Source: Rugalucina vietnamica
Lineage: Eukaryota > Mollusca > Bivalvia > Lucinida > Lucinidae
Assembly (NCBI GenBank): GCA_964017185.1
Contig: OZ024870.1
Span: 36,066,139 to 36,130,138 of the forward strand
DNA: 64,000 nt
Reading direction: 5' to 3'
Under the pieces are notes generated by a model. That model was not told the origin of the DNA and did not search any database. It saw nothing but the letters and a program-made list of their open reading frames with translations. Shown piece by piece: positions 1 to 64,000 of this stretch; positions within the stretch are counted from its first letter, which is position 1, and each line of letters starts with the position of its first letter. The position numbers were made by a program, and so were the translations under genes.

Positions 1-113
1 GCTAGTTGAGCTTTAGACGGAATAACTAAGCTGGTTTCTGTAAACTTATCACTCTTCAGTAGGAATGACAAGACAGTTTTTTTTATTTCTCTGCCAGTAA
101 TCATTAGTGCAGA
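1..113 (-). pseudogene. Partial tandem duplicate of RANBP2 exon 11
   Basis: The segment resembles positions about 138-250 inside exon 11 and keeps its reading frame; the block SFLLKSDKFTETSL is identical in both. In the 45 bases from TCATTCCT onward five of six changed codons are synonymous. It begins about 10 bp past the exon 11 donor, with CTAAT and CAG signals just upstream, but splicing there from exon 10 or 11 would not keep the frame. It may be a decayed exon copy or part of a tandem exon series that continues beyond the window. Confidence 0.6.
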
Positions 114-123
114 CAATACTTAC

Positions 124-351
124 CAGCATCATACTGTGCCAGTTGAGCTTTAGATGGGATATCAAGACTTGTTTCTGTAAACTTATCACTCTTCAAGAGG
201 AATGACCTGTCTTGTTTTCTCTTCATATCGCTGCCAGTAAACAGTAGTGAGAATAGGTTTTCCTTGCCCTGTTGTGTACACAGTTTCTGCCGGAGTTTCT
301 TAGCCCAAAGGCTACCATCTTGTTTACTCAAGAGGGAATATATCATGTGAC
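124..351 (-). CDS. RANBP2: RANBP2 exon 11
   Basis: Acceptor TTTTTCAG precedes base 351 and donor GTAAGTATTG follows base 124. The exon enters in phase 1 (completing a Gly codon), gives codons 362-436 and leaves in phase 1. Its peptide starts GHMIYSLLSKQDG and runs to SKAQLAQYDA, matching the RanBP2 stretch that follows the CDRLSQ motif. It is the last exon visible; the next lies off the left edge. Confidence 0.85.
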
Positions 352-577
352 CTGAAAAAGTGTGCATTTATTGGAGCATGTGCCCTAATTAGAATGAATA
401 TTGTAAGTTTGGTTTTTCTATAATACACTGTACATGCACAGGTCATTGACGCTCTATACCCATAAAACAGTCTAAATAGCCGAAATTTAGTGATTCTAGC
501 TGATTCGTCAGCTAAAATGAATAACTGGGGCATTATGGGGGTTATTTTAGCAATCAGTATACAATATTGAGTAAGTG

Positions 578-2160
578 CACGCCCGGTAAAGTGCAAATTG
601 ACCACCGCCGGTGGTCAACGTAAAAAAAGTTGATATACATCCGGTGGTCGTTTTGAGCGTTTCCTGTTATTAGTTTTCGCGAGTTTGGTGGATGTGGAAG
701 GTAAGATATTTTTTTTATCAAAAACGTATTATAAAAATCAAAGAATGTCAGGCTATCAGTTTTTTGGCATTGAATGTCTAGCCGAAGTGGTAGTTGAAAA
801 AAATAAACCGTTTTACTGCAATCCTTTCCGGCTCGTTTGATCGGTAGTGAAAACGAAAGTAGAATCTGGTCAAACACAGGTTAAAATGCCCTGATCGTCC
901 ATTTGCAAGCTTTCTGTAACCAATGGTCGTTGCAGTTAGTTAAATGAACACTAAATTAGCTTTTCAGACATAATTTTAAAATATTTCAAGCTTTCCTTTC
1001 AACACTTAGATCGATTTTGTACCGGCGGTCAACGTGAAGTTGCGGTGGTCGTATTGATCAATGGGAATTACAATGTAAATTTTCATCGTGAGAGAAAGCC
1101 AGAAAAAATGCAACTTGATGTCGTTTTCTGTTAGGGGGCACGGCAACATTAATGGAGATGCATTCTAGACACAACCAAATCCAAATCAATGCCGTCGGTG
1201 TCCTCATAATTCAATTTCGTTTGTCCATTAGCCATTCAGTCACATAGTTTAGCAATATCGGATGTATTTATTACTAATTTTGGTAACCCCAACAATACAA
1301 ATATTACCTCATGCACGATGCATTGAATTTATGTACATAATTCGCATTGACTCGAAGAAAAACCACTAGAATAACAGTGTGGTCAATTTGCAAACTAGGT
1401 GGTCAATTTGACCTTAAAAATGAGCAATTTTGAAATGATTTACTGTCCAATTTGAAAAGTATTGAAGGACATCCCTGCTGTTTAATGTGGAGCAGGCTCA
1501 GTCTAGCAGATTCGACAATTATAGGAGTAACACTAAGCAAAGCGTTCATTGTGTTTGTATGAAATCTATCTCCTGTTTTGCAATATCAATTCTTTGAATA
1601 TGTAAAGGTGAATAATCACGTGGTTTATATCAATTATATCAGAAGTTCTTCGGGAACAAGAGCTTGTGAATTGCTGGTGCCAACAGATTCTGTATTAGCT
1701 TGTGCTTGTGCATAGCTATGGTCTATCATAATCAAACTTCGTTTTGATTTCTTGGGGTGCTAGTATACATGTACGGACTTAAGGTGGCTCGATACCAATT
1801 TTTGTCGATAGATGAATCTATAATTTTTAGACAGCTTAAAATATAGGTGGAATGCTACTCAAAAAGCAAAATATTTGTGGAGGTATCCATGCAGTTACAG
1901 ATTTTCAAAATTGAGAAAAATATACTTTTTGAAATATTTTCAATTTTATTCTTCACGGAATAGATCTAAAATATGTAAACGGAATGTGCTTTAAACTGTA
2001 AATATATTCACAAGCTAAGTGGCAAATAACAAAATTGAAGGGTAAAAATGAATACATGTATATGCATTCTAGGGCAAAATACAAATTTTTGCAGAAAATA
2101 TTTTTATTAAATTTTTGAACATATTTGTCCAGTACATCTCCGAGAATATACTTAGAATAA

Positions 2161-2218
<58 letters not shown>

Positions 2219-4499
2219 AATTTTTAAACATGGGAATGATTATCAAATAAGATAATGCATAAATTGATAGGTGTTTCCACGTATAAGCATTTTCCCACAC
2301 CCACCCCTCACAAAGGTACATATCCCGGCAAACCTCATAAAAAATGTTTCAAAAATATTTTTAAAGCTGGTTATATATGGATGTTTAGATTCGAAAATTG
2401 CCAATGTGATGATACCAAAATTATTAAATTCTAATAAATATTAGATGCGATATAAGGACCAAACCACCACTTGTCGTACACATTGTCCCAACAATTAGTA
2501 TGCTATAGAAACATTTTAAAAGCTTCAACTTGAATGTAAAAAGTTATTATTTCCCTTTCAATACCGGCTGGATATGTGTCAGATGAGGCATTCTAGTTAG
2601 AGAATTTAAAACATCTGTTCAATTATTAATAATTTTTAAATAAAAAAAGAACAAAAGAAGCAATTTCGATGCATTTTCATTTTCCATTCTTCTTATTTCT
2701 TCTATTGATGGGATGTGCACATTTCTTCAGCCATATGATTTTCATCACAATATGTGTAATCTATATTAAACAATACAAATTTTACAAGAACCAAATAACG
2801 ATAATTCTTGCTTTTCGAGCTCATTACAGTTGTCTTATCGACAGGCCTTAATACTTTTGATTTAGTCCCTGTTTTTTATGTTTTTCTTCTTAGGAAATCC
2901 GAACTTTCCTTTCGGTGTATAGATTTTAGAAAAAAATTGTCTTTTGGGGTTATGAACCAATAGCTCTATATGGTGATGAACTGTATTTTGGCTTTTTCGT
3001 AGATGGCGATTTGAACAGACTCTGGACAACGTCTTGGATTTCCTGTCCACGCCAGAGATATGGTTTTTTGTTCATCAGGTAACGACGCTTGGTTCGTTTC
3101 CCTTTAAATCGACCCATCTGGAAACGTATAAAGCGGAAAACATAAGGTCAGTAGGCGCACCTAGAACTGACGAGGCCAGTTATTCTTCAGCATTAATACA
3201 TGCATTCATTCTACACTTTGCAGTGGACAATCACGTGATCTCGACTTGTTTGAACTAGCGTTTGGGTTTAACCAGCGAGCCAATCGACTGCTGGCAATAT
3301 CTAGAAACATTATGAATCTATTATTCCAACTGCTCGTGACAATGTGATGAAGAGGTACATGCATGTGTAATTTTACACGCCAATTCATCTAGCATTGACA
3401 ATCTTATTATGACCAATGTTTCTAAATATTTCGTCTGAAATTGATATAAACCACGTGATTATTCACCTTTACATATTCAAAGAATTGATATTGAAAAACA
3501 GGAGATAGATTTCATACGAACAACACAATGGACGCTTTGCTTAGTGTTACACCTATAATTGTCGAATCTGCAAGACTGAGCAAGCTCAACATTAAACAGC
3601 AGGGATGTCCTTCAATACTTTTTAAATTTGTCAGTAAATCATTTCAAAATTGCTCAATTTAAGGTCAAATTGACCACCTAGTTTGCAAATTGACCACACT
3701 GTTATTCTAGTGTTTTTTTTTCGAGTCAATGCGAATTATGTACATAAATTCAATGCGTCTTGCATGAGGTAGTATTTGTATTGTTGGGGTTACCAAAAAT
3801 TAGTAATAAATACATCCGATATTGCTAAACTATGTGACTGAATGGTTAATGGACAAACGAAATTGAATTATGAGGATACCGACGGCATTGATTTGGACTT
3901 GGTTGTGTCTAGAATGCATCTCCATTAATGTTGCCGTGTCCCCTAACAGAAAACGACATCAAGTTGCATTTTTTCTGGCTTTCTCTCACGATGAAAATTT
4001 ACATTGTGATCCCCATTGATCAATACGACCACCGCAACTTCAAGTTGACCGCCAGTACAAAATCGATCTAAGTGTTGAAAGGAAAGCTTGAAATATTTTA
4101 AAATTATGTCTGAAAAGCTAATTTAGTGTCAATTTAACTAATTGCAACAACCATTGGTTACAGAAAGCTTGCAAATGCACGATCAGGGCATTTTAACCTG
4201 TGTTTGACCAGATTCTACTTTCGTTTTCACTACCGATCAAACGGGCCGGAAAGGATTGCAGTAAAACGGTTTATTTTTTTCAACTACCACTTCGGCTAGA
4301 CATTCAACGGCAAAAAACTGATAGCCTGACATTCTTTGATTTTTATAATACGTTTTTGATAAAAAAAATATCTTACCTTCCACATCCACCAAACTCGCGA
4401 AAACTTATAACAGGAAACGCTCAAAACGACCACCGGATGTATATCAACTTTTTTTACGTTGACCACCGGCGGTGGTCAATTTGCACTTTACCGGGCGTG
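578..4499. mobile_element. Long-inverted-repeat (foldback) DNA element, non-autonomous
   Basis: Arms 578-1635 and 3439-4499 are near-perfect inverted copies (about 1.06 kb each), ending CACGCCCGGTAAAGTG and its complement. Both ends abut AAGTG (573-577 and 4500-4504), a 5-bp target duplication. The 1.8-kb centre (1636-3438) holds a poly-A tract and no convincing transposase reading frame. The subterminal arms repeat the word GTGGTCAA several times, some as the palindrome GACCACCGGCGGTGGTC, possible transposase-binding sites. The superfamily is unassigned. The element makes up almost all of RANBP2 intron 10: without it the intron would be about 0.3 kb. Confidence 0.85.
2162..2216. repeat. Poly-A tract in the centre of the long-inverted-repeat element
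   Basis: About 55 uninterrupted A residues in AT-rich sequence. They are not followed by an obvious retroelement 3' end, so simple slippage is the likelier origin. Confidence 0.9.
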
Positions 4500-4570
4500 A
4501 AGTGTCAATGGTACGTGTACGAGCTGTGGAAAATGTCACTTTAGAACAGAACATTCAGGAAATCACAAAC

Positions 4571-4742
4571 CTCCTTGACTAAGCCTATCACAACCAGTCA
4601 TATACAGTCTCTCATAAAACTTCTTCCTGTCAGCAGATACATGGTTGAACCAAGATGTCTTGCAATTTATGGCCGGAAATGAATCACTGAGCAGGTAGCA
4701 GACGGCGCTGAATGAGCAGGCATCTTTCCAGGAAACTTGACC
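4571..4742 (-). CDS. RANBP2: RANBP2 exon 10
   Basis: Acceptor CCACAG lies before base 4742 and donor GTTTGTGA after base 4571. The 172 bp enter in phase 0 (codons 304-360) and leave in phase 1. The peptide runs from GQVSWKDACSFSAVCYLL to MTGCDRLSQGG, aligning with the RanBP2 segment whose hallmark is CDRLSQSG. The inverted-repeat element starts only 72 bp beyond the donor, and a tandem-repeat element starts about 65 bp upstream of the acceptor. Confidence 0.9.
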
Positions 4743-4808
4743 CTGTGGTAACATAAAAGAAAGGAATATAAAAGGTTTGATGCAACTAGAATTGTCAGAG
4801 AATCTGAC

Positions 4809-6103
4809 TATAGCCCCGCTTCTCAGCTTTTTTGCAGGGTGAAAAAAACAATGACAGGTAACTATCACAAGCTAGATCCCGTCAATATTGATGCGCATAC
4901 AAAATTTGGTCTGATTATGTCAATTCGTTCTCAAGATATTGAGCGGAAACGAAATTCTGACGTCAATCAAGGGCCATAACTCCGTCAAAATTTTGCGAAA
5001 AATGACAGGTAACAATCCCAAGCTAGATCTTGTCAATGATGATGTGCACACAAAATTTGGTCGGATTCTGTCAATTCGTTCTCAAGATATTGAGCAGAAA
5101 CGAAATTCTGACGTCAATCAAGGGCCGTAACTCTGTCAAAATTTTGCGAAAAATGACGGGTAACAATCCCAAGCTAGATCATGTCAATGATAATGTGCAT
5201 ACAAAATTTGGTCGGATTCTGTCAATTCGTTCTCAAGATATTGAGCGGAAACGAAATTCTGATGTCAATTAAGGGCCGTAACTCCGTCAAAATTTTGCGA
5301 AAAATGACGGGTAAGAATCCCAAGCTAGATCTTGTCAATGTTGATGTGCACACAAAATTTGGTCGGATTCTGTCAATTCGTTCTCAATATATTGAGCGGA
5401 AACGAAATTCTGACATCAATCAAGGGCCGTAACTCCGTCAAAATTTTGGGAAAAATGACGGGTAAGGATCCCAAGCTAGATCTTGTCAATGTTGATGTGC
5501 ACACAAAATTTGGTCGGATTCTGTCAATTCGTTCTCAATATATTGAGCGGAAACGAAATTCTGACGTCAATCAAGGGCCATAACTCGGTCAAAATTTTGG
5601 GAAAAATGACTGGTAACAATCCCAAGCTAGATCTTGTCAATGTTGATGTGCACACAAAATTTGGACGGATTCTGTCAATTTGTTCTCAAGATATTGAGCG
5701 GAAACGAAATTCTGACGTCAATCAAGGGCCGTAACTCCGTCAAAATTTTCCGAAAAATGACGGGTAACAATCCCAAGCTAGATCTTGTCAATGATGATGT
5801 GCATACAAAATTTGGTCGGATTCTGTCAATTCGTTCTCAAGATATTGAGCGGAAACGAAATTCTGACATCAATCAAGGGCAGTAACTCTGTCAAAATTTT
5901 GGGAAAAATGACGGTCAACAATCCCAAGCTAGATCTTGTCAATGTTAATGTACATACAAAATTTGGTCAGATTCTGTAAACTGGTTCTCAAGATATTGAG
6001 TGGAAATGAAATTTTGACAGAATAACGGAATAACAGAAGGACAGAACGACGGAAGGACATGGTGAATCCAGTATAGCCCCACTTTTTCAAAGCGGGGCTA
6101 TAA
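4809..6103 (+). mobile_element. Tandem-repeat-bearing hairpin-ended element ('pearl'/Helentron-like) with 151-bp array
   Basis: A left end carrying TATAGCCCCGCTT is followed by about 7.5 copies of a 151-bp unit (about 4860-6010), an ACGGA-rich spacer (6018-6060) and a 3' hairpin with arms TATAGCCCC and GGGGCTATA (6072-6103). Known bivalve 'pearl' elements and Helitron-related HINEs have this plan: unlike termini, central tandem repeats, terminal hairpin. The unit is not a multiple of 3, so the serial short reading frames seen across it rotate and are not coding. It lies in RANBP2 intron 9. No transposition protein is encoded. Confidence 0.75.
4958..5720. promoter_or_regulatory. Array of consensus CRE sites (TGACGTCA) in the 151-bp repeat
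   Basis: Perfect TGACGTCA occurs at 4958-4965, 5109-5116, 5562-5569 and 5713-5720. The three other units read TGATGTCA or TGACATCA, the changes expected from CpG deamination. TGACGTCA is the palindromic CREB/ATF site. The sites are real words in the sequence; regulatory use is inferred only. Confidence 0.5.
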
Positions 6104-6436
6104 TGATAAAATTGCTAGTCTTGCAATTAGATCTAGTAAAGAAGAAAAACATGAAATTTACTTAGTGATTTCAAACAATAGTTTCTTTTGCTTTAACTGC
6201 ATTTCACCATATGGATATCTATTTAGATTTGATCTTCAAACTACTTGCTAAGTGCATATAAGCATGCCTGTCTTTTATGATAATAGAATAATTCTAAAGA
6301 TTCAAATGATACAGAACACAAGCTAAAGCTCTAGTCATTCGGGCAGAAAGATTCCCAAGTTGATTGTCAGAGTTCTCTAGGTACAAATGCCTCTATGCTG
6401 GTTTGATCACAATGTTATTGGAATTATTCAATATAT

Positions 6437-6670
6437 GAGCCACGTCATGAGAAAATCCAACATTCTACATATGCAAAAACAAAGGCGCAGATCAGCTTCA
6501 CAGTAACTGTGAAGCTGTTCAGCGCCTTTGTTTTCGCTACACAGATAGTACAATTCCTCTACTTTCTAAATCCAAAATTTCCATCTCTCGTCATCTTCTG
6601 TTCATGTACAGCTAAGTTTGTGTCAGACCTGTTTGAAAACCACATTGTTGGTTTTCTCATGAGGCAGCGG
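6437..6670 (+). mobile_element. GAGCC-family foldback MITE, copy 1
   Basis: First of about 18 copies. The family consensus is about 235 bp: termini GAGCC...GGCTC, then AGAAAACC/GGTTTTCT, a 66-bp near-perfect palindrome containing AAAGGCGCAGATCAGC near one end, and a unique stretch ending near GGTCGGAAACC. It encodes nothing. '+' here means that the palindrome lies at the left. This copy is flanked by ATAT (6433-6436 and 6671-6674) and its right terminus has decayed. Confidence 0.85.
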
Positions 6671-6703
6671 ATATATATCTGAAGAATAGAGAATAACACC
6701 TAC

Positions 6704-6833
6704 CTTTGCTGCTCTTTTCAATAGAAGAGTTCCAATCAAGAAGAATAACTGTCCTGTCATTTCATAGAGGTAGGACTCCCATTCTGAGCTCTGTTTACCC
6801 ATTTTAGAAACTTGGTGTAGGTCAAGGTCTAGC
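6704..6833 (-). CDS. RANBP2: RANBP2 exon 9
   Basis: Acceptor TTTATAG lies before base 6833 and donor GTAGGTGT after base 6704. The first base completes a Gln codon begun in exon 8; codons 261-303 follow and the exon ends in phase 0. The peptide includes KQSSEWESYLYEMTGQLFFL and GTLLLKRAAK, matching the RanBP2 helix containing FLEMKGHFY and GSLLLK. Confidence 0.9.
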
Positions 6834-7135
6834 CTATAAAGGGATGAACATTTTCAGGTCAGTTTGCCCATTCTGAACACTGATAACTCAGCATTAATAC
6901 AGGTCCAGGTCTAGTCTATGGATTATCAACATTTTAGTACCAGGAACTGATTGTTCTAATAAACACAAGTTTAACTATGGCATACTTTCCACTTCTCAAT
7001 TCTTCTAAAACTGGTCTCGAAGTTTTCTTTTTTGATCTCACATACGTTATTCATCAAATCATTTGGTTTTGCAATTCTTTAGTTTGTCAAGTCAACCATA
7101 TCTCTTAAAATAACAAAAGCAGTCTTAGGGCTTAC

Positions 7136-7272
7136 TGGTGTATAGCTTTAACACAGCTGATCATATCCCTGTCTTCAGCTTTCAGTCGGAGATAGGCTAG
7201 GTTGGCCAGGGCAAACAATTTGTTGATATAGAACTGAACATCGCCATTGATACTCTTCTGGTCCTGGTATAC
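7136..7272 (-). CDS. RANBP2: RANBP2 exon 8
   Basis: Acceptor TATTTAG lies before base 7272 and donor GTAAGCCC after base 7136. The exon starts in phase 0, gives codons 215-259 and ends in phase 2. The peptide VYQDQKSINGDVQFYINKLF continues with ALANLAYLRLKAED, matching the family's LLLAYANLMLL helix. Confidence 0.88.
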
Positions 7273-7304
7273 CTAAATACAACAAAACAACACAAAAATG
7301 ATCT

Positions 7305-7542
7305 GAGCTTTTGCGTGGCTCAAAAAGCCAAAGATTGGGTTTCCAACCAGGTCTGACAGAAACTGGCATGTACAGTCACAGCAGAGGGCTAGAAGCTTAA
7401 AATTTATGAGGTAGGAAGAAGAGGCATCATACTTTCTATGGAGGGAAAACAAAGACGCTGATCAGCTGTGCATTTATTGCACAGCTGATCTGAGCCTTTG
7501 TTTTCGCATATGCATGTTGTTAGTTTTCTTAAGTGGCCGCTC
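7305..7542 (-). mobile_element. GAGCC-family MITE, copy 2
   Basis: Reverse-oriented copy with the palindrome at 7449-7505. Flanks ATCT and ATTT differ by one base, so the target duplication has decayed. It lies in RANBP2 intron 7, 32 bp upstream of exon 8's acceptor. Confidence 0.8.
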
Positions 7543-8148
7543 ATTTGTCATCAGGTACTGTTCTTCCTGGTTCTTCTGTGAATCTTTCCTTGACTTTTTG
7601 AAATTCAGCAAATAGAGAAAAATATATAGTTATTCAAAATACAAAATGAATTTCTTTCAGTGTAGACCCTATGTAGACTGCTCCACTAAGATCAGTATGA
7701 TCTAGGTTTGCCACGTTTGCTTTGAGGCATCCATCCAAAAACTTGAGATTACTATGTTAGGCTTCAGGGCAGAACATAAGACTGGCATGCAATTCTAGGG
7801 GACTTTTTTGTCACAAAACGACTTATTTCCAAGTTACACTTCAAACTCATTATAACATGCCTAACCATAATGCAGTTTTCAATATAAGAAGCCATGTCAT
7901 GACTCCCAAATTGATTATTTTACTATATGTCTATAGTAGTAAACCCGTTTCACTTATAACACAGTTTGCTTCTGTGACCCCAAAGACAGAGTTATAATGA
8001 CTATGAGGTTGTACTGTAATTAAAATGCGAGGTTCTTTAAATAATCACAGTTTGATTTTGCTTTGCTATTATAAGCAAAAAAAACAGGTTTTCTCTTGCC
8101 TTTTTTTTTTTGGTTGTTTTTTAAAGCACTGTGACTTTACAAACTCAC

Positions 8149-8401
8149 GTGGCCCCCCTGGCTGAGCAGTTAAGAGCACTGTGTCTTAATCACTCAATCA
8201 TCTCAGTATTCTCATCGCTGTGTCTGGTGTGGGTTCGAGACCTACACTGGCCACATATGAGACAAGCCAAGTTCTGCTTGTGGGTGCTAGATGTTTTTTC
8301 TCAGGGCTCTCCCGTTTTTGCCCACCTACTGATTGGCCCTTCTCATAAGAGCTGAAATAATCTTGAAAGGGACGTAAAACTGAAAAAAAAAAAAAAAAAA
8401 A
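8149..8401 (+). mobile_element. tRNA-derived SINE (family B) with poly-A tail
   Basis: The head has tRNA-like A- and B-box words (GGCTGAGCAGTTAAGAGC and GGGTTCGAGACCTAC), then the body AGACAAGCCAAGTTCTGCTT and GGGACGTAAAACTG, and a 20-nt A tail. It is flanked by an exact 8-bp duplication AAACTCAC (8141-8148 and 8402-8409). The right copy of that duplication is the 5' splice site of RANBP2 exon 7 read on the minus strand. Confidence 0.85.
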
Positions 8402-8409
8402 AAACTCAC

Positions 8410-8571
8410 CTGGTAAATATCAGCCAGACAGTCATACCATTCAATACTGTCAACAAATGCCAAGGTCTTCTCTGTTTGTACAGCATGATCATAGGCCTGC
8501 TCCACATTCCGCGACTGGATATATAATCTCAGAAGCTTTACATGCAGTTTGACATCTTGAGGGTTCTTTAC
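8410..8571 (-). CDS. RANBP2: RANBP2 exon 7
   Basis: Acceptor TTTGTAG lies before base 8571 and donor GTGAGTTT after base 8410. The exon is exactly 54 codons (161-214), phase 0 at both ends. The peptide runs from VKNPQDVKLHVKLLRLYIQS to SIEWYDCLADIYQ, aligning with the RanBP2 stretch beginning VRPDDVHVNIRLVEVYRS. The donor has been kept although a SINE poly-A tail (poly-T in the transcript) starts directly after it. Confidence 0.92.
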
Positions 8572-8639
8572 CTACAAAGAAAGCAGTTGGAATATTATTG
8601 CAGATGTTGAAAAAAAACTGAGTAACGATATTGTGGGTT

Positions 8640-8983
8640 GTTTGGTGTTTTAAGTCAAACTGAACAGCTAAGGTCATATGAGCCATGTCATGAGAAAACT
8701 GTATTTTTGCCTATGAGAAAACAAAGGCGCCTTTGTTTTCATTACACAGATAGTACAATTCCTCCTCTGATTAAAATCTGAAATTTCAAGCTTCTAACCA
8801 TCTTCTGTAGCTGCATAGGCTGGTTTGTGTAAGACCTGGTCGGATACCCCGAAGACCGGTTTTCTAGCATCAGGGCTCATATGGAGACTCTGTCTTGGCT
8901 AAGTCTCTTCCGAAGGACTGAAGAAGCACTGGATCAAACATACAATACCTGTTTTACAAGGCGAGTGGCTTAGCCACAACATC
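8640..8983 (+). repeat. Interspersed repeat split by a MITE
   Basis: The flanks 8640-8679 and 8879-8983 together resemble 25180-25310 (shared words AACAGCTAAGGTCATATGGA and CAAGGTGAGTG-like). MITE copy 3 has inserted at the ATAT in this repeat. The class is unclear; it may be SINE-related. Confidence 0.6.
8680..8878 (+). mobile_element. GAGCC-family MITE, copy 3 (palindrome-deleted)
   Basis: A 199-bp derivative that has lost most of the central palindrome. It is flanked by ATAT (8676-8679 and 8879-8882). The uninterrupted paralogous site at 25201-25222 shows a single ATAT at this point, which proves a 4-bp target duplication. Confidence 0.9.
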
Positions 8984-8987
8984 ATAT

Positions 8988-9222
8988 GAGCCGCATCGTG
9001 AGAAAACCGGATTTTTGCCTAGGCGAAAACAAAGGCGCAGATCAGCTTCGCGGTAACCGCGAAGCTGATCATCGCCTTTGTTTTCGCTACACGGATAGTA
9101 CAATTTCTCTTCTACTTAAATCCGAAATTTCAAGCTTCTAGCTCTTTTCTGAACTTGTACAGGTTGGTTTGTGTCGGACCTGGTCGGAAACCCCGAAGAC
9201 CGGTTTTCTCGCGTCGCGGCTC
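8988..9222 (+). mobile_element. GAGCC-family MITE, copy 4
   Basis: Full-length 235-bp copy with ATAT on both sides, 50 bp left of RANBP2 exon 6. Confidence 0.9.
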
Positions 9223-9272
9223 ATATTATACGCACTAACGCATTATCTGAAGTTTATAATTTAAGTTATTAC

Positions 9273-9341
9273 CAGTTCTGCACTGATCAAGTGTTCCAGC
9301 TCCCCCGCATCTCCCCGGCCATCAAGTTCTATCAGTCGCTC
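9273..9341 (-). CDS. RANBP2: RANBP2 exon 6
   Basis: Acceptor TGTTTCAG lies before base 9341 and donor GTAATAAC after base 9273. The 69 bp encode codons 138-160 (ERLIELDGRGDAGELEHLI then SAEL), phase 0 at both ends, aligning with the RanBP2 segment EQLLDCEGEDGWNKLFDLI. Inverted MITE copies lie 50 bp and 45 bp to either side. Confidence 0.88.
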
Positions 9342-9386
9342 CTGAAACAGTGAATGTATTACTAAGGCCTTTAAAGTTTTATAAAT

Positions 9387-9627
9387 GAGCCTGTGCTATG
9401 AGAAAACCAACAACAATTTGGGTTTCTGACCGGGTTTGACACAAACCGGCCTGTACAGCTATAGATAAAGGCTAGAGCCTTGAGATTTTGGATTTAAGAA
9501 GAAGAGGAATTTTGTACTATCCGAGAAGCAAAAACAAAGGCGCTGATCAGCTTTGCGGCTACGGCGAAGCTGATCTGCACATTTGTTTTCACCAAAGCAT
9601 TTTCTTGGTTTTCTTATGCATAGGCTC
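9387..9627 (-). mobile_element. GAGCC-family MITE, copy 5
   Basis: Reverse-oriented copy with AAAT duplicated at 9383-9386 and 9628-9631. Confidence 0.9.
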
Positions 9628-9980
9628 AAATAGTAGGCCATGAAACAGTGACTTAAGGTTTAAAAGAGTGTGTGGTTCTTATAATAGCTTTCTGTTGGTA
9701 TAATTGTTCAACATACCAGTCATCTCGCCATGATGCCAGTCTGTTGCTTCCATTTTTGTGTTATAAAATTTTGTAGGACAAAATTGCATCTCAGTGCCCT
9801 CAAAACAACTATGGCCCATAAGTAAAGACGTTTTGACTTAAACCAGTATATCTGGACAGGCTCGGGTCTTAAAAGGCCTGATCAGTCAGCGACTCAGCTG
9901 GGAGGCATGCAGTAGCCTATCAATTTTTCACAACATGGCCCGGCAGCGACAAACAGAGTTATTGTTGGAATTTGATATAT

Positions 9981-10215
9981 GAGCCTGTGTGTGAGAAAAA
10001 CAACAATTTGCATAGGCGAAAACAAAGACGCAGATCAGCTTCGCGGTAACCGCGAAGCTGATCAGCGCCTTTGTTTTCGCTACACAGATAGCACAGTCCC
10101 TCTTCTTCTAAAATCCAAAATTTCAAGCCTCTAGCAATCTTCTGCGCTAGTACAGCCCAGTTTGTGTCGGACCTGGTCAGAAACCCAAATTGTTGGTTTT
10201 CTCATGCACAGGCTC
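9981..10215 (+). mobile_element. GAGCC-family MITE, copy 6
   Basis: Full-length copy with ATAT duplicated on both sides; its palindromic core is nearly perfect. Confidence 0.9.
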
Positions 10216-10339
10216 ATATCTAAAACAACAGATACTATCAGACTATAATACATTTTCAACAGCCTAGGTGACGACTGCTTTGTTGAGATGCATTATTCTA
10301 GAATCAGATTTTTTCAAGCAAAAAAAAAAGTTTTCTTAC

Positions 10340-10399
10340 CTTTAGCTTGAAAACTGTGAAATGATTGGGATAGTATTTCTCAGCCAACTCAACCCAAAA
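10340..10399 (-). CDS. RANBP2: RANBP2 exon 5
   Basis: Acceptor TTTGTTTCAG lies before base 10399 and donor GTAAGAAAA after base 10340. The 60 bp encode FWVELAEKYYPNHFTVFKLK (codons 118-137), phase 0 at both ends, matching RanBP2 KYWVERAAKLFPGSPAIYKL. It sits between MITE copies 6 and 7, which are inverted relative to each other. Confidence 0.9.
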
Positions 10400-10444
10400 C
10401 TGAAACAAAAATAGGTACTGTCTGATGTTTGAAAACAAACATAT

Positions 10445-10678
10445 GAGCTAATGCGTGAGAAAACCAACAATTTGGGTTTCCACCAGGTCAGACACAAACC
10501 AGGCTGTACAGTCACAGAAGATGGCTAGAGGCTGGAAATTTTGTATTTAGAAAGTAGAGCAATTGTACTATCCGTGTAGCGAAAACAAAGGCGCTGGTCA
10601 GCTTTGCAGTAACTGCGAAGCTGATCTGCGCCTTTGTTTTCGCCTATGCAGATTGTTCGTTTTCCCATGCGGCGGCTC
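10445..10678 (-). mobile_element. GAGCC-family MITE, copy 7
   Basis: Reverse-oriented copy, ATAT on both sides, 45 bp upstream of the exon 5 acceptor. Confidence 0.9.
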
Positions 10679-10730
10679 ATATTAAACTTTGATAGATAAC
10701 CATATAAGACTCTTGAGCTTGATACAAATA

Positions 10731-11774
10731 CACTGAAAAAAAGTTATAAGAGGCCACCTCATATTTTGTCTTCTAGTTCAGAAAGTAAAATACGATCAAT
10801 TAAAATTCATGATCATATGAATAAACCAATGTCTAACAGTGGCTCTGTGAGTTTCTGCATTCCAAAATGCGTGATACTTCTCACACAGACGAAGCATGTG
10901 TAAAGGTACCCTATTTCGCAAAGTCACACTTTATTAACATCAAATTAAATGTCATATTATGACGTTGTGTTTTTACATTTTAATTTATTTGAAAGTGCTA
11001 CTGACTGCCATGATGCAAGATAAAATTAAGTCAAAAGTGTTGCTGCAATAAGAATCTTCGTTTCTGTTTTGCACATGCAAGAAGACAACAACCTGAATAA
11101 CAGGAATTCAGCTTTTGTATGCAATTTGCATACCAACTTTGTTCTTCTCCAGTTGCGTTATTATCAGCAGCACGGCATTGAAATTTTCAGCGATTATTTA
11201 GGTCAAATACTAGACTCTGATAAACTTTGAAAATTAAAAAAATCGTCCATAAATTTTGTTATTTTGTTCGTTAAAAATTGGCATTGAAACCGGAAGTGTG
11301 CGGCAGCCTTGACATGTTGGTCCTCGAAAATGGTCAAAAACAGTTCAGTCGAATTATATCTCTCATTTCCAGGCCTCATCAAGTGAATTTAACAGGGGTC
11401 AACATGTTTAAGAGGCACATTTATGAATTTTTCAAAAAATCTCAAAATTGGCGATTTTTAAAAATGCATAAAAATTCTACCAGTAGAGAAAATTCGAATG
11501 TTTGATGTTTTTCCGAGCCGTAACGACCCCTTTGATGACACCCGTTCCTAATTTCAATAAATGGTGTGCTGTATCCAATTTTTTATTTAAAAACATTGAT
11601 TTTTGCATTTTTACTCCAAAAACGCCTTTATTAAAAGAAAATTATTTCTTAACACTTTGGAACTTTACTTACTTGAAAGACACGTCTTTTGGCAAAAAAT
11701 TGTGCAATTTTGAACTTGGCTTAGAAACAAAAAATGAGTTTGAAAAGTGGCCTCTTTATAACTTGGTTTCAGTG
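10731..11774. mobile_element. 1.04-kb TIR element with TA duplication, non-autonomous
   Basis: Inverted ends CACTGAAA...GTTATAAGAGGCCAC and GTGGCCTC...TAACTTGGTTTCAGTG, each next to TA, as in Tc1/mariner-type insertions (other superfamilies are possible). Short ORFs at 11278-11780 resemble nothing known and are not preserved in the relative at 49092-50061, so no coding capacity is claimed. It lies in RANBP2 intron 4. Confidence 0.75.
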
Positions 11775-11943
11775 TATTGAAGTAATTGCAGCAAAAGTTA
11801 AGAGAACAAGAAAAGAATCCGATGCTACCAAATAAACAAGGTCTCCATATTTAATACAGGGTCACATAATAGCAGTAAAAATAAAACAAAAATTATTTCA
11901 CATAGACTCAAATTACAACCTAAAACTACAAGTATTCATATTT

Positions 11944-12178
11944 GAGCCGCATCGTGAGAAAACGGGATTATTGCCTATGCGAAAACAAAGGCGCAGATCA
12001 GCTTCGCGGTAACCGCGAAGCTGATCAGCGCCTTTGTTTTCGCTACTCGGATAGTACAATTCCTCTTCTACTTAAATCCGAAATTTCAAGCTTCTAGCTC
12101 TTTTCTGAGCTGGTACAGGTCGGTTTGTGTCGGACCTGGTCGGAAACCCCGAAGACCGGTTTTCTCGCGTTGCGGCTC
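11944..12178 (+). mobile_element. GAGCC-family MITE, copy 8
   Basis: Full-length copy with ATTT duplicated on both sides; its sequence is very close to copy 4. Confidence 0.9.
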
Positions 12179-12224
12179 ATTTTACAATTTGAAAAAATAA
12201 TAAGCCAAATGGAGGAGAACAAAC

Positions 12225-12277
12225 CTTGGCATGATCTCTGTTCACTGGTACTGTAGGATCACCATACAATTCACAAA
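12225..12277 (-). CDS. RANBP2: RANBP2 exon 4
   Basis: Acceptor ATTGTAG lies before base 12277 and donor GTTTGTTC after base 12225. The first two bases complete a Val codon from exon 3 and codons 101-117 read CELYGDPTVPVNRDHAK, ending in phase 0. This acceptor was chosen because an earlier AG would bring an in-frame stop; the result aligns with RanBP2 IAELLCKNDVTDGRAK. Confidence 0.82.
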
Positions 12278-12366
12278 CTACAATATAATCACAAACGAAC
12301 TTTACAAGACCGTAGAGCATCTTTTGAGATTTTAAGTTAACATTAACAACAAATCTAAATCTATAT

Positions 12367-12601
12367 GAGCCTGTGCGTGAGAAAACCAACAATTTGGGTT
12401 TATGACCAGGTCTGGCACAAACCAGGCTGTACAGTCACAGAAGATGGTTAGAGGCTGGAAATTTTGGATTTAGAAAGTAGAGGAATAGTACTATCCGTGT
12501 AGCAAAAACAAAGACGCTGATCAGCTTCGCAGTTACTGCGAAGCTGATCTGCGCCTTAGTTTTTGCCTATGCAGATTGCTGATTTTCCCATGGGGTGGCT
12601 C
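12367..12601 (-). mobile_element. GAGCC-family MITE, copy 9
   Basis: Reverse-oriented copy. Flanks are ATAT and AATT, so no exact duplication remains. Confidence 0.87.
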
Positions 12602-12832
12602 AATTATGATTTGTTGGGAAAACACTAAGCTTGGTAGGAAAGAAACAGATATGCTTTTAAATTTATATTTTAAAACAATCCACATTTTAGATGAAAATAG
12701 CAAAAACATCAATTAGTTTAGCAGCAGTTGGATGTACCCTAAATCAATTTCTTTTATACAGATTTGTGTTAGAGTCTTAGAGATTTTAATTTCTAATCAA
12801 ACTGTATTTTATTATGACAATGAATGAATCAC

Positions 12833-12990
12833 CTTTCAATATAATGTCTTTTTGTTCTGAGTCCAGATCTAAGGATCTCTTGTAGGCCTCTACAGCATAC
12901 TGTTTGTCTCTCAATGCCTCGTAGATCTGTCCTAACAACTTGTGGGCCTGGGGAACTGTCTCACGAACACTCAAAAATGCCTGGACATAT
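12833..12990 (-). CDS. RANBP2: RANBP2 exon 3 (TPR motif)
   Basis: Acceptor TAATATAG lies before base 12990 and donor GTGATTCA after base 12833. The first base completes an Arg codon; codons 48-99 include VPQAHKLLGQIYEALRDKQY and AVEAYKRSLDLDSEQKD, a clear TPR matching the RanBP2 TPR (AHRFLGLLYE... KAVECYRRSVELNPTQKD). It leaves in phase 1. This is the strongest family signal in the gene. Confidence 0.93.
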
Positions 12991-13079
12991 CTATATTAAA
13001 ACAGAAAATGTAAAATGCATTTTGTCAATATCTAAAGTTAACAAAAACATAACCTTCAATGTTCAATTTTAGGATAAAT

Positions 13080-13314
13080 GAGCCTCCTCATAAGAAAATC
13101 ATCAGTCTGCATATGTGAAAAACAAAGGTGCAGATCAGCTTCGTGGTAAACATGAAGCTGATCAGTCCCTTTGTTTTCGCTAGATGGATAGTACACTTCC
13201 TCTTCTTGTTAAATCCGAAATTTCAAGCGTCTAGCCTGCTTCTATGACTGTACAGTCTGATTTGTATTGGACCTGTTCGGAAACCACATCATTGGTTTCC
13301 TCACTAGACGGCTC
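13080..13314 (+). mobile_element. GAGCC-family MITE, copy 10
   Basis: Full-length but more diverged copy; flanks AAAT and AATT do not match exactly. Confidence 0.85.
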
Positions 13315-13377
13315 AATTATACAGTAACACACATACACTTATCTGATCTAATAGGCATACATGTACACATGTATCTG

Positions 13378-13466
13378 AGGCCGACCATAAAAAAAATGTT
13401 GGTTTGCTGTGCTCCTACCTACCCGCCAAAATTGGCCCTACCCAAAACAATTTATGGCCATTTTGA

Positions 13467-13497
<31 letters not shown>

Positions 13498-13747
13498 CAA
13501 AAATCTAAAAACAAGGATTCATTTTCACAAAATTATTCTTTCCAAAACCTTTTTTATATTCTGACAATGTTTTATTATACTGTTTTAATTTCAATATATC
13601 CTATTTTGAACCATATACATCTACTAATATAGCAAATTATAAAGACATTTTTCTGGTTCAAAAAAAAAAAAAATGACCTACCTGCCTACCCACACTAAAA
13701 TTGATGGGTAGGAGCACAGCAAACAAAGAATCATCTAAGGATGGCCT
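13378..13747. mobile_element. 370-bp TIR MITE with poly-T/poly-A interior
   Basis: Left end AGGCCGACCAT and TTTGCTGTGCTCCTACC are mirrored by GGTAGGAGCACAGCAAA and ATGGCCT at the right. The interior includes a 27-nt T run (13471-13497). It lies in RANBP2 intron 2. No target duplication could be defined. Confidence 0.7.
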
Positions 13748-14137
13748 GATAGAGAAAGCAATCCAATAAGCACAACTGACTGATCAGACAAGACTGTATT
13801 GATGCACAAGACTGTATTGATGCACATGCACACGAGTCACTGTCAAATTGCAGCTCAGGCTATATTGGTCATATTGATGGTTTTACTACAGTGCAGTACC
13901 AGTAATTAAAATTATTTCTGCATCAATTATAAGTGGTTCTGTTTCAATAAAAAAAAGTTCTCTGTATTGCATCCATGGGCAAGTTTCTGTTATACAACAG
14001 GTCTTTATGAAGAAATTAGCAAAATTGTTCTGCTCATTTCTTCCTAAAGACATTACATATCATCAATTGTCACCAAATACTCCCATAATCTGTAAAATAA
14101 ATTATAATAAATTATAATTAATAATAAATATACATAC

Positions 14138-14205
14138 CTTTTTCCAGATTCATAGTCTCCCACATCATAGTACAGCTTGGCAAACTGAAATCCTCTTGAA
14201 TTTCT
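14138..14205 (-). CDS. RANBP2: RANBP2 exon 2
   Basis: Acceptor GTTTTAG lies before base 14205 and donor GTATGTA after base 14138. The 68 bp encode RNSRGFQFAKLYYDVGDY then ESGK (codons 25-46), ending in phase 2, and match RanBP2 KSMKGFYFAKLYYEAKEYDL. Intron 1, upstream, is 7.4 kb of nested repeats. Confidence 0.92.
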
Positions 14206-14789
14206 CTAAAACAGAAACAGGTGATGACAAGAATATAGTATTACTGCAGACTGAGATTAAAATGTTTTGAACAACTGAAACCACTAGTCCAAGAATGAAT
14301 ACACATTATTTTTGTTGATGTTGTTTTTAATTCAAAATGACAGGTCTTCAATTATCATAATTTATTATGTGTACAATGATCAGGAAGGCAAGGCTGACAA
14401 GCTACTCTTTCATGGGAAGAAATCGATGTTCGTCACCAGAACCGCACCACGCCTTTTTGCTAAATTTGTCAAGGGTGTAACGGGGTCAATATTGCTGATT
14501 TAATCACTTTTAGATACCAGTAATTAAATCATGATCAGCCAGAAAAAATAATTGAGTTGAACAAATAATAATGGTACGCCAACGACAAGGAGCGATTCGT
14601 GTGTGAAGCATATTGCAGTAACGACATCTCTATGTATTGGTCTACAGTACATGATAACAGTTAGGCAATATGTGACAGCTGGTTTTAATTCTTTGGCTTT
14701 TAAAAATCTTGTATACGATTACCACCACCACATTAACATGGGAACCATGCTTTTCTTCTTATACTACAGTTTAGTACCAGTGCTTCAAA

Positions 14790-15424
14790 GCTGCGTTCTT
14801 CTTATGCTTCATTGCACAGAACACTTGGATTCTTGAGGAAAAACTTATTTTCTTGCCCCCAAGATGTTAAAGAAGCAGCTTATAAAGGACTAGTGCGCCC
14901 AGTCCTGGAATATGGAAGTTCTGTTTGAAATCCTCATACTAAATGCCTCCAAGACGAATTGGAGAAGGTACAGAATCGTGCCGCTAGATTTGTAACTAGG
15001 AATTATACTTTCGAGGAAGGTAGTATGACTGGCATTCTTGAACAACTCAAATGGGAATCTCTCAAGAAAAGGAGGACGGATAATCGACTTATATTACTAT
15101 ACAAAGGTCTGAAGAGTAAAGCCAGAATACCTACAGATGACCTTATCCCAAAGACTAGGCGTTGTAGAAATAGCCACTCCAAGGCATTTCAGCTTCCATC
15201 TGCTAGTATAGAGGCCTATAAATGTAGTTTCTTTCCCCAGACTATCAGGGACTGGAATGACCTCCCTGACTCTCTGTTTTCTACTGCTGAAATGCCAGAT
15301 GATTGTGTGTCCAAGTTCGCTTCACTCGTGCGTTCAAGGGACTAATTTCTCCCCCATCCGAACCCCCTGGTGAAGTAATGTCATTTGGCGTGTCACCAGT
15401 AAACCATTCAGATTCAGATTCATT
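14790..15424 (+). mobile_element. CR1/Jockey-like LINE, 3' fragment
   Basis: Encodes the C-terminal end of a non-LTR reverse transcriptase: words such as LGFLRKNL, LVRPVLEYGSSV, LEKVQNRAARFV and FFPQTIRDWNDLPD are typical. There is an in-frame TGA at 14926-14928 where Trp is expected. The fragment ends with ATTCAGATTCAGATTCA, the short 3' repeat seen in CR1-type LINEs. It is 5'-truncated and dead. Confidence 0.85.
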
Positions 15425-15529
15425 GATCCAGTCGGAATGATGTCATCGGTCATTCGTACAAGGTGAATGACTCCGTAATTATCGCTATGGCCTTACTGAA
15501 TTCAAAGCAGAAGATATGAACTAGAAAAA

Positions 15530-16691
15530 GTGCCTTGAGAGGCACGTATACCCCCGGCTGGTAGCTGTCCCTTCACCCCCCCCCCACCCAATCCCCCCAC
15601 CCCCACACACACACACCCACCTTCCCACCGCCCCCAATCCAGACATTGCTACTGAAACTAACACATTGAACCTAAATTTCCAAATAAAAGAGAGCACCCT
15701 CAACAAAAGCACTGTCTAAAACCATTGGGAGTGTAGTAGAATGACAGATCTATTTTAAAGCAGTATACAGAGCTGACTTGTATACTCAATCTAGGACTTG
15801 ATCGCGGACATTGAGGGTCAGGTCCTCGGTCCTAGATGGAAAATAGAATGTCATTCTTCAATAATATTAATAAAAAAAAAATAAAAAATATACAATGTTC
15901 TAGATTTTGACCTCTAGCCCCACCCATGGCATGACCCTAGAGTCTTACGTCAATAGGAACAATTCATACCTTATAGAGTACCTATGGTGTAAGTATGAAT
16001 GATTTCTAAACATGGTGGTAAAGAAAAGTACATAAAATATAATTTTTAAAGAAGTTCTAGATTTTGACCTCTAGCCCCACCCCCCACACATGGACCCTAG
16101 AGTCTGAACCTTACATGGTACCTATTGTCTAAGTATGAATCCCTTCTGACAAGACATTGTGGATGTCAAGAAAATGGACTTACAGAAAATTTATCATGGT
16201 ATCTATCATATTATAAATGTGTCCTAGATTTTGACCTCTAGCCCCACCCCTGGGGATGGTACCGAGGATTTGGTGACATGGAATATGAAAGCAAACCCTA
16301 TAGTGTATTCATAAACTAAATCCCTATGATTGTTTGTTAAGATATGGACTTAGAGAAGAAACATTAACATTGTAAATAGCACATTTTAAAGGTGACCTAG
16401 ATTTTGACCTCCAGCCCCACCCCCGGGCATGGACCCTGGGGTCCGAACTCATGGAAATGAAGCAAACCCTATAGGGTACCTATGGTCCAAATATGAATGG
16501 TTTCTGACCATTGGTTCATGAGATATACACCTCTAGAGAAACTTTAACCAAAACTTTGACGTAAATTCCACGAACGTTCCGGAATTACGAACGAAGAAAC
16601 GAACTAACTAACTAACTAACTAACTAACATACGAACGGACAAACGGAAAAGCGAAAACTATATACCCGTCGGCATAAATGCCGGGGGTATA
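15530..16691 (+). mobile_element. Hairpin-ended tandem-repeat element (Helentron/'pearl'-like), type 2 termini
   Basis: A 5' hairpin (GTGCCT/AGGCAC, 15530-15545) runs into TATACCCCCGGC. Next come about five diverged units each starting near GTTCTAGATTTTGACCTC, then a CTAACTAACTAA run with an ACGAACGGAC spacer, and a 3' hairpin with arms TATACCCGTCGGCA and TGCCGGGGGTATA. The 5' word is the complement of the 3' arm. It is noncoding. The same internal unit is found in the element at 17109-19510 under different termini. Confidence 0.75.
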
Positions 16692-17108
16692 AAAAAATTT
16701 TTTGTACAAGTTTTGAAAATATCTTTAGATCGTAATCATTTCTTCAACTCAAGGTATGAGCCCCTTAATATTTCTAGCAAATTATGATTTTATAAGCATC
16801 TCAAAATTACCATGGATCGACCATTCGATCAAACGCCTTATTAGGAAATGTGTAAAAATGTACTTCCGGCAGAAAGTCAAGCAGTCCTGACATTAAGAAC
16901 CATTACAAACGGTTCAGAGCACATGTACAGAAAGCCATCAGAGATGCATATTGGAAACATATTTCCAATATCTTCTCCTTTGAAACTGATGACAATGGTC
17001 CCGATTGCCCAGAGAAAAAATGAAAAATGTAAAAGGTTTTGGTCATTTGTTAAGTCCCTCAAAAAAGACGAGTCAGGGATCACTTCACTAAGAGAAAACG
17101 GAATTCTA

Positions 17109-19510
17109 ATAAGAGCTGTCGCAGGACAGCGTGCTCGACTGCTTCTGACCTTTGTCAAACATAAGGCCAAACCCGACTAGTAACCCAAAGCATTATGCTC
17201 ATACATCTTTTTGCCTTGATGCAATAAGGCAAAATCACTGAACCATGAAAGTTAACTATAACTACCTAAGATTTAAAGGTCTCACTCATATTGTGAAAGA
17301 AGTGTGTTCATATACCAACTGAGTGCCAAGACACAAGGCAAAATCACTGAACCGTGAAATAAGGTCACACTGACCTATAAGTATTTCAGGGTCAAAGCCT
17401 CAAAGGTCTACTTACTCATAATGTGAAAGAAATCTGATCATATACCCATTCAATGTTGAGATATAAAGCAAAATCACTGAACCATGAAATTAGGTCATAG
17501 TGACCTATAAGTATGTTTGGGTTCAAGGTCTGGTCATACTCATTCATAATCAGAAAGAAGTATGAAAAATACCAACTGAGTGTTGAAATATAAAGCAAAA
17601 TCACTGAACCATGAAATTAGGTCACAGTGACCCAGGAATACTTTACGGTCAAAGGTCTTGTCATACTCATACATATCGTGAAAGAAATATGTTCATATAC
17701 CAATTGAGTGCCGAGATATAAAGGAAAATCACTGAACTGTGAAATTAGGTCATATTGACCTAGGACTACTTTAGGTTCAAAGGTCTTGTCATACGCAAAC
17801 ATAGTGTGAAAGAAGTTTGTTCATAAACTACTTAAGTGCCGAGATATAAGGCAAAGTCACTGAACCGTGAAATTAGGTCACAGTGACCTATAAGTATATT
17901 GGGGTCAAAGGTCTGGTCATACTCACTCATAATCTGAAAAAAGTATGAAAATATTCTAATTGAGTGTCAAGATATAAGGCAAAATCACTGAACCGTGAAA
18001 TTAGGTCACAGAGACCTAGGACTACTTCAGGGTCAAAGGTCTTGTCATACGCAAACATACTTTGAAAGAAGTTTGTTCATAAACCATTTGAGTATCGAGA
18101 TATAAGGCAAAATCACTGAACCGTGAAATTAGGTCACAGTGACCTATAAGTATATTGGGGTCAAAGGTCTGGTCATACTCACTCATAATCTGAAAAAAGT
18201 ATGAAATTATACTAAATGAGTGTCAAGATATAAGGTAAAATCACTGAGGCGTGAAATTAGGTCACAGTGACCTAGGACTAATTCAGGGTCAAAGGTCTTG
18301 TCATACGCAAACATACTTTGAAAGAAGTTTGTTCATAAACCATTTGAGAACTGAGATATAAGGCAAAATCACTGAACCGTGAAATTAGGTCACAGTGACC
18401 TATAAGTATATTGGGGTCAAAGGTCTGGTCATACTCACTCATAATCTGAAAAAAGTATGAAAATATACTAATTGAGTGTCAAGATATAAGGCAAAATCAC
18501 TGAACCGTGAAATTAGGTCACAGTGACCTATAAGTATATCGGGGTCAAAGGCCTGGTCGTACTAACTCATAATCTGAAAGAAGTAAGAAAATATACTAAT
18601 TGAGTGTCAAGATATAAGCCAAAATCACTGAACCATGGAAAGTAGGTCAACCGACCCTTACCGTCATGACACACAAGTCAGTGTCATAAAGTCAAAAGAT
18701 GAATGACCAACCATCTTCCTAAGTTGTTTCTATTAAGAAATAAAAAGAAAAAAAAATTGGGGAGTTCTAGATTTTGACCTCTAGCCCCGACCCAGAGGTC
18801 CGATGTCATGGAACCTAAAGTGTATGAAGTATGAATGCTTTATGATAAGTTGTTGTCAAGATATGGACTCCTTGTAAAAGTTACACAGCAGTACATCTAT
18901 TTTTGACAGTGTTCTAGTTTTTAACCTCTAGCCCCACCCCCCAGGCATGGACCGAGAGACCCGATGCCATTAAATGAAACTCAACCCTACAGGGTACCTA
19001 TGGTCCGAGTATGAAAGCCCTCTGATAAAAAGTTTTCAAGATATAGACTTCTAGAATACTATATCACAAAAAAGCCATTATTATTAATGGTGTTCTAGAT
19101 TTTAACCTCTAGCCCCACCCCCTGGCATGGACCCAGGGATCTGATGCCATGGAATGAAAGCCGACCCTACAGGGTGTCAATGGCCCAAGTATCAATGCTT
19201 TCTGATGAGTGGTTGTCAAGATATGGACTTCTAGAAAACTTTAACACAAGAATTGTCATTTTTGAAGGTGTTCTAGATTTTAACCTCCAGCCCCACCCCC
19301 TGGCCTGGACCCAGGGGCCCGATGCCATGGAATGAAAGCTAACCCTACAGGGTATCTATGGTCCAAGTATGAATGCTTTCTGATGAGTGGTTGTCAAGAT
19401 ATGGACTTCTAGAAAACTTTAACGCAAGTGTGACGCGCACGCGCACGCGCACGGGAACGTGGACGACCGAGGTGACTGCAATAGCTCTATGCACTTCGTG
19501 CAGTCGAGCT
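17109..19510 (-). mobile_element. Helentron/'pearl'-like element with two tandem arrays, inserted in the LINE
   Basis: Read on the minus strand it starts AGCTCGACTGCACGAAGTGC and GAGCTATTGCAGTCACC, and ends CGCTGTCCTGCGACAGCTC-TTAT. These are the same termini as the element at 29746-30399, so the two belong to one family. It sits between A/A (T/T on its own strand), the target choice known for Helentrons. Inside are a 128-bp array (about 17230-18640) and a second array (about 18755-19430) of roughly 170-bp units related to those at 15530-16691. No protein is encoded. Confidence 0.8.
17362..18529. promoter_or_regulatory. Ten-unit array with consensus estrogen-response elements (IR3) and DR1-like sites
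   Basis: AGGTCAnnnTGACCT is perfect at 17362, 17492, 17746, 17875, 18131, 18259, 18387 and 18515; the 13-bp core is intact at 17619 and one unit (about 18003) is mutated. Spacing is 127-130 bp. Most have spacer CAG, giving the exact vitellogenin A2-type ERE. Many units also carry GGGTCAAAGGTCT, a near-consensus DR1. Binding and activity are inferred. Confidence 0.6.
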
Positions 19511-21590
19511 AAAAACCAACATGGTTGATAAGGCAAACATCTGCAATAAACAATTTCAGTCGGCATTTACGCGTGAGACTGATTCTGAAATTCCCTCCAA
19601 AGGCACAAGCCCTTTTACCCCCATGCCAGGGTGAAATCAAGGTTGACCCTAAAGGGGTCCTCAAACTGCTGAATGGGCTAAAGGTTCACAAGGCACCTGG
19701 GCCAGACGGCCTGAGTGCTAGGGCATTAAAAGAATGTAGTTCTGAAATTGCCCCCATCTTGGCATTTATCTACAATGAGTCGCTTGCTCAGGGAACTGTA
19801 CCAGATGATTGGCGACAGGCAAATGTGGCCCCGGTGTATAAGAAAGGTGAGACATATGATGCAGCTAATTACAGACCGGTGTTGCTAACTTGCATCTGCT
19901 GCAAAACCTTAGAGCATATTATAGTCAGCAACATAAATAAGCATCTTTCCCTTGAAAATATTTTTGCTGACGTACAGAATGGTTTCCGTAGTCAGAGGTC
20001 TTGCGAGACCCAGCTGGTTCAGTTCTTTCACGACATGGTTAGTAACCTGGATCGAGCCCAGAACCGGGGTCAAAGACAAACGGATGTGATCATCATGGAT
20101 TTTGCAAAGGCCTTTGACAAGGTACCACACAAGAGGTTATTATACAAACTGCAATACTACGGGATTAGAGGATCTACTCACAAGTGGATCGCTTCATGGC
20201 TCTCTGAGCGCTATCAAAAAGTGGTGTTAGATGGCCAAGCCTCAGATCCAGTCCCGGTCTTATCTGGAGTCCCCCAAGGATCGGTCTTGGGACCAGTCCT
20301 TTTCTTGATATTTATTAACAACCTTCCGGACAATATCAGGTCATCTGTTTGTCTTTTTGCAGACGATTGTGTTTTGTATACGAACATAAATTCACTCACT
20401 GATTGCCAAATCCTACAAGAAGACCTGAATAGCCTTGCTTAATGGGAGACCGATTGGCAAATGAAATTCAACGTTGCCAAATGTCACTCAGTGGGGGTGA
20501 CCCGGCACCTCCCTAGCAATCAAATACATTTCAGCTACTCTCTACATCAGCAAACTCTGGAACAGGTTCGATCCGCCAAATACCTTGGACTTACTATCAC
20601 TGACGACTTGGAATGGGGTCAACATACTTCAGAAATTTCTTGTAAAGCAACTAAGAATGACCGTGAGGGCATATGGCAGTATAAAGAGATAGATAGACAT
20701 TGGGTTTTCTTCGGCGCAATTTGGCTCTTGCACCTCGGCACACAAATGAAGTTGCATACAAAACATTGGTTCGTCCTCAGCTTGAGTATGCAGCTCCTAT
20801 TTGGCATCCCTATAATGAAACTGAGACAAAAAAGGTGGAGAAAGTGCAGAAGACAGCAGCCAGGTGGACCTGCAGGCGATGGCGTAATAGGAGTAGCGTC
20901 GATGATATGTTGGACGAACTCGAGTGGCCATCTCTGGAGGACCGCAGGGTGAAGTCTTCCTTAACTTTCTTTTACAAGATTCACTCCGGTACAGTGTCTC
21001 TTGATAAAGATAGATATCTGACTCCGGCACCCAACTTAAGAAGTACCAGGGCATCTCAGACTCATAATTCACAATACACAAGATATTTGTCCTATACTGA
21101 AAACTGATCCTCTGAAGAATTCTTTTTCCCCCGAGGACTATCCCTTTATGGAATAGTCTTCCCTCTTCAGTGGTCTCATCAAAGACTGCTGAAGAATTTA
21201 AGGCTCTCATTTAGATCAGGGGTTCAGAGGTATATGTTTTAGTATGCCTCTGTTTAGCTTCTTGTAAATAGTTTTAATGGCCCATCCCGAATGTTCTCCT
21301 CGTCTTCCAAAATTTCAAAATTTAGCACCCACCCAACACCTGAGATGATGATCAGAAATTGATTGACTCAGTATATGAAGATAGATAGATTTTCGGTCGA
21401 AAAGAATAGTTTTTCGTGGAACAAATTTTGAAAAGCTAAAACTTGTACAAAGAAAAAAACACGAAGAAAGCAGCATTTAAACATGTTCTGTGATTGTTTG
21501 TTTGTTTGTTTTCCTGTTACTCCCATCAATCAATTTCTGATTATTCTTGGGAGGTGTACATTGTACACTCCGGTGTGTTTGCAGGATTAC

Positions 21591-21662
21591 CTCCTTTTCG
21601 TCCCTTATTTTATTAAGGATATGGGACACATGTCTGTCTACGTCTCGTTTTGTCTTGAACAT
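21591..21662 (-). CDS. RANBP2: RANBP2 exon 1 (start codon)
   Basis: ATG at 21662-21660 opens 24 codons, MFKTKRDVDRHVSHILNKIR then DEKE, ending in phase 0 at donor GTAATCCTG. RanBP2 starts with a comparable MxxSKADVERYI sequence, and exon 2 continues in frame. The frame stays open into the intron, but nothing beyond the donor resembles the family. Confidence 0.85.
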
Positions 21663-21900
21663 TTTTAATGGGATCCTAAATTGTCATTTTAGTTTAAATT
21701 TTCAAAATGAAAGTGAAAATGTGATTTTTTTGCGCCGCAGGAAATCGGTTGAAACTGGTCTAAACTTCCTGTTCCGGTGAGCTGGTCCACTAGTTGTACT
21801 AACTTCCGGACTTTGGTAAAGTACCGAGGTCAAGTGTTTATCTTCTTGTAAACACACCTCATCTAGAAATTGATGTTGTCTCAGGATCACCAGCGAGGTT
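21663..21900 (-). promoter_or_regulatory. Probable RANBP2 promoter / 5' UTR region
   Basis: The 240 bp upstream of the start codon contain an exact ETS site, ACTTCCGG (21802-21809; CCGGAAGT on the gene strand), and two more GGAA cores (ACTTCCTG, TTCCGG at 21764-21777). ETS sites near the start are typical of housekeeping promoters. No TATA box is evident. The transcription start is unknown. Confidence 0.45.
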
Positions 21901-22205
21901 CATAGTATAAAAATACAAAGACGGAGCCGAAGAATATCATGGCAAAATCTTTTGTTCAAACACAGAGTTCAGTTTCATATTTAAAGCTGTAAGATGATCA
22001 TAGGTCTGGCTACAGATTACTGGTATATTCTGAATGGTCGTACCGTGGAACAATCCTTTAAAACATTTACAAAGCATGCGCATGCATTTACAGTTCTGTG
22101 CGACATTAAAATAAATCACTTCAAAGCTTCTTTAAAACAGTGACAATAAATGAATATCAAAAGTGAATAAATTTGATATTTTAAGTCAATTTAATACTGC
22201 GCATA

Positions 22206-22970
22206 AGCCCCGTTTACACATTCACGGTTTTCTCTACGATTCACCACGATATATCCCGATTTCTCATAGTCAGAAAAATCGGGGTGAATCGTGGTGAATC
22301 GTGGCGAAAAGTGGAAATATTCAGTGTGACTACGATTCCAGTAAGAATGTCCACGATATTAGTACGGTGTCTGTAAAAAGGTATCGCTACGAATCAATGA
22401 CGATTCATGACGGCAACGCTACGGTCAAGGAGGATTAACCACGGTGGCACAACGAACGCTCACGGTGCATGTACGGTTCGATACGGTACTAGTACGATTC
22501 ACGGCGGTAGCCGTCGTTGCCAATCGTGGAGCTCCGTAGCGAAACCGTGGAGGATTCGTAGGACAACCGTACACAATTCGTGGTGAATCGTGAGAGTTCG
22601 TGGTGTCAAAGATTCCAAGGTTTCGCTACGGAGCTCCACGATTGGCTACGATCTCTCACGAATAGCCGCGAATATAGCTACGGTGTCAGTACGGATAAGC
22701 ACGATTCCGCTACGGTTGCGCTACGAATTAGGCCACGCCCAATTACCATCACGATTCGCCACGATACGCCACGAATGTTTTAAACAGTTTAAAACTTCCG
22801 TAGCGCTACCGTGGAGTTTCCCGAATCATCACGATTCATCAAGATTAACCACGAATCACCACGGTTCTACTATGAATCACTACGGTACACCACGGTACAC
22901 GACTATTTTACAAATCGTGGCGAATCGTAGCGGCACCGTAGCCAAAAATCGTGAATGTGTAAACGGGGCT
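22206..22970. mobile_element. CpG-rich TIR element 1 (TA-flanked)
   Basis: Termini AGCCCCGTTTACACATTCACG and its complement flank 765 bp built almost wholly from variants of CACGATTCG, CTACGG and CACGAATC. TA lies on both sides (22204-22205, 22971-22972). No plausible protein is encoded. The interior is dense in short words that pair with each other on the opposite strand. Confidence 0.8.
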
Positions 22971-23078
22971 TAATACTCAGTAGGTCTAATGAGGGTGACG
23001 CAGTATCCATTTTTGGGGGTTGTGTACGAATTAAAATCATAAATACATTAAAACCAATCATATCTTGTAGCATAACAT

Positions 23079-24537
23079 GGACCTTTGCATGAGCAAAGCA
23101 ACAGTTTGGGTTTCCAACAGGTCAGACACAAATCAGGCTGTACAGGGCATAGAAGAAGATTTTGGAAGTAATACCCCCATTCCACTGGGCGGCGTTTCCA
23201 CTACGTTTCCAAATATGGGCATAAAATACCGTGAAACGTAGAGAGGGCGCCAGAAGCGTAGTCGAAACGCCTTGATCGTAGTTGAAACGTGAAGGCCACC
23301 CAAATTTGAAAGTTTTGACCCTGCTCAAAAATTTAAAACTTTAACGTAGAGAGAACTCCGTGGACTCGAAACGCAGTGGAAGCGTAGTAAAAGCGTAGTA
23401 AGAACAGCATTAGCGTAGCAGTATCGTAGCCGTAGCGTGCATAACGTAGAAGAAGCGTAGCAGCATCGCAGTAAAAGCGTAGCGATATTTGTCCACGATT
23501 CCAGTACGCTTCTCCTACGCTTTGGGCGCATCCCTCTACGCTATGTACGTCCTTGCCACGCTACTCACGCTTTCATTACGATTCCACCAAATTACCAATA
23601 CCAACCAACGCGCTTCTTCTACGCTTCCAGTACGTTCTTGTCGTTTTGACTACGTTACCACTACGCTTCCACTGCGCTCTTGGCGTCTTGACTGCGTTAC
23701 CACTACGCTTCTACTACGCGCTTGGCGTTTGAGCTAAGTAGAAAGCACGTGCCAACCAGGGTATAAACACGTCACCTGTTTTAGCATTGTCTTTATTGTT
23801 AAATGTTAATTTAAGCAATCCACTTCAAAGAAAATGCCACCTCGAAAGGGAAGAAAAGAATACGGTACTAGTACTGCCACCCAGCCCCCGACAATTGAAC
23901 CGCAGCAAGAGCCTACTCCAGAAGATGCTTCGCGGCGTCAGTTCGAACAGGATATACCCCCTCCCCAACTCGAAGTTGAATCCCAACTTTATTATCGCAA
24001 TCTGCAACACAGCCACTGGTACCATGCGGTTCGTTTTCTTTGAAGACTTGTTGTCAAATGCTGAGAAAGATCTTAACTTGTTGAGTTTTCATGGACAAAA
24101 CGCAACAGAAACGCGGTGCCTGAGCTCCAAACGTAGAAAGGACGCAACAGGAACGTAGTAAGCGTAGGCAAAGCGTAGTCAAAGCGTAGACAGAAATCCC
24201 TTGACGTCGTGAAAGCGTAGCTGGTGCGGCTTGGGGATTCCTAATAAAGCGCCGTAGAAGCGCTGTAGTAGCGCGACAAGAACGTCGCTAGCGTAGCGAG
24301 AACGTAGTCGAAGCGTACTAGAAGCGTACTAAAAGCGTGGGAATCCTAATTTTTTTCACAAGACGGCGCTTCCACGGCGTTTCACAAGTTTTTTAAGAAC
24401 GCCATGAACGTAGTGGAAACGCCGTCTAGTGGAATGGGGGTATAAGCGGCGAAGAGGAATTGTGCTGTTTACCGCGAAGCTGGTCTGCCCCTTTGTTTTC
24501 GCATTGGCAAATTGTTGGTTTTCTTATGTGACGGCTC
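23079..24537 (-). mobile_element. GAGCC-family MITE, copy 11, split by a nested insertion
   Basis: The left part (23079-23171) and right part (24446-24537) form one diverged reverse-oriented MITE. ACAT flanks both outer ends (23075-23078, 24538-24541) although they are 1.46 kb apart, so the two parts were a single insertion. Confidence 0.87.
23172..24442. mobile_element. CpG-rich TIR element 2 with TAA duplication (PIF/Harbinger-like), nested
   Basis: Inverted ends TACCCCCATTCCACT and AGTGGAATGGGGGTA, continuing as GGCGGCGTTTCCACTACGTT and its near complement. Flanking TAA (23169-23171 and 24443-24445) is the 3-bp TWA duplication typical of PIF/Harbinger transposons. The interior is mostly variants of GCGTAG/CTACGC. 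No transposase is visible, so it is non-autonomous. Confidence 0.82.
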
Positions 24538-24541
24538 ACAT

Positions 24542-25160
24542 TATAAAGCAATATGCATATAAAGTAAGAATAGAGGGGCCAGGAATCGATGCAATTAAAA
24601 TTAAAGTCCAAACATATGCAGCGGGTGGGAAAGAAAATACGTAAAACACAACAAAACATTTTCCGACAACACACTTGAAGAGCAGCATGACTAGCTCTTT
24701 CCCAACAAAGAAGCCATCCGGCTAGGTTTCAACAGGAACGAAAGGGAACGCGTACGACAGAGAGGTAGGCACAATAAACAGTAGTATAATGAAGATAAAC
24801 CACTTTTCCTGGGACACCGATCTGGTTGACCTTTTAACTTTGGTTTGCACTTCTTGTTGGCAATTTCAGAATATGCCGTTACTTACGGCTTGACACACGT
24901 TGCTTGACGTTGGTTTAAACAATATTTATTTCGTATCAAGTACATGGGTATATATACAATGTCATGTGAGACAGGATCTGACATTAAGCATAAAGCTTTT
25001 GTCAAAGTCATTTCCTGTGAATCAAAATGAAGCACATTGTTTATATAATGGAAGGTACTCGAAGAATATATAATGGTATGTCAAAAATAACACTAACATA
25101 TGTTGCTTGACGTTGCTATACGCCGGTACGCAAGCATGCTTATTTTTTATAGGTTCGGCG
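24542..25160. other. Intergenic, no gene seen
   Basis: AT-rich sequence without long frames, tRNA or recognised repeat apart from short words shared with 40240-40320 (GATGACTAGCTCTTTCCC and AAGCCATCCGG-like), which suggests another unclassified dispersed repeat. Confidence 0.5.
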
Positions 25161-25164
25161 TATC

Positions 25165-25320
25165 TCGGTTGGTTGGTTGAGTGAGGTTTAACGTCCAACC
25201 AACAGCTAAGGTCATATGGAGACGGGACCTCGATTTATAGTCCCATCCGACGGAAATCGAAATCTGCGACCCCTGGTTTACAAGGTGAGTGACATAACCA
25301 CTGCACCAAGGAGGCTTCTC
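25165..25320 (+). repeat. Dispersed repeat containing an empty MITE site
   Basis: Resembles the repeat at 8640-8983. Here AACAGCTAAGGTCATATGGA runs without interruption (25201-25220) and serves as the unoccupied counterpart of the MITE copy 3 insertion. Confidence 0.6.
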
Positions 25321-25409
25321 TGCGTATCTCGGGCATGTGCCTTACACGTTACGAATAAGTTCAACTTGCGTTACATGTGCGTTGAATACGCTAAGAACGC
25401 ATAAAATAT

Positions 25410-25641
25410 GAGCCACCTCGTGAGAAAACCAACAATCTGCCTAGGCGAAAACAAAGGCGCAGATCAGCTTCACAGTAACTGCGAGGCTGATCAGCGCCTT
25501 TGTTTTCGCTACTCGGATAGAACAATTCCTCCTCTACTTAAGTCCAAAATTTCAAGCTTCTAGCTCTTTTCTATAACTGTACAGATCGGTTTGTGTCGAA
25601 CCTGGTCGGAAGCCACGTTGTTGGTTTTCTCACGAGACGTC
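25410..25641 (+). mobile_element. GAGCC-family MITE, copy 12
   Basis: Forward copy with ATAT at the left and ACAT at the right; the right terminus has changed to GACGTC. Confidence 0.85.
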
Positions 25642-25677
25642 ACATAAATTACTTTCCGTGCACTTTAAATGTTTCAG

Positions 25678-25800
25678 AATCAGAATAGTTTACTGGTGAA
25701 ATGTCAAGTTGACAATACCATTTCCACTCCGTCCCGACATGACTGAAAAATGTTGACTGGGATGTTAAGCCTCAACACAAACAAAAACCAATACCACACC
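25678..25800 (+). mobile_element. SINE family A, 3' fragment
   Basis: Contains CCGTCCCGACATGACTGAAA and TTGACTGGGATGTTAAGCCT followed by a CAAAC-rich tail, the 3' half of the family seen whole at 42392-42577. The tRNA-like head is not recognisable. Confidence 0.65.
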
Positions 25801-26075
25801 AGGGCAACCGGAGATAACCGGAGAAAATATATAGCATGGAAAGTGCCGTACGTGGGGATGGTCTAGCATCTAGGGCAACCTCTCAAGCTACATAACTGTA
25901 TTATAACTTTAATCTCGAGATTAGGGTTGACATGAATTACTTAATGATCCCTGCACGTGCGCGATTAAACACTACTCAGCCTCAGGACAGGGGGTATCGA
26001 CCAACTGGGAGAGTGTCAAAACACAAATATTCCTGATAAACTGAAGGGGATGTGCGCTGCGATGTGTGATTCAGA

Positions 26076-26288
26076 ATGGCTACAGTAAGAAATTTTATTA
26101 TTGCATGTTTTTCTTCATCATTTGTTCGTCCGCTTTTCGGTCAGAACCCTCTAACAAATACACACATCTACTCCGCCGCATCAATGGTGGTGGGGTTTTG
26201 GCATTACGAAAAACGCCCATACAATATACAGAAAACTTTTTGGTTGCGCATTTTTGCGTTTTCACCGTACGCAATGACGTTTGTGTGA
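26076..26288 (+). CDS. Small 70-aa ORF, unrecognised, doubtful
   Basis: ATG in a strong context (A at -3, G at +4) opens MATVRNFIIACFSSSFVRPL and ends with a hydrophobic tail (FWLRIFAFSPYAMTFV). Residue use resembles small membrane proteins, but no family is recognised and no flanking splice or poly-A signal supports it. It may be a chance frame between repeats. Confidence 0.2.
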   Translation: MATVRNFIIACFSSSFVRPLFGQNPLTNTHIYSAASMVVGFWHYEKRPYNIQKTFWLRIFAFSPYAMTFV

Positions 26289-26476
26289 CCATTTAAAACA
26301 CATAGATAAACAAGATGCAAATCTAAAATATGACAAAGTAAAACGAAATGCCAAGTAAGGAACGAGTCCACCGAATCACTTTGCCTGGTGATAGTTTTGG
26401 TTTTATTTCATTTGTTTTTTCTAGACTGTCGCTTTCCGTCTGTCTCTCATGTCTTTGCAGGCACATTCAACTCTAG

Positions 26477-26661
26477 GGAAGCGCGGTGTCGTAGTGGTAG
26501 AGCATCGGACACCGTGTTGTGCCAGCTTTGAGCATGGCACATTAAAACCCCAGAGTACTGGTTAATACCCAGAAAATGGTTGCTCCGTCTCGACATGACT
26601 GAAAAATGTTGACTGGGACGTTAAATCCGTCAAAACAAACAAAAAACAAACAAACAAAATG
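26477..26661 (+). mobile_element. tRNA-derived SINE family A, full copy
   Basis: The head GGAAGCGCGGTGTCGTAGTG resembles the GTGGTGTAGTGGTAGAGC tRNA-like head at 42392. The shared 3' body CGACATGACTGAAAAATGTT and a CAAA-rich tail follow. Flanked by the 11-bp duplication TTCAACTCTAG (26466-26476 and 26662-26672), the mark of LINE-driven insertion. Confidence 0.88.
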
Positions 26662-27025
26662 TTCAACTCTAGAAAACAAACGTACAACTGACGGAAACTT
26701 TTCGTGTTTCATTTTGTTTTACCCTTTTGTCTACGAAATTCCTCAACACGCCGGCAGCGCAATATCAATGCCATGAAATCTTAATGCGCGCTCCAAGAGC
26801 GCTATCAAAGCGCAGTGAAAGGGTCGTGATAGCGCAACAAAATCCCAACAAGATGTTCGTAGAAACGCGACAAGACGCCGTGCGACACACTGATGATAGA
26901 TCGGAGCTGTGACTGGCAATATTTCTCACAAAAGAAACACTCTTTTGCTTGCGATCTCCCCCGATGTCAAGTCTTGAACATTTCAGAACTCCGTGCTTAC
27001 GAGTTAGGGACGCCTCTATTACATA

Positions 27026-27176
27026 GCGTGCGTTCGGGGTTCTCCCAATGGAACCATTGGTTGGTAGCATTTGTCCCATTTGCACCAATTTCTTTACCGA
27101 AGGTACCATTGGCAATTTTAAAAATTGGTACAAGTGGTACCAACCAATGGTACCATTGGAGAACCCCGAACACGCG
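27026..27176. mobile_element. Short foldback MITE (about 150 bp)
   Basis: The left arm with TTCGGGGTTCTCC and CCATTGGTTGGTA is mirrored by TACCAACCAATGG and GGAGAACCCCGAA. Noncoding; it could fold as one hairpin. Confidence 0.7.
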
Positions 27177-27239
27177 CATATTTTTCGTTCTTTTCCCAAT
27201 CCTGTCAGGGAAACTTGTCGACGATACCGTGATCTTGCT

Positions 27240-27770
27240 AAAACCGCTGTCACACTATCGCGTATCGACTCACGTATCTACGGCGTATCAAGATACGAAA
27301 GGTACGTCACGCGTACGTCGTACATACGTGAGCATACGTAGCTCATACTCCTCGATACGTAGCTCATACTCCTCATACGCCGAGGTGCTACGTTTTTTAT
27401 GTGTGCACTAAAAAATTCGTAGCACGTACGTGGCAGGTCCGATACGCCGTACATACGTCACACATACGTGGTACATACGAAAGCAACGTGGCAGGTACGC
27501 CGTAGATACGTAGCTCATACTCCTCATACGCCACACGTACGTCGCGGCTAACATGCCACGTAACCGTGACGTATGTACAACGTACCTTTCGTATCTGCTA
27601 CGTATGTGTGACGTATGTGTGGCGTATCCTCGACTCTCTTTTCGTATCTACGGCGTATCAGCGACGAACGAGTGGCGTATCTCGCGTATCAATGGCGTAT
27701 GTGCTACGTATGTCCTACGTACGTTTCGCTGCTGTGGAGTATGTATTAGGAGTATTAAGAATATTTTGTG
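27240..27770. mobile_element. CpG-rich TACG-word element 3
   Basis: Starts near CTGTCACACTATCGCGTATC and consists mostly of variants of TACGTACG, GATACG and CGTATC. Its left end matches the reverse of the element at 30545-30845. The right boundary is not clear. Short ORFs here are by-products of the repeated words. Confidence 0.55.
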
Positions 27771-27927
27771 GCGTTCTAAGAGAATTTTAATGCTTCTATA
27801 CACTTGTTGTAGCCATAGCGGATCTGAAGATGATCCGGATCAAAATAATTTTCAAAAGAATTTTACAAAAACATAAAACAAGATTTTTTTAAAACGAACT
27901 TGGCCACTTGACTCTTGATTCAACTAT

Positions 27928-28684
27928 AGTCCAATTCGCATGCGCCAAAAATACACACGTGTAAATATACTCCGGTGTGCAAATTTTACTCGGGGTAAGT
28001 AAATGGCGCATGCGAACGCAAATACACACCGGAGTATATTTACATATGGGTAAATTTACTCCTGGGTCTGACCAGATGCAAATTTTATTTTTACAAATAC
28101 ACACGTGTAAATTTACTATTATGTCCCATGCGAACGCAAAGTAAAATTTACCCATGAGTATTTTTATCTCAAGTCAATATTCTGCTTTTAGATAACGAAT
28201 TTTCACATTTTTTGTTCATAACTGATTATATGACAGTTGCTGAAACTGTGGACATTGTTGCTAAATAAGAGTTTATTGCCATTCATAACATTTTAGATCA
28301 TATGGAGTGCAAACAGCTACACTATTTCTTCATCATTCTTGGTTAGGATTCTTGGGGCATTTTAACAGTAATTCCTTGTAAAAGGATGAAAAAAGGGAAC
28401 TGTATAACTGCTAAGGTTATGCCTGACCATTACAATGATTCCCCTCTGCTGTCAAAGTCTACATGAACAACTTGAAGCAGCTCTTCTTGTTTTGCAAATA
28501 CAGAAAACTTAAATGAACAGGTTTTAATCCAGAAATGATAAATTTACCTACAAAAATACTCCTGGCGATAAAACCCATGCGAACGCAATTTAAATTTACT
28601 CTCAGGTTGATTTGCACACCGGAGTATAAATACACACCGGAGTATATTTACACGCGTGTATTTTTTGCGCATGCGAATTGGACT
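27928..28684. mobile_element. 757-bp TIR element
   Basis: Inverted ends AGTCCAATTCGCATGCGC and its complement, continuing as TACACACGTGTAAATATACT. The interior contains repeated CACACCGGAGTAT words and no gene. The target duplication is not clear. Confidence 0.75.
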
Positions 28685-28719
28685 TAAGTTTCATTCCATC
28701 GGTCAATGATCGTGGATAA

Positions 28720-28727
28720 TGACGTCA
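28720..28727. promoter_or_regulatory. Single CRE (TGACGTCA)
   Basis: Perfect CREB/ATF palindrome 38 bp before a candidate start codon at 28765 and outside any recognised repeat. Confidence 0.35.
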
Positions 28728-28764
28728 ACATCTTGTTCACGCCAATGGTTCCCGGCTCATATAC

Positions 28765-28836
28765 ATGAACACGATGGAAAAAGCTTCCTTTTACACACGG
28801 CGGTTCGCCGAATTTCTCGAAAATGAAAGGTACCAT
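28765..28836 (+). CDS. Candidate first exon for the downstream membrane-protein gene
   Basis: ATG opens 24 codons (MNTMEKASFYTRRFAEFLEN then ERYH), ending in phase 0 at a textbook donor GTAAGT (28837). The acceptor at 31286 also reads in phase 0 (TFVMATST...), so the two join in frame. Nothing else proves the link. If real it serves only the first of the two gene copies directly, because it lies outside the duplicated unit. The gene could instead start at 31296. Confidence 0.35.
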
Positions 28837-29738
28837 GTAAGTTATCTTTCGATATTGGTTGCTAATATTTTCCCCAATTATTTTCTGTCATGTTGACGAA
28901 GTTTCCGTCCTAAAATCGAATATTACGATATATTTAGTTAGAAACTTTGAAATGGTATCATTGTAGTTACTCCGAATCACGTTTAACCGCATACTGTCAT
29001 TTTATGCTCTCAAAGGACTTGTATTGTTTGATGTTTGTAACTAAAGGTATATTTTTACATTCTATGTATTTATATTATAAAATTAAGGGTAAACTATGAA
29101 ATAATCTGCGTTTTTAACAAGCATCATATACTATTCCGACGTTATTCAGATCACCCTTGGTAAATCGTGTGTTCGGTGGGGGTGGGGTTGAGCAAACATG
29201 GCTATGGGAAAATGACGCCGAAAAAGGCACATGTTTTGGTCCTCGTAATATTTCATAAGGTTCACTGTATGACTACATGCAAAGAATTTGAAGAATAAAC
29301 CCATCGGTGGTGATATATAGTCCATGATTCGGATTACCTCCAACTGATCCGCATTGACTTCAACTATGCATATACTTTCACGCTCCAGTGGTCACAGTCG
29401 CGCGCTTGATCAAAAATGAAAAGCATTACAGATGATGAGGAACAAAAATGGCTTCAAGATAATTCTGAGTTTATTATACTCAAATCATTCATATGCGCAT
29501 GCGCAGCAATTTTCATGAACTTGATCCGGAATGGGTAGAATAATTGTATATATGTTTTCGTTTTTCGGCGAAGTCATGTATCAGATGTTTCTAACGATTC
29601 GGGGTGCCGTGCGGGGTTCTTTCAGGGCTACGCTTGATGTAGCCCCTGTCTTTGTTCATGTCGTCTCACGACCAGGATGGGGAGCTTGGAGATGTCCCCC
29701 CCCCCCCCACCACCACCACCACTACCACCAACACCTCG
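28837..29738. other. Intron or intergenic, no gene seen
   Basis: AT-rich sequence with no convincing frame or recognised element; it ends in a C run and CCACCACCAC simple sequence (29697-29737) directly before the duplicated unit. Confidence 0.5.
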
Positions 29739-29745
29739 TTTTTTT

Positions 29746-30399
29746 AGCTCGCCTGTACGAAAGTACAGGAAGAGCTATTGCAGTCACCCCGGCGTCGGCG
29801 TCGGCGTTGGCGTTAGCGTTAGCGTCGGCGTCGGCGTTGCTCAAAATGTTAAAGTTTTTGGTTAAAGTTTTTATGAGTCTATATCTCTTGAAGTTGTAGA
29901 TGGATCAAGTTGATACTTTGCATGTTGGTAGATATTGGTCTGAAGATTTCTGCTGAACCATCATGACCCACCTGGGTGACCTTGAGGTCAAGGTCACGGA
30001 CTTAGAAATTTTGTGTTAAAGTTTTTGGTTAAAGTTTTTATGAGTCTATATCTCTTGAAGTTGTTGATGGATCAAGTTGATACTTTGCATGTTGGTAGAT
30101 ATTGGTCTGACATTTTATTCTGTACCATCATGACCCACCTGGGTGACCTTGAGGTCAAGGTTACGGACTTAGAAGTTTTGTTTTAGAGTTTTTTGTTAAT
30201 GTTTTTATAAGTCTATATCTCTTGGATATATAGATGGATCAAGTTGATACTTTGCATGTTGGTAGATATTGGTCTGAAGTTTTATGCTGTCACGACCCAC
30301 CTGAGTGACATTGAGGTCAAGGTCTTTGGTCATAGATTTAATAGATTTAGTGGCAAAGCACAAGTCAGGCGAGCTACGCTGTCCTGCGACAGCTCTTAT
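29746..30399 (+). mobile_element. Helentron/'pearl'-like element, unit 1 copy
   Basis: Starts AGCTCGCCTGTACGAAAGTA (5' hairpin CCTGTAC/GTACAGG) then GAGCTATTGCAGTCACC and a GGCGTC/GGCGTTA microsatellite. It holds three units of about 167 bp and ends with the hairpin CGCTGTCCTGCGACAGC and CTCTTAT between T and T. Units carry GTGACCTTGA-GG-TCAAGGTCAC. Same family as 17109-19510 but with a different tandem array. The microsatellite produces a spurious Ala-rich ORF. Confidence 0.82.
29976..29997. promoter_or_regulatory. Paired ERR/SF-1-type half-sites in the element's repeat unit
   Basis: Perfect 10-bp arms GTGACCTTGA and TCAAGGTCAC are separated by two bases. TCAAGGTCA is the extended half-site recognised by ERR and NR5A receptors. 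A slightly altered copy occurs in the next unit (near 30143), and both recur in unit 2. Function is inferred. Confidence 0.4.
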
Positions 30400-30544
30400 T
30401 TTCTTTGGTGTTAATCTAGATTATCTAGATTTATCCGGTGGCATCTTCGACCTCTGATAATTGATAACTGTAATGTGCGAATTGCATGAACAAAGTGAAC
30501 ACAACCGTTAATTCTCATAGGTATTAAAAAAGCTACTGGTACAG

Positions 30545-30845
30545 AACAGATACGTCGCAGATAAGAATGGAACGTAGTACATACGCCGTAGATACGTCAC
30601 GCGTACACTTCATACGCCATACATACGTCACACGTACGTAGCACATACGCATTGATACGCCGTACATACGACAGTGAAATTCCGTACGAATACAGATACG
30701 TCACGGATACGCCACGGGAACGTAACAGGAACGTCACACGTACGTGGTACATACGTCGCTCGAGCAAAATACGGCTCAGACCTCGGCGTATCGAAATTTT
30801 CATAGATACGTGAGCGATACGCCGCTGATACGCGAATGTTTGACA
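30545..30845. mobile_element. CpG-rich TACG-word element 4, unit 1 copy
   Basis: Dense in ATACGTC, GTACG and GATACGCC. Its right end (ATACGCGAATGTTTGACAG) is the reverse of the left end of the element at 27240. Present again at about 35267-35567. Confidence 0.55.
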
Positions 30846-31078
30846 GAACTATAAGATTACTGTTTAGCGCGATCTTATTGAAAATGGCGGGATTAAGATG
30901 ATCGTAGAATTCCGCGAACTTTGAATTCTTCTAACTTTTTAGTGACCGTACAAAAGTAAGCATTAATTATTGAAGCTTTATAAATTACCTTTAATTCAAC
31001 CGCAGGGTTTAAAAATTGTTAATGGCAAGCACTTGAAGTGGTATTTCGATAGAGGCCTTTGTCATTTAGGCCTATGAT

Positions 31079-31115
<37 letters not shown>

Positions 31116-31128
31116 CTACAACTACAAC
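31079..31128. repeat. CAA microsatellite
   Basis: About 13 CAA units followed by CTACAACTACAACAG; in unit 2 (35800-35841) it is three units shorter, the clearest difference between the two copies. Confidence 0.95.
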
Positions 31129-31295
31129 AGTAAACAGCGATCTTAAAGATTGTGGTATTCGACGAGTGTCCCTGACTGAATAGTTTGGACTCCCCACTTT
31201 TGTCTTTCATGAGGCATCATTGCTTATAGGCTGTTTCTTATAAAATAGAAAGACTGTCAGGCTTTATAATTTTGCTCTCATTTCAGACTTTTGTC

Positions 31296-33065
31296 ATGGC
31301 AACATCAACCGAGAACATCATCGTGTCAACTGCAACAGACGTAAACGGCGTACATCGGGCTTCATCATCTACACACACGGTCGTTACTAGGACTTACCCT
31401 ACATCACCATCGTCGCCTAGCAACAACGTTGGTGACGGAAACGATGGTCCAAGCTGGGGACTCATAATACCAATTTTATTGATCGGTCTGTTCTTGGTTT
31501 GTGTGGCGTTTTGTCTGTACTGGCACAAGTGGCGCGACAAGAGGCCCGCGGGGGACCAAACTGGACCCAACGCTGCACTATCGTTCCAACGTAGTTACAG
31601 GGGAAGTAAATCTAACCGTGGGATGGACACTATGCGGGATTCAACCAGATCCACAACGCCGCTAAGAAGTAGCGTTAGATCTAATGAAAAAATAAAAGCC
31701 AAACAAAATAGTTTCAAAGTGACTAACGTAAATGTTATTCCAGTTCAGAGGCCGTCGACCGGCAAGTGCTCATTCTACTGGGACCAGAATCACTGGAAAG
31801 TTTGCCCCTACCCCGCTACTATGACGGCATCTCGGCACAGTGGATCGCGTCCTCTGTCTCCTATAACGGAGGTTGATTCTCCAAATAAACTGTCGGAACT
31901 GTCCAGAAATTATGACGTTAGCGCACAACCGTCAGATTTTTCACCGTACCATTTAACGTGGATAACGCCGAATCCACCTCCGTCGTATGAACAGTCTGAA
32001 TCAAGATGTGTGCAAAACCAGAGCGGCTGTCCGATACAAGTTATAGCAGCAGGCGCGCATCATGGTGTCGACCATTTGCAGAGCTATCAACAGTGCAAGA
32101 ACTCCCCGTTCTACCCCAACAATAACACGCCGACCACGGAATGTGACGCCGAGTCCGTCAATGACGAGGGTTCTCAGATACGGTTCATTGACGATATTGC
32201 GAGTTCACAGTATACGAGCTACCCTGCAAGTTCAACTATGTCAAGGTCGAATCCCGGCTTCTCTGCCAGTCCCGATAGTGACAACAGAAGCACGTCGATG
32301 GCGTCATCGTACCCAGAAACATCATACCAACCGTCATCGCATCAAAGTGAGCGTATGTCGGGATATCATAACTCGGGAATGACGTCGTTGAGCGAAGCAT
32401 ACGGCGAGAACATGAGCCTTCCCAGTAGCATTTCACAGTTCCAGCAGCAAGCTACGGTCATTGAAGATCCGAACAACAATAGTATCGTTGTGCCGAACTC
32501 TTACCTATCATTTCCTGCAGTCAAGGGCCTGAACTACACCCTGGCTAGCAGTCTGGAATCATCAGAGAGCACCCGCTATTCTGACAACACCTCTATGCTT
32601 CCGAACGTTGGGAGTAGTAGTAATACAACTGGAGTTCAGTCTTCTTACGGGCTCCGATCTCTGCCGTTAAGTAACGACCATAGCGGCAACGTCAGTCAAG
32701 AGGACCTATCGAACCTAGTAGACGAAATGTCATCCATTCGACCTAATTCGTCAGCAGAACCAACAGCACGCGTAATCAGCATATCTGGGCAGAGTTTTGC
32801 TGTAGATTCTCATCAATGTGTTATTCCTGAGGAGGGACCCGTTTCAGCGAGCTCGACGAACGAGGTTTCGTTTCTCTGGGACAATTTTCCTCTAAATGAG
32901 GAACCGATTATGGTGCGTTCGAATCCCGAACTGCCCCTACACGATAGAGATCAGCAGTTGTACAGGAAACAAACTCTCGAACGCTCTCCGAGGAAATCCC
33001 TCGAGCGCTCACACAGAATGTCGTTCCAAGTGCCGGTCTTGAGTGAGAAACAATACTGGGTCTGA
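31296..33065 (+). CDS. Single-pass membrane protein with PPxY and PDZ-ligand motifs, copy 1
   Basis: Long intact frame; ATG at 31296 (G at -3 and +4) gives 589 aa. The upstream CTCTCATTTCAG is a strong acceptor ending at 31286, so this is probably the main coding exon behind a 5' exon. No signal peptide is seen. A Ser/Thr-rich N-terminus (1-53) is followed by one hydrophobic helix at about 55-75 (LIIPILLIGLFLVCVAFCLY) with basic HKWRDKR after it, suggesting outside N-terminus and cytoplasmic tail. The ~510-residue tail is Ser-rich and probably disordered. It has NPPPSYEQ, a PPxY ligand for WW domains as in Nedd4-type ligases, and ends EKQYWV, a class II PDZ ligand. The family is not recognised. 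Function is open; an adaptor or scaffold role is a guess. Confidence 0.8.
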   Translation: MATSTENIIVSTATDVNGVHRASSSTHTVVTRTYPTSPSSPSNNVGDGNDGPSWGLIIPILLIGLFLVCVAFCLYWHKWRDKRPAGDQTGPNAALSFQRSYRGSKSNRGMDTMRDSTRSTTPLRSSVRSNEKIKAKQNSFKVTNVNVIPVQRPSTGKCSFYWDQNHWKVCPYPATMTASRHSGSRPLSPITEVDSPNKLSELSRNYDVSAQPSDFSPYHLTWITPNPPPSYEQSESRCVQNQSGCPIQVIAAGAHHGVDHLQSYQQCKNSPFYPNNNTPTTECDAESVNDEGSQIRFIDDIASSQYTSYPASSTMSRSNPGFSASPDSDNRSTSMASSYPETSYQPSSHQSERMSGYHNSGMTSLSEAYGENMSLPSSISQFQQQATVIEDPNNNSIVVPNSYLSFPAVKGLNYTLASSLESSESTRYSDNTSMLPNVGSSSNTTGVQSSYGLRSLPLSNDHSGNVSQEDLSNLVDEMSSIRPNSSAEPTARVISISGQSFAVDSHQCVIPEEGPVSASSTNEVSFLWDNFPLNEEPIMVRSNPELPLHDRDQQLYRKQTLERSPRKSLERSHRMSFQVPVLSEKQYWV

Positions 33066-33084
33066 GATCAGAGAGACTACTACG

Positions 33085-33561
33085 GAGTCAAGTCGCTGCG
33101 AGAGAAAGCTAACGATCTGGGTTTCCGACCAGGCCTCGAGGTTATAAAGCTTTTCTCAAGCTCAGCTCAGCTGAGCATGAAATTTCAACTGCTCATAAAT
33201 GTTGAAATAGTCAAAATTAGTTGAAAATTCAGGTTCAGATCTCATAAACTAGTAATTTATCCTGCTAATAAATGTTAAAATGCCAACAATTGTTGGCATT
33301 TTAACATTTATGAGCAGGATAAATTTTAGTCTCAGCTGAGCTGAGCATGAAAAAAGTTTTATAACCTCGGGACCAGGTCCGACACAACCTAGGTTGTACA
33401 GTTGAAGTCTGAGATTTCTGATTTAGAGAGAAGAGGCGTCATACTATAATTATATGTTCAAGCGAAAACAAGGGCGCTGATCAGCTTCGCAGTTACTGCG
33501 AAGCTGATCTGCGCCTTTGTTTTCGCATATGCAGATTGTTGGTTTTCTCATGAGGCGGCTC
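33085..33561 (-). mobile_element. GAGCC-family MITE, copy 13 (unit 1), with nested element
   Basis: Starts about 20-25 bp after the stop codon of the membrane-protein gene, so it is probably part of the 3' UTR. The left terminus has decayed; the right ends GGCTC before ATAT. The palindrome is at about 33464-33525. A 237-bp element interrupts it. Confidence 0.8.
33134..33370. mobile_element. 237-bp foldback element nested in the MITE (hAT-like)
   Basis: Ends CCTCGAGGTTATAAAGC and its imperfect complement; inner arms GCTCAGCTCAGCTGAGCATG and a hairpin around GCCAACAATTGTTGGC. Flanked by GACCAGG (33127-33133 and 33371-33377), a 7-bp exact duplication (8 bp with one mismatch), compatible with hAT insertion. 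Confidence 0.78.
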
Positions 33562-33565
33562 ATAT

Positions 33566-33910
33566 GTCGCATCGCGAGAAACCCTGTCTTTGCCATTTGC
33601 GACCAGGTCCTTAAATCAGCTATGCTTTAAAATTATCACAAAATAAGGCTACATGCTTGAAGTTTTGGATTTAGAAAATAACCAGAAACATATAAACTGT
33701 ATCCCATGTAGATCTAGTGGAAACAGACGCGCTAATAAGCTGGGTTGAATATGCCTTTGTTTTTGCATTTGTCATAAGTAGGACTTCTCATGCATGCGCC
33801 ATAAGTAGGATTTCTCTTGACGCGAGAACAGGCTCTTTCTGTGAAAGTTTCGCAAGGGACTTTGTTTTGAAAGAGATACATATTTCTGCATATTTTGTTG
33901 CAATAAATGA
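33566..33910. repeat. Diverged MITE relative and probable 3' UTR end
   Basis: CGCATCGCGAGAAACCCTG, GACCAGGTCC and GCCTTTGTTTTTGCATTTG are weakened versions of GAGCC-family words. AATAAA at 33902-33907 could be the polyadenylation signal of the membrane-protein gene. The same layout recurs in unit 2. Confidence 0.45.
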
Positions 33911-34309
33911 AACCGCACATTTACAATGATTTATTTCCTCCATTTACGGCTGTTGTTCAGGTTTATCTGTTGAGCCGTTGGGTTTGGTTTGGCCATAGCT
34001 TGATCAACAATCTTTCAGTCATATCGGGATGCCGTCGCTCCCTTAACCAGTGCGATGGGGGTGGGGGGTGTGGGGCTTCAAGTGTCGTGGCTCTTAGGCT
34101 ATGAAGGATGCAACACGATGGGGGTAGGTATGCAACCGAGCACCCTCACTTAACTTGAAGGCTTGGATGTGAGCATATAGTATGTTTTCCCCCATCGAGA
34201 AAACATGTCCACGAATGTCGAATTTTTTCTGCTGATTTTTTTTTTTTATTTTACAGCATTAAACATTATTGAATATTGTATGGGCACGTTTTCGTAATTT
34301 GCGTTCATA

Positions 34310-34392
34310 TGCTCAAGATTTGGCTCCACCCCGACATGACTGAAAATTTGTTGACTGGGAAAATAACCCTTATCCGAAACAAACAAAACAAT
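34310..34392 (+). mobile_element. SINE family A, 3' fragment (unit 1)
   Basis: CCCGACATGACTGAAAATTT and TTGACTGGGAAAATAACCCT with a CAAACAAA tail; repeated at 39021-39103 in unit 2. Confidence 0.6.
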
Positions 34393-34467
34393 ATGGACTG
34401 TTTGAAGTCTTGGAGCATCGATGGACATGGAAGTAAACCAACAATCTGATTTTGTAGAAGTTTTTTT

Positions 34468-35121
34468 AGCTCGCCTGTACGAAAGTACAGGAAGAGCTAT
34501 TGCAGTCACCCCGGCGTCGGCGTCGGCGTTGGCGTTAGCGTTAGCGTCGGCGTCGGCGTTGCTCAAAATGTTAAAGTTTTTGGTTAAAGTTTTTATGAGT
34601 CTATATCTCTTGAAGTTGTAGATGGATCAAGTTGATACTTTGCATGTTGGTAGATATTGGTCTGAAGATTTCTGCTGAACCATCATGACCCACCTGGGTG
34701 ACCTTGAGGTCAAGGTCACGGACTTAGAAATTTTGTGTTAAAGTTTTTGGTTAAAGTTTTTATGAGTCTATATCTCTTGAAGTTGTTGATGGATCAAGTT
34801 GATACTTTGCATGTTGGTAGATATTGGTCTGACATTTTATTCTGTACCATCATGACCCACCTGGGTGACCTTGAGGTCAAGGTTACGGACTTAGAAGTTT
34901 TGTTTTAGAGTTTTTTGTTAATGTTTTTATAAGTCTATATCTCTTGGATATATAGATGGATCAAGTTGATACTTTGCATGTTGGTAGATATTGGTCTGAA
35001 GTTTTATGCTGTCACGACCCACCTGAGTGACATTGAGGTCAAGGTCTTTGGTCATAGATTTAATAGATTTAGTGGCAAAGCACAAGTCAGGCGAGCTACG
35101 CTGTCCTGCGACAGCTCTTAT
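34468..35121 (+). mobile_element. Helentron/'pearl'-like element, unit 2 copy
   Basis: Same sequence as 29746-30399. It lies between the two gene copies and could supply regulatory sequence to the second, which has no copy of the candidate first exon. Confidence 0.82.
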
Positions 35122-36008
35122 TTTCTTTGGTGTTAATCTAGATTATCTAGATTTATCCGGTGGCATCTTCGACCTCTGATAATTGATAACTGTAATGTGC
35201 GAATTGCATGAACAAAGTGAACACAACCGTTAATTCTCATAGGTATTAAAAAAGCTACTGGTACAGAACAGATACGTCGCAGATAAGAATGGAACGTAGT
35301 ACATACGCCGTAGATACGTCACGCGTACACTTCATACGCCATACATACGTCACACGTACGTAGCACATACGCATTGATACGCCGTACATACGACAGTGAA
35401 ATTCCGTACGAATACAGATACGTCACGGATACGCCACGGGAACGTAACAGGAACGTCACACGTACGTGGTACATACGTCGCTCGAGCAAAATACGGCTCA
35501 GACCTCGGCGTATCGAAATTTTCATAGATACGTGAGCGATACGCCGCTGATACGCGAATGTTTGACAGAACTATAAGATTACTGTTTAGCGCGATCTTAT
35601 TGAAAATGGCGGGATTAAGATGATCGTAGAATTCCGCGAACTTTGAATTCTTCTAACTTTTTAGTGACCGTACAAAAGTAAGCATTAATTATTGAAGCTT
35701 TATAAATTACCTTTAATTCAACCGCAGGGTTTAAAAATTGTTAATGGCAAGCACTTGAAGTGGTATTTCGATAGAGGCCTTTGTCATTTAGGCCTATGAT
35801 ACAACAACAACAACAACAACAACAACAACTACAACTACAACAGTAAACAGCGATCTTAAAGATTGTGGTATTCGACGAGTGTCCCTGACTGAATAGTTTG
35901 GACTCCCCACTTTTGTCTTTCATGAGGCATCATTGCTTATAGGCTGTTTCTTATAAAATAGAAAGACTGTCAGGCTTTATAATTTTGCTCTCATTTCAGA
36001 CTTTTGTC

Positions 36009-37778
36009 ATGGCAACATCAACCGAGAACATCATCGTGTCAACTGCAACAGACGTAAACGGCGTACATCGGGCTTCATCATCTACACACACGGTCGTTAC
36101 TAGGACTTACCCTACATCACCATCGTCGCCTAGCAACAACGTTGGTGACGGAAACGATGGTCCAAGCTGGGGACTCATAATACCAATTTTATTGATCGGT
36201 CTGTTCTTGGTTTGTGTGGCGTTTTGTCTGTACTGGCACAAGTGGCGCGACAAGAGGCCCGCGGGGGACCAAACTGGACCCAACGCTGCACTATCGTTCC
36301 AACGTAGTTACAGGGGAAGTAAATCTAACCGTGGGATGGACACTATGCGGGATTCAACCAGATCCACAACGCCGCTAAGAAGTAGCGTTAGATCTAATGA
36401 AAAAATAAAAGCCAAACAAAATAGTTTCAAAGTGACTAACGTAAATGTTATTCCAGTTCAGAGGCCGTCGACCGGCAAGTGCTCATTCTACTGGGACCAG
36501 AATCACTGGAAAGTTTGCCCCTACCCCGCTACTATGACGGCATCTCGGCACAGTGGATCGCGTCCTCTGTCTCCTATAACGGAGGTTGATTCTCCAAATA
36601 AACTGTCGGAACTGTCCAGAAATTATGACGTTAGCGCACAACCGTCAGATTTTTCACCGTACCATTTAACGTGGATAACGCCGAATCCACCTCCGTCGTA
36701 TGAACAGTCTGAATCAAGATGTGTGCAAAACCAGAGCGGCTGTCCGATACAAGTTATAGCAGCAGGCGCGCATCATGGTGTCGACCATTTGCAGAGCTAT
36801 CAACAGTGCAAGAACTCCCCGTTCTACCCCAACAATAACACGCCGACCACGGAATGTGACGCCGAGTCCGTCAATGACGAGGGTTCTCAGATACGGTTCA
36901 TTGACGATATTGCGAGTTCACAGTATACGAGCTACCCTGCAAGTTCAACTATGTCAAGGTCGAATCCCGGCTTCTCTGCCAGTCCCGATAGTGACAACAG
37001 AAGCACGTCGATGGCGTCATCGTACCCAGAAACATCATACCAACCGTCATCGCATCAAAGTGAGCGTATGTCGGGATATCATAACTCGGGAATGACGTCG
37101 TTGAGCGAAGCATACGGCGAGAACATGAGCCTTCCCAGTAGCATTTCACAGTTCCAGCAGCAAGCTACGGTCATTGAAGATCCGAACAACAATAGTATCG
37201 TTGTGCCGAACTCTTACCTATCATTTCCTGCAGTCAAGGGCCTGAACTACACCCTGGCTAGCAGTCTGGAATCATCAGAGAGCACCCGCTATTCTGACAA
37301 CACCTCTATGCTTCCGAACGTTGGGAGTAGTAGTAATACAACTGGAGTTCAGTCTTCTTACGGGCTCCGATCTCTGCCGTTAAGTAACGACCATAGCGGC
37401 AACGTCAGTCAAGAGGACCTATCGAACCTAGTAGACGAAATGTCATCCATTCGACCTAATTCGTCAGCAGAACCAACAGCACGCGTAATCAGCATATCTG
37501 GGCAGAGTTTTGCTGTAGATTCTCATCAATGTGTTATTCCTGAGGAGGGACCCGTTTCAGCGAGCTCGACGAACGAGGTTTCGTTTCTCTGGGACAATTT
37601 TCCTCTAAATGAGGAACCGATTATGGTGCGTTCGAATCCCGAACTGCCCCTACACGATAGAGATCAGCAGTTGTACAGGAAACAAACTCTCGAACGCTCT
37701 CCGAGGAAATCCCTCGAGCGCTCACACAGAATGTCGTTCCAAGTGCCGGTCTTGAGTGAGAAACAATACTGGGTCTGA
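36009..37778 (+). CDS. Single-pass membrane protein with PPxY and PDZ-ligand motifs, copy 2
   Basis: Encodes the same 589-aa protein as 31296-33065, with the same acceptor (ending 35999). It may be an independent gene, an alternative last exon spliced from the same upstream exon, or an assembly artefact. No inactivating change is visible. Confidence 0.78.
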   Translation: MATSTENIIVSTATDVNGVHRASSSTHTVVTRTYPTSPSSPSNNVGDGNDGPSWGLIIPILLIGLFLVCVAFCLYWHKWRDKRPAGDQTGPNAALSFQRSYRGSKSNRGMDTMRDSTRSTTPLRSSVRSNEKIKAKQNSFKVTNVNVIPVQRPSTGKCSFYWDQNHWKVCPYPATMTASRHSGSRPLSPITEVDSPNKLSELSRNYDVSAQPSDFSPYHLTWITPNPPPSYEQSESRCVQNQSGCPIQVIAAGAHHGVDHLQSYQQCKNSPFYPNNNTPTTECDAESVNDEGSQIRFIDDIASSQYTSYPASSTMSRSNPGFSASPDSDNRSTSMASSYPETSYQPSSHQSERMSGYHNSGMTSLSEAYGENMSLPSSISQFQQQATVIEDPNNNSIVVPNSYLSFPAVKGLNYTLASSLESSESTRYSDNTSMLPNVGSSSNTTGVQSSYGLRSLPLSNDHSGNVSQEDLSNLVDEMSSIRPNSSAEPTARVISISGQSFAVDSHQCVIPEEGPVSASSTNEVSFLWDNFPLNEEPIMVRSNPELPLHDRDQQLYRKQTLERSPRKSLERSHRMSFQVPVLSEKQYWV

Positions 37779-37797
37779 GATCAGAGAGACTACTACG

Positions 37798-38274
37798 GAG
37801 TCAAGTCGCTGCGAGAGAAAGCTAACGATCTGGGTTTCCGACCAGGCCTCGAGGTTATAAAGCTTTTCTCAAGCTCAGCTCAGCTGAGCATGAAATTTCA
37901 ACTGCTCATAAATGTTGAAATAGTCAAAATTAGTTGAAAATTCAGGTTCAGATCTCATAAACTAGTAATTTATCCTGCTAATAAATGTTAAAATGCCAAC
38001 AATTGTTGGCATTTTAACATTTATGAGCAGGATAAATTTTAGTCTCAGCTGAGCTGAGCATGAAAAAAGTTTTATAACCTCGGGACCAGGTCCGACACAA
38101 CCTAGGTTGTACAGTTGAAGTCTGAGATTTCTGATTTAGAGAGAAGAGGCGTCATACTATAATTATATGTTCAAGCGAAAACAAGGGCGCTGATCAGCTT
38201 CGCAGTTACTGCGAAGCTGATCTGCGCCTTTGTTTTCGCATATGCAGATTGTTGGTTTTCTCATGAGGCGGCTC
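37798..38274 (-). mobile_element. GAGCC-family MITE copy 13, unit 2, with nested element
   Basis: Counterpart of 33085-33561; the nested 237-bp element is at 37847-38083 with GACCAGG at 37840-37846 and 38084-38090. Confidence 0.8.
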
Positions 38275-39184
38275 ATATGTCGCATCGCGAGAAACCCTGT
38301 CTTTGCCATTTGCGACCAGGTCCTTAAATCAGCTATGCTTTAAAATTATCACAAAATAAGGCTACATGCTTGAAGTTTTGGATTTAGAAAATAACCAGAA
38401 ACATATAAACTGTATCCCATGTAGATCTAGTGGAAACAGACGCGCTAATAAGCTGGGTTGAATATGCCTTTGTTTTTGCATTTGTCATAAGTAGGACTTC
38501 TCATGCATGCGCCATAAGTAGGATTTCTCTTGACGCGAGAACAGGCTCTTTCTGTGAAAGTTTCGCAAGGGACTTTGTTTTGAAAGAGATACATATTTCT
38601 GCATATTTTGTTGCAATAAATGAAACCGCACATTTACAATGATTTATTTCCTCCATTTACGGCTGTTGTTCAGGTTTATCTGTTGAGCCGTTGGGTTTGG
38701 TTTGGCCATAGCTTGATCAACAATCTTTCAGTCATATCGGGATGCCGTCGCTCCCTTAACCAGTGCGATGGGGGTGGGGGGTGTGGGGCTTCAAGTGTCG
38801 TGGCTCTTAGGCTATGAAGGATGCAACACGATGGGGGTAGGTATGCAACCGAGCACCCTCACTTAACTTGAAGGCTTGGATGTGAGCATATAGTATGTTT
38901 TCCCCCATCGAGAAAACATGTCCACGAATGTCGAATTTTTTCTGCTGATTTTTTTTTTATTTTACAGCATTAAACATTATTGAATATTGTATGGGCACGT
39001 TTTCGTAATTTGCGTTCATATGCTCAAGATTTGGCTCCACCCCGACATGACTGAAAATTTGTTGACTGGGAAAATAACCCTTATCCGAAACAAACAAAAC
39101 AATATGGACTGTTTGAAGTCTTGGAGCATCGATGGACATGGAAGTAAACCAACAATCTGATTTTGTAGAAGGTTTGGTATAATT

Positions 39185-39419
39185 GAGCCTCGACGCGAGA
39201 AAACCGGTCTTCGGGGTTTCCGACCAGGTCCGACACAAACCGGCCTGTACAAGCTCAGAAAAGAGCTAGAAGCTTGAAATTTCGGATTTAAGTAGAAGAG
39301 AAATAGTACTATCCGTGTAGCGAAAACAAAGGCGCTGATCAGCTTCGCGGTTACCGCGAAGCTGATCTGCGCCTTTGTTTTCGCCTATGCCAATTGTTGT
39401 TTTTCTCATGCACAGGCTC
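39185..39419 (-). mobile_element. GAGCC-family MITE, copy 14
   Basis: Full-length reverse copy starting 14 bp after the end of duplication unit 2; flanks AATT and ATAT do not match. Confidence 0.87.
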
Positions 39420-39545
39420 ATATATAAATGATTATATATAGCGGGTATATCCTGGGATAGGTTTTATCAAAGAATTCTAGACAAATGATTGTCCTTTATG
39501 TGTCATATATGTATCACATAAACACTGACCGTCAAGAAATGATTT

Positions 39546-39796
39546 GAGCCACCGCATGGGAAAACCAACAATCTGCATGGGCAAAAACAAAGGCGCAGAT
39601 CAGCTTCGCAGTATTAACTGCGAAGCTAATCAGTGCCTTTGTTTTCGACCTGTTGTTTCGCTACCCAGGATGATAGTACAATTCCTCTACTTTCTAAATC
39701 CAAAATTTCCTGCCTCTAATCATCTTCTGTGAATGAGAGCCCGGTTTGTGTCAGACCTGGTCGGAAACCCAAATTGTTTTTCTCATGCACAGGCTC
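39546..39796 (+). mobile_element. GAGCC-family MITE, copy 15
   Basis: Forward copy with ATTT on both sides, 117 bp beyond the stop codon of the PGRP gene. It carries a short internal duplication after the palindrome. Confidence 0.9.
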
Positions 39797-39913
39797 ATTT
39801 AAAATTAGACAAGGACAACAGTCGTTTGATGAAACTTGGTCATAAGTCCTCTTTCCGTGCTAATGTAAGGCCTAACTTTGTCACGTAGCGGCTAGCGGTC
39901 ACGGGTAAACATA

Positions 39914-40071
39914 TCATGCGTGCCCGGCAGTCCAGTGTGGCCACTTTGTAACTTCAGCATATAAGGCATTCCCGGGACAGATGGTAGACACTGCCTGACG
40001 GTGGCCGTAGAGTTTGTAGTTGGACGATAGCTTACCAAGTTTCACTCCACACTCTATAAGATCTTTGGTCG
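39914..40071 (-). CDS. PGRP-S exon 5 (C-terminus, zinc ligands His208 and Cys216)
   Basis: Acceptor CGTTTCAG lies before base 40071. Two bases complete Ala185, then TKDLIECGVKLGKLSSNYKL, YGHRQAVSTICPG and WPHWTAGHA lead to stop TGA (39916-39914). The Cys pair typical of the PGRP core is present. No AATAAA is obvious before MITE copy 15. Confidence 0.93.
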
Positions 40072-40331
40072 CTGAAACGATATTTGAACAGTCATAATCT
40101 CTACCGTTTTATCTTGAACCTTGTATAATAAAAAGGTCCAGGAATGTTAAAATACAATTAAATTTAACTCTAAACCCAGGCACAATAAGAGAAAGAAACA
40201 GCAATACAAGATACAAAATTTTGCCAGACCTTGGGGATAAGCAAGATGACTAGCTCTTTCCCTGTGAGGTACCCATCCGGATAGCATCAGCCAAAGGTAA
40301 AGATGGCGAACGAGAGGTAGATAGAATAAAT

Positions 40332-40566
40332 GAGCCTCCTCATGAGAAAATACACAATTTGCATTTGCGAAAACAAAGACGCAGATCAGCTTCGCGGTCA
40401 CCGCGAAGCTGATCAGCGCCTTTGTTTTCACCACTCGGAAAGTACAATATCTCTTCTTCTTAAATCTGAAACTTCAAGCTTCTAGCTGTCTTCTGTGACT
40501 GTACAGCCCGGTTTCTGTCGGACCCGGTCAAACCCCACATTTTTTGGTTTTCTCATGAGACGGCTC
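40332..40566 (+). mobile_element. GAGCC-family MITE, copy 16
   Basis: Full-length copy with AAAT on both sides, in PGRP intron 4, 55 bp from exon 4. Confidence 0.9.
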
Positions 40567-40621
40567 AAATAGACAGCGTACGAGATGAAACACGAAATCA
40601 ATCAATAAACCCATAACAAAC

Positions 40622-40792
40622 CTTGAATTGCAGCACCGGTGGGTAAGCGAGACCTGAAATCTCCTATGAAGGAAGCGGCATATCCCTTCCTGTTAAATCC
40701 ATAAGTGTGAGCCCCTTCCCTATCCCAGCCACGTCCCTCGTAGATTTTACCATCCCCTCCAACTAAGAAGCTGTAGCCAATGTCACTCCAGC
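40622..40792 (-). CDS. PGRP-S exon 4
   Basis: Acceptor TTTCACAG lies before base 40792 and donor GTTTGTTATG after base 40622. Encodes residues 129-184 with the family signature WSDIGYSFLVGGDGKIYEGR, the GAHTYGFN loop and FIGDFRSRLP. Phase 1 at both ends. Confidence 0.95.
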
Positions 40793-40841
40793 CTGTGAAA
40801 CACAATTGCTTGACGGGAACACACCAATGAAAGCAATAAAT

Positions 40842-41000
40842 GCCTATGCATGAGAAAACAAACAATTTGGGTTCCCGACCATGTCCAACACAAACCAGCC
40901 TGTACAGTCACGGAAGCAGGTTGAAATTTCAGAAAAAAGTAGAAGATGAATTGTACTATCTATGCTGCGAAAACAATTACTATCTATGCTGCGAAAACAA
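40842..41000 (-). mobile_element. GAGCC-family MITE, copy 17, truncated
   Basis: Reverse-oriented left half next to AAAT (40838-40841). The palindrome is replaced by two copies of ACTATCTATGCTGCGAAAAC (about 40955-41001). Confidence 0.75.
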
Positions 41001-41035
41001 TGTCTCATTTTACTGGCAGTTCGAAATCTTCTAGA

Positions 41036-41508
41036 AATTGCATCATAAATGTTTGATCTCTAACTTTATTTGTCCAGTATAAAACAGTATATATCTATGA
41101 ATGTGAAGATCAGCTTGTATTTTGAAAGTCCTGTAGATAATCAAGTGTGCATAAAACATGGTTGCTTCGTGATCACTTTATATTTACATTTTTATTGCAA
41201 TTGCCCTGGATGAAAGTATCTTTCTTGATGATCTTCATTTCCCAATGAAAAACATTGAGTCACGTGATTTAGAGGCCACGCTTATGGGCTGGGCGACGTC
41301 AAAACCCATCCAGTGACGTTGTTTGTTTACTCTTGTTGTCGTGACGTTAGCCGCGTATCGCCATGACGTTAGGCGCGAAAATTTGACGTTTTGGCTGTTC
41401 CAAAATTACGTTAAGTCGGATTTAATGTCAAATAACATGAAAATGAACGGTGATACGCGCAATTAAAAATCTGATACTTGATTGATAATATAAAATGTAA
41501 ATATAAGT
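41036..41508. other. PGRP intron 3 sequence without recognised elements
   Basis: AT-rich with CpG-containing patches (41320-41400). No exon-like frame or repeat recognised. Confidence 0.5.
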
Positions 41509-41653
41509 ATTGAAAATCAGATTTTAGCTTTCACTGGCTGATGAAAAACATTAGCTGTTTTAATGTCTCCGAGAAGCCCTTCGGGCTTCACAGACATTAA
41601 AACAGCCTAATGTTTTTCATCATCCAGTGAAAGCTAAAATCTGAATTTCAATC
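41509..41653. mobile_element. Near-perfect foldback hairpin element
   Basis: Arms of about 65 bp (CAGATTTTAGCTTTCACTGG, AAAACATTAGCTGTTTTAAT and complements) meet at AGAAGCCC-TTCGGGCTTC. It lies in PGRP intron 3. No target duplication is defined. Confidence 0.75.
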
Positions 41654-41830
41654 CTTAAGTAAAACTGCTGTATATACTAGAATAGGCGAGGTTGCTTGGC
41701 TTTTCCAAACAAGCGATCCCGAGTTCTACCCACCCGTCTAGCACATTATATCACTGACCTCCCTCCCTCTAACGATTCGATCTGCCTCAGTTTAAGAAAA
41801 TTTGATATTGTTATGGAAGATTTTGTTTAC

Positions 41831-42022
41831 CTTTGGTATTCATGTGATACCTCTGTATCCCTCGCACCTGTCTTGAACACGAGGCAATGTTGTAGCACTC
41901 TGAAGTAACGGTGTGGTGAATGAAAAACATCCCCAGCGGATTGCGCACGTAGCTTTTGGATTTGGGAGTCATGGAACCCCAAGTGGCCCTTGATATGATG
42001 TTTATCTTGCCGCACACGTGAC
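41831..42022 (-). CDS. PGRP-S exon 3
   Basis: Acceptor TTTTTTCAG lies before base 42022 and donor GTAAACAAAATC after base 41831. Encodes residues 65-127: INIISRATWGSM opens the PGRP domain, GMFFIHHTVTSEC holds zinc ligand His99, and CSRQVRGIQRYHMNTK is the conserved helix. Phase 1 at both ends. Confidence 0.95.
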
Positions 42023-42391
42023 CTGAAAAAAATGAAATGAACCTAATTCGACGGAAAAATACAAAATGTACGTTGATGCAATTATGATTAAATCATTCTA
42101 TAAGAATTTGATTTAAATTTGTGAAAATATCCATTGTATTTTATCTATGTTTGCGCTGTTTGTGTCCGTTTTTGGATAATTCATGCATTTATTAGTTCAG
42201 TTCGGGAAACTGAGTGGCCACCTTTTCATTTAACCAAGTGTATACATGTACGTTCTCTTTTTATCAGTACTTGATTTTCAATTTGTTTTTCCTACCTCGG
42301 TTTATATTGTGGGACTTTAGTTCTGATTGCACCAGTTACTGGTCATTGACACCCTTTCCAAGTTGTAACGAAAAGATTTGATTCCCCTTCC

Positions 42392-42577
42392 GGGGAGCGC
42401 GGTGGTGTAGTGGTAGAGCGGCGGCCTCCGAATCGAGAGGTCCTGGGTTCGATCCCCACAGGCGTCACCGTGTTGTGACACATTAACTCCCTACAGTACT
42501 GGTTAAATCCAGAAAGAGTTGGCTCCGTCCCGACATGACTGAAAAATTGTTGACTTAGACGTTAAGCCTCAATACAG
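42392..42577 (+). mobile_element. tRNA-derived SINE family A, full copy
   Basis: The head GGGAGCGCGGTGGTGTAGTG and GGTTCGATCCCCACAGGC has A/B-box character. The body CCGTCCCGACATGACTGAAA matches the other family A copies. Flanked by the 12-bp duplication GATTCCCCTTCC (42380-42391 and 42578-42589). It lies in PGRP intron 2. Confidence 0.9.
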
Positions 42578-42589
42578 GATTCCCCTTCC

Positions 42590-43424
42590 AAAGTGGGCTT
42601 CACGCCATATTTGGGTTTCAACGGGCCCAGCGGTTTCATAGATCTTTGATAATTATTGACGGTGGACAGACGATGGGCATTGACATGCTTAAATATGTTA
42701 CAGGTAATGAACGACCATACAGTAAATTATCCAGTTTCGAATCTTATCCAGTTCCGAACCAAGTTGTCGTATCGTCACGAACTACACAGCAGCTGTTCGA
42801 TTAAAAAACAAATATCTTTTATGGTCATGAAGTCCATCTTTTTCTCTTCCTCTGCACGAAGTCAGATTTTGAAAACTTATCTGCATGCTAAAAATAAATC
42901 TGTTCTTCGAGATGGCCTGTCGAATTAGAATGTATATTGCACTTGTGTAATTATCCGCAAGGTGCATGTTTCCGCAAAATGCATGAGCCTGGAATATTTT
43001 TTTTACACTTTTGGTTCCAACATGCGTTCCAACATTAATTATATCACACCAGGAAAACTGAACTTCATTTATTGATTTTCTGTTGCGTAGGAGCTGTTTA
43101 ATTTTATCTACCAATTTAGCTAGTTTCGGGTCAGTAAAAATCAATTGTGTCGACATAGTACATGTACTCGTAAATCTACTAATATCGCAGTACACGTCTT
43201 AGCGCTAAACCTAAAGGAGCTGAGGAGGGAGTGTTTTAAATCTCAATAAGTATTTGATTTGATGTGAGTGTGCGTGCGTGCGTGAGTGTCGCCACAATAC
43301 CACAGTCTTTCATTTGCAATGAAGTTTGTTTGAATTTGTTTGAATTGATGCTTAACGTTCTAGTCTACAGTCATGGTCATGTCAGGACTTTGTCCCCATT
43401 TTATAAGAATTGTGCCCAAAAATC
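42590..43424. other. PGRP intron 2, unassigned
   Basis: No exon-like signal; frames at 42656-42928 and 42782-43195 lack splice signals and resemble nothing. GTGTGCGTGCGTGCGTGAGTG at 43267-43288 is simple sequence. Confidence 0.5.
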
Positions 43425-43540
43425 TCACCGCTGTGTCTGGCCATGTGAGACAAGCCAAGTTCTGCTTGCGAGTGTGTCAGGTGGTTTTGAGAGCGCCGAG
43501 TTATGCTTTTTGGTAAGACACATGCTCATCATATAAGGAA
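43425..43540 (+). mobile_element. SINE family B fragment
   Basis: CTCACCGCTGTGTCTGGCCA and GAGACAAGCCAAGTTCTGCT match the family B body; head and tail are missing. Confidence 0.65.
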
Positions 43541-43547
43541 TCTAGCA

Positions 43548-43550
<3 letters not shown>

Positions 43551-43616
<66 letters not shown>
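43551..43616. repeat. CT microsatellite
   Basis: About 33 uninterrupted TC units in PGRP intron 2. Confidence 0.97.
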
Positions 43617-43619
<3 letters not shown>

Positions 43620-43734
43620 ATTCTTCTATCTATTATTTTGATTTCTTCTTGTGACACAGTAGTCTAAGTGAGTAGCTGTTTCCCTAAAAGTGGCCATTCA
43701 GTTACCAAAACTTAACTTAATAAATGAATATCAA

Positions 43735-44000
43735 TCGCCCCCCACCCCGTTGCCGAGTGGTAAAGAGCGCTGATATCATCATTAACGCGTTTCATTCGAT
43801 CGTCTCACCGCTGTGTTTGTTGTGGGCTCGAGTCCACACACTGGGCACATGTGAGACAAGTTCTGCTTGAAGATGTGCCAGGTGTTTTTTGTTGTTGTTT
43901 TTTTCCTCTGGATTCTACCGTTTTCACCACACCTACTGACTGGTCTCATATGAGCTAAATGATCTGAAAAGGGACGTAAACTGACTCAAAATAGATAAAT
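43735..44000 (+). mobile_element. tRNA-derived SINE family B
   Basis: The head CCGTTGCCGAGTGGTAAAGA with B-box GGGCTCGAGTCC, the body GAGACAAGTTCTGCTTG and the end GGGACGTAAACTGACTC parallel the copy at 8149. AATAAATGAAT-like sequence on both sides could be its target duplication. Confidence 0.75.
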
Positions 44001-44118
44001 AAATAAATGAATGAATACGCAAATACAGCGGCACAAACGGCATAAAACCGACACCAAAAGACGAAACAAATAGAATTACATGTAAAACAGAAGTACCACA
44101 TTGGAATGCTCATTATGC

Positions 44119-44537
44119 ACGGGTCATTTGTAACCACGGCCCCTCTGGTAATAGCGGGGTGTTTAACTTTTCAGGTTTAAAGGCCCGGCACTGCGGGGTC
44201 TTATTTGTGGTAAAATCCCTACTAAAAGCCCCGGCTCGCCGGAGGCTGACAATAATTTGGAACAACAGCCGGTAGTTATTCTAATGAAAACATATGGGAT
44301 AGGAGCTTGAACTTCTCTATGTGAATGTACAGGTACCTTTGTCAATTAAATAGGAACATACAAGTTATTAATTAAATGTCAAAATACAGCTATTATCTAA
44401 TTTGAATAAATATGATGGCGGGAAAATAAAACCCCAGCACTGCCGGGACTCATCAGAGGTTAAATCACGGCACTTTAGCCCCGCTGTGTCTCCGCTATCC
44501 CCGGCCCTAGGGGAGCCGGGGATACAAATGACTGGTG
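44119..44537. mobile_element. 419-bp hAT-like MITE
   Basis: GTCATTTGTA at the left and TACAAATGAC at the right lie within 5 bp of the ends. Both sides carry CATTATGC (44111-44118 and 44538-44545), an exact 8-bp duplication typical of hAT. The interior is rich in CCCCGGC/GCCCCGC. Confidence 0.8.
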
Positions 44538-44545
44538 CATTATGC

Positions 44546-45528
44546 GTTTTGATTTTTCGTTTTAAAGTCCTGTAACGTTAAAGGCCCCAGCCCCACAGAG
44601 GCTGACAATAATGAGGAACAGCAATTGAGTTGTTCTTTAAATACAAATAGAATTTACCCTGTCCTAGATATTTGTTCGGCCAAAATTGGACCCTGTTTTT
44701 TTATTCAAAGTCTTACATCCCATCCCCGCTCTCCCCCCCCCCCCCCCCCTCCATGATAAAAATCAAATGGTCGTTTTCTTACGCAGGTGAGTCTTTGTGC
44801 AGTCGATCTGTATCGCGAACAGAACACACTGTCTGGATTTCTAGTCTAGTTGACATACTCCTGTTAGATATACCTGTTTGTGCAACCTTAAAGCTGTTTT
44901 TGAAATTCAATGTTAATCAAACAGGTGAAAGTTAAACTCATAAAACATCAAAAACAAAACAGACAAACAAACAAAATGAAAATAACCAATGCACAGCCCA
45001 TGATAACCAGCACTTTACTGCAAAAATCTGGAACCTGTTACGTGTACAGACGCCATTATCGACTTAGAACATGTATTTGTTCTATCCAGAACGTAAGTTA
45101 TACGTAGTATACATGTACACAGCTTTTGGACACTTATACTATCTGAAATGGTAAACTATGTGTAAATCTTGTTTTATAAAGAACTAATGAAGCTACAAAA
45201 TCAAAATCATAACGCAATAGCGCCAGGGAGTTTCTTGTTTAAAAATTATCGCAAGTGATTCGGAACTGGATAAATGATTCGGAACTGGATAAATTGGTGG
45301 TCTGCTTCAAAGTCATCGTGTGACACACAGAATAATCACAATGAATCAAATTGAAGTTCATTATTTAGAAGAAGGATTATACTTTCTAATGGTAAGGTCG
45401 AAACCTAATTTGCTCTGAGCAATTATCTGGAAACCACTTTCGACAAAAAAGTGACCCGGAACTGGACAATTAACTGTACCATTGACCATACGTTACAGGT
45501 TTGAGACGACAAAAAAGTTATCAGAAAT
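44546..45528. other. PGRP intron 2, unassigned
   Basis: Contains a C run (44728-44750) and a direct repeat GATTCGGAACTGGATAAAT (45257-45295); no exon or known element recognised. Confidence 0.5.
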
Positions 45529-45763
45529 GAGCTTGTGCGTGAGAAAACTAACAATTTGGGTTTCCGACCAGATCCGACACAAGTCAGCCTGTACATTCTC
45601 AGGAGCAGGCTAGAACCTTGAAATTTCGGATTTACGAAGAAGAGGTATTGCACTATCTATGGAGCGAAAAGAAAGGCGCTGGTCGGCCGTGCAGTTACTG
45701 CACGGCTGATCTGCGGCTTTGTTTTCGCATATGCAGATTGTTGGTTTTCTTATGCAGCTGCTC
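45529..45763 (-). mobile_element. GAGCC-family MITE, copy 18
   Basis: Full-length copy with AAAT on both sides. Its right end is 11 bp from the donor of PGRP exon 2. Confidence 0.9.
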
Positions 45764-45774
45764 AAATAGCTTAC

Positions 45775-45906
45775 CTGAGTTTCTTGTTATGCAGCATCGT
45801 CTATTACTCGGGCCACTACAAAGACCCGAGTGATAGCCACCACCTGTACAAGGATAACTGTCCATCCTACAATGGCCAGTTTGAGAGGTGCATTTAAAGT
45901 CGGAGG
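45775..45906 (-). CDS. PGRP-S exon 2 (Cys-rich module)
   Basis: Acceptor AAATTTCAG lies before base 45906 and donor GTAAGCTATT after base 45775. The first two bases complete Thr20; residues 21-63 read SDFKCTSQTGHCRMDSYPCT, GGGYHSGLCSGPSNRRCCIT, RNS. Six Cys, with a GYxSGLCxGPxxxxCC pattern found in small Cys-rich modules of secreted wall-degrading enzymes. Phase 1 at both ends. Confidence 0.88.
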
Positions 45907-46133
45907 CTGAAATTTAGAAAAGATACACACTACATGTAGATCTACGTTCTGAATTCTATGAAAGTACCTACTTTATCATATTTCTCATGCTGTTTATTTT
46001 TATTTATTTTTTTTTTTTTGATTTTCATATTAAACTTATCTTTTCAGTCGCGCGTCTTTTCAAGTTTCTGTGATCTATAAAACATTTGAGCAATACTTTA
46101 ACCCATATTAGCCTGGCGTCCTTTTTATGGGAC

Positions 46134-46197
46134 ATAGGCAAACAGAATAGCCCCAGATGTGACGCCGCGTCCCATCTGGGGCTGTTCGGTTTGCTTA
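46134..46197. repeat. Palindrome
   Basis: Arms ATAGCCCCAGATG and CATCTGGGGCTGT, continued by GGCAAACAG/CGGTTTGC, form a stable hairpin in PGRP intron 1. Confidence 0.75.
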
Positions 46198-46505
46198 TAG
46201 GAATTTCATCGAAAAATGAGATAAAAAATAAAGAAAAAAATCACTCCAAACACTCCTAAAAAGCTGAACTCACCCAAATGATAATGATGGGCAAGTCCAT
46301 TCGTCATTAGTAATCTCTTGTATTTGGACCACACTTTTCCCGTTTAAAGTGGTTTCTCTCGACAGTATCAATGCATCAAAATGTGGGAATCTGAATATGC
46401 TGTTGTTTACGAGAAGACTTCAATGTAACTGGAATGCGGTAACAGGCCCAACGCCATTTTTATTTATTTATTTATTTTCTTTTTCAAAATGAAAAGGTGA
46501 CTTAC

Positions 46506-46563
46506 TTAAAACCCCTGCAGTCAGCGCTACTAAGACAATCACAGTCCATCGGAGGTTCCTCAT
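46506..46563 (-). CDS. PGRP-S exon 1 (signal peptide)
   Basis: ATG at 46563-46561 opens MRNLRWTVIVLVALTAGVL, a basic start and hydrophobic core of a secretory signal; donor GTAAGTCACC follows in phase 1. The 5' UTR and promoter lie right of it; no clear TATA or kappaB site was found. Confidence 0.85.
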
Positions 46564-46925
46564 TTTGCAGTTAATGTTAAACAAGCATATGTTCTCTTTC
46601 GTTATGTGTTTCGTGGTATGTTACACTGTCCGTTTTTCTCTTGTATCAAAAGCAATAATTAATCAGCAGAATATACAACTTTACATATTCCCTGTACGCC
46701 GTAAAATAAGTGAATGTAACTGTCACCAGTGCATGTGACCTAATTTAGCCCTACCCACTTTAGTTCTAGGCCAGGCTCAGACGTAAGCGGGCAGCAGATG
46801 GTCAGTCAGTAGTTGATCAGCTTTTACCTACAACAAGCCATCAGGAAAACATGTCCGTGTAATATATACCCCCTTATACCTGCCCCACTTTTATATAGTA
46901 AAACTGGGGTATTCATGGGTAAACC

Positions 46926-47041
46926 TATTTTTCTTATTTTTGCTCCAAAACATAGATTTAGGGTACTCGTTAGAACCGCCTCGCCGAGGCGGTTTTTACG
47001 TATACCCACAATCTATATTTTGAGCAAAAATATGAAAAATA
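46926..47041. repeat. Foldback around AACCGCCTCG/CGAGGCGGTT
   Basis: Arms TATTTTTCTTATTTTTGCTC and its near complement enclose a GC hairpin (46974-46994). A 40-nt A run follows at 47081-47121. Confidence 0.7.
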
Positions 47042-47080
47042 ACGAAATTTTTTCAATGAAATTTTCATTTTTTGCTTCTG

Positions 47081-47124
<44 letters not shown>

Positions 47125-47550
47125 CTGTATATTGCATGGGCAAGTTTTCGTTATAACAGTCGGAAAGGACGGGGATTTTACTGAAGGTGTTTCATTGAAT
47201 TTGTGGAGTACACTGTATCCGCTCAACCCCGTGAATGTATTTAAAAGAATCTGCAGAGTTTATCATCATCGGGTTTCTGACATGATTTTCGTTTTAAAAA
47301 TTAATCATCCTTTTATAATGCTATAGAAACTGATACAGATTTATGACATGTCTCCTAAATCCGGGTTGCCAAATGACACCTGTTGTAAAAAGATACCTTT
47401 CGAATATGCGACAAGACTTAACTTGATCTTACTATTATTTTTACATTCCCGTTTGAATATGCACTGGCAGAAACCCCGGGTAGATTTTCAGGCACATCAC
47501 ATTACGCAATTATAGATATTTTTCAGCTGTAAAAATTGAAAAGTTCATTG

Positions 47551-47597
<47 letters not shown>

Positions 47598-47638
47598 GTG
47601 TGCCCACAATCAATATTTTTAGCAAAAATATTAAAAAC

Positions 47639-47674
<36 letters not shown>

Positions 47675-47693
47675 TTTTTTGTTTTTTTTTTTA
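47551..47693. repeat. Poly-A / poly-T foldback
   Basis: A46 then CCCACAATCAATATTTTTAG then a T run; the middle resembles the right arm of 46926-47041. Assembly length here is unreliable. Confidence 0.7.
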
Positions 47694-47938
47694 CCCTGGG
47701 AAATAGAGATGATGTGTGACTGTGCATCCGGTTCTCATTCCCCATAACCTTCGTAGTGAAAATAAAACATTAACACATTTACGCCAGTTCAGATACATGT
47801 GCGACAGTTTTCCTCTATTAATCAAGGAGCATTTATGATTTCTTCAAATTCCAAATTGCCTTTACACAATAGAGACTAGCAGCCAAAATACAGAAAACAA
47901 ACAGTTGAAACGTTCACATGAATACAACTAGAAAGTAA

Positions 47939-48061
47939 TTTCAAGTTCCTGTCTTGAGCGAAAAGCAATACTATCAGGAAGCGGTATCCGTGTCCCCTAC
48001 ACCTCCCTTTCATGCAAATAAAAAACTAAGCGAGATTCTCTATGATTTGGATCAAAAATAA
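47939..48061 (+). CDS. Coding-like segment echoing the membrane protein's C-terminus
   Basis: Forty codons to a TAA. The first eleven residues, FQVPVLSEKQY, equal the last residues but two of the 589-aa protein, then continue YQEAVSVSPTPPFHANKKLS instead of WV-stop. The six base differences across those codons are all at third positions. An in-frame TAA lies directly upstream and no clean acceptor is seen, so the exon start is unresolved. It may be an alternative or paralogous last exon, or a relic. Confidence 0.4.
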   Translation, partial: FQVPVLSEKQYYQEAVSVSPTPPFHANKKLSEILYDLDQK

Positions 48062-48089
48062 GAAAAAAAATGTATTCCTCCGTATTTCG

Positions 48090-48709
48090 CGCAGAAATAA
48101 GGAAAGAACTGGCACTAAGAAACTGTCAAATTCGCAGGCAAATAGCAGAAGCTAACTCATCTGATAAAAGACTATTTTTTTTCGGCTAATAAAAAGACAA
48201 CGTCAGAATGGGAATACGTTTATTAATGATCTTCATGTTGGGAGACGAGGTTTACACACCGGTGATAGCGTTATTGACGGGTTTCACAAACATTTTAGTA
48301 CTTTAGCCCAGCCTTCAGACAATCCTTTGTATGATCAGGAATTTATGAACTTGTGTTGACTTGATTATGACATTATGAAGCAAATAGCTAATGATATTCC
48401 GCCGAAACAAATCTCAGTGGTTGAAGTCAGGGAGGCGGTAGCAGCAATCAATAGAGGCAAATCTGAGCGGGATATATTCGGCATGTCAATTGAAAGCATT
48501 TATTACGCTGGAGAAGACTTAATAATCTTTCTTCACAGTTTAATTCAGAAAATATTTGACTGTAAGAAAATTCCAGACTCTTGAAGTCTAGTCTTTTGAC
48601 CCCTATATATAAAAACAAGGGAGATAAGAACGACTCGAAAAACTACAGGGGTATAGCCGTTGTTTCAGTACTGATGGAGATTATTGATTTATTCTTAAAC
48701 AAGAAAAGA
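48090..48709 (+). pseudogene. LINE family 3, RT N-terminal half
   Basis: Broken frames give RLFFRLIKRQRQNGNTFIND, EVREAVAAINRGKSERDIFG, SLIQKIFDCKKIPDS and NYRGIAVVSVL, the usual series before RT motif 3. Several stops. It ends at AAGAAAAGA, where the protein would continue with the start of the fragment at 60755. Confidence 0.75.
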
Positions 48710-50086
48710 TATGACACAAAGTGTCATATCATTTGACTCAATTATGAAGAAGATGTTGCTGCAGTTACTCTTCTTCAAGGCCGAAAAATGTTTCTCAAAA
48801 AATGCCCCTTAACCGCCCCTCATCTCATGGCTCAAATAAAAAAAAGGCCTCTTTTTTGTTCAAATGTGATAATTTGTAGTAGTCTATACTTGGTATTGGT
48901 TTTCGCTATTCATAGCCATGGCGGCCATCTTGGTCATGTGACCTGGACCATTTATACAAACTTTCGTTCCACCTTCCTAAGGATGCGCCACATGAAGTTT
49001 GGCTTTGATTGGCCAAGTGGTTTCTGAGGAGAGGATGAAAAGTGTGGACGACGACAACGACGACGACGGACGACGGACCATGGGTATACTACACTGAAAA
49101 ATGTTATAAGAGGCCGCCTCTTATTTTTTCTTCTAGTTCGGAAAATAAAATACGATCAATTAAAGTTCATGATCCTATGAATAACTCAATGTCTAACAGT
49201 GGCTCTGTGAGTTTCTGCATTCAAAACTGCGTAAAATATCTCACACAGACAAAGCATGAGTACAAGTACCCTCTTTTCATAAAGTCACACTTTATTAACA
49301 TCAAATCAAACGTCATATTATGACGATATTTTTTACATTTGGATTTACTTGAAAGTGCTACTGACTGCCATGATGCAAGATAAAATTAAGTCAGATTTGT
49401 TCCTGCAATAAGAATCTTCGTTTCTGTTTTGTACATGCAAGAAGACAGCAACATGAATAACAGGAATTCAGCTTTTGCAAGCAATTTGCATACGAACTTT
49501 GTCCTTCTACGGTTGCCTTATTATCAGGAGCATGCCATTGAAATTTTCAGCGATTATTAAAGTCTAATACTAGACTCTGATTAACTTTGAAAATTTAAGA
49601 AATCGTCCACAAATTTTGTTATTTTGTTCGTTTAATATTGGTATTGAAACTGGAAGTGTGCGGCAGCCGTGACCTGTTTGTCCTCGAAAATAGTCTTAAA
49701 CAATTCATTCTAGTTATAGCTCACACTGATGAATTTTCCGAAAAATCTCAAAAATAGCGATTTTTAAAAATGCGTCAAAACAGCTACCAGTAGAGAAAAT
49801 TCGAATGTTCCAAGCCGCAAGGGCCCCTTTGATGACACCCGTTCCTTATTTCAATAAATGTTGTGCTTTATCCAATTTTTTATTTAAAACAATTATTTTT
49901 TGCATTTTTATTCCAAAACACGTTTAGTTAAAGAAAAGTATTTCTGAAAACTTTGAAACTTTACTTACTTGAAAGACACGTCTTTAGGCAAAGAATCGTG
50001 CAAATTTTGAACATCGCTAAGAAACCAAAAATGGGTTTGAAAAGTGGCCTCTTATAACTTATATAAGCTCAGGTGAGCTAAAAATC
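48709..50086 (+). mobile_element. Helentron/'pearl'-like element interrupted by a TIR element
   Basis: A 5' hairpin (GATATGACAC/GTGTCATATC) at 48708-48731, a body, then an ACGACGACGG spacer to about 49081. After the nested insertion (49092-50061) comes a 3' hairpin AAGCTCAGGTGAGCT and AAAAA. The layout parallels the other hairpin-ended elements but without a clear tandem array. Confidence 0.55.
49092..50061. mobile_element. TIR element, second copy of the 10731-11774 family
   Basis: CACTGAAAAATGTTATAAGA at the left and GTGGCCTCTTATAACTT at the right, with interior words such as GTCTAACAGTGGCTCTGTGA shared with the first copy. The last ~10 bp of the right end are missing. Confidence 0.75.
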
Positions 50087-51081
50087 TCAAAGGTTTAGAG
50101 TACATTTGTTTTACGTCCCAGACACGCCGCTAAGCACGAGCTGTAGGCGCGCAGCAAAAACCTTCAACGCGCGTCTCACACACGCTTAGGCCACGCTACT
50201 GAAGCAATATCTCATTAAATCGGAACGCGCATGTAGCGAACACTGGCGTGCCTTAAACCTGAGATAAAGATGAAGAGATTAGAAAGTCCACCTAGCGGCC
50301 ACTTTATGATTGTCGCGCGTGTACCTGTGGCGCCACCTACGATCCGCCGCCATTGTTTCGAAGACAAAACCAATGCTATAAATATCGGCGTTCATTGGCA
50401 ATTTCATACATCCAATGAGACAATATTTTATTCAATAGAAACTGTTAACATTTAATATTTTATTTAGGAACCAGATTTTGATGTTTGTAGTGTTTTTATT
50501 GGATTTTTGATTGTTAATTATACGTTGATAAAACACCTAATTCCTTGTTCGGCGTTTCAAAATGGCGACCAAGCGGATTATAGTCGGTACTTTTTGACTA
50601 AAAGGCGTTGTTACTAAACGGTTAGGTAATCTTTAAACAACAAAATATGAAAGAAGAAAGGCATAAAAATCGTTTTATTTGTTGATAGGCACACAATCTC
50701 TGACTGTGTTTGTCTTACGATCGTATAAATCTTGACAATTTTTGTCATTTAAGCAAAAACGGTTTGGCCCGATCTCAAAACGATGTGTAATTGTTTTTAT
50801 TAAAAAGGCTTCTATGCATGACTTTTCTTTGGCAAACAAGATCAATTTTCTCAAAGAACAATGTCTTACAAATCGTTTAATTGCCTTTATCATATGACGT
50901 CGCTGTTTTCCAGTGGATAACGTCATGTCATAAAAATCGTATGACCACACGTGTATTAACACTTTTGCGGGAATACGTAACGTCATTGACGACGTCCGTA
51001 ACAACAATGTAAATTTTCATTGAAAATATGTCCACTTCGAAGGCGATGAAACTCCATTTTAGAAGTCATATGATAAAACGA
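50087..51081. other. Intergenic, no gene seen
   Basis: Contains an ACGCGC-rich stretch (50100-50260) whose end TTAAACCTGAGATAAAGATG is inverted at 54381-54407, indicating two fragments of one CpG-rich element. No credible exon. Confidence 0.5.
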
Positions 51082-51174
51082 ATCTTACACTCGTGGTCAT
51101 TTCATATGAAATTTATTAAACTCGCCGAAGGCTCGTTTAATAAATTTCATATGAAATGACCACTCGTGTAAGAT
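51082..51174. mobile_element. Near-perfect foldback hairpin
   Basis: Arms ATCTTACACTCGTGGTCATT and AAATTTATTAAACTCG with exact complements meet at a 7-nt apex. Confidence 0.75.
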
Positions 51175-51796
51175 CCTCTATTTCGATGCGGTTTGGGTAT
51201 TTTTGAAAGCTTCAAATCGCCCTAATGAATCAGCTGTTTTTCACAACTTTTCGCCGCTTTGGCGTCAAAATGGAGATTTTTCTACACATTGGTTGGCATT
51301 GCAAATAAGACCAAAAAGTTACACTTGAATGCAGAATGACATATCATGCATTTACAGATGATCTCCAGTGATCGGTTGTCTATTTAGCCGATAGTTTATT
51401 TTGTATTTATAACCACACACCCTCCCCATGTGCCGTGCCCGGGACAGGATTTGGGATAGCCGCATGCCCGGAAATGTGATGGGGACAACAGAACAATTAG
51501 TTTCCACATTTTTTCGAAATAAAAACAGTGACAAAAGAAGAAATGACATATGCGTAGCAAAATGCAGGAATTTAATTATACGTTAAGCCCGAATTCGAGA
51601 AGAAAAAAAAATAGGATCCGGCGAAAGGCGCTCTGATATGCAGATTGCATTTTGACTTTGATGCTGTTGAAAAACATCCCATTGATGCATTTTCGTGCAA
51701 TGTGAAAACTGCGAGACCGCGCTTGAAAACAGACACCATAGCATCTATTGAAAAGAAATCGTTGCTCAGCACGGGCAAGTATACATATAAAGCTAG

Positions 51797-52620
51797 AGTA
51801 TTAGAAGAAGAAGAAGAAGTTTATTCAAGATTCCAAAAGGCCGTTAGGCCCATGAGGATACAATATTTACAATACAATGACAATGACAGTGCAAGACATA
51901 ACATTATAGTACAACCAAACAATGATATTATAAAGTGAAAATTTATGAGACAAACACGTGACAAAAAGTAAATTAAACTCTTGATAATAACAGTATACGT
52001 GTATGCATGACAAAATCTGTGGAGAAGGTGTATAACGCTCTCGATTATATATACACAAACATTAGTTAAACTGATATTAAGTATAATAAGATATATTTAA
52101 TAAGTTCAAAATTTTGCTTTATATTTAAATTCTAATAATTTGCATCAATAAATTTTAATAACAGGACAATGTAAGCTCCTACGTCAAAATTACCACACAG
52201 AATGTAAAAATAAACCTAATGTCTAACACTTTGAAAGAATGTTAAGATGAATATACTTTAATGTCTATAAACAAGTTCTGAACGGAGTTTAAAAGCTTGA
52301 AAAATGAAGGTACTTAATTTGCGAATGCATGACTCATTGTTGTTGTTAATAAGGGCTATAAACTTAATCATGTTCGGTCTATTCCAATAATATTTAGCAA
52401 TGAATTTTTTCCTCAATTCTACAAACATGTTACACTCAAGAATAAAATGAAATTCATCTTCAATGACGTTGCATAAGCTACATTTTCTATCAGCTATTGG
52501 AGTTCTTATTGGTCGTGTCCATCTACCTGACTCTATTTCCAATCGATGCGATGACATTCGCAGCCGACTAAAAGCTTGACCAAATTTTCGTACATTAACT
52601 TTTTCGAGATACGGTTGCAT
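51797..52620 (-). mobile_element. L1-like LINE, 3' fragment
   Basis: Encodes the C-terminal end related to the element at 55417-60740: SSHRLEIESGRWTRPIRTP and CSLCNVIEDEFHFILEC (CxxC...H...C). Its 3' end is AATAAACTTCTTCTTCTTCT on the minus strand. 5'-truncated. Confidence 0.82.
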
Positions 52621-53620
52621 TTGAAAAACTGCTATAGATCTATAGAATACTGCCCGTGTAGATTCGTTAAGACGTATATGCCAATTTTGTATGAATGTAT
52701 GAATGAATTATCTTTTCAACATTTTGAGTATGACTATATCATGATGACTTTTCTTGCAATGTTGGCCTAGAGTGTATTATTATTTTTCATTATATATTTA
52801 TTTCAATTACTTTTCCGAATACAATCTTCAATTAAGTTACATTAAACTGCGTCACGGTATCTGTCATTAATGCGGCACGTGCCTGCAACGTGACATAAGT
52901 GCGTCTTTAACGGCTCGAAGATCAAACAAGTCGCCGAATCAACAGGTATTGCACGGTGCAATACAGGTAGGTGGTAATAAAAGTGTCATTTTTTTCTTTT
53001 GAAATTTCGGCGGCGATTTCTTAGAATATACATGAATGCAAGTACGAAAGATAGAGGAGAAAAAAAAGAAGAATATTCAAATTCATGCCTGAATGATTCC
53101 ATTTAATTCACATAATCCGTTCCTCCACTGCCCTTTTGTAGAGAAAAGTATAAAATATGACCAACAAAACGAAGGGGAAAAAAGAAGATAGAAAAAAGCG
53201 AAAATGGTTGTTGAACCAAACGTATCTCTCCAACGTGTGCAATTGAATTATATTCGGATATTGGCGGTATTCTTCATTGAACGTGATAGACAGATGTGGC
53301 TAGAATTGATATAGGGCAATCTCATTACGCTCATTTACGTCGGGGGACATCAAAGTCGTTGTTGTCAGGTCTAAAGCTTAAAAAAGATGCTTTAATTTGA
53401 ATTGAAGCTTTCACATTGTTCAATAATTATCGTTATTTTTACGGTGTTAAGTATGATTAGAGATACGGCGAGATAAATCATGTTGCGTTTTTTTAATCTA
53501 AAGATAATCCGTTAAGAATCGTTGTATGTGTCCAAAAAACATAATTATGGGCGTAATTCGTAAGGAAAAAGAACAACAGCTTGTGCAAATCGACTGATAA
53601 TTGATAAACAACTAAAGAGA

Positions 53621-53622
<2 letters not shown>

Positions 53623-53653
<31 letters not shown>
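53623..53653. repeat. CT microsatellite
   Basis: About 15 TC units. Confidence 0.95.
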
Positions 53654-53654
<1 letters not shown>

Positions 53655-53895
53655 GTCTTTCTGACAAAGATGCCGGTGTTTAGTATCTATTTGTTGGAAA
53701 TTTGAAGCTCTATTTAACAGAAATAAAATCTTTTACTATTATATGAATTATGGCGAAGAAAATTTAAACGATTTATATTTGCTAATATACAAAAATTCGG
53801 ACCACATTCAGCGGCCGGTAAAATATTGATTTTTTTCACCGATTTACCTGTCTACCTAAGCGACAGACACAGCGGAGGCAAATATCAATATTTAA

Positions 53896-54067
53896 GAAAT
53901 AGATCAGCTCTAGCAGTGAATTGTTGAGTAATAATTCACTGTTTGGAGGTCAGTTGTAAAGAAGATCAAATCACGAGCGCGTAGCGCGAGTGATTTATCT
54001 TCTTACAACTGACCGACAAACAGTGAATTATTACTCAACAATTCACGCACTTGAGCTGATCTATTTC
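53896..54067. mobile_element. Near-perfect foldback hairpin (172 bp)
   Basis: Arms GAAATAGATCAGCTC, GTGAATTGTTGAGTAATAAT and GGTCAGTTGTAA with complements, apex around CGAGCGCGTAGCGCGAG. Same style as 41509 and 51082. Confidence 0.78.
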
Positions 54068-55416
54068 GATTCTAACACACAATAAACGGAATTAATGTTG
54101 CTGAAACCGTCGATATCGTTCAGCTTTCCGCCATTGCATTGCAGATATCCCGCCAAATATTTGACTGTAATGCTGGTATTTACACACACTTATTACGTTT
54201 GTTGTGCGCTAAAACGACGTTTCACCGTCTAACGCTGCTTTGTGGGATAGCTGACGTCACAAATGCCGCAAAGTAACGTCACGCTTATTCGCCCAGTGAA
54301 ATTGTTGCACAATATAACACGTTTTTTTACCATTGGCTATATAGGCGAGGTGTGTTAGAATCAATAGCAGTTTCAGATCTCTTTATCTTTATCTCAGCTT
54401 AAACGTGCATCAAACAAGCATGTTCAACGTGCCTGGAACGCGCATGGAACTTTTTCGAAACGTATATGTCAGACGTCCGAAACACGCAGAGCTTCTAGAA
54501 AATTTTTAAGCATGTTTCTTTTTTATCCCAAACGCGCACGAAACACACACCGTTTTTAGAGACGTACAGCGTCGCGCACCGGGCGTACACCAAGGGTACC
54601 CAACGTACTCGTATCGCGTTTTGAACGAGTCTCCGACGGGCGTCAGTCGTATTTGGAATTTTGCAATTTTTTCAACACGCTCGGCGCGCGTTTCACTTAC
54701 ACGCTAATGTGTAATTTCACTAGCAATCCAGATGCCGCTAATATGTTAGGTTTCCGTAAATTTGGTCACTTCCCGGCCTGGTTATGGTTTTTATCGATAA
54801 CCGTGACGTAATGTTCTAAAAATAGATATGAACGCATGATTCCTCGTCTTAAAAATAGATATTGACTAATCCGCGAATCTGTACTTAAGCAGACTATTGA
54901 GTCGTTTCGACCCAATATAAAATAAAGAATATCACAAAAGGACAAATTAATGAAGCCAACAGTGAGTGCATCACGAAAAACAACCATTATGAATAATTAT
55001 TCTCACGAATAGACAGTCAATGTTAACATTATAAAATAGCTAAAAATAATGTTTTGGGCATTCTGTAATTATACTTTAGAAAGCAAAAACAACAATCTGT
55101 ATCGAAATAGATGGGGGCGAAAAATAGAAGTCTCCCACAGACCGTGAACTGAAATGGCTGGACAATTTACGCATTATGGCCAGTAATCTCACTTTTCAAT
55201 TCAAAACTTCAATACCATTCAAATTGTTAAGTAGCACAATTGACAAAACAGTTGATTTTCATAAATAGGGTTATAGTTTTATTTCCAAACAATAATAATT
55301 TCGACAAATAAACAATCTCTCAAAACGGACTATTTTGTCCCTCGGACGAATATCTATAGTAAGTTTTGCAATACATAATGACATCTATAATTGGTTATGG
55401 AGTGAAGAGCTTTGAG
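54068..55416. other. Intergenic with a CpG-rich element
   Basis: 54381-54740 is dense in ACGCGC/CGTGC words and begins with the inverse of 50252-50277. The remainder shows no gene or recognised repeat. Confidence 0.5.
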
Positions 55417-55736
55417 TCATAAGATAAGATAAGATAAAGTTTATTTAAATGCAGTAGGCCAATGGCCCTTGAGCATATACTACAATAACAATCATAACCA
55501 CATGCAAAGTGAAGTGTCAAATACATGTATCAAGACAGATTTCTAATACGGAAATATCCTAATGTATAAATATAACTACTTTCTTTCAGGGAGATGCACA
55601 AAGTTCTGAAATTTTGAAAGGAAGCATCATACTTTCGAATCTTAAGAACATGAAAAATACATCCCTTCAATACAGAAATTCATACAACTCCATGTCAGAA
55701 ATTCTACTAAAGGTGTTATAAACAAAACTATAATCA

Positions 55737-58700
55737 TTAATAACATAATGTATTTCTTAGAGTGAAAGCTTTCTGAACGAATATTGCTATATCTATGATT
55801 TGCTTCTCATTTGTAGTATTAAACATCTGCTTTAATTTTAAGTGATTTGGGTTTGTATAAAAATAAATGTCAATATATTGTTTTCTAAGATCATTATATA
55901 AACTACATTCAAACAAAAAATGAAATTCATTTTCGACGACATTACACCTTTTACATAATCTTTGATGAGTTGGTATTTTGACTGGCTTATGCCACCTTCC
56001 AGATTCTATTTCTAATCTATGAGATGAACATATTAATCTTGTTAAAGCATTTCTATATTTTTTAACTTTTACAAAATTTAAATAGTTTCGAAATTGAAAA
56101 GAGCTAACGCAAGCATAAAAATTTGCTCTGCTCGACTCTTGAATTCTTGAATTCCAATTCTGAATAAACTGATCGTGTAATCTTTGTTTGACTAAACTTA
56201 GAAACAAATTAACATTTCCTACCCCTTGAGCCAACCAAACGTCATTGAAGCCCAAAGATTCTAGCAGCTTTTTAACTAAAGACGCCCAATTATCTTTATC
56301 TGGCATTCTATCCATATCCTCTAACATCATATTATAAATATATCTTATATACTTAGCTTCATTAAATACAATAATCTTTAACCAATATTTGATAATCATG
56401 AAAAACCTATTATTTTGAAAAGATGTCCTCCCAAGTTCACCATAAACAAAATCATTTTGAGTACATTTTTGACGCCTAACAACCGTTTGCAAAATTGTAG
56501 ATGGACTGTTTCTATTTTATCTGCCTTACAAAAACCCCATACTTCACCTGAATAATTAAGTATTGGTGAAACTAACTTATCAAATAATTCTAACTTATGA
56601 TAAGGCGAAATATCAGTAAATTTATACAAATAACTATTAAGTCTAAATATGGCTTTCTGTGCCTGACCTGCCAATGTACTTTGAGCTAAACTAAAAGACC
56701 CACCAGGAGTGAATACAACGCCAAGATATGAGAATGATTCAACTATAGATAATTCCATGCCGTTATAATAAAATTTCAAATTTCCTGGTAACTGACCACC
56801 TCTTCGGAACACAATAATCTTAGATTTTTCTGTATTTACAGTTAATTTCCATTTATTACAATATTCCTTTAAGATATCCAAACCTTTTTGCAACCCTTCA
56901 GGTGTTTCCGAAAATATGGTTATGTCATCTGCATAAAGAAGCAAAAATAATTTGAAAACAGTAATATCTATACCTTCAGCTCCATGAACATAGAAAAAAT
57001 CTTCAATATCATTTACAAACATAGCAAATAAAAAAAGGCGACAAACATTCACCCTGTCTCACCCCAAGACAACATGAAAATTCATCACTCAATTCGTTAT
57101 TACATTTTACTTTAGACTTTATATTTTGATACATACTCTTTATTACTTTTAATATTTGTCCCCTGACACCTAACTTAATTAGTTTGTACCACAAAATATC
57201 TCTAACAACGTAGTCAAAAGCTTTAGTGAAATCAATAAATGCGCAATAAAACTGTTTTCCACTATTTAACATATGCGTAATGAGTCCATGGAGAACAAAA
57301 ACGTTGTCAACTGTACTCATTGATTTTCTAAAACCGGCCTGTGCCTCGATATACACCTGATAAGTTTCTGCCCACTCGATTAATCTGTTGTTTAACAAAC
57401 GTGAAAATAATTTACCTAAGACGCTAAGCAAAGTGATACCCCTGTAATTGTTAACATCATCTCTGTTACCCTTTTTATGTAAGGGCACAATGTAACCCTC
57501 AGCCCATGAACTTGGAAAATAACCTATCTGTAACAATTTATTAAAAAGTGTATGTAAATAAGGCAAAAACACGTGTTGCCCTTGAGAGATGAACTCATTT
57601 ATCAATAAATCTGGACCTGCACTTTTACCATTTTTAAGTTGCTTAATTGACTTTAAAATTTCTTCCTTAGAAATCTCAGCATCTAATTCTGAAAACATCA
57701 CTTGAATTTCGCTATCCAAAAACCTTTCTTGAAAGAAAATAACTTCTTCATCTGGCTGAAAGAAAATATCATCTGGGTTATTAATTGCTTTGAAATACTC
57801 TGCAAACTGATTTGAAGATATGTTTCTTGATGTGCTATTATTAACATTTGCTGCATCTTTCAGGAGTTTCCAATACTCTTTTGCATTTTTATATTTTGCA
57901 TCTACAAGGCGCTTAGTTTTCGCTTTATCTTGTTCTAACTTAAAATTTCGTACCTCCGCATTATAACTAGCTCGTGCTCTCACCATATTGCTTCTATTGA
58001 TATCCGATTTTTCACCTCTATATATATTAAGTAAATTCAAAAATGCAATCTTTTTATATTCACATTCTTCGTTATATACAAAATTTGGTTTGACATTTTG
58101 CAGGTTATTGCCCCCTTTTGAGGACTTAAAAAATGGTTCTGCTATATTTTCAACTAAACTCGTAAAAGACATAATAGAAATATCTACTTCATCATTTGAT
58201 AATGCTGTTTTTAAATTTTCATCCATTAAATTCAACTGCTCACAGACTGATTCAGATTGTAAATTTTCAATAAAAACATTTACCCTCTCATTATTCCATA
58301 CATATTTTCCTTTACATGTACTTTTAGGCAACTTCTCTGACTCTTGCTCATTGATTTTGTGACATTTAAACTGCATAGAAAAATTTAATTCACAATGATC
58401 AGACATTATGTTAGGATCTTTCACACAAAAGTTTGTAAAATATTTGAATAATGCTTGATCTGCAATAACATAATCAATTAAACTTGAGCCGCGTGAACCC
58501 ACATAGGTGCATCTTCCCAGTGCAGAGTCCTCACCAACTCTGCCGTTTACTATGCGCAACCCTGACCGTTTGCAAAAATCCAAAAGTTGCGTACCGTTTG
58601 CATTAAAGCCACGATCTTGGGTTGTACGAGGCAAATTTATATCACAAGTATATTCGTCGGGAAGAGCATCTATGTGTGTAGAATTATCAAGCAACACAAA

Positions 58701-59240
58701 ATCATCTCTATCTGCAGTTCTTGCATTCATGTCCCCACATATCAAGAAATGTGAATTACTTCCAAATTTGTTTTTCAGACATGCAACATAACTACACATT
58801 CTATCAAAAATATCCTCATCAATCAAATTCTGTCTGCTCGAATCAGATGGCAAATTATAACAAAGACATATAAATACATCATCTGCAATGTTAAGTTTAG
58901 AACCTTCGATCCTCAGCCACAAAATGTCATCATTTTCTTTATGTATCAATATGTTTGAAGTATCAAAAGGCAATGAATCTCTAACGTATATTACAATACC
59001 CCCTGATGCACGTTTTGTATTTTTCTTATACTCTGTACGATTTAGTTGAAACAATGAATAACCATTTACATGCAAATCTGAGAACTCATCAGCCCATGTT
59101 TCAGTTAGTAAAATAAAATCATTATTTGAAAATATGGATTTCAGTTCATCTGACTGTAACTTGTCAATACGTCTTGTTTTCAGTCCTTGAACGTTTAGAA
59201 GAGCGAACCGTAAAAGTAGATTTGTGCTCCCCCGCCTGTC
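55737..59240 (-). pseudogene. L1-like ORF2 (endonuclease-reverse transcriptase), frameshifted
   Basis: The frame opens directly after the ORF1 stop. Endonuclease words: LLNVQG, LTETWAD, CGDMNART, SLIDYVIAD, MSDHCELNF. RT words: LKNGKSAGPDLLINEF, NNYRGITLL, FIDFTKAFDYV, GVRQGECLSP, then after a frame change near 57050 the catalytic YADDI. A second change near 56450 leads to the C-terminal CKRCNVVENEFHFLFEC. The earliest Met in the initial frame is well inside the endonuclease domain. Confidence 0.87.
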
Positions 59241-60640
59241 CTATGCACTGTCATTATCATGTTTCTGCGTGTCCTTATCACGAGCACCTCCATTAAGATC
59301 AGTGTTGGTTTCGTCGTCCCCTATAACCATTTGTTCAATGTCATTTCCGTTGTTGATGACACCAAAATTTCTCGGCTTAGTCCCTTGAACATATTGCGAG
59401 TAAAATTCGTTATCCGAATCCTCGCTCGACCCCTCGCTAGATACGTGCGTATCATTGTCATTTTTTTCAAAGCGTCGCATCCTCTGTAGTATACTAGGAG
59501 AGACTTTCCTAGTATTTTCCATGTGTGCCATCGGCGTTTGTTCCGGCACTGGCTCATAATTACGCACTGACTGTTCAACATTTATTTGGTCCGGCGGTTT
59601 CACAGACATGCCAGCCAACAAAGACTGACTCGCTTCTTGTTCATCATCAACTTGTGATGGTCCCTGTTCGACCTGCTCTTGTTGTACCATGTGACCCTGA
59701 CCCTGATTTGGCCTAATATTTTGTGGATCTGTGCTCAATGTACCGATTAAACGATCTGTATGACCTTGGTTTTCATGTTCCGCTTGTCGTTCTGATTCGT
59801 ATAACTCTTCGAGTTCTTTCAAAGCTCGCCGTTGCATTTTTACTTCATGTTCTAAATTTTTCAGACGCACTGTCCTTTCCATCTGACTGGCTGGGTCTCC
59901 TAATTGTGGAGATCCAGAGCCCCATCCTCCACGCTGCGCACCCATTTCATAAGCAGGCTGCTTCCCCCATGGTAACTCCTCAATATTCTGATCACGTGAC
60001 CGAAAAAATCTTTCACCCGCTGGATTATTATATCGATCGCCCTGTGATGAGTCGGTCGCTGGCTCATGACCCGAAGATAAGTTTTCACTGGCCTGTGCAT
60101 TTGAAGTGTTACTATTTCGTACCCTCGTAGTAATCCTAGTGCCTTTCATTATTTCAGCCCACCCAGGAAATGCATCATCAATTACGACATTGTTCTTCAC
60201 TAACCGTGCCGGGTATTGAATTTGGACCGTGTCATTCTCGCGTTTATTTTGCTTCAATGCCTTGTACTTTGGCCATAACAGTTTTCTAGCGTTCGTTATT
60301 TCTACAGGATAGTCTCTATCCACGGAGAACTGTGTACCCCTCAATAAGCGGGCGCTATTCAGAATTTTCACAGTATCAGCGTAATTGTTAAAGGCTGCTA
60401 TAATTGGTCTTTTTGAGAATCTATTTCGTTTTTTTCGACCAAGCCTGTGGGCACGTTCAATTACAATATCATCCGGGTTCAGGCTCAAATCAACTTCGAA
60501 GAACTGTTTTAGAACCAGCACGCAGTCCTCCTTGTAACACTCATATAGACCGCGAAAAATCAGGTTATTGCGTCTGGATCTTGCCTCAAGGTCTACCGAT
60601 TTATAATTAAGCAGAGTTATTTTACGGTCATGTTCACTTA
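59241..60640 (-). pseudogene. L1-like ORF1 (RNA-binding, RRM-like)
   Basis: The intact frame runs from about 60640 to the TAG at 59243-59241. It holds the L1 ORF1p signature LEARSRRNNLIFRGL, then IERAHRLGRKKRN and RPIIAAFNNYADTVKIL, and a long Gln/Glu/Asp-rich C-terminal tail. Upstream coiled-coil codons are in another frame. Confidence 0.85.
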
Positions 60641-60754
60641 ATGACTTTTCAGCCGCTGCTGTTTTTCTTTCACCGTATCCACTGTGCTCTTCATCTCATC
60701 AAAACTAGGCAATTTACCCTCAATATTCAGCAATTTTTCAAAGAAAAAAAAAGA

Positions 60755-62505
60755 CTTGAAAGAATCTGTGTTGAATCATCAGTCCACTGCAGAGAGGCTT
60801 CACTGAGAACGCCTCACCATTGAACTGTGCAATTATAGTAGATGAAGTGATACGTGAAGGGAAAGACAGTGGAAAACCGGTATATATGGCTATGTTGGAT
60901 GCAAAGTCCGCGTTTGATGTGGTGGTAAAAGACATTCTTATGAGGAAAACATTTCTTTCTGGTGTGGATGCAGCAGCTTGGTCACTTATCGATTAACTTC
61001 ATACTGAAACAAAATGTATGATTAAATGGATGGACAATAAATCTTCAGAATTTGAGATTTTCCAGGGCGTGAAGCAAGGCGGCCTGTTAAGTGCCGATGT
61101 ATGTAAGGTTTATGTCAACGACCTGTTAAAATGTTAAAAGACTGTGATCTAGGAATTAATATAGGACCACTAACGTTGAATGCTGTAGCGTGTGCCGACG
61201 ACATAGCCCTATTTGCTGATAATCCAGTTGCTCTTCAGATATTGTTGAACTATGCTTATCATTATAGTAACCTACATAGATATCTTCTACAGCCACAGAA
61301 AAGTGTGATACTACCTATCTACTGGAACATTAGATGCAAAATGAAAACCACTAGGGCAAGAACCAATGCCAATAGTCAATAAGGCACCTCATCTTGGTAT
61401 TATCCGTAGTACTAGCATAGAAAATACAGGGCGCAAAACAGTGACACAGAATATATCTAAAGCACGTAAGGCATCATACGGTCTTTTGTCAGCAGGATTC
61501 CACGGTGAAAATGTGTTGGATCCGGTTACCTGTGTAAACCTGTTAAAAACATTTATATTACCTATATTGACTTATGGATTAGAAGTTTTATTGCCATCTC
61601 AAGGCTCAGTTAAAAAACTAGAGCAGTTTCAGAAACAATTACTGACAAGAATTCTATCGGTACCTCAGAATACTCCAGATGCAGCTGTTTATATATTGTC
61701 AGGATTAATACCCGTTCAGGAACAAATAGAATGAAAAGCATTGACTCTCTTCAATAATATATGTAGACAGGATAGTACTAGTGTAGAGCACCAGATAGCA
61801 AATAGACAACTTACGGTAAAGGATTCTGATAGCGCAAGTTGGTTCATCGGTCTACCAGACATTCTCTACAAGTACGAATTACCCTCACCATTGAAATTAT
61901 TAGAAAATCCCCCAGAAAAACTTCAGTGGAAAAGAACAGTCAAAACAGCCATTCATGAATATTGTAGAAAGCAAATTCAACAGGATATTCCATTATACTC
62001 TAGTTTGAAGTAGTCTACTTTACAGGGATAGATTATATCCCTGGTTCTTGTCATACTGTATTGGAAATAAAAGGAGATCCAATTCGCGAAGTTCAAAAAC
62101 TCTTCAGTTAAACTAAGGCTTCTAACTGGTACATACATTTTACAGTCAAAGAGGGTGAAGTTCTGTGACGCAGAAAAGTCATCATTATGTAAACTTTGTA
62201 ATGAAGCCAACGAAGACCTAGAGCACTTCCTTTTGAAATGTAAAATGCTTGACCCAGTAAGGCTACAAATTCTTGACTGTATTACTCAGCCAGTACATGA
62301 ATACACAGGGAAATCCTTCTACGGTGAAAATTCTGAAAACAAACTAAATATTTTATTGAATTTGAAATCTACTCAGGTCTCCTCGCTGCTTAGTGCAGAG
62401 GTCAAGGGAAACATTGAGTTTCATTCGCGTAGGCTGTGTAGTGCCTTGCATGTTGAGAGATTCAGGATACTACAAGAGAGAGGTTTAGCGACACTGAAAT
62501 AGAGA
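60755..62505 (+). pseudogene. LINE family 3, RT C-terminal half
   Basis: Degenerate frames give LQRGFTENASPLNCAI, MLDAKSAFDVV, GVKQGGLLSADV, the catalytic CADDIALFAD, then a C-terminal domain with CKLCNEANEDLEHFLLKC. Stops and frame changes throughout. It starts where the 48090-48709 fragment stops. Confidence 0.8.
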
Positions 62506-64000
62506 AGGATAGTTGGTGAATTGGTGCTGCGTGTTATGGGCTTGTAAATATGTTATTACTAATTCGCATGGAAGTGAAATTTAAATAAAGGGCTAATATA
62601 AAGTTAATAGGAAATGGCTGCAGGTGATGGGCAGATGAATAAATTCAATCAACGCATTATCTACGTTGGACGACGGTACAACTACGTTGATCTACACTCC
62701 TAGCAACGTTGGATAACAGTAGATCTACAACTACGTTGGGTGGTGGTGCAACTGCGTTGGACAACTGTACAACGGTTCACCGATCCTGGTCGGAGAGATA
62801 CAACAAGAACAAGTACACCCCAGTTTCACTACATATACGTGGGATCATCAAAAATACGTGGCCTTTTCTTATAACTTATGATTATATGACTCGATTCCAC
62901 TCAAACTTTCAATCCACATGGACCCATGTAATATGCAGCAGTGTGCAAAATTTCATCACAATCCCTTCATACGTTACAAATTATTAGTGAAATGAAAACA
63001 CCCACTTTCGCCATCATGGAGCACTTCGATGACGTCAGTAACGTCGAGGCAAAAACACTGATTTTGAACCACAAAATGTGCTTTTTAGGGCTACTGTTTT
63101 TTTTACATTTTTACTGCTCAAAGTATGTTAAAAATTTGTCCACTATTGGAGCATGGTTTAAATAACCAATATGTATAAAAATATTAATGTATTGCCTTGA
63201 TTTGAGAATAAATTTGGACTGGGCATATTCATGCTGACTTTTAACATTACAGCAGATACGCAGAGGCCGCTCGCAAGGATATTTTCATGTGCATAGCAAC
63301 GGAAAAACGTTCGATTTCTTTGGAGTTCAAAACGAATCGACAATCAGTGCCTTCATTTGCAGCAATTGCCTGTAATATATAGTCTTACAAATTTTTCTGA
63401 GACTTTCAGAGAAATTCCTGCACATATTTCTGCAAATGAACACACACATTTTTCTCAATACTTTTCGGTCTTTCTGTCTTTTTTCTTCAACCGAAAGTAA
63501 GGTTCAGTCGCACCAATAAACAGATGAAAATAACGAATTCAGGCTTAAATAAACGTTTTACTCCCATTTGAACACCTATTTCATGATCAAGATCAATTTT
63601 TCGACCATTTGCACCCAAAAATTCCGAAAAATAAGCGTTGGAGTCATTTTTCTTTGCAAATGTTTGTGAACGTACCCTCATTCCAAAAGTCAATAATGGC
63701 GGTCAAAAACAAGTTCCCAGCCTGATTCACGCCACCAACATGCTGCCATTATCGACTCAAATGTGAAAGGAAAGATGTGTCACAAAATGCTGATTAACAA
63801 AACTTACTTCAAAGACATAATCCTGTAATGAAAATCACATAAATGATGTCTGTTCCTGCTTTTTTGTAAATAAACAATCCAAAACATGAACCGGGTTATG
63901 ACGCAAATTGACCTCCAGATGCTGACGTCATAACTCTCCGTTAAAGGGACATTCAATAAATTTCAAGACAGTCGATTTCAGTTAAAATCGGCATCACTTT
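62506..64000. other. Intergenic, no gene seen
   Basis: 62640-62770 repeats CAACTACGTTGG/AACGTTGGA words, another short CpG-bearing repeat. Beyond it no exon-like frame, RNA gene or known element was recognised. Confidence 0.5.

Follow-up and report, generated by a model that had tools for sequence, protein, structure and literature searches.

The window, by which we mean the whole 64,000-nucleotide stretch of the Rugalucina vietnamica genome analyzed here, holds a mobile element inserted into the remains of another, probably within the first intron of a RANBP2-like gene (Table 1). The RANBP2-like exons were located with a human fragment as the query, and their matches on the minus strand are of unequal strength (12992-12834, E = 1e-11; 14205-14131, E = 9e-5; 10402-10328, weak, E = 0.02). 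Since, read along the minus strand, the element is preceded by an exon-1-like start (21662) and followed by these exons, we place the element in RANBP2 intron 1, as the initial annotation had done; the exon matches uphold that location, while exon 1, judged by eye, leaves it at probable. When the LINE flanks on either side of the element are joined, they run in frame over the junction (..LRENGILKTNMVDKANICNKQFQSAFTRE..) until a stop some 40 codons further on. This frame is kept by joining the flanks without removing any duplicate, indicating that a target-site duplication is absent at this insertion; by eye, it is absent in other copies of the element too.

Table 1. Features of the element, of its insertion site and of the surrounding gene (positions in the window)
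Feature	Position	Strand	Basis
RANBP2-like N-terminal exons	10328..14205	-	tblastn
Decayed LINE (RVT_1) split by the HINE	16845..20442	+	profile match and joined flanks
Complete non-autonomous Helentron (HINE), 2,403 bp	17108..19510	-	ends common to 12 complete copies
HINE 3' end: subTIR GCAGTCGAGC, palindrome GCTGTCctgcGACAGC, terminus CTCTTATT	17108..17145	-	copy comparison
Second tandem array, 128-bp unit, 10.7 copies	17281..18649	-	tandem-repeat finding
Ten IR3 (estrogen-response-element-type) sites, 8 perfect and 2 altered	17362..18529	-	motif scan
DR1-like motif or degenerate form after each IR3	17390..18555	+	reading and motif scan
First tandem array, unit of about 178 bp, 3.4 copies	18827..19428	-	tandem-repeat finding
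Degenerate CG-rich microsatellite-like stretch (CGCACG repeats) within the 5' end	19429..19469	-	by eye
HINE 5' end: subTIR AGCTCGACTGC and complementary inverted repeat (..GCATAGAGCTATTGCAGTC)	19470..19510	-	copy comparison
Probable RANBP2 exon 1 (MFKTKRDVDRHVSHILNKIRDEKE..), start 21662	21591..21662	-	motif scan, judged by eye

Several other features lie elsewhere in the window. The segments 29525-33065 and 34246-37778, spaced by about 4.7 kb, form a duplication that carries the same 611-aa open frame twice, along with 167-bp repeats, and that represents either a gene duplication or a haplotype duplication of the assembly; the frame of the first copy had no Pfam match and contains, by eye, a hydrophobic stretch. 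An inverted repeat of about 840 bp (578-1418 and 3658-4499, 96-97% complementary) has some 2.2 kb between its arms, and a tandem array of a 151-bp unit (7.7 copies, 93% matches) occupies 4850-6018. On the minus strand, a fragment at 40602-40907 matches Amidase_2 (E = 4e-6) and is presumably PGRP-like.

By its sequence, the inserted element, which contains two satellite arrays, belongs to the non-autonomous Helentrons (HINEs), and the Helentron-like identity first given to it is borne out by its subTIRs, the palindrome at its 3' end, insertion at T-rich sites and flanks that differ between copies. The HINE extends on the minus strand from 19510 (5' end) to 17108 (3' end) and reads, from 5' to 3', subTIR, inverted repeat, microsatellite, 178-bp array, 128-bp array, 3' subTIR, palindrome and CTCTTATT. 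The ends were established from 12 complete copies, 11 of them from loci in the first 2.7 Mb of contig C1 and the twelfth being the window copy, with up to 4 substitutions allowed in the end search. The subTIRs AGCTCGACTGC (5') and GCAGTCGAGC (3') characterize these copies, an exact match being missed in some of them, for example in the 5' subTIR of L008 and L009 and in the 3' subTIR of L007. An inverted repeat beside the 5' subTIR (..GAGCTATTGCAGTC) and a palindrome after the 3' subTIR (GCTGTCCTGCGACAGC, with one base altered in copy L006) complete the termini. The flanks of the 12 copies all differ, except those of L008 and L009, which are a duplicate pair; the 5' flank of 9 copies ends in a run of at least five T, and that of the other 3 in TTTTTATT.

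A further sample, drawn independently of the receptor-type motif described below and referred to here as the seed sample, comprised 20 loci with exact 3'-end matches, all on C1, picked among the 100 matches listed; because only exact 3'-end matches entered, it favors well-kept copies. Of these 20 copies, 14 show both ends when 6 and 5 substitutions are tolerated; the 5' flank of 11 ends in at least five T and that of 3 in ATTT, TATT or AATT. Copy length, determined for 25 copies, falls into two main groups, 6 copies at 2,139-2,183 bp and 14 at 2,360-2,475 bp, that differ by about two 128-bp units, with 5 copies elsewhere (2,306 to 4,325 bp). Judged by the mean pairwise divergence of its unique 3' segment (2.8%, 31 copies), the HINE family is young. 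The element has no coding capacity of its own: the sole stop-to-stop open reading frame of at least 100 aa reaching into it is the LINE overlap at its 3' edge (16845-17180). Rfam gave no match at the gathering threshold, the tRNA search found none, and a scan of IMG/VR with GAAATTAGGTCAnnnTGACCTA returned 0 matches. A second HINE-like remnant was recognized by eye at 15885-16700, where repeats of family D19, akin to those of the 178-bp array, accompany an AACT microsatellite and a palindromic end.

Each of ten units of the second array, which is also detected at a 256-bp period, holds one perfect or altered copy of AGGTCAnnnTGACCT, an inverted repeat with a 3-bp spacer (IR3) that corresponds to the consensus of the estrogen response element (ERE). 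Eight copies are perfect, starting at 17362, 17492, 17747, 17875, 18131, 18259, 18387 and 18515; the copy at 17619 (AGGTCACAGTGACCC) has one mismatch and an intact 13-bp core, and that at 18003 (AGGTCACAGAGACCT) is a mutated form, also with one mismatch. Distances between successive sites are 130 bp, 127 bp and then seven times 128 bp. The ten-unit ERE array of the initial annotation, with its spacing of 127-130 bp, was recovered at the positions given there, and CAG is indeed the most frequent spacer: five of the eight perfect sites have it, as do seven of the full set of ten. When two mismatches are tolerated, the window contains 16 IR3 matches, the 10 of the array and 6 outside it, against a mean of 2.02 (sd 1.63, maximum 6) in 100 dinucleotide-preserving shuffles of the window. 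The half-site RGKTCA occurs 4 times in the commonest unit class versus 0.22 times in shuffles, an 18-fold excess, and AGGTCA is somewhat overrepresented in the window outside the array as well (48 versus 26 expected, rank 10 of 180 letter permutations), which counts against the receptor reading proposed below.

A DR1-like motif in many units had been described too. The motif GGGTCAAAGGTCT does occur, with 5 exact occurrences in the window array and an exact form in 92 of 162 sampled units, where it is the commonest form, but its second half-site is imperfect, and the perfect DR1 (AGGTCANAGGTCA), the element of the RXR/HNF4 type, occurs 0 times in the window array. DR1 as a property of the HINE was rejected, the motif being an imperfect DR1 and the one cluster of perfect DR1 that we read belonging to another repeat. 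Genome-wide, the DR1-like RGGTCAAAGGTCW is found 25,698 times (control, 197), a count that takes in this second repeat too.

Scanning of the 1.09-Gb genome (47 contigs) yielded 22,978 perfect IR3, compared with 20 for the reversed motif. The same palindrome with a 4-bp spacer (IR4) is found 260 times (control, 25), and the glucocorticoid-type (GRE-type) IR3 118 times (control, 125). HINE ends number 2,853 on the 3' side (32-base pattern) and 3,933 on the 5' side, both counted with at most 3 mismatches and each with a reversed control of 0, and a block of the 128-bp unit that adjoins IR3 occurs 33,479 times (up to 2 mismatches; control, 0). Among the matches listed, 10 of the 11 loci covering IR3 places hold the HINE, L013 being the one with IR3 and no HINE. 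The 20 seed-sampled loci contain 130 IR3, and since this density multiplied by 2,853 3' ends amounts to about 18,500 of the 22,978 sites, we estimate that the HINE supplies most, not all, of the perfect IR3 in the genome. The spread of predicted nuclear-receptor sites by a mobile satellite, put forward at the outset as an inference, thus holds as a fact of sequence.

How well IR3 is kept relative to the rest of the unit had been singled out as the decisive comparison, and its outcome was mixed. Our first tests (arms, 7/1,210, versus 180/11,384) were replaced by the seed sample because their loci had been chosen by IR3. Full units were obtained from 17 of the 20 seed-sampled loci (L060, L062 and L063 gave none), and 127 of these 160 units carry a perfect IR3, leaving 33 without it. 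Under an alternative filter that retained 162 units, the arms are perfect in 129 and include an inherited TGACCC arm in 15, and the spacer is CAG in 105, TAT in 17, TAG in 16, CAC in 15 and something else in 9. The non-consensus fraction in seed-sampled units is 0.017 in the arms, 0.119 elsewhere and 0.23, 0.01 and 0.24 across the spacer. When IR3 is set among the 112 same-shaped frames of the unit, it ranks second in conservation; the median frame is perfect in a fraction of 0.26 of units, and the frame with the most perfect units falls in the adjoining block of about 24 bp, ATTTCAyGGTTCAGTGATTTTGCC. The arms are therefore much better conserved than the spacer, their 5' neighbors and most of the unit, but not better than this block, and we rejected the idea that IR3 alone is conserved: with a neighboring block that equals it, the receptor site is not alone in being constrained. 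Excluded from these conservation counts were L001-L004 (which overlap L005), L009 (with the flanks of L008) and partial units.

Differences between unit classes and singleton mutations, the latter taken as post-insertion changes, were counted on the seed sample pooled with the IR3-picked loci. The seven main classes, which take in 243 of the 263 units after those outside the classes were dropped, differ from one another at just 1 of the 12 arm positions, at 2 of the 3 in the spacer and at 45 of the remaining 112 (Fisher p = 0.03). The lone arm change, A to G, produces GGGTCA, itself a usable half-site, so that an RGGTCA half-site is kept. Singletons fall in the arms at 16/2,914, in the spacer at 6/728, in the neighboring block at 32/5,097 and in the rest of the unit at 161/20,123, with 35/4,361 in the unique 3' segment for comparison. 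At the main threshold, the arms are thus not clearly depleted relative to the rest (p = 0.17) or to the neighboring block (p = 0.76); tighter clustering, which drops more units (243, 215 and 188 of the 263 in the successive rounds), gives p = 0.08 and 0.0015 for arms versus rest. Two apparent arm depletions seen with CpG sites omitted, 18/1,941 versus 293/17,200 (p = 0.008) and 18/2,671 versus 214/15,409 (p = 0.0015), were dropped as evidence of host selection because these counts mix inherited subfamily differences, the singleton-only comparison at the main threshold being the one with p = 0.17. Since arm singletons lack a clear depletion, they make no case for host-level selection. Our reading is that the source array would be under constraint or homogenization, followed by near-neutral decay after insertion; homogenization of units could mimic constraint.

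The genome offers a candidate receptor for such sites. The zf-C4 profile has 75 matches in it, and DNA-binding domains that we take, from their signatures, to be HNF4-, COUP-TF- and ERR-like are present. Two exons, at C4:6684950 and C4:6684082, make up a predicted estrogen receptor (ER) DNA-binding domain; when joined, they find their best PDB matches in AncSR1, the ancestral steroid receptor, and in ER, ahead of ERR. The P-box of this domain is CEGCKA, which a study of mollusc receptors gives as the ER P-box (PMC2529310), and the genome thus encodes a predicted ER DNA-binding domain with an ERE-specific P-box. In the passages concerned, the same study reports ERE binding and constitutive activity for the ERs of Aplysia, Octopus and Thais and adds that none of the mollusc ERs known by 2008 bound estradiol, and that the electrophoretic mobility shift assay (EMSA) probe used for these receptors contains AGGTCACAGTGACCT (PMC2529310). 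As a separate observation, the first finger of zf-C4 (model positions 2-25) is matched nine times at C4:30355688-30361521, mostly in open frames of 32 aa, with one run of seven matches and another of two and 82-bp spacing in each; the region looks like a minisatellite built from the first-zinc-finger exon of a nuclear receptor. Rolling-circle transposases are likewise at hand, since Helitron_like_N has 150 matches scored of 409 candidates, many of them in open frames some 2,600 aa long. Among the exact HINE 5' ends listed, none lies, by eye, within 15 kb of any of the 12 Rep matches found on C1 below 72.3 Mb.

Considering these data, we propose that a non-autonomous HINE scattered IR3 through the genome and that the arms were preserved in its source array because a host receptor binds them, an explanation to which we give about an even chance of being right. 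In this scenario, Rep-helicases of the genome's Helentrons would act in trans to copy the HINE by rolling-circle transposition. The arms would stay intact between diverging units of the source array through the binding of a host nuclear receptor, most likely ER, which may act in the cells where the HINE moves and keep the HINE open or transcribed there. Because inserted copies decay without clear constraint, most sites would be by-products of receptor binding rather than host enhancers, although the host could co-opt a minority of them. That a receptor binds IR3, that such binding is selected for and that the host makes any use of the sites stand as inferences from these patterns.

The same abundance could also have arisen with no receptor acting in vivo, had IR3 been present by chance in the founder repeat of a young satellite that was subsequently amplified and homogenized. 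We take this as a serious possibility, albeit one that falls short of an even chance. The low divergence of the family (2.8%), the equal conservation of the neighboring block, the lack of a clear depletion of post-insertion mutations in the arms and the 33 of 160 full units without a perfect site, partly through the inherited TGACCC class (15/162), all agree with such a passenger role. A passenger would less readily explain why unit classes vary at 45/112 other positions and 2/3 spacer positions but at only 1/12 arm positions, with an arm change that leaves a valid half-site, why half-sites stand 18-fold above shuffles in the commonest unit class, or why receptor half-sites also crowd a single locus of an unrelated satellite in this genome.

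Two further explanations assign the conserved letters to other users. IR3 and its neighboring block make one conserved composite stretch per unit, and rolling-circle replicons often use tandem Rep-binding iterons, so the stretch could be an iteron-like Rep site of the HINE machinery or have another structural role in rolling-circle replication. We consider this very unlikely: the match to a receptor consensus, the variable spacer letters and the fixed 3-bp spacing would better fit a receptor dimer, and, in the portions of the oyster study that describe them, HINE families have central repeats that are unrelated to one another, even where the flanks are related, which argues that no single repeat is needed for transposition (PMC7492417). 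Alternatively, the host itself may have kept the arrays by selection as estrogen-receptor enhancers, including one for RANBP2. The probable intronic position in RANBP2 speaks for such co-option, as do precedents outlined for the MSL sites of a Helentron-type element in Drosophila miranda (PMC4067079, PMC9301316) and for ER sites of mammalian retrotransposons (PMC7145552). Nevertheless, the sampled copies display no clear post-insertion constraint, and insertion into a decayed LINE would give no hint of function, and we hold host co-option of the arrays to be highly improbable.

The unrelated satellite lies at C1:3085200-3086800 (L066). It has 146- and 258-bp periods and carries 42 RGGTCA half-sites, all on one strand, with neighboring half-sites spaced as DR1 (13), DR3 (10) and DR0 (5); blastn against the HINE gave 12-21-bp matches only, with E values of 0.14 or worse. 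Genome-wide, the perfect DR1 AGGTCAnAGGTCA occurs 8,325 times (control, 111). On account of this DR-type satellite, one such locus, we raise the speculation, on balance unlikely, that at least two unrelated satellites independently became receptor-site arrays, the HINE with IR3 and L066 with DR0/DR3/DR1, repeatedly exploiting host receptors. Host nuclear receptors, ER among them, would then be used as an amplification or chromatin-opening device. If true, this would leave genome-wide receptor sinks and raw enhancers behind, and the target repertoire of a constitutive invertebrate ER would be written mainly by transposons.

The HINE with its IR3 array provides a directly testable case in two respects, namely, which sites are bound by an invertebrate ER that is constitutive and does not bind estrogen, and whether a transposon spreads better for carrying receptor sites. 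From the counts, a search of this genome for estrogen-responsive genes by motif would be expected to return mostly HINE.

In its architecture, the window HINE resembles Cg_HINE of Crassostrea gigas, which is described as having a 5' subTIR with a complementary inverted repeat, a microsatellite, one or two central satellite arrays and, on the 3' side, a subTIR and a palindrome, with insertion at oligo-T sites (PMC7492417). The likeness, drawn from that description, extends to the Pearl family (PMC7492417), and the features of the window HINE also match the account of DINE-1/HINE elements (PMC4067079). Monomers of Cg_HINE average 140-180 bp, compared with 128 and 178 bp in the window HINE; the portions describing the oyster repeats mention no receptor sites (PMC7492417), in contrast to the array found here. 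The terms "estrogen," "nuclear receptor" and "transcription factor" have 0 occurrences in the main text of a later satellitome paper (PMC8268682), and among the matches listed from the open-licence literature, searched through titles and the beginnings of abstracts, none reported receptor sites in an invertebrate HINE or satellite.

Other genomes provide analogies for the spread itself. The DINE-1/HINE-like element of D. miranda is also a Helentron-type spreader of sites for a host complex, in that case MSL, but a function in dosage compensation is reported for it in the accounts as excerpted (PMC4067079, PMC9301316), whereas the sites described here are predicted ones of the nuclear-receptor type in an array of about 8-10 units. 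The mammalian L2/MIR and ERV1 retrotransposons (PMC7145552) and Alu (PMC9301316) are likewise presented, in the relevant sections, as mobile elements that disperse ER sites or EREs; they belong to other classes of elements, and here the sites form an internal tandem array of full-consensus sequences in a DNA transposon. Snake Z chromosomes show a similarly unusual accumulation of EREs, which the excerpted account places along the sex chromosome without tying it to a mobile element (PMC8303610), unlike the HINE-borne sites in this genome. In conclusion, HINEs with satellite arrays and transposons that spread transcription factor sites were already known, and what appears to be new, against the papers listed, is a DNA transposon that carries full-consensus EREs as an array, within a genome that contains about 23,000 EREs and encodes a predicted ER with the matching P-box.
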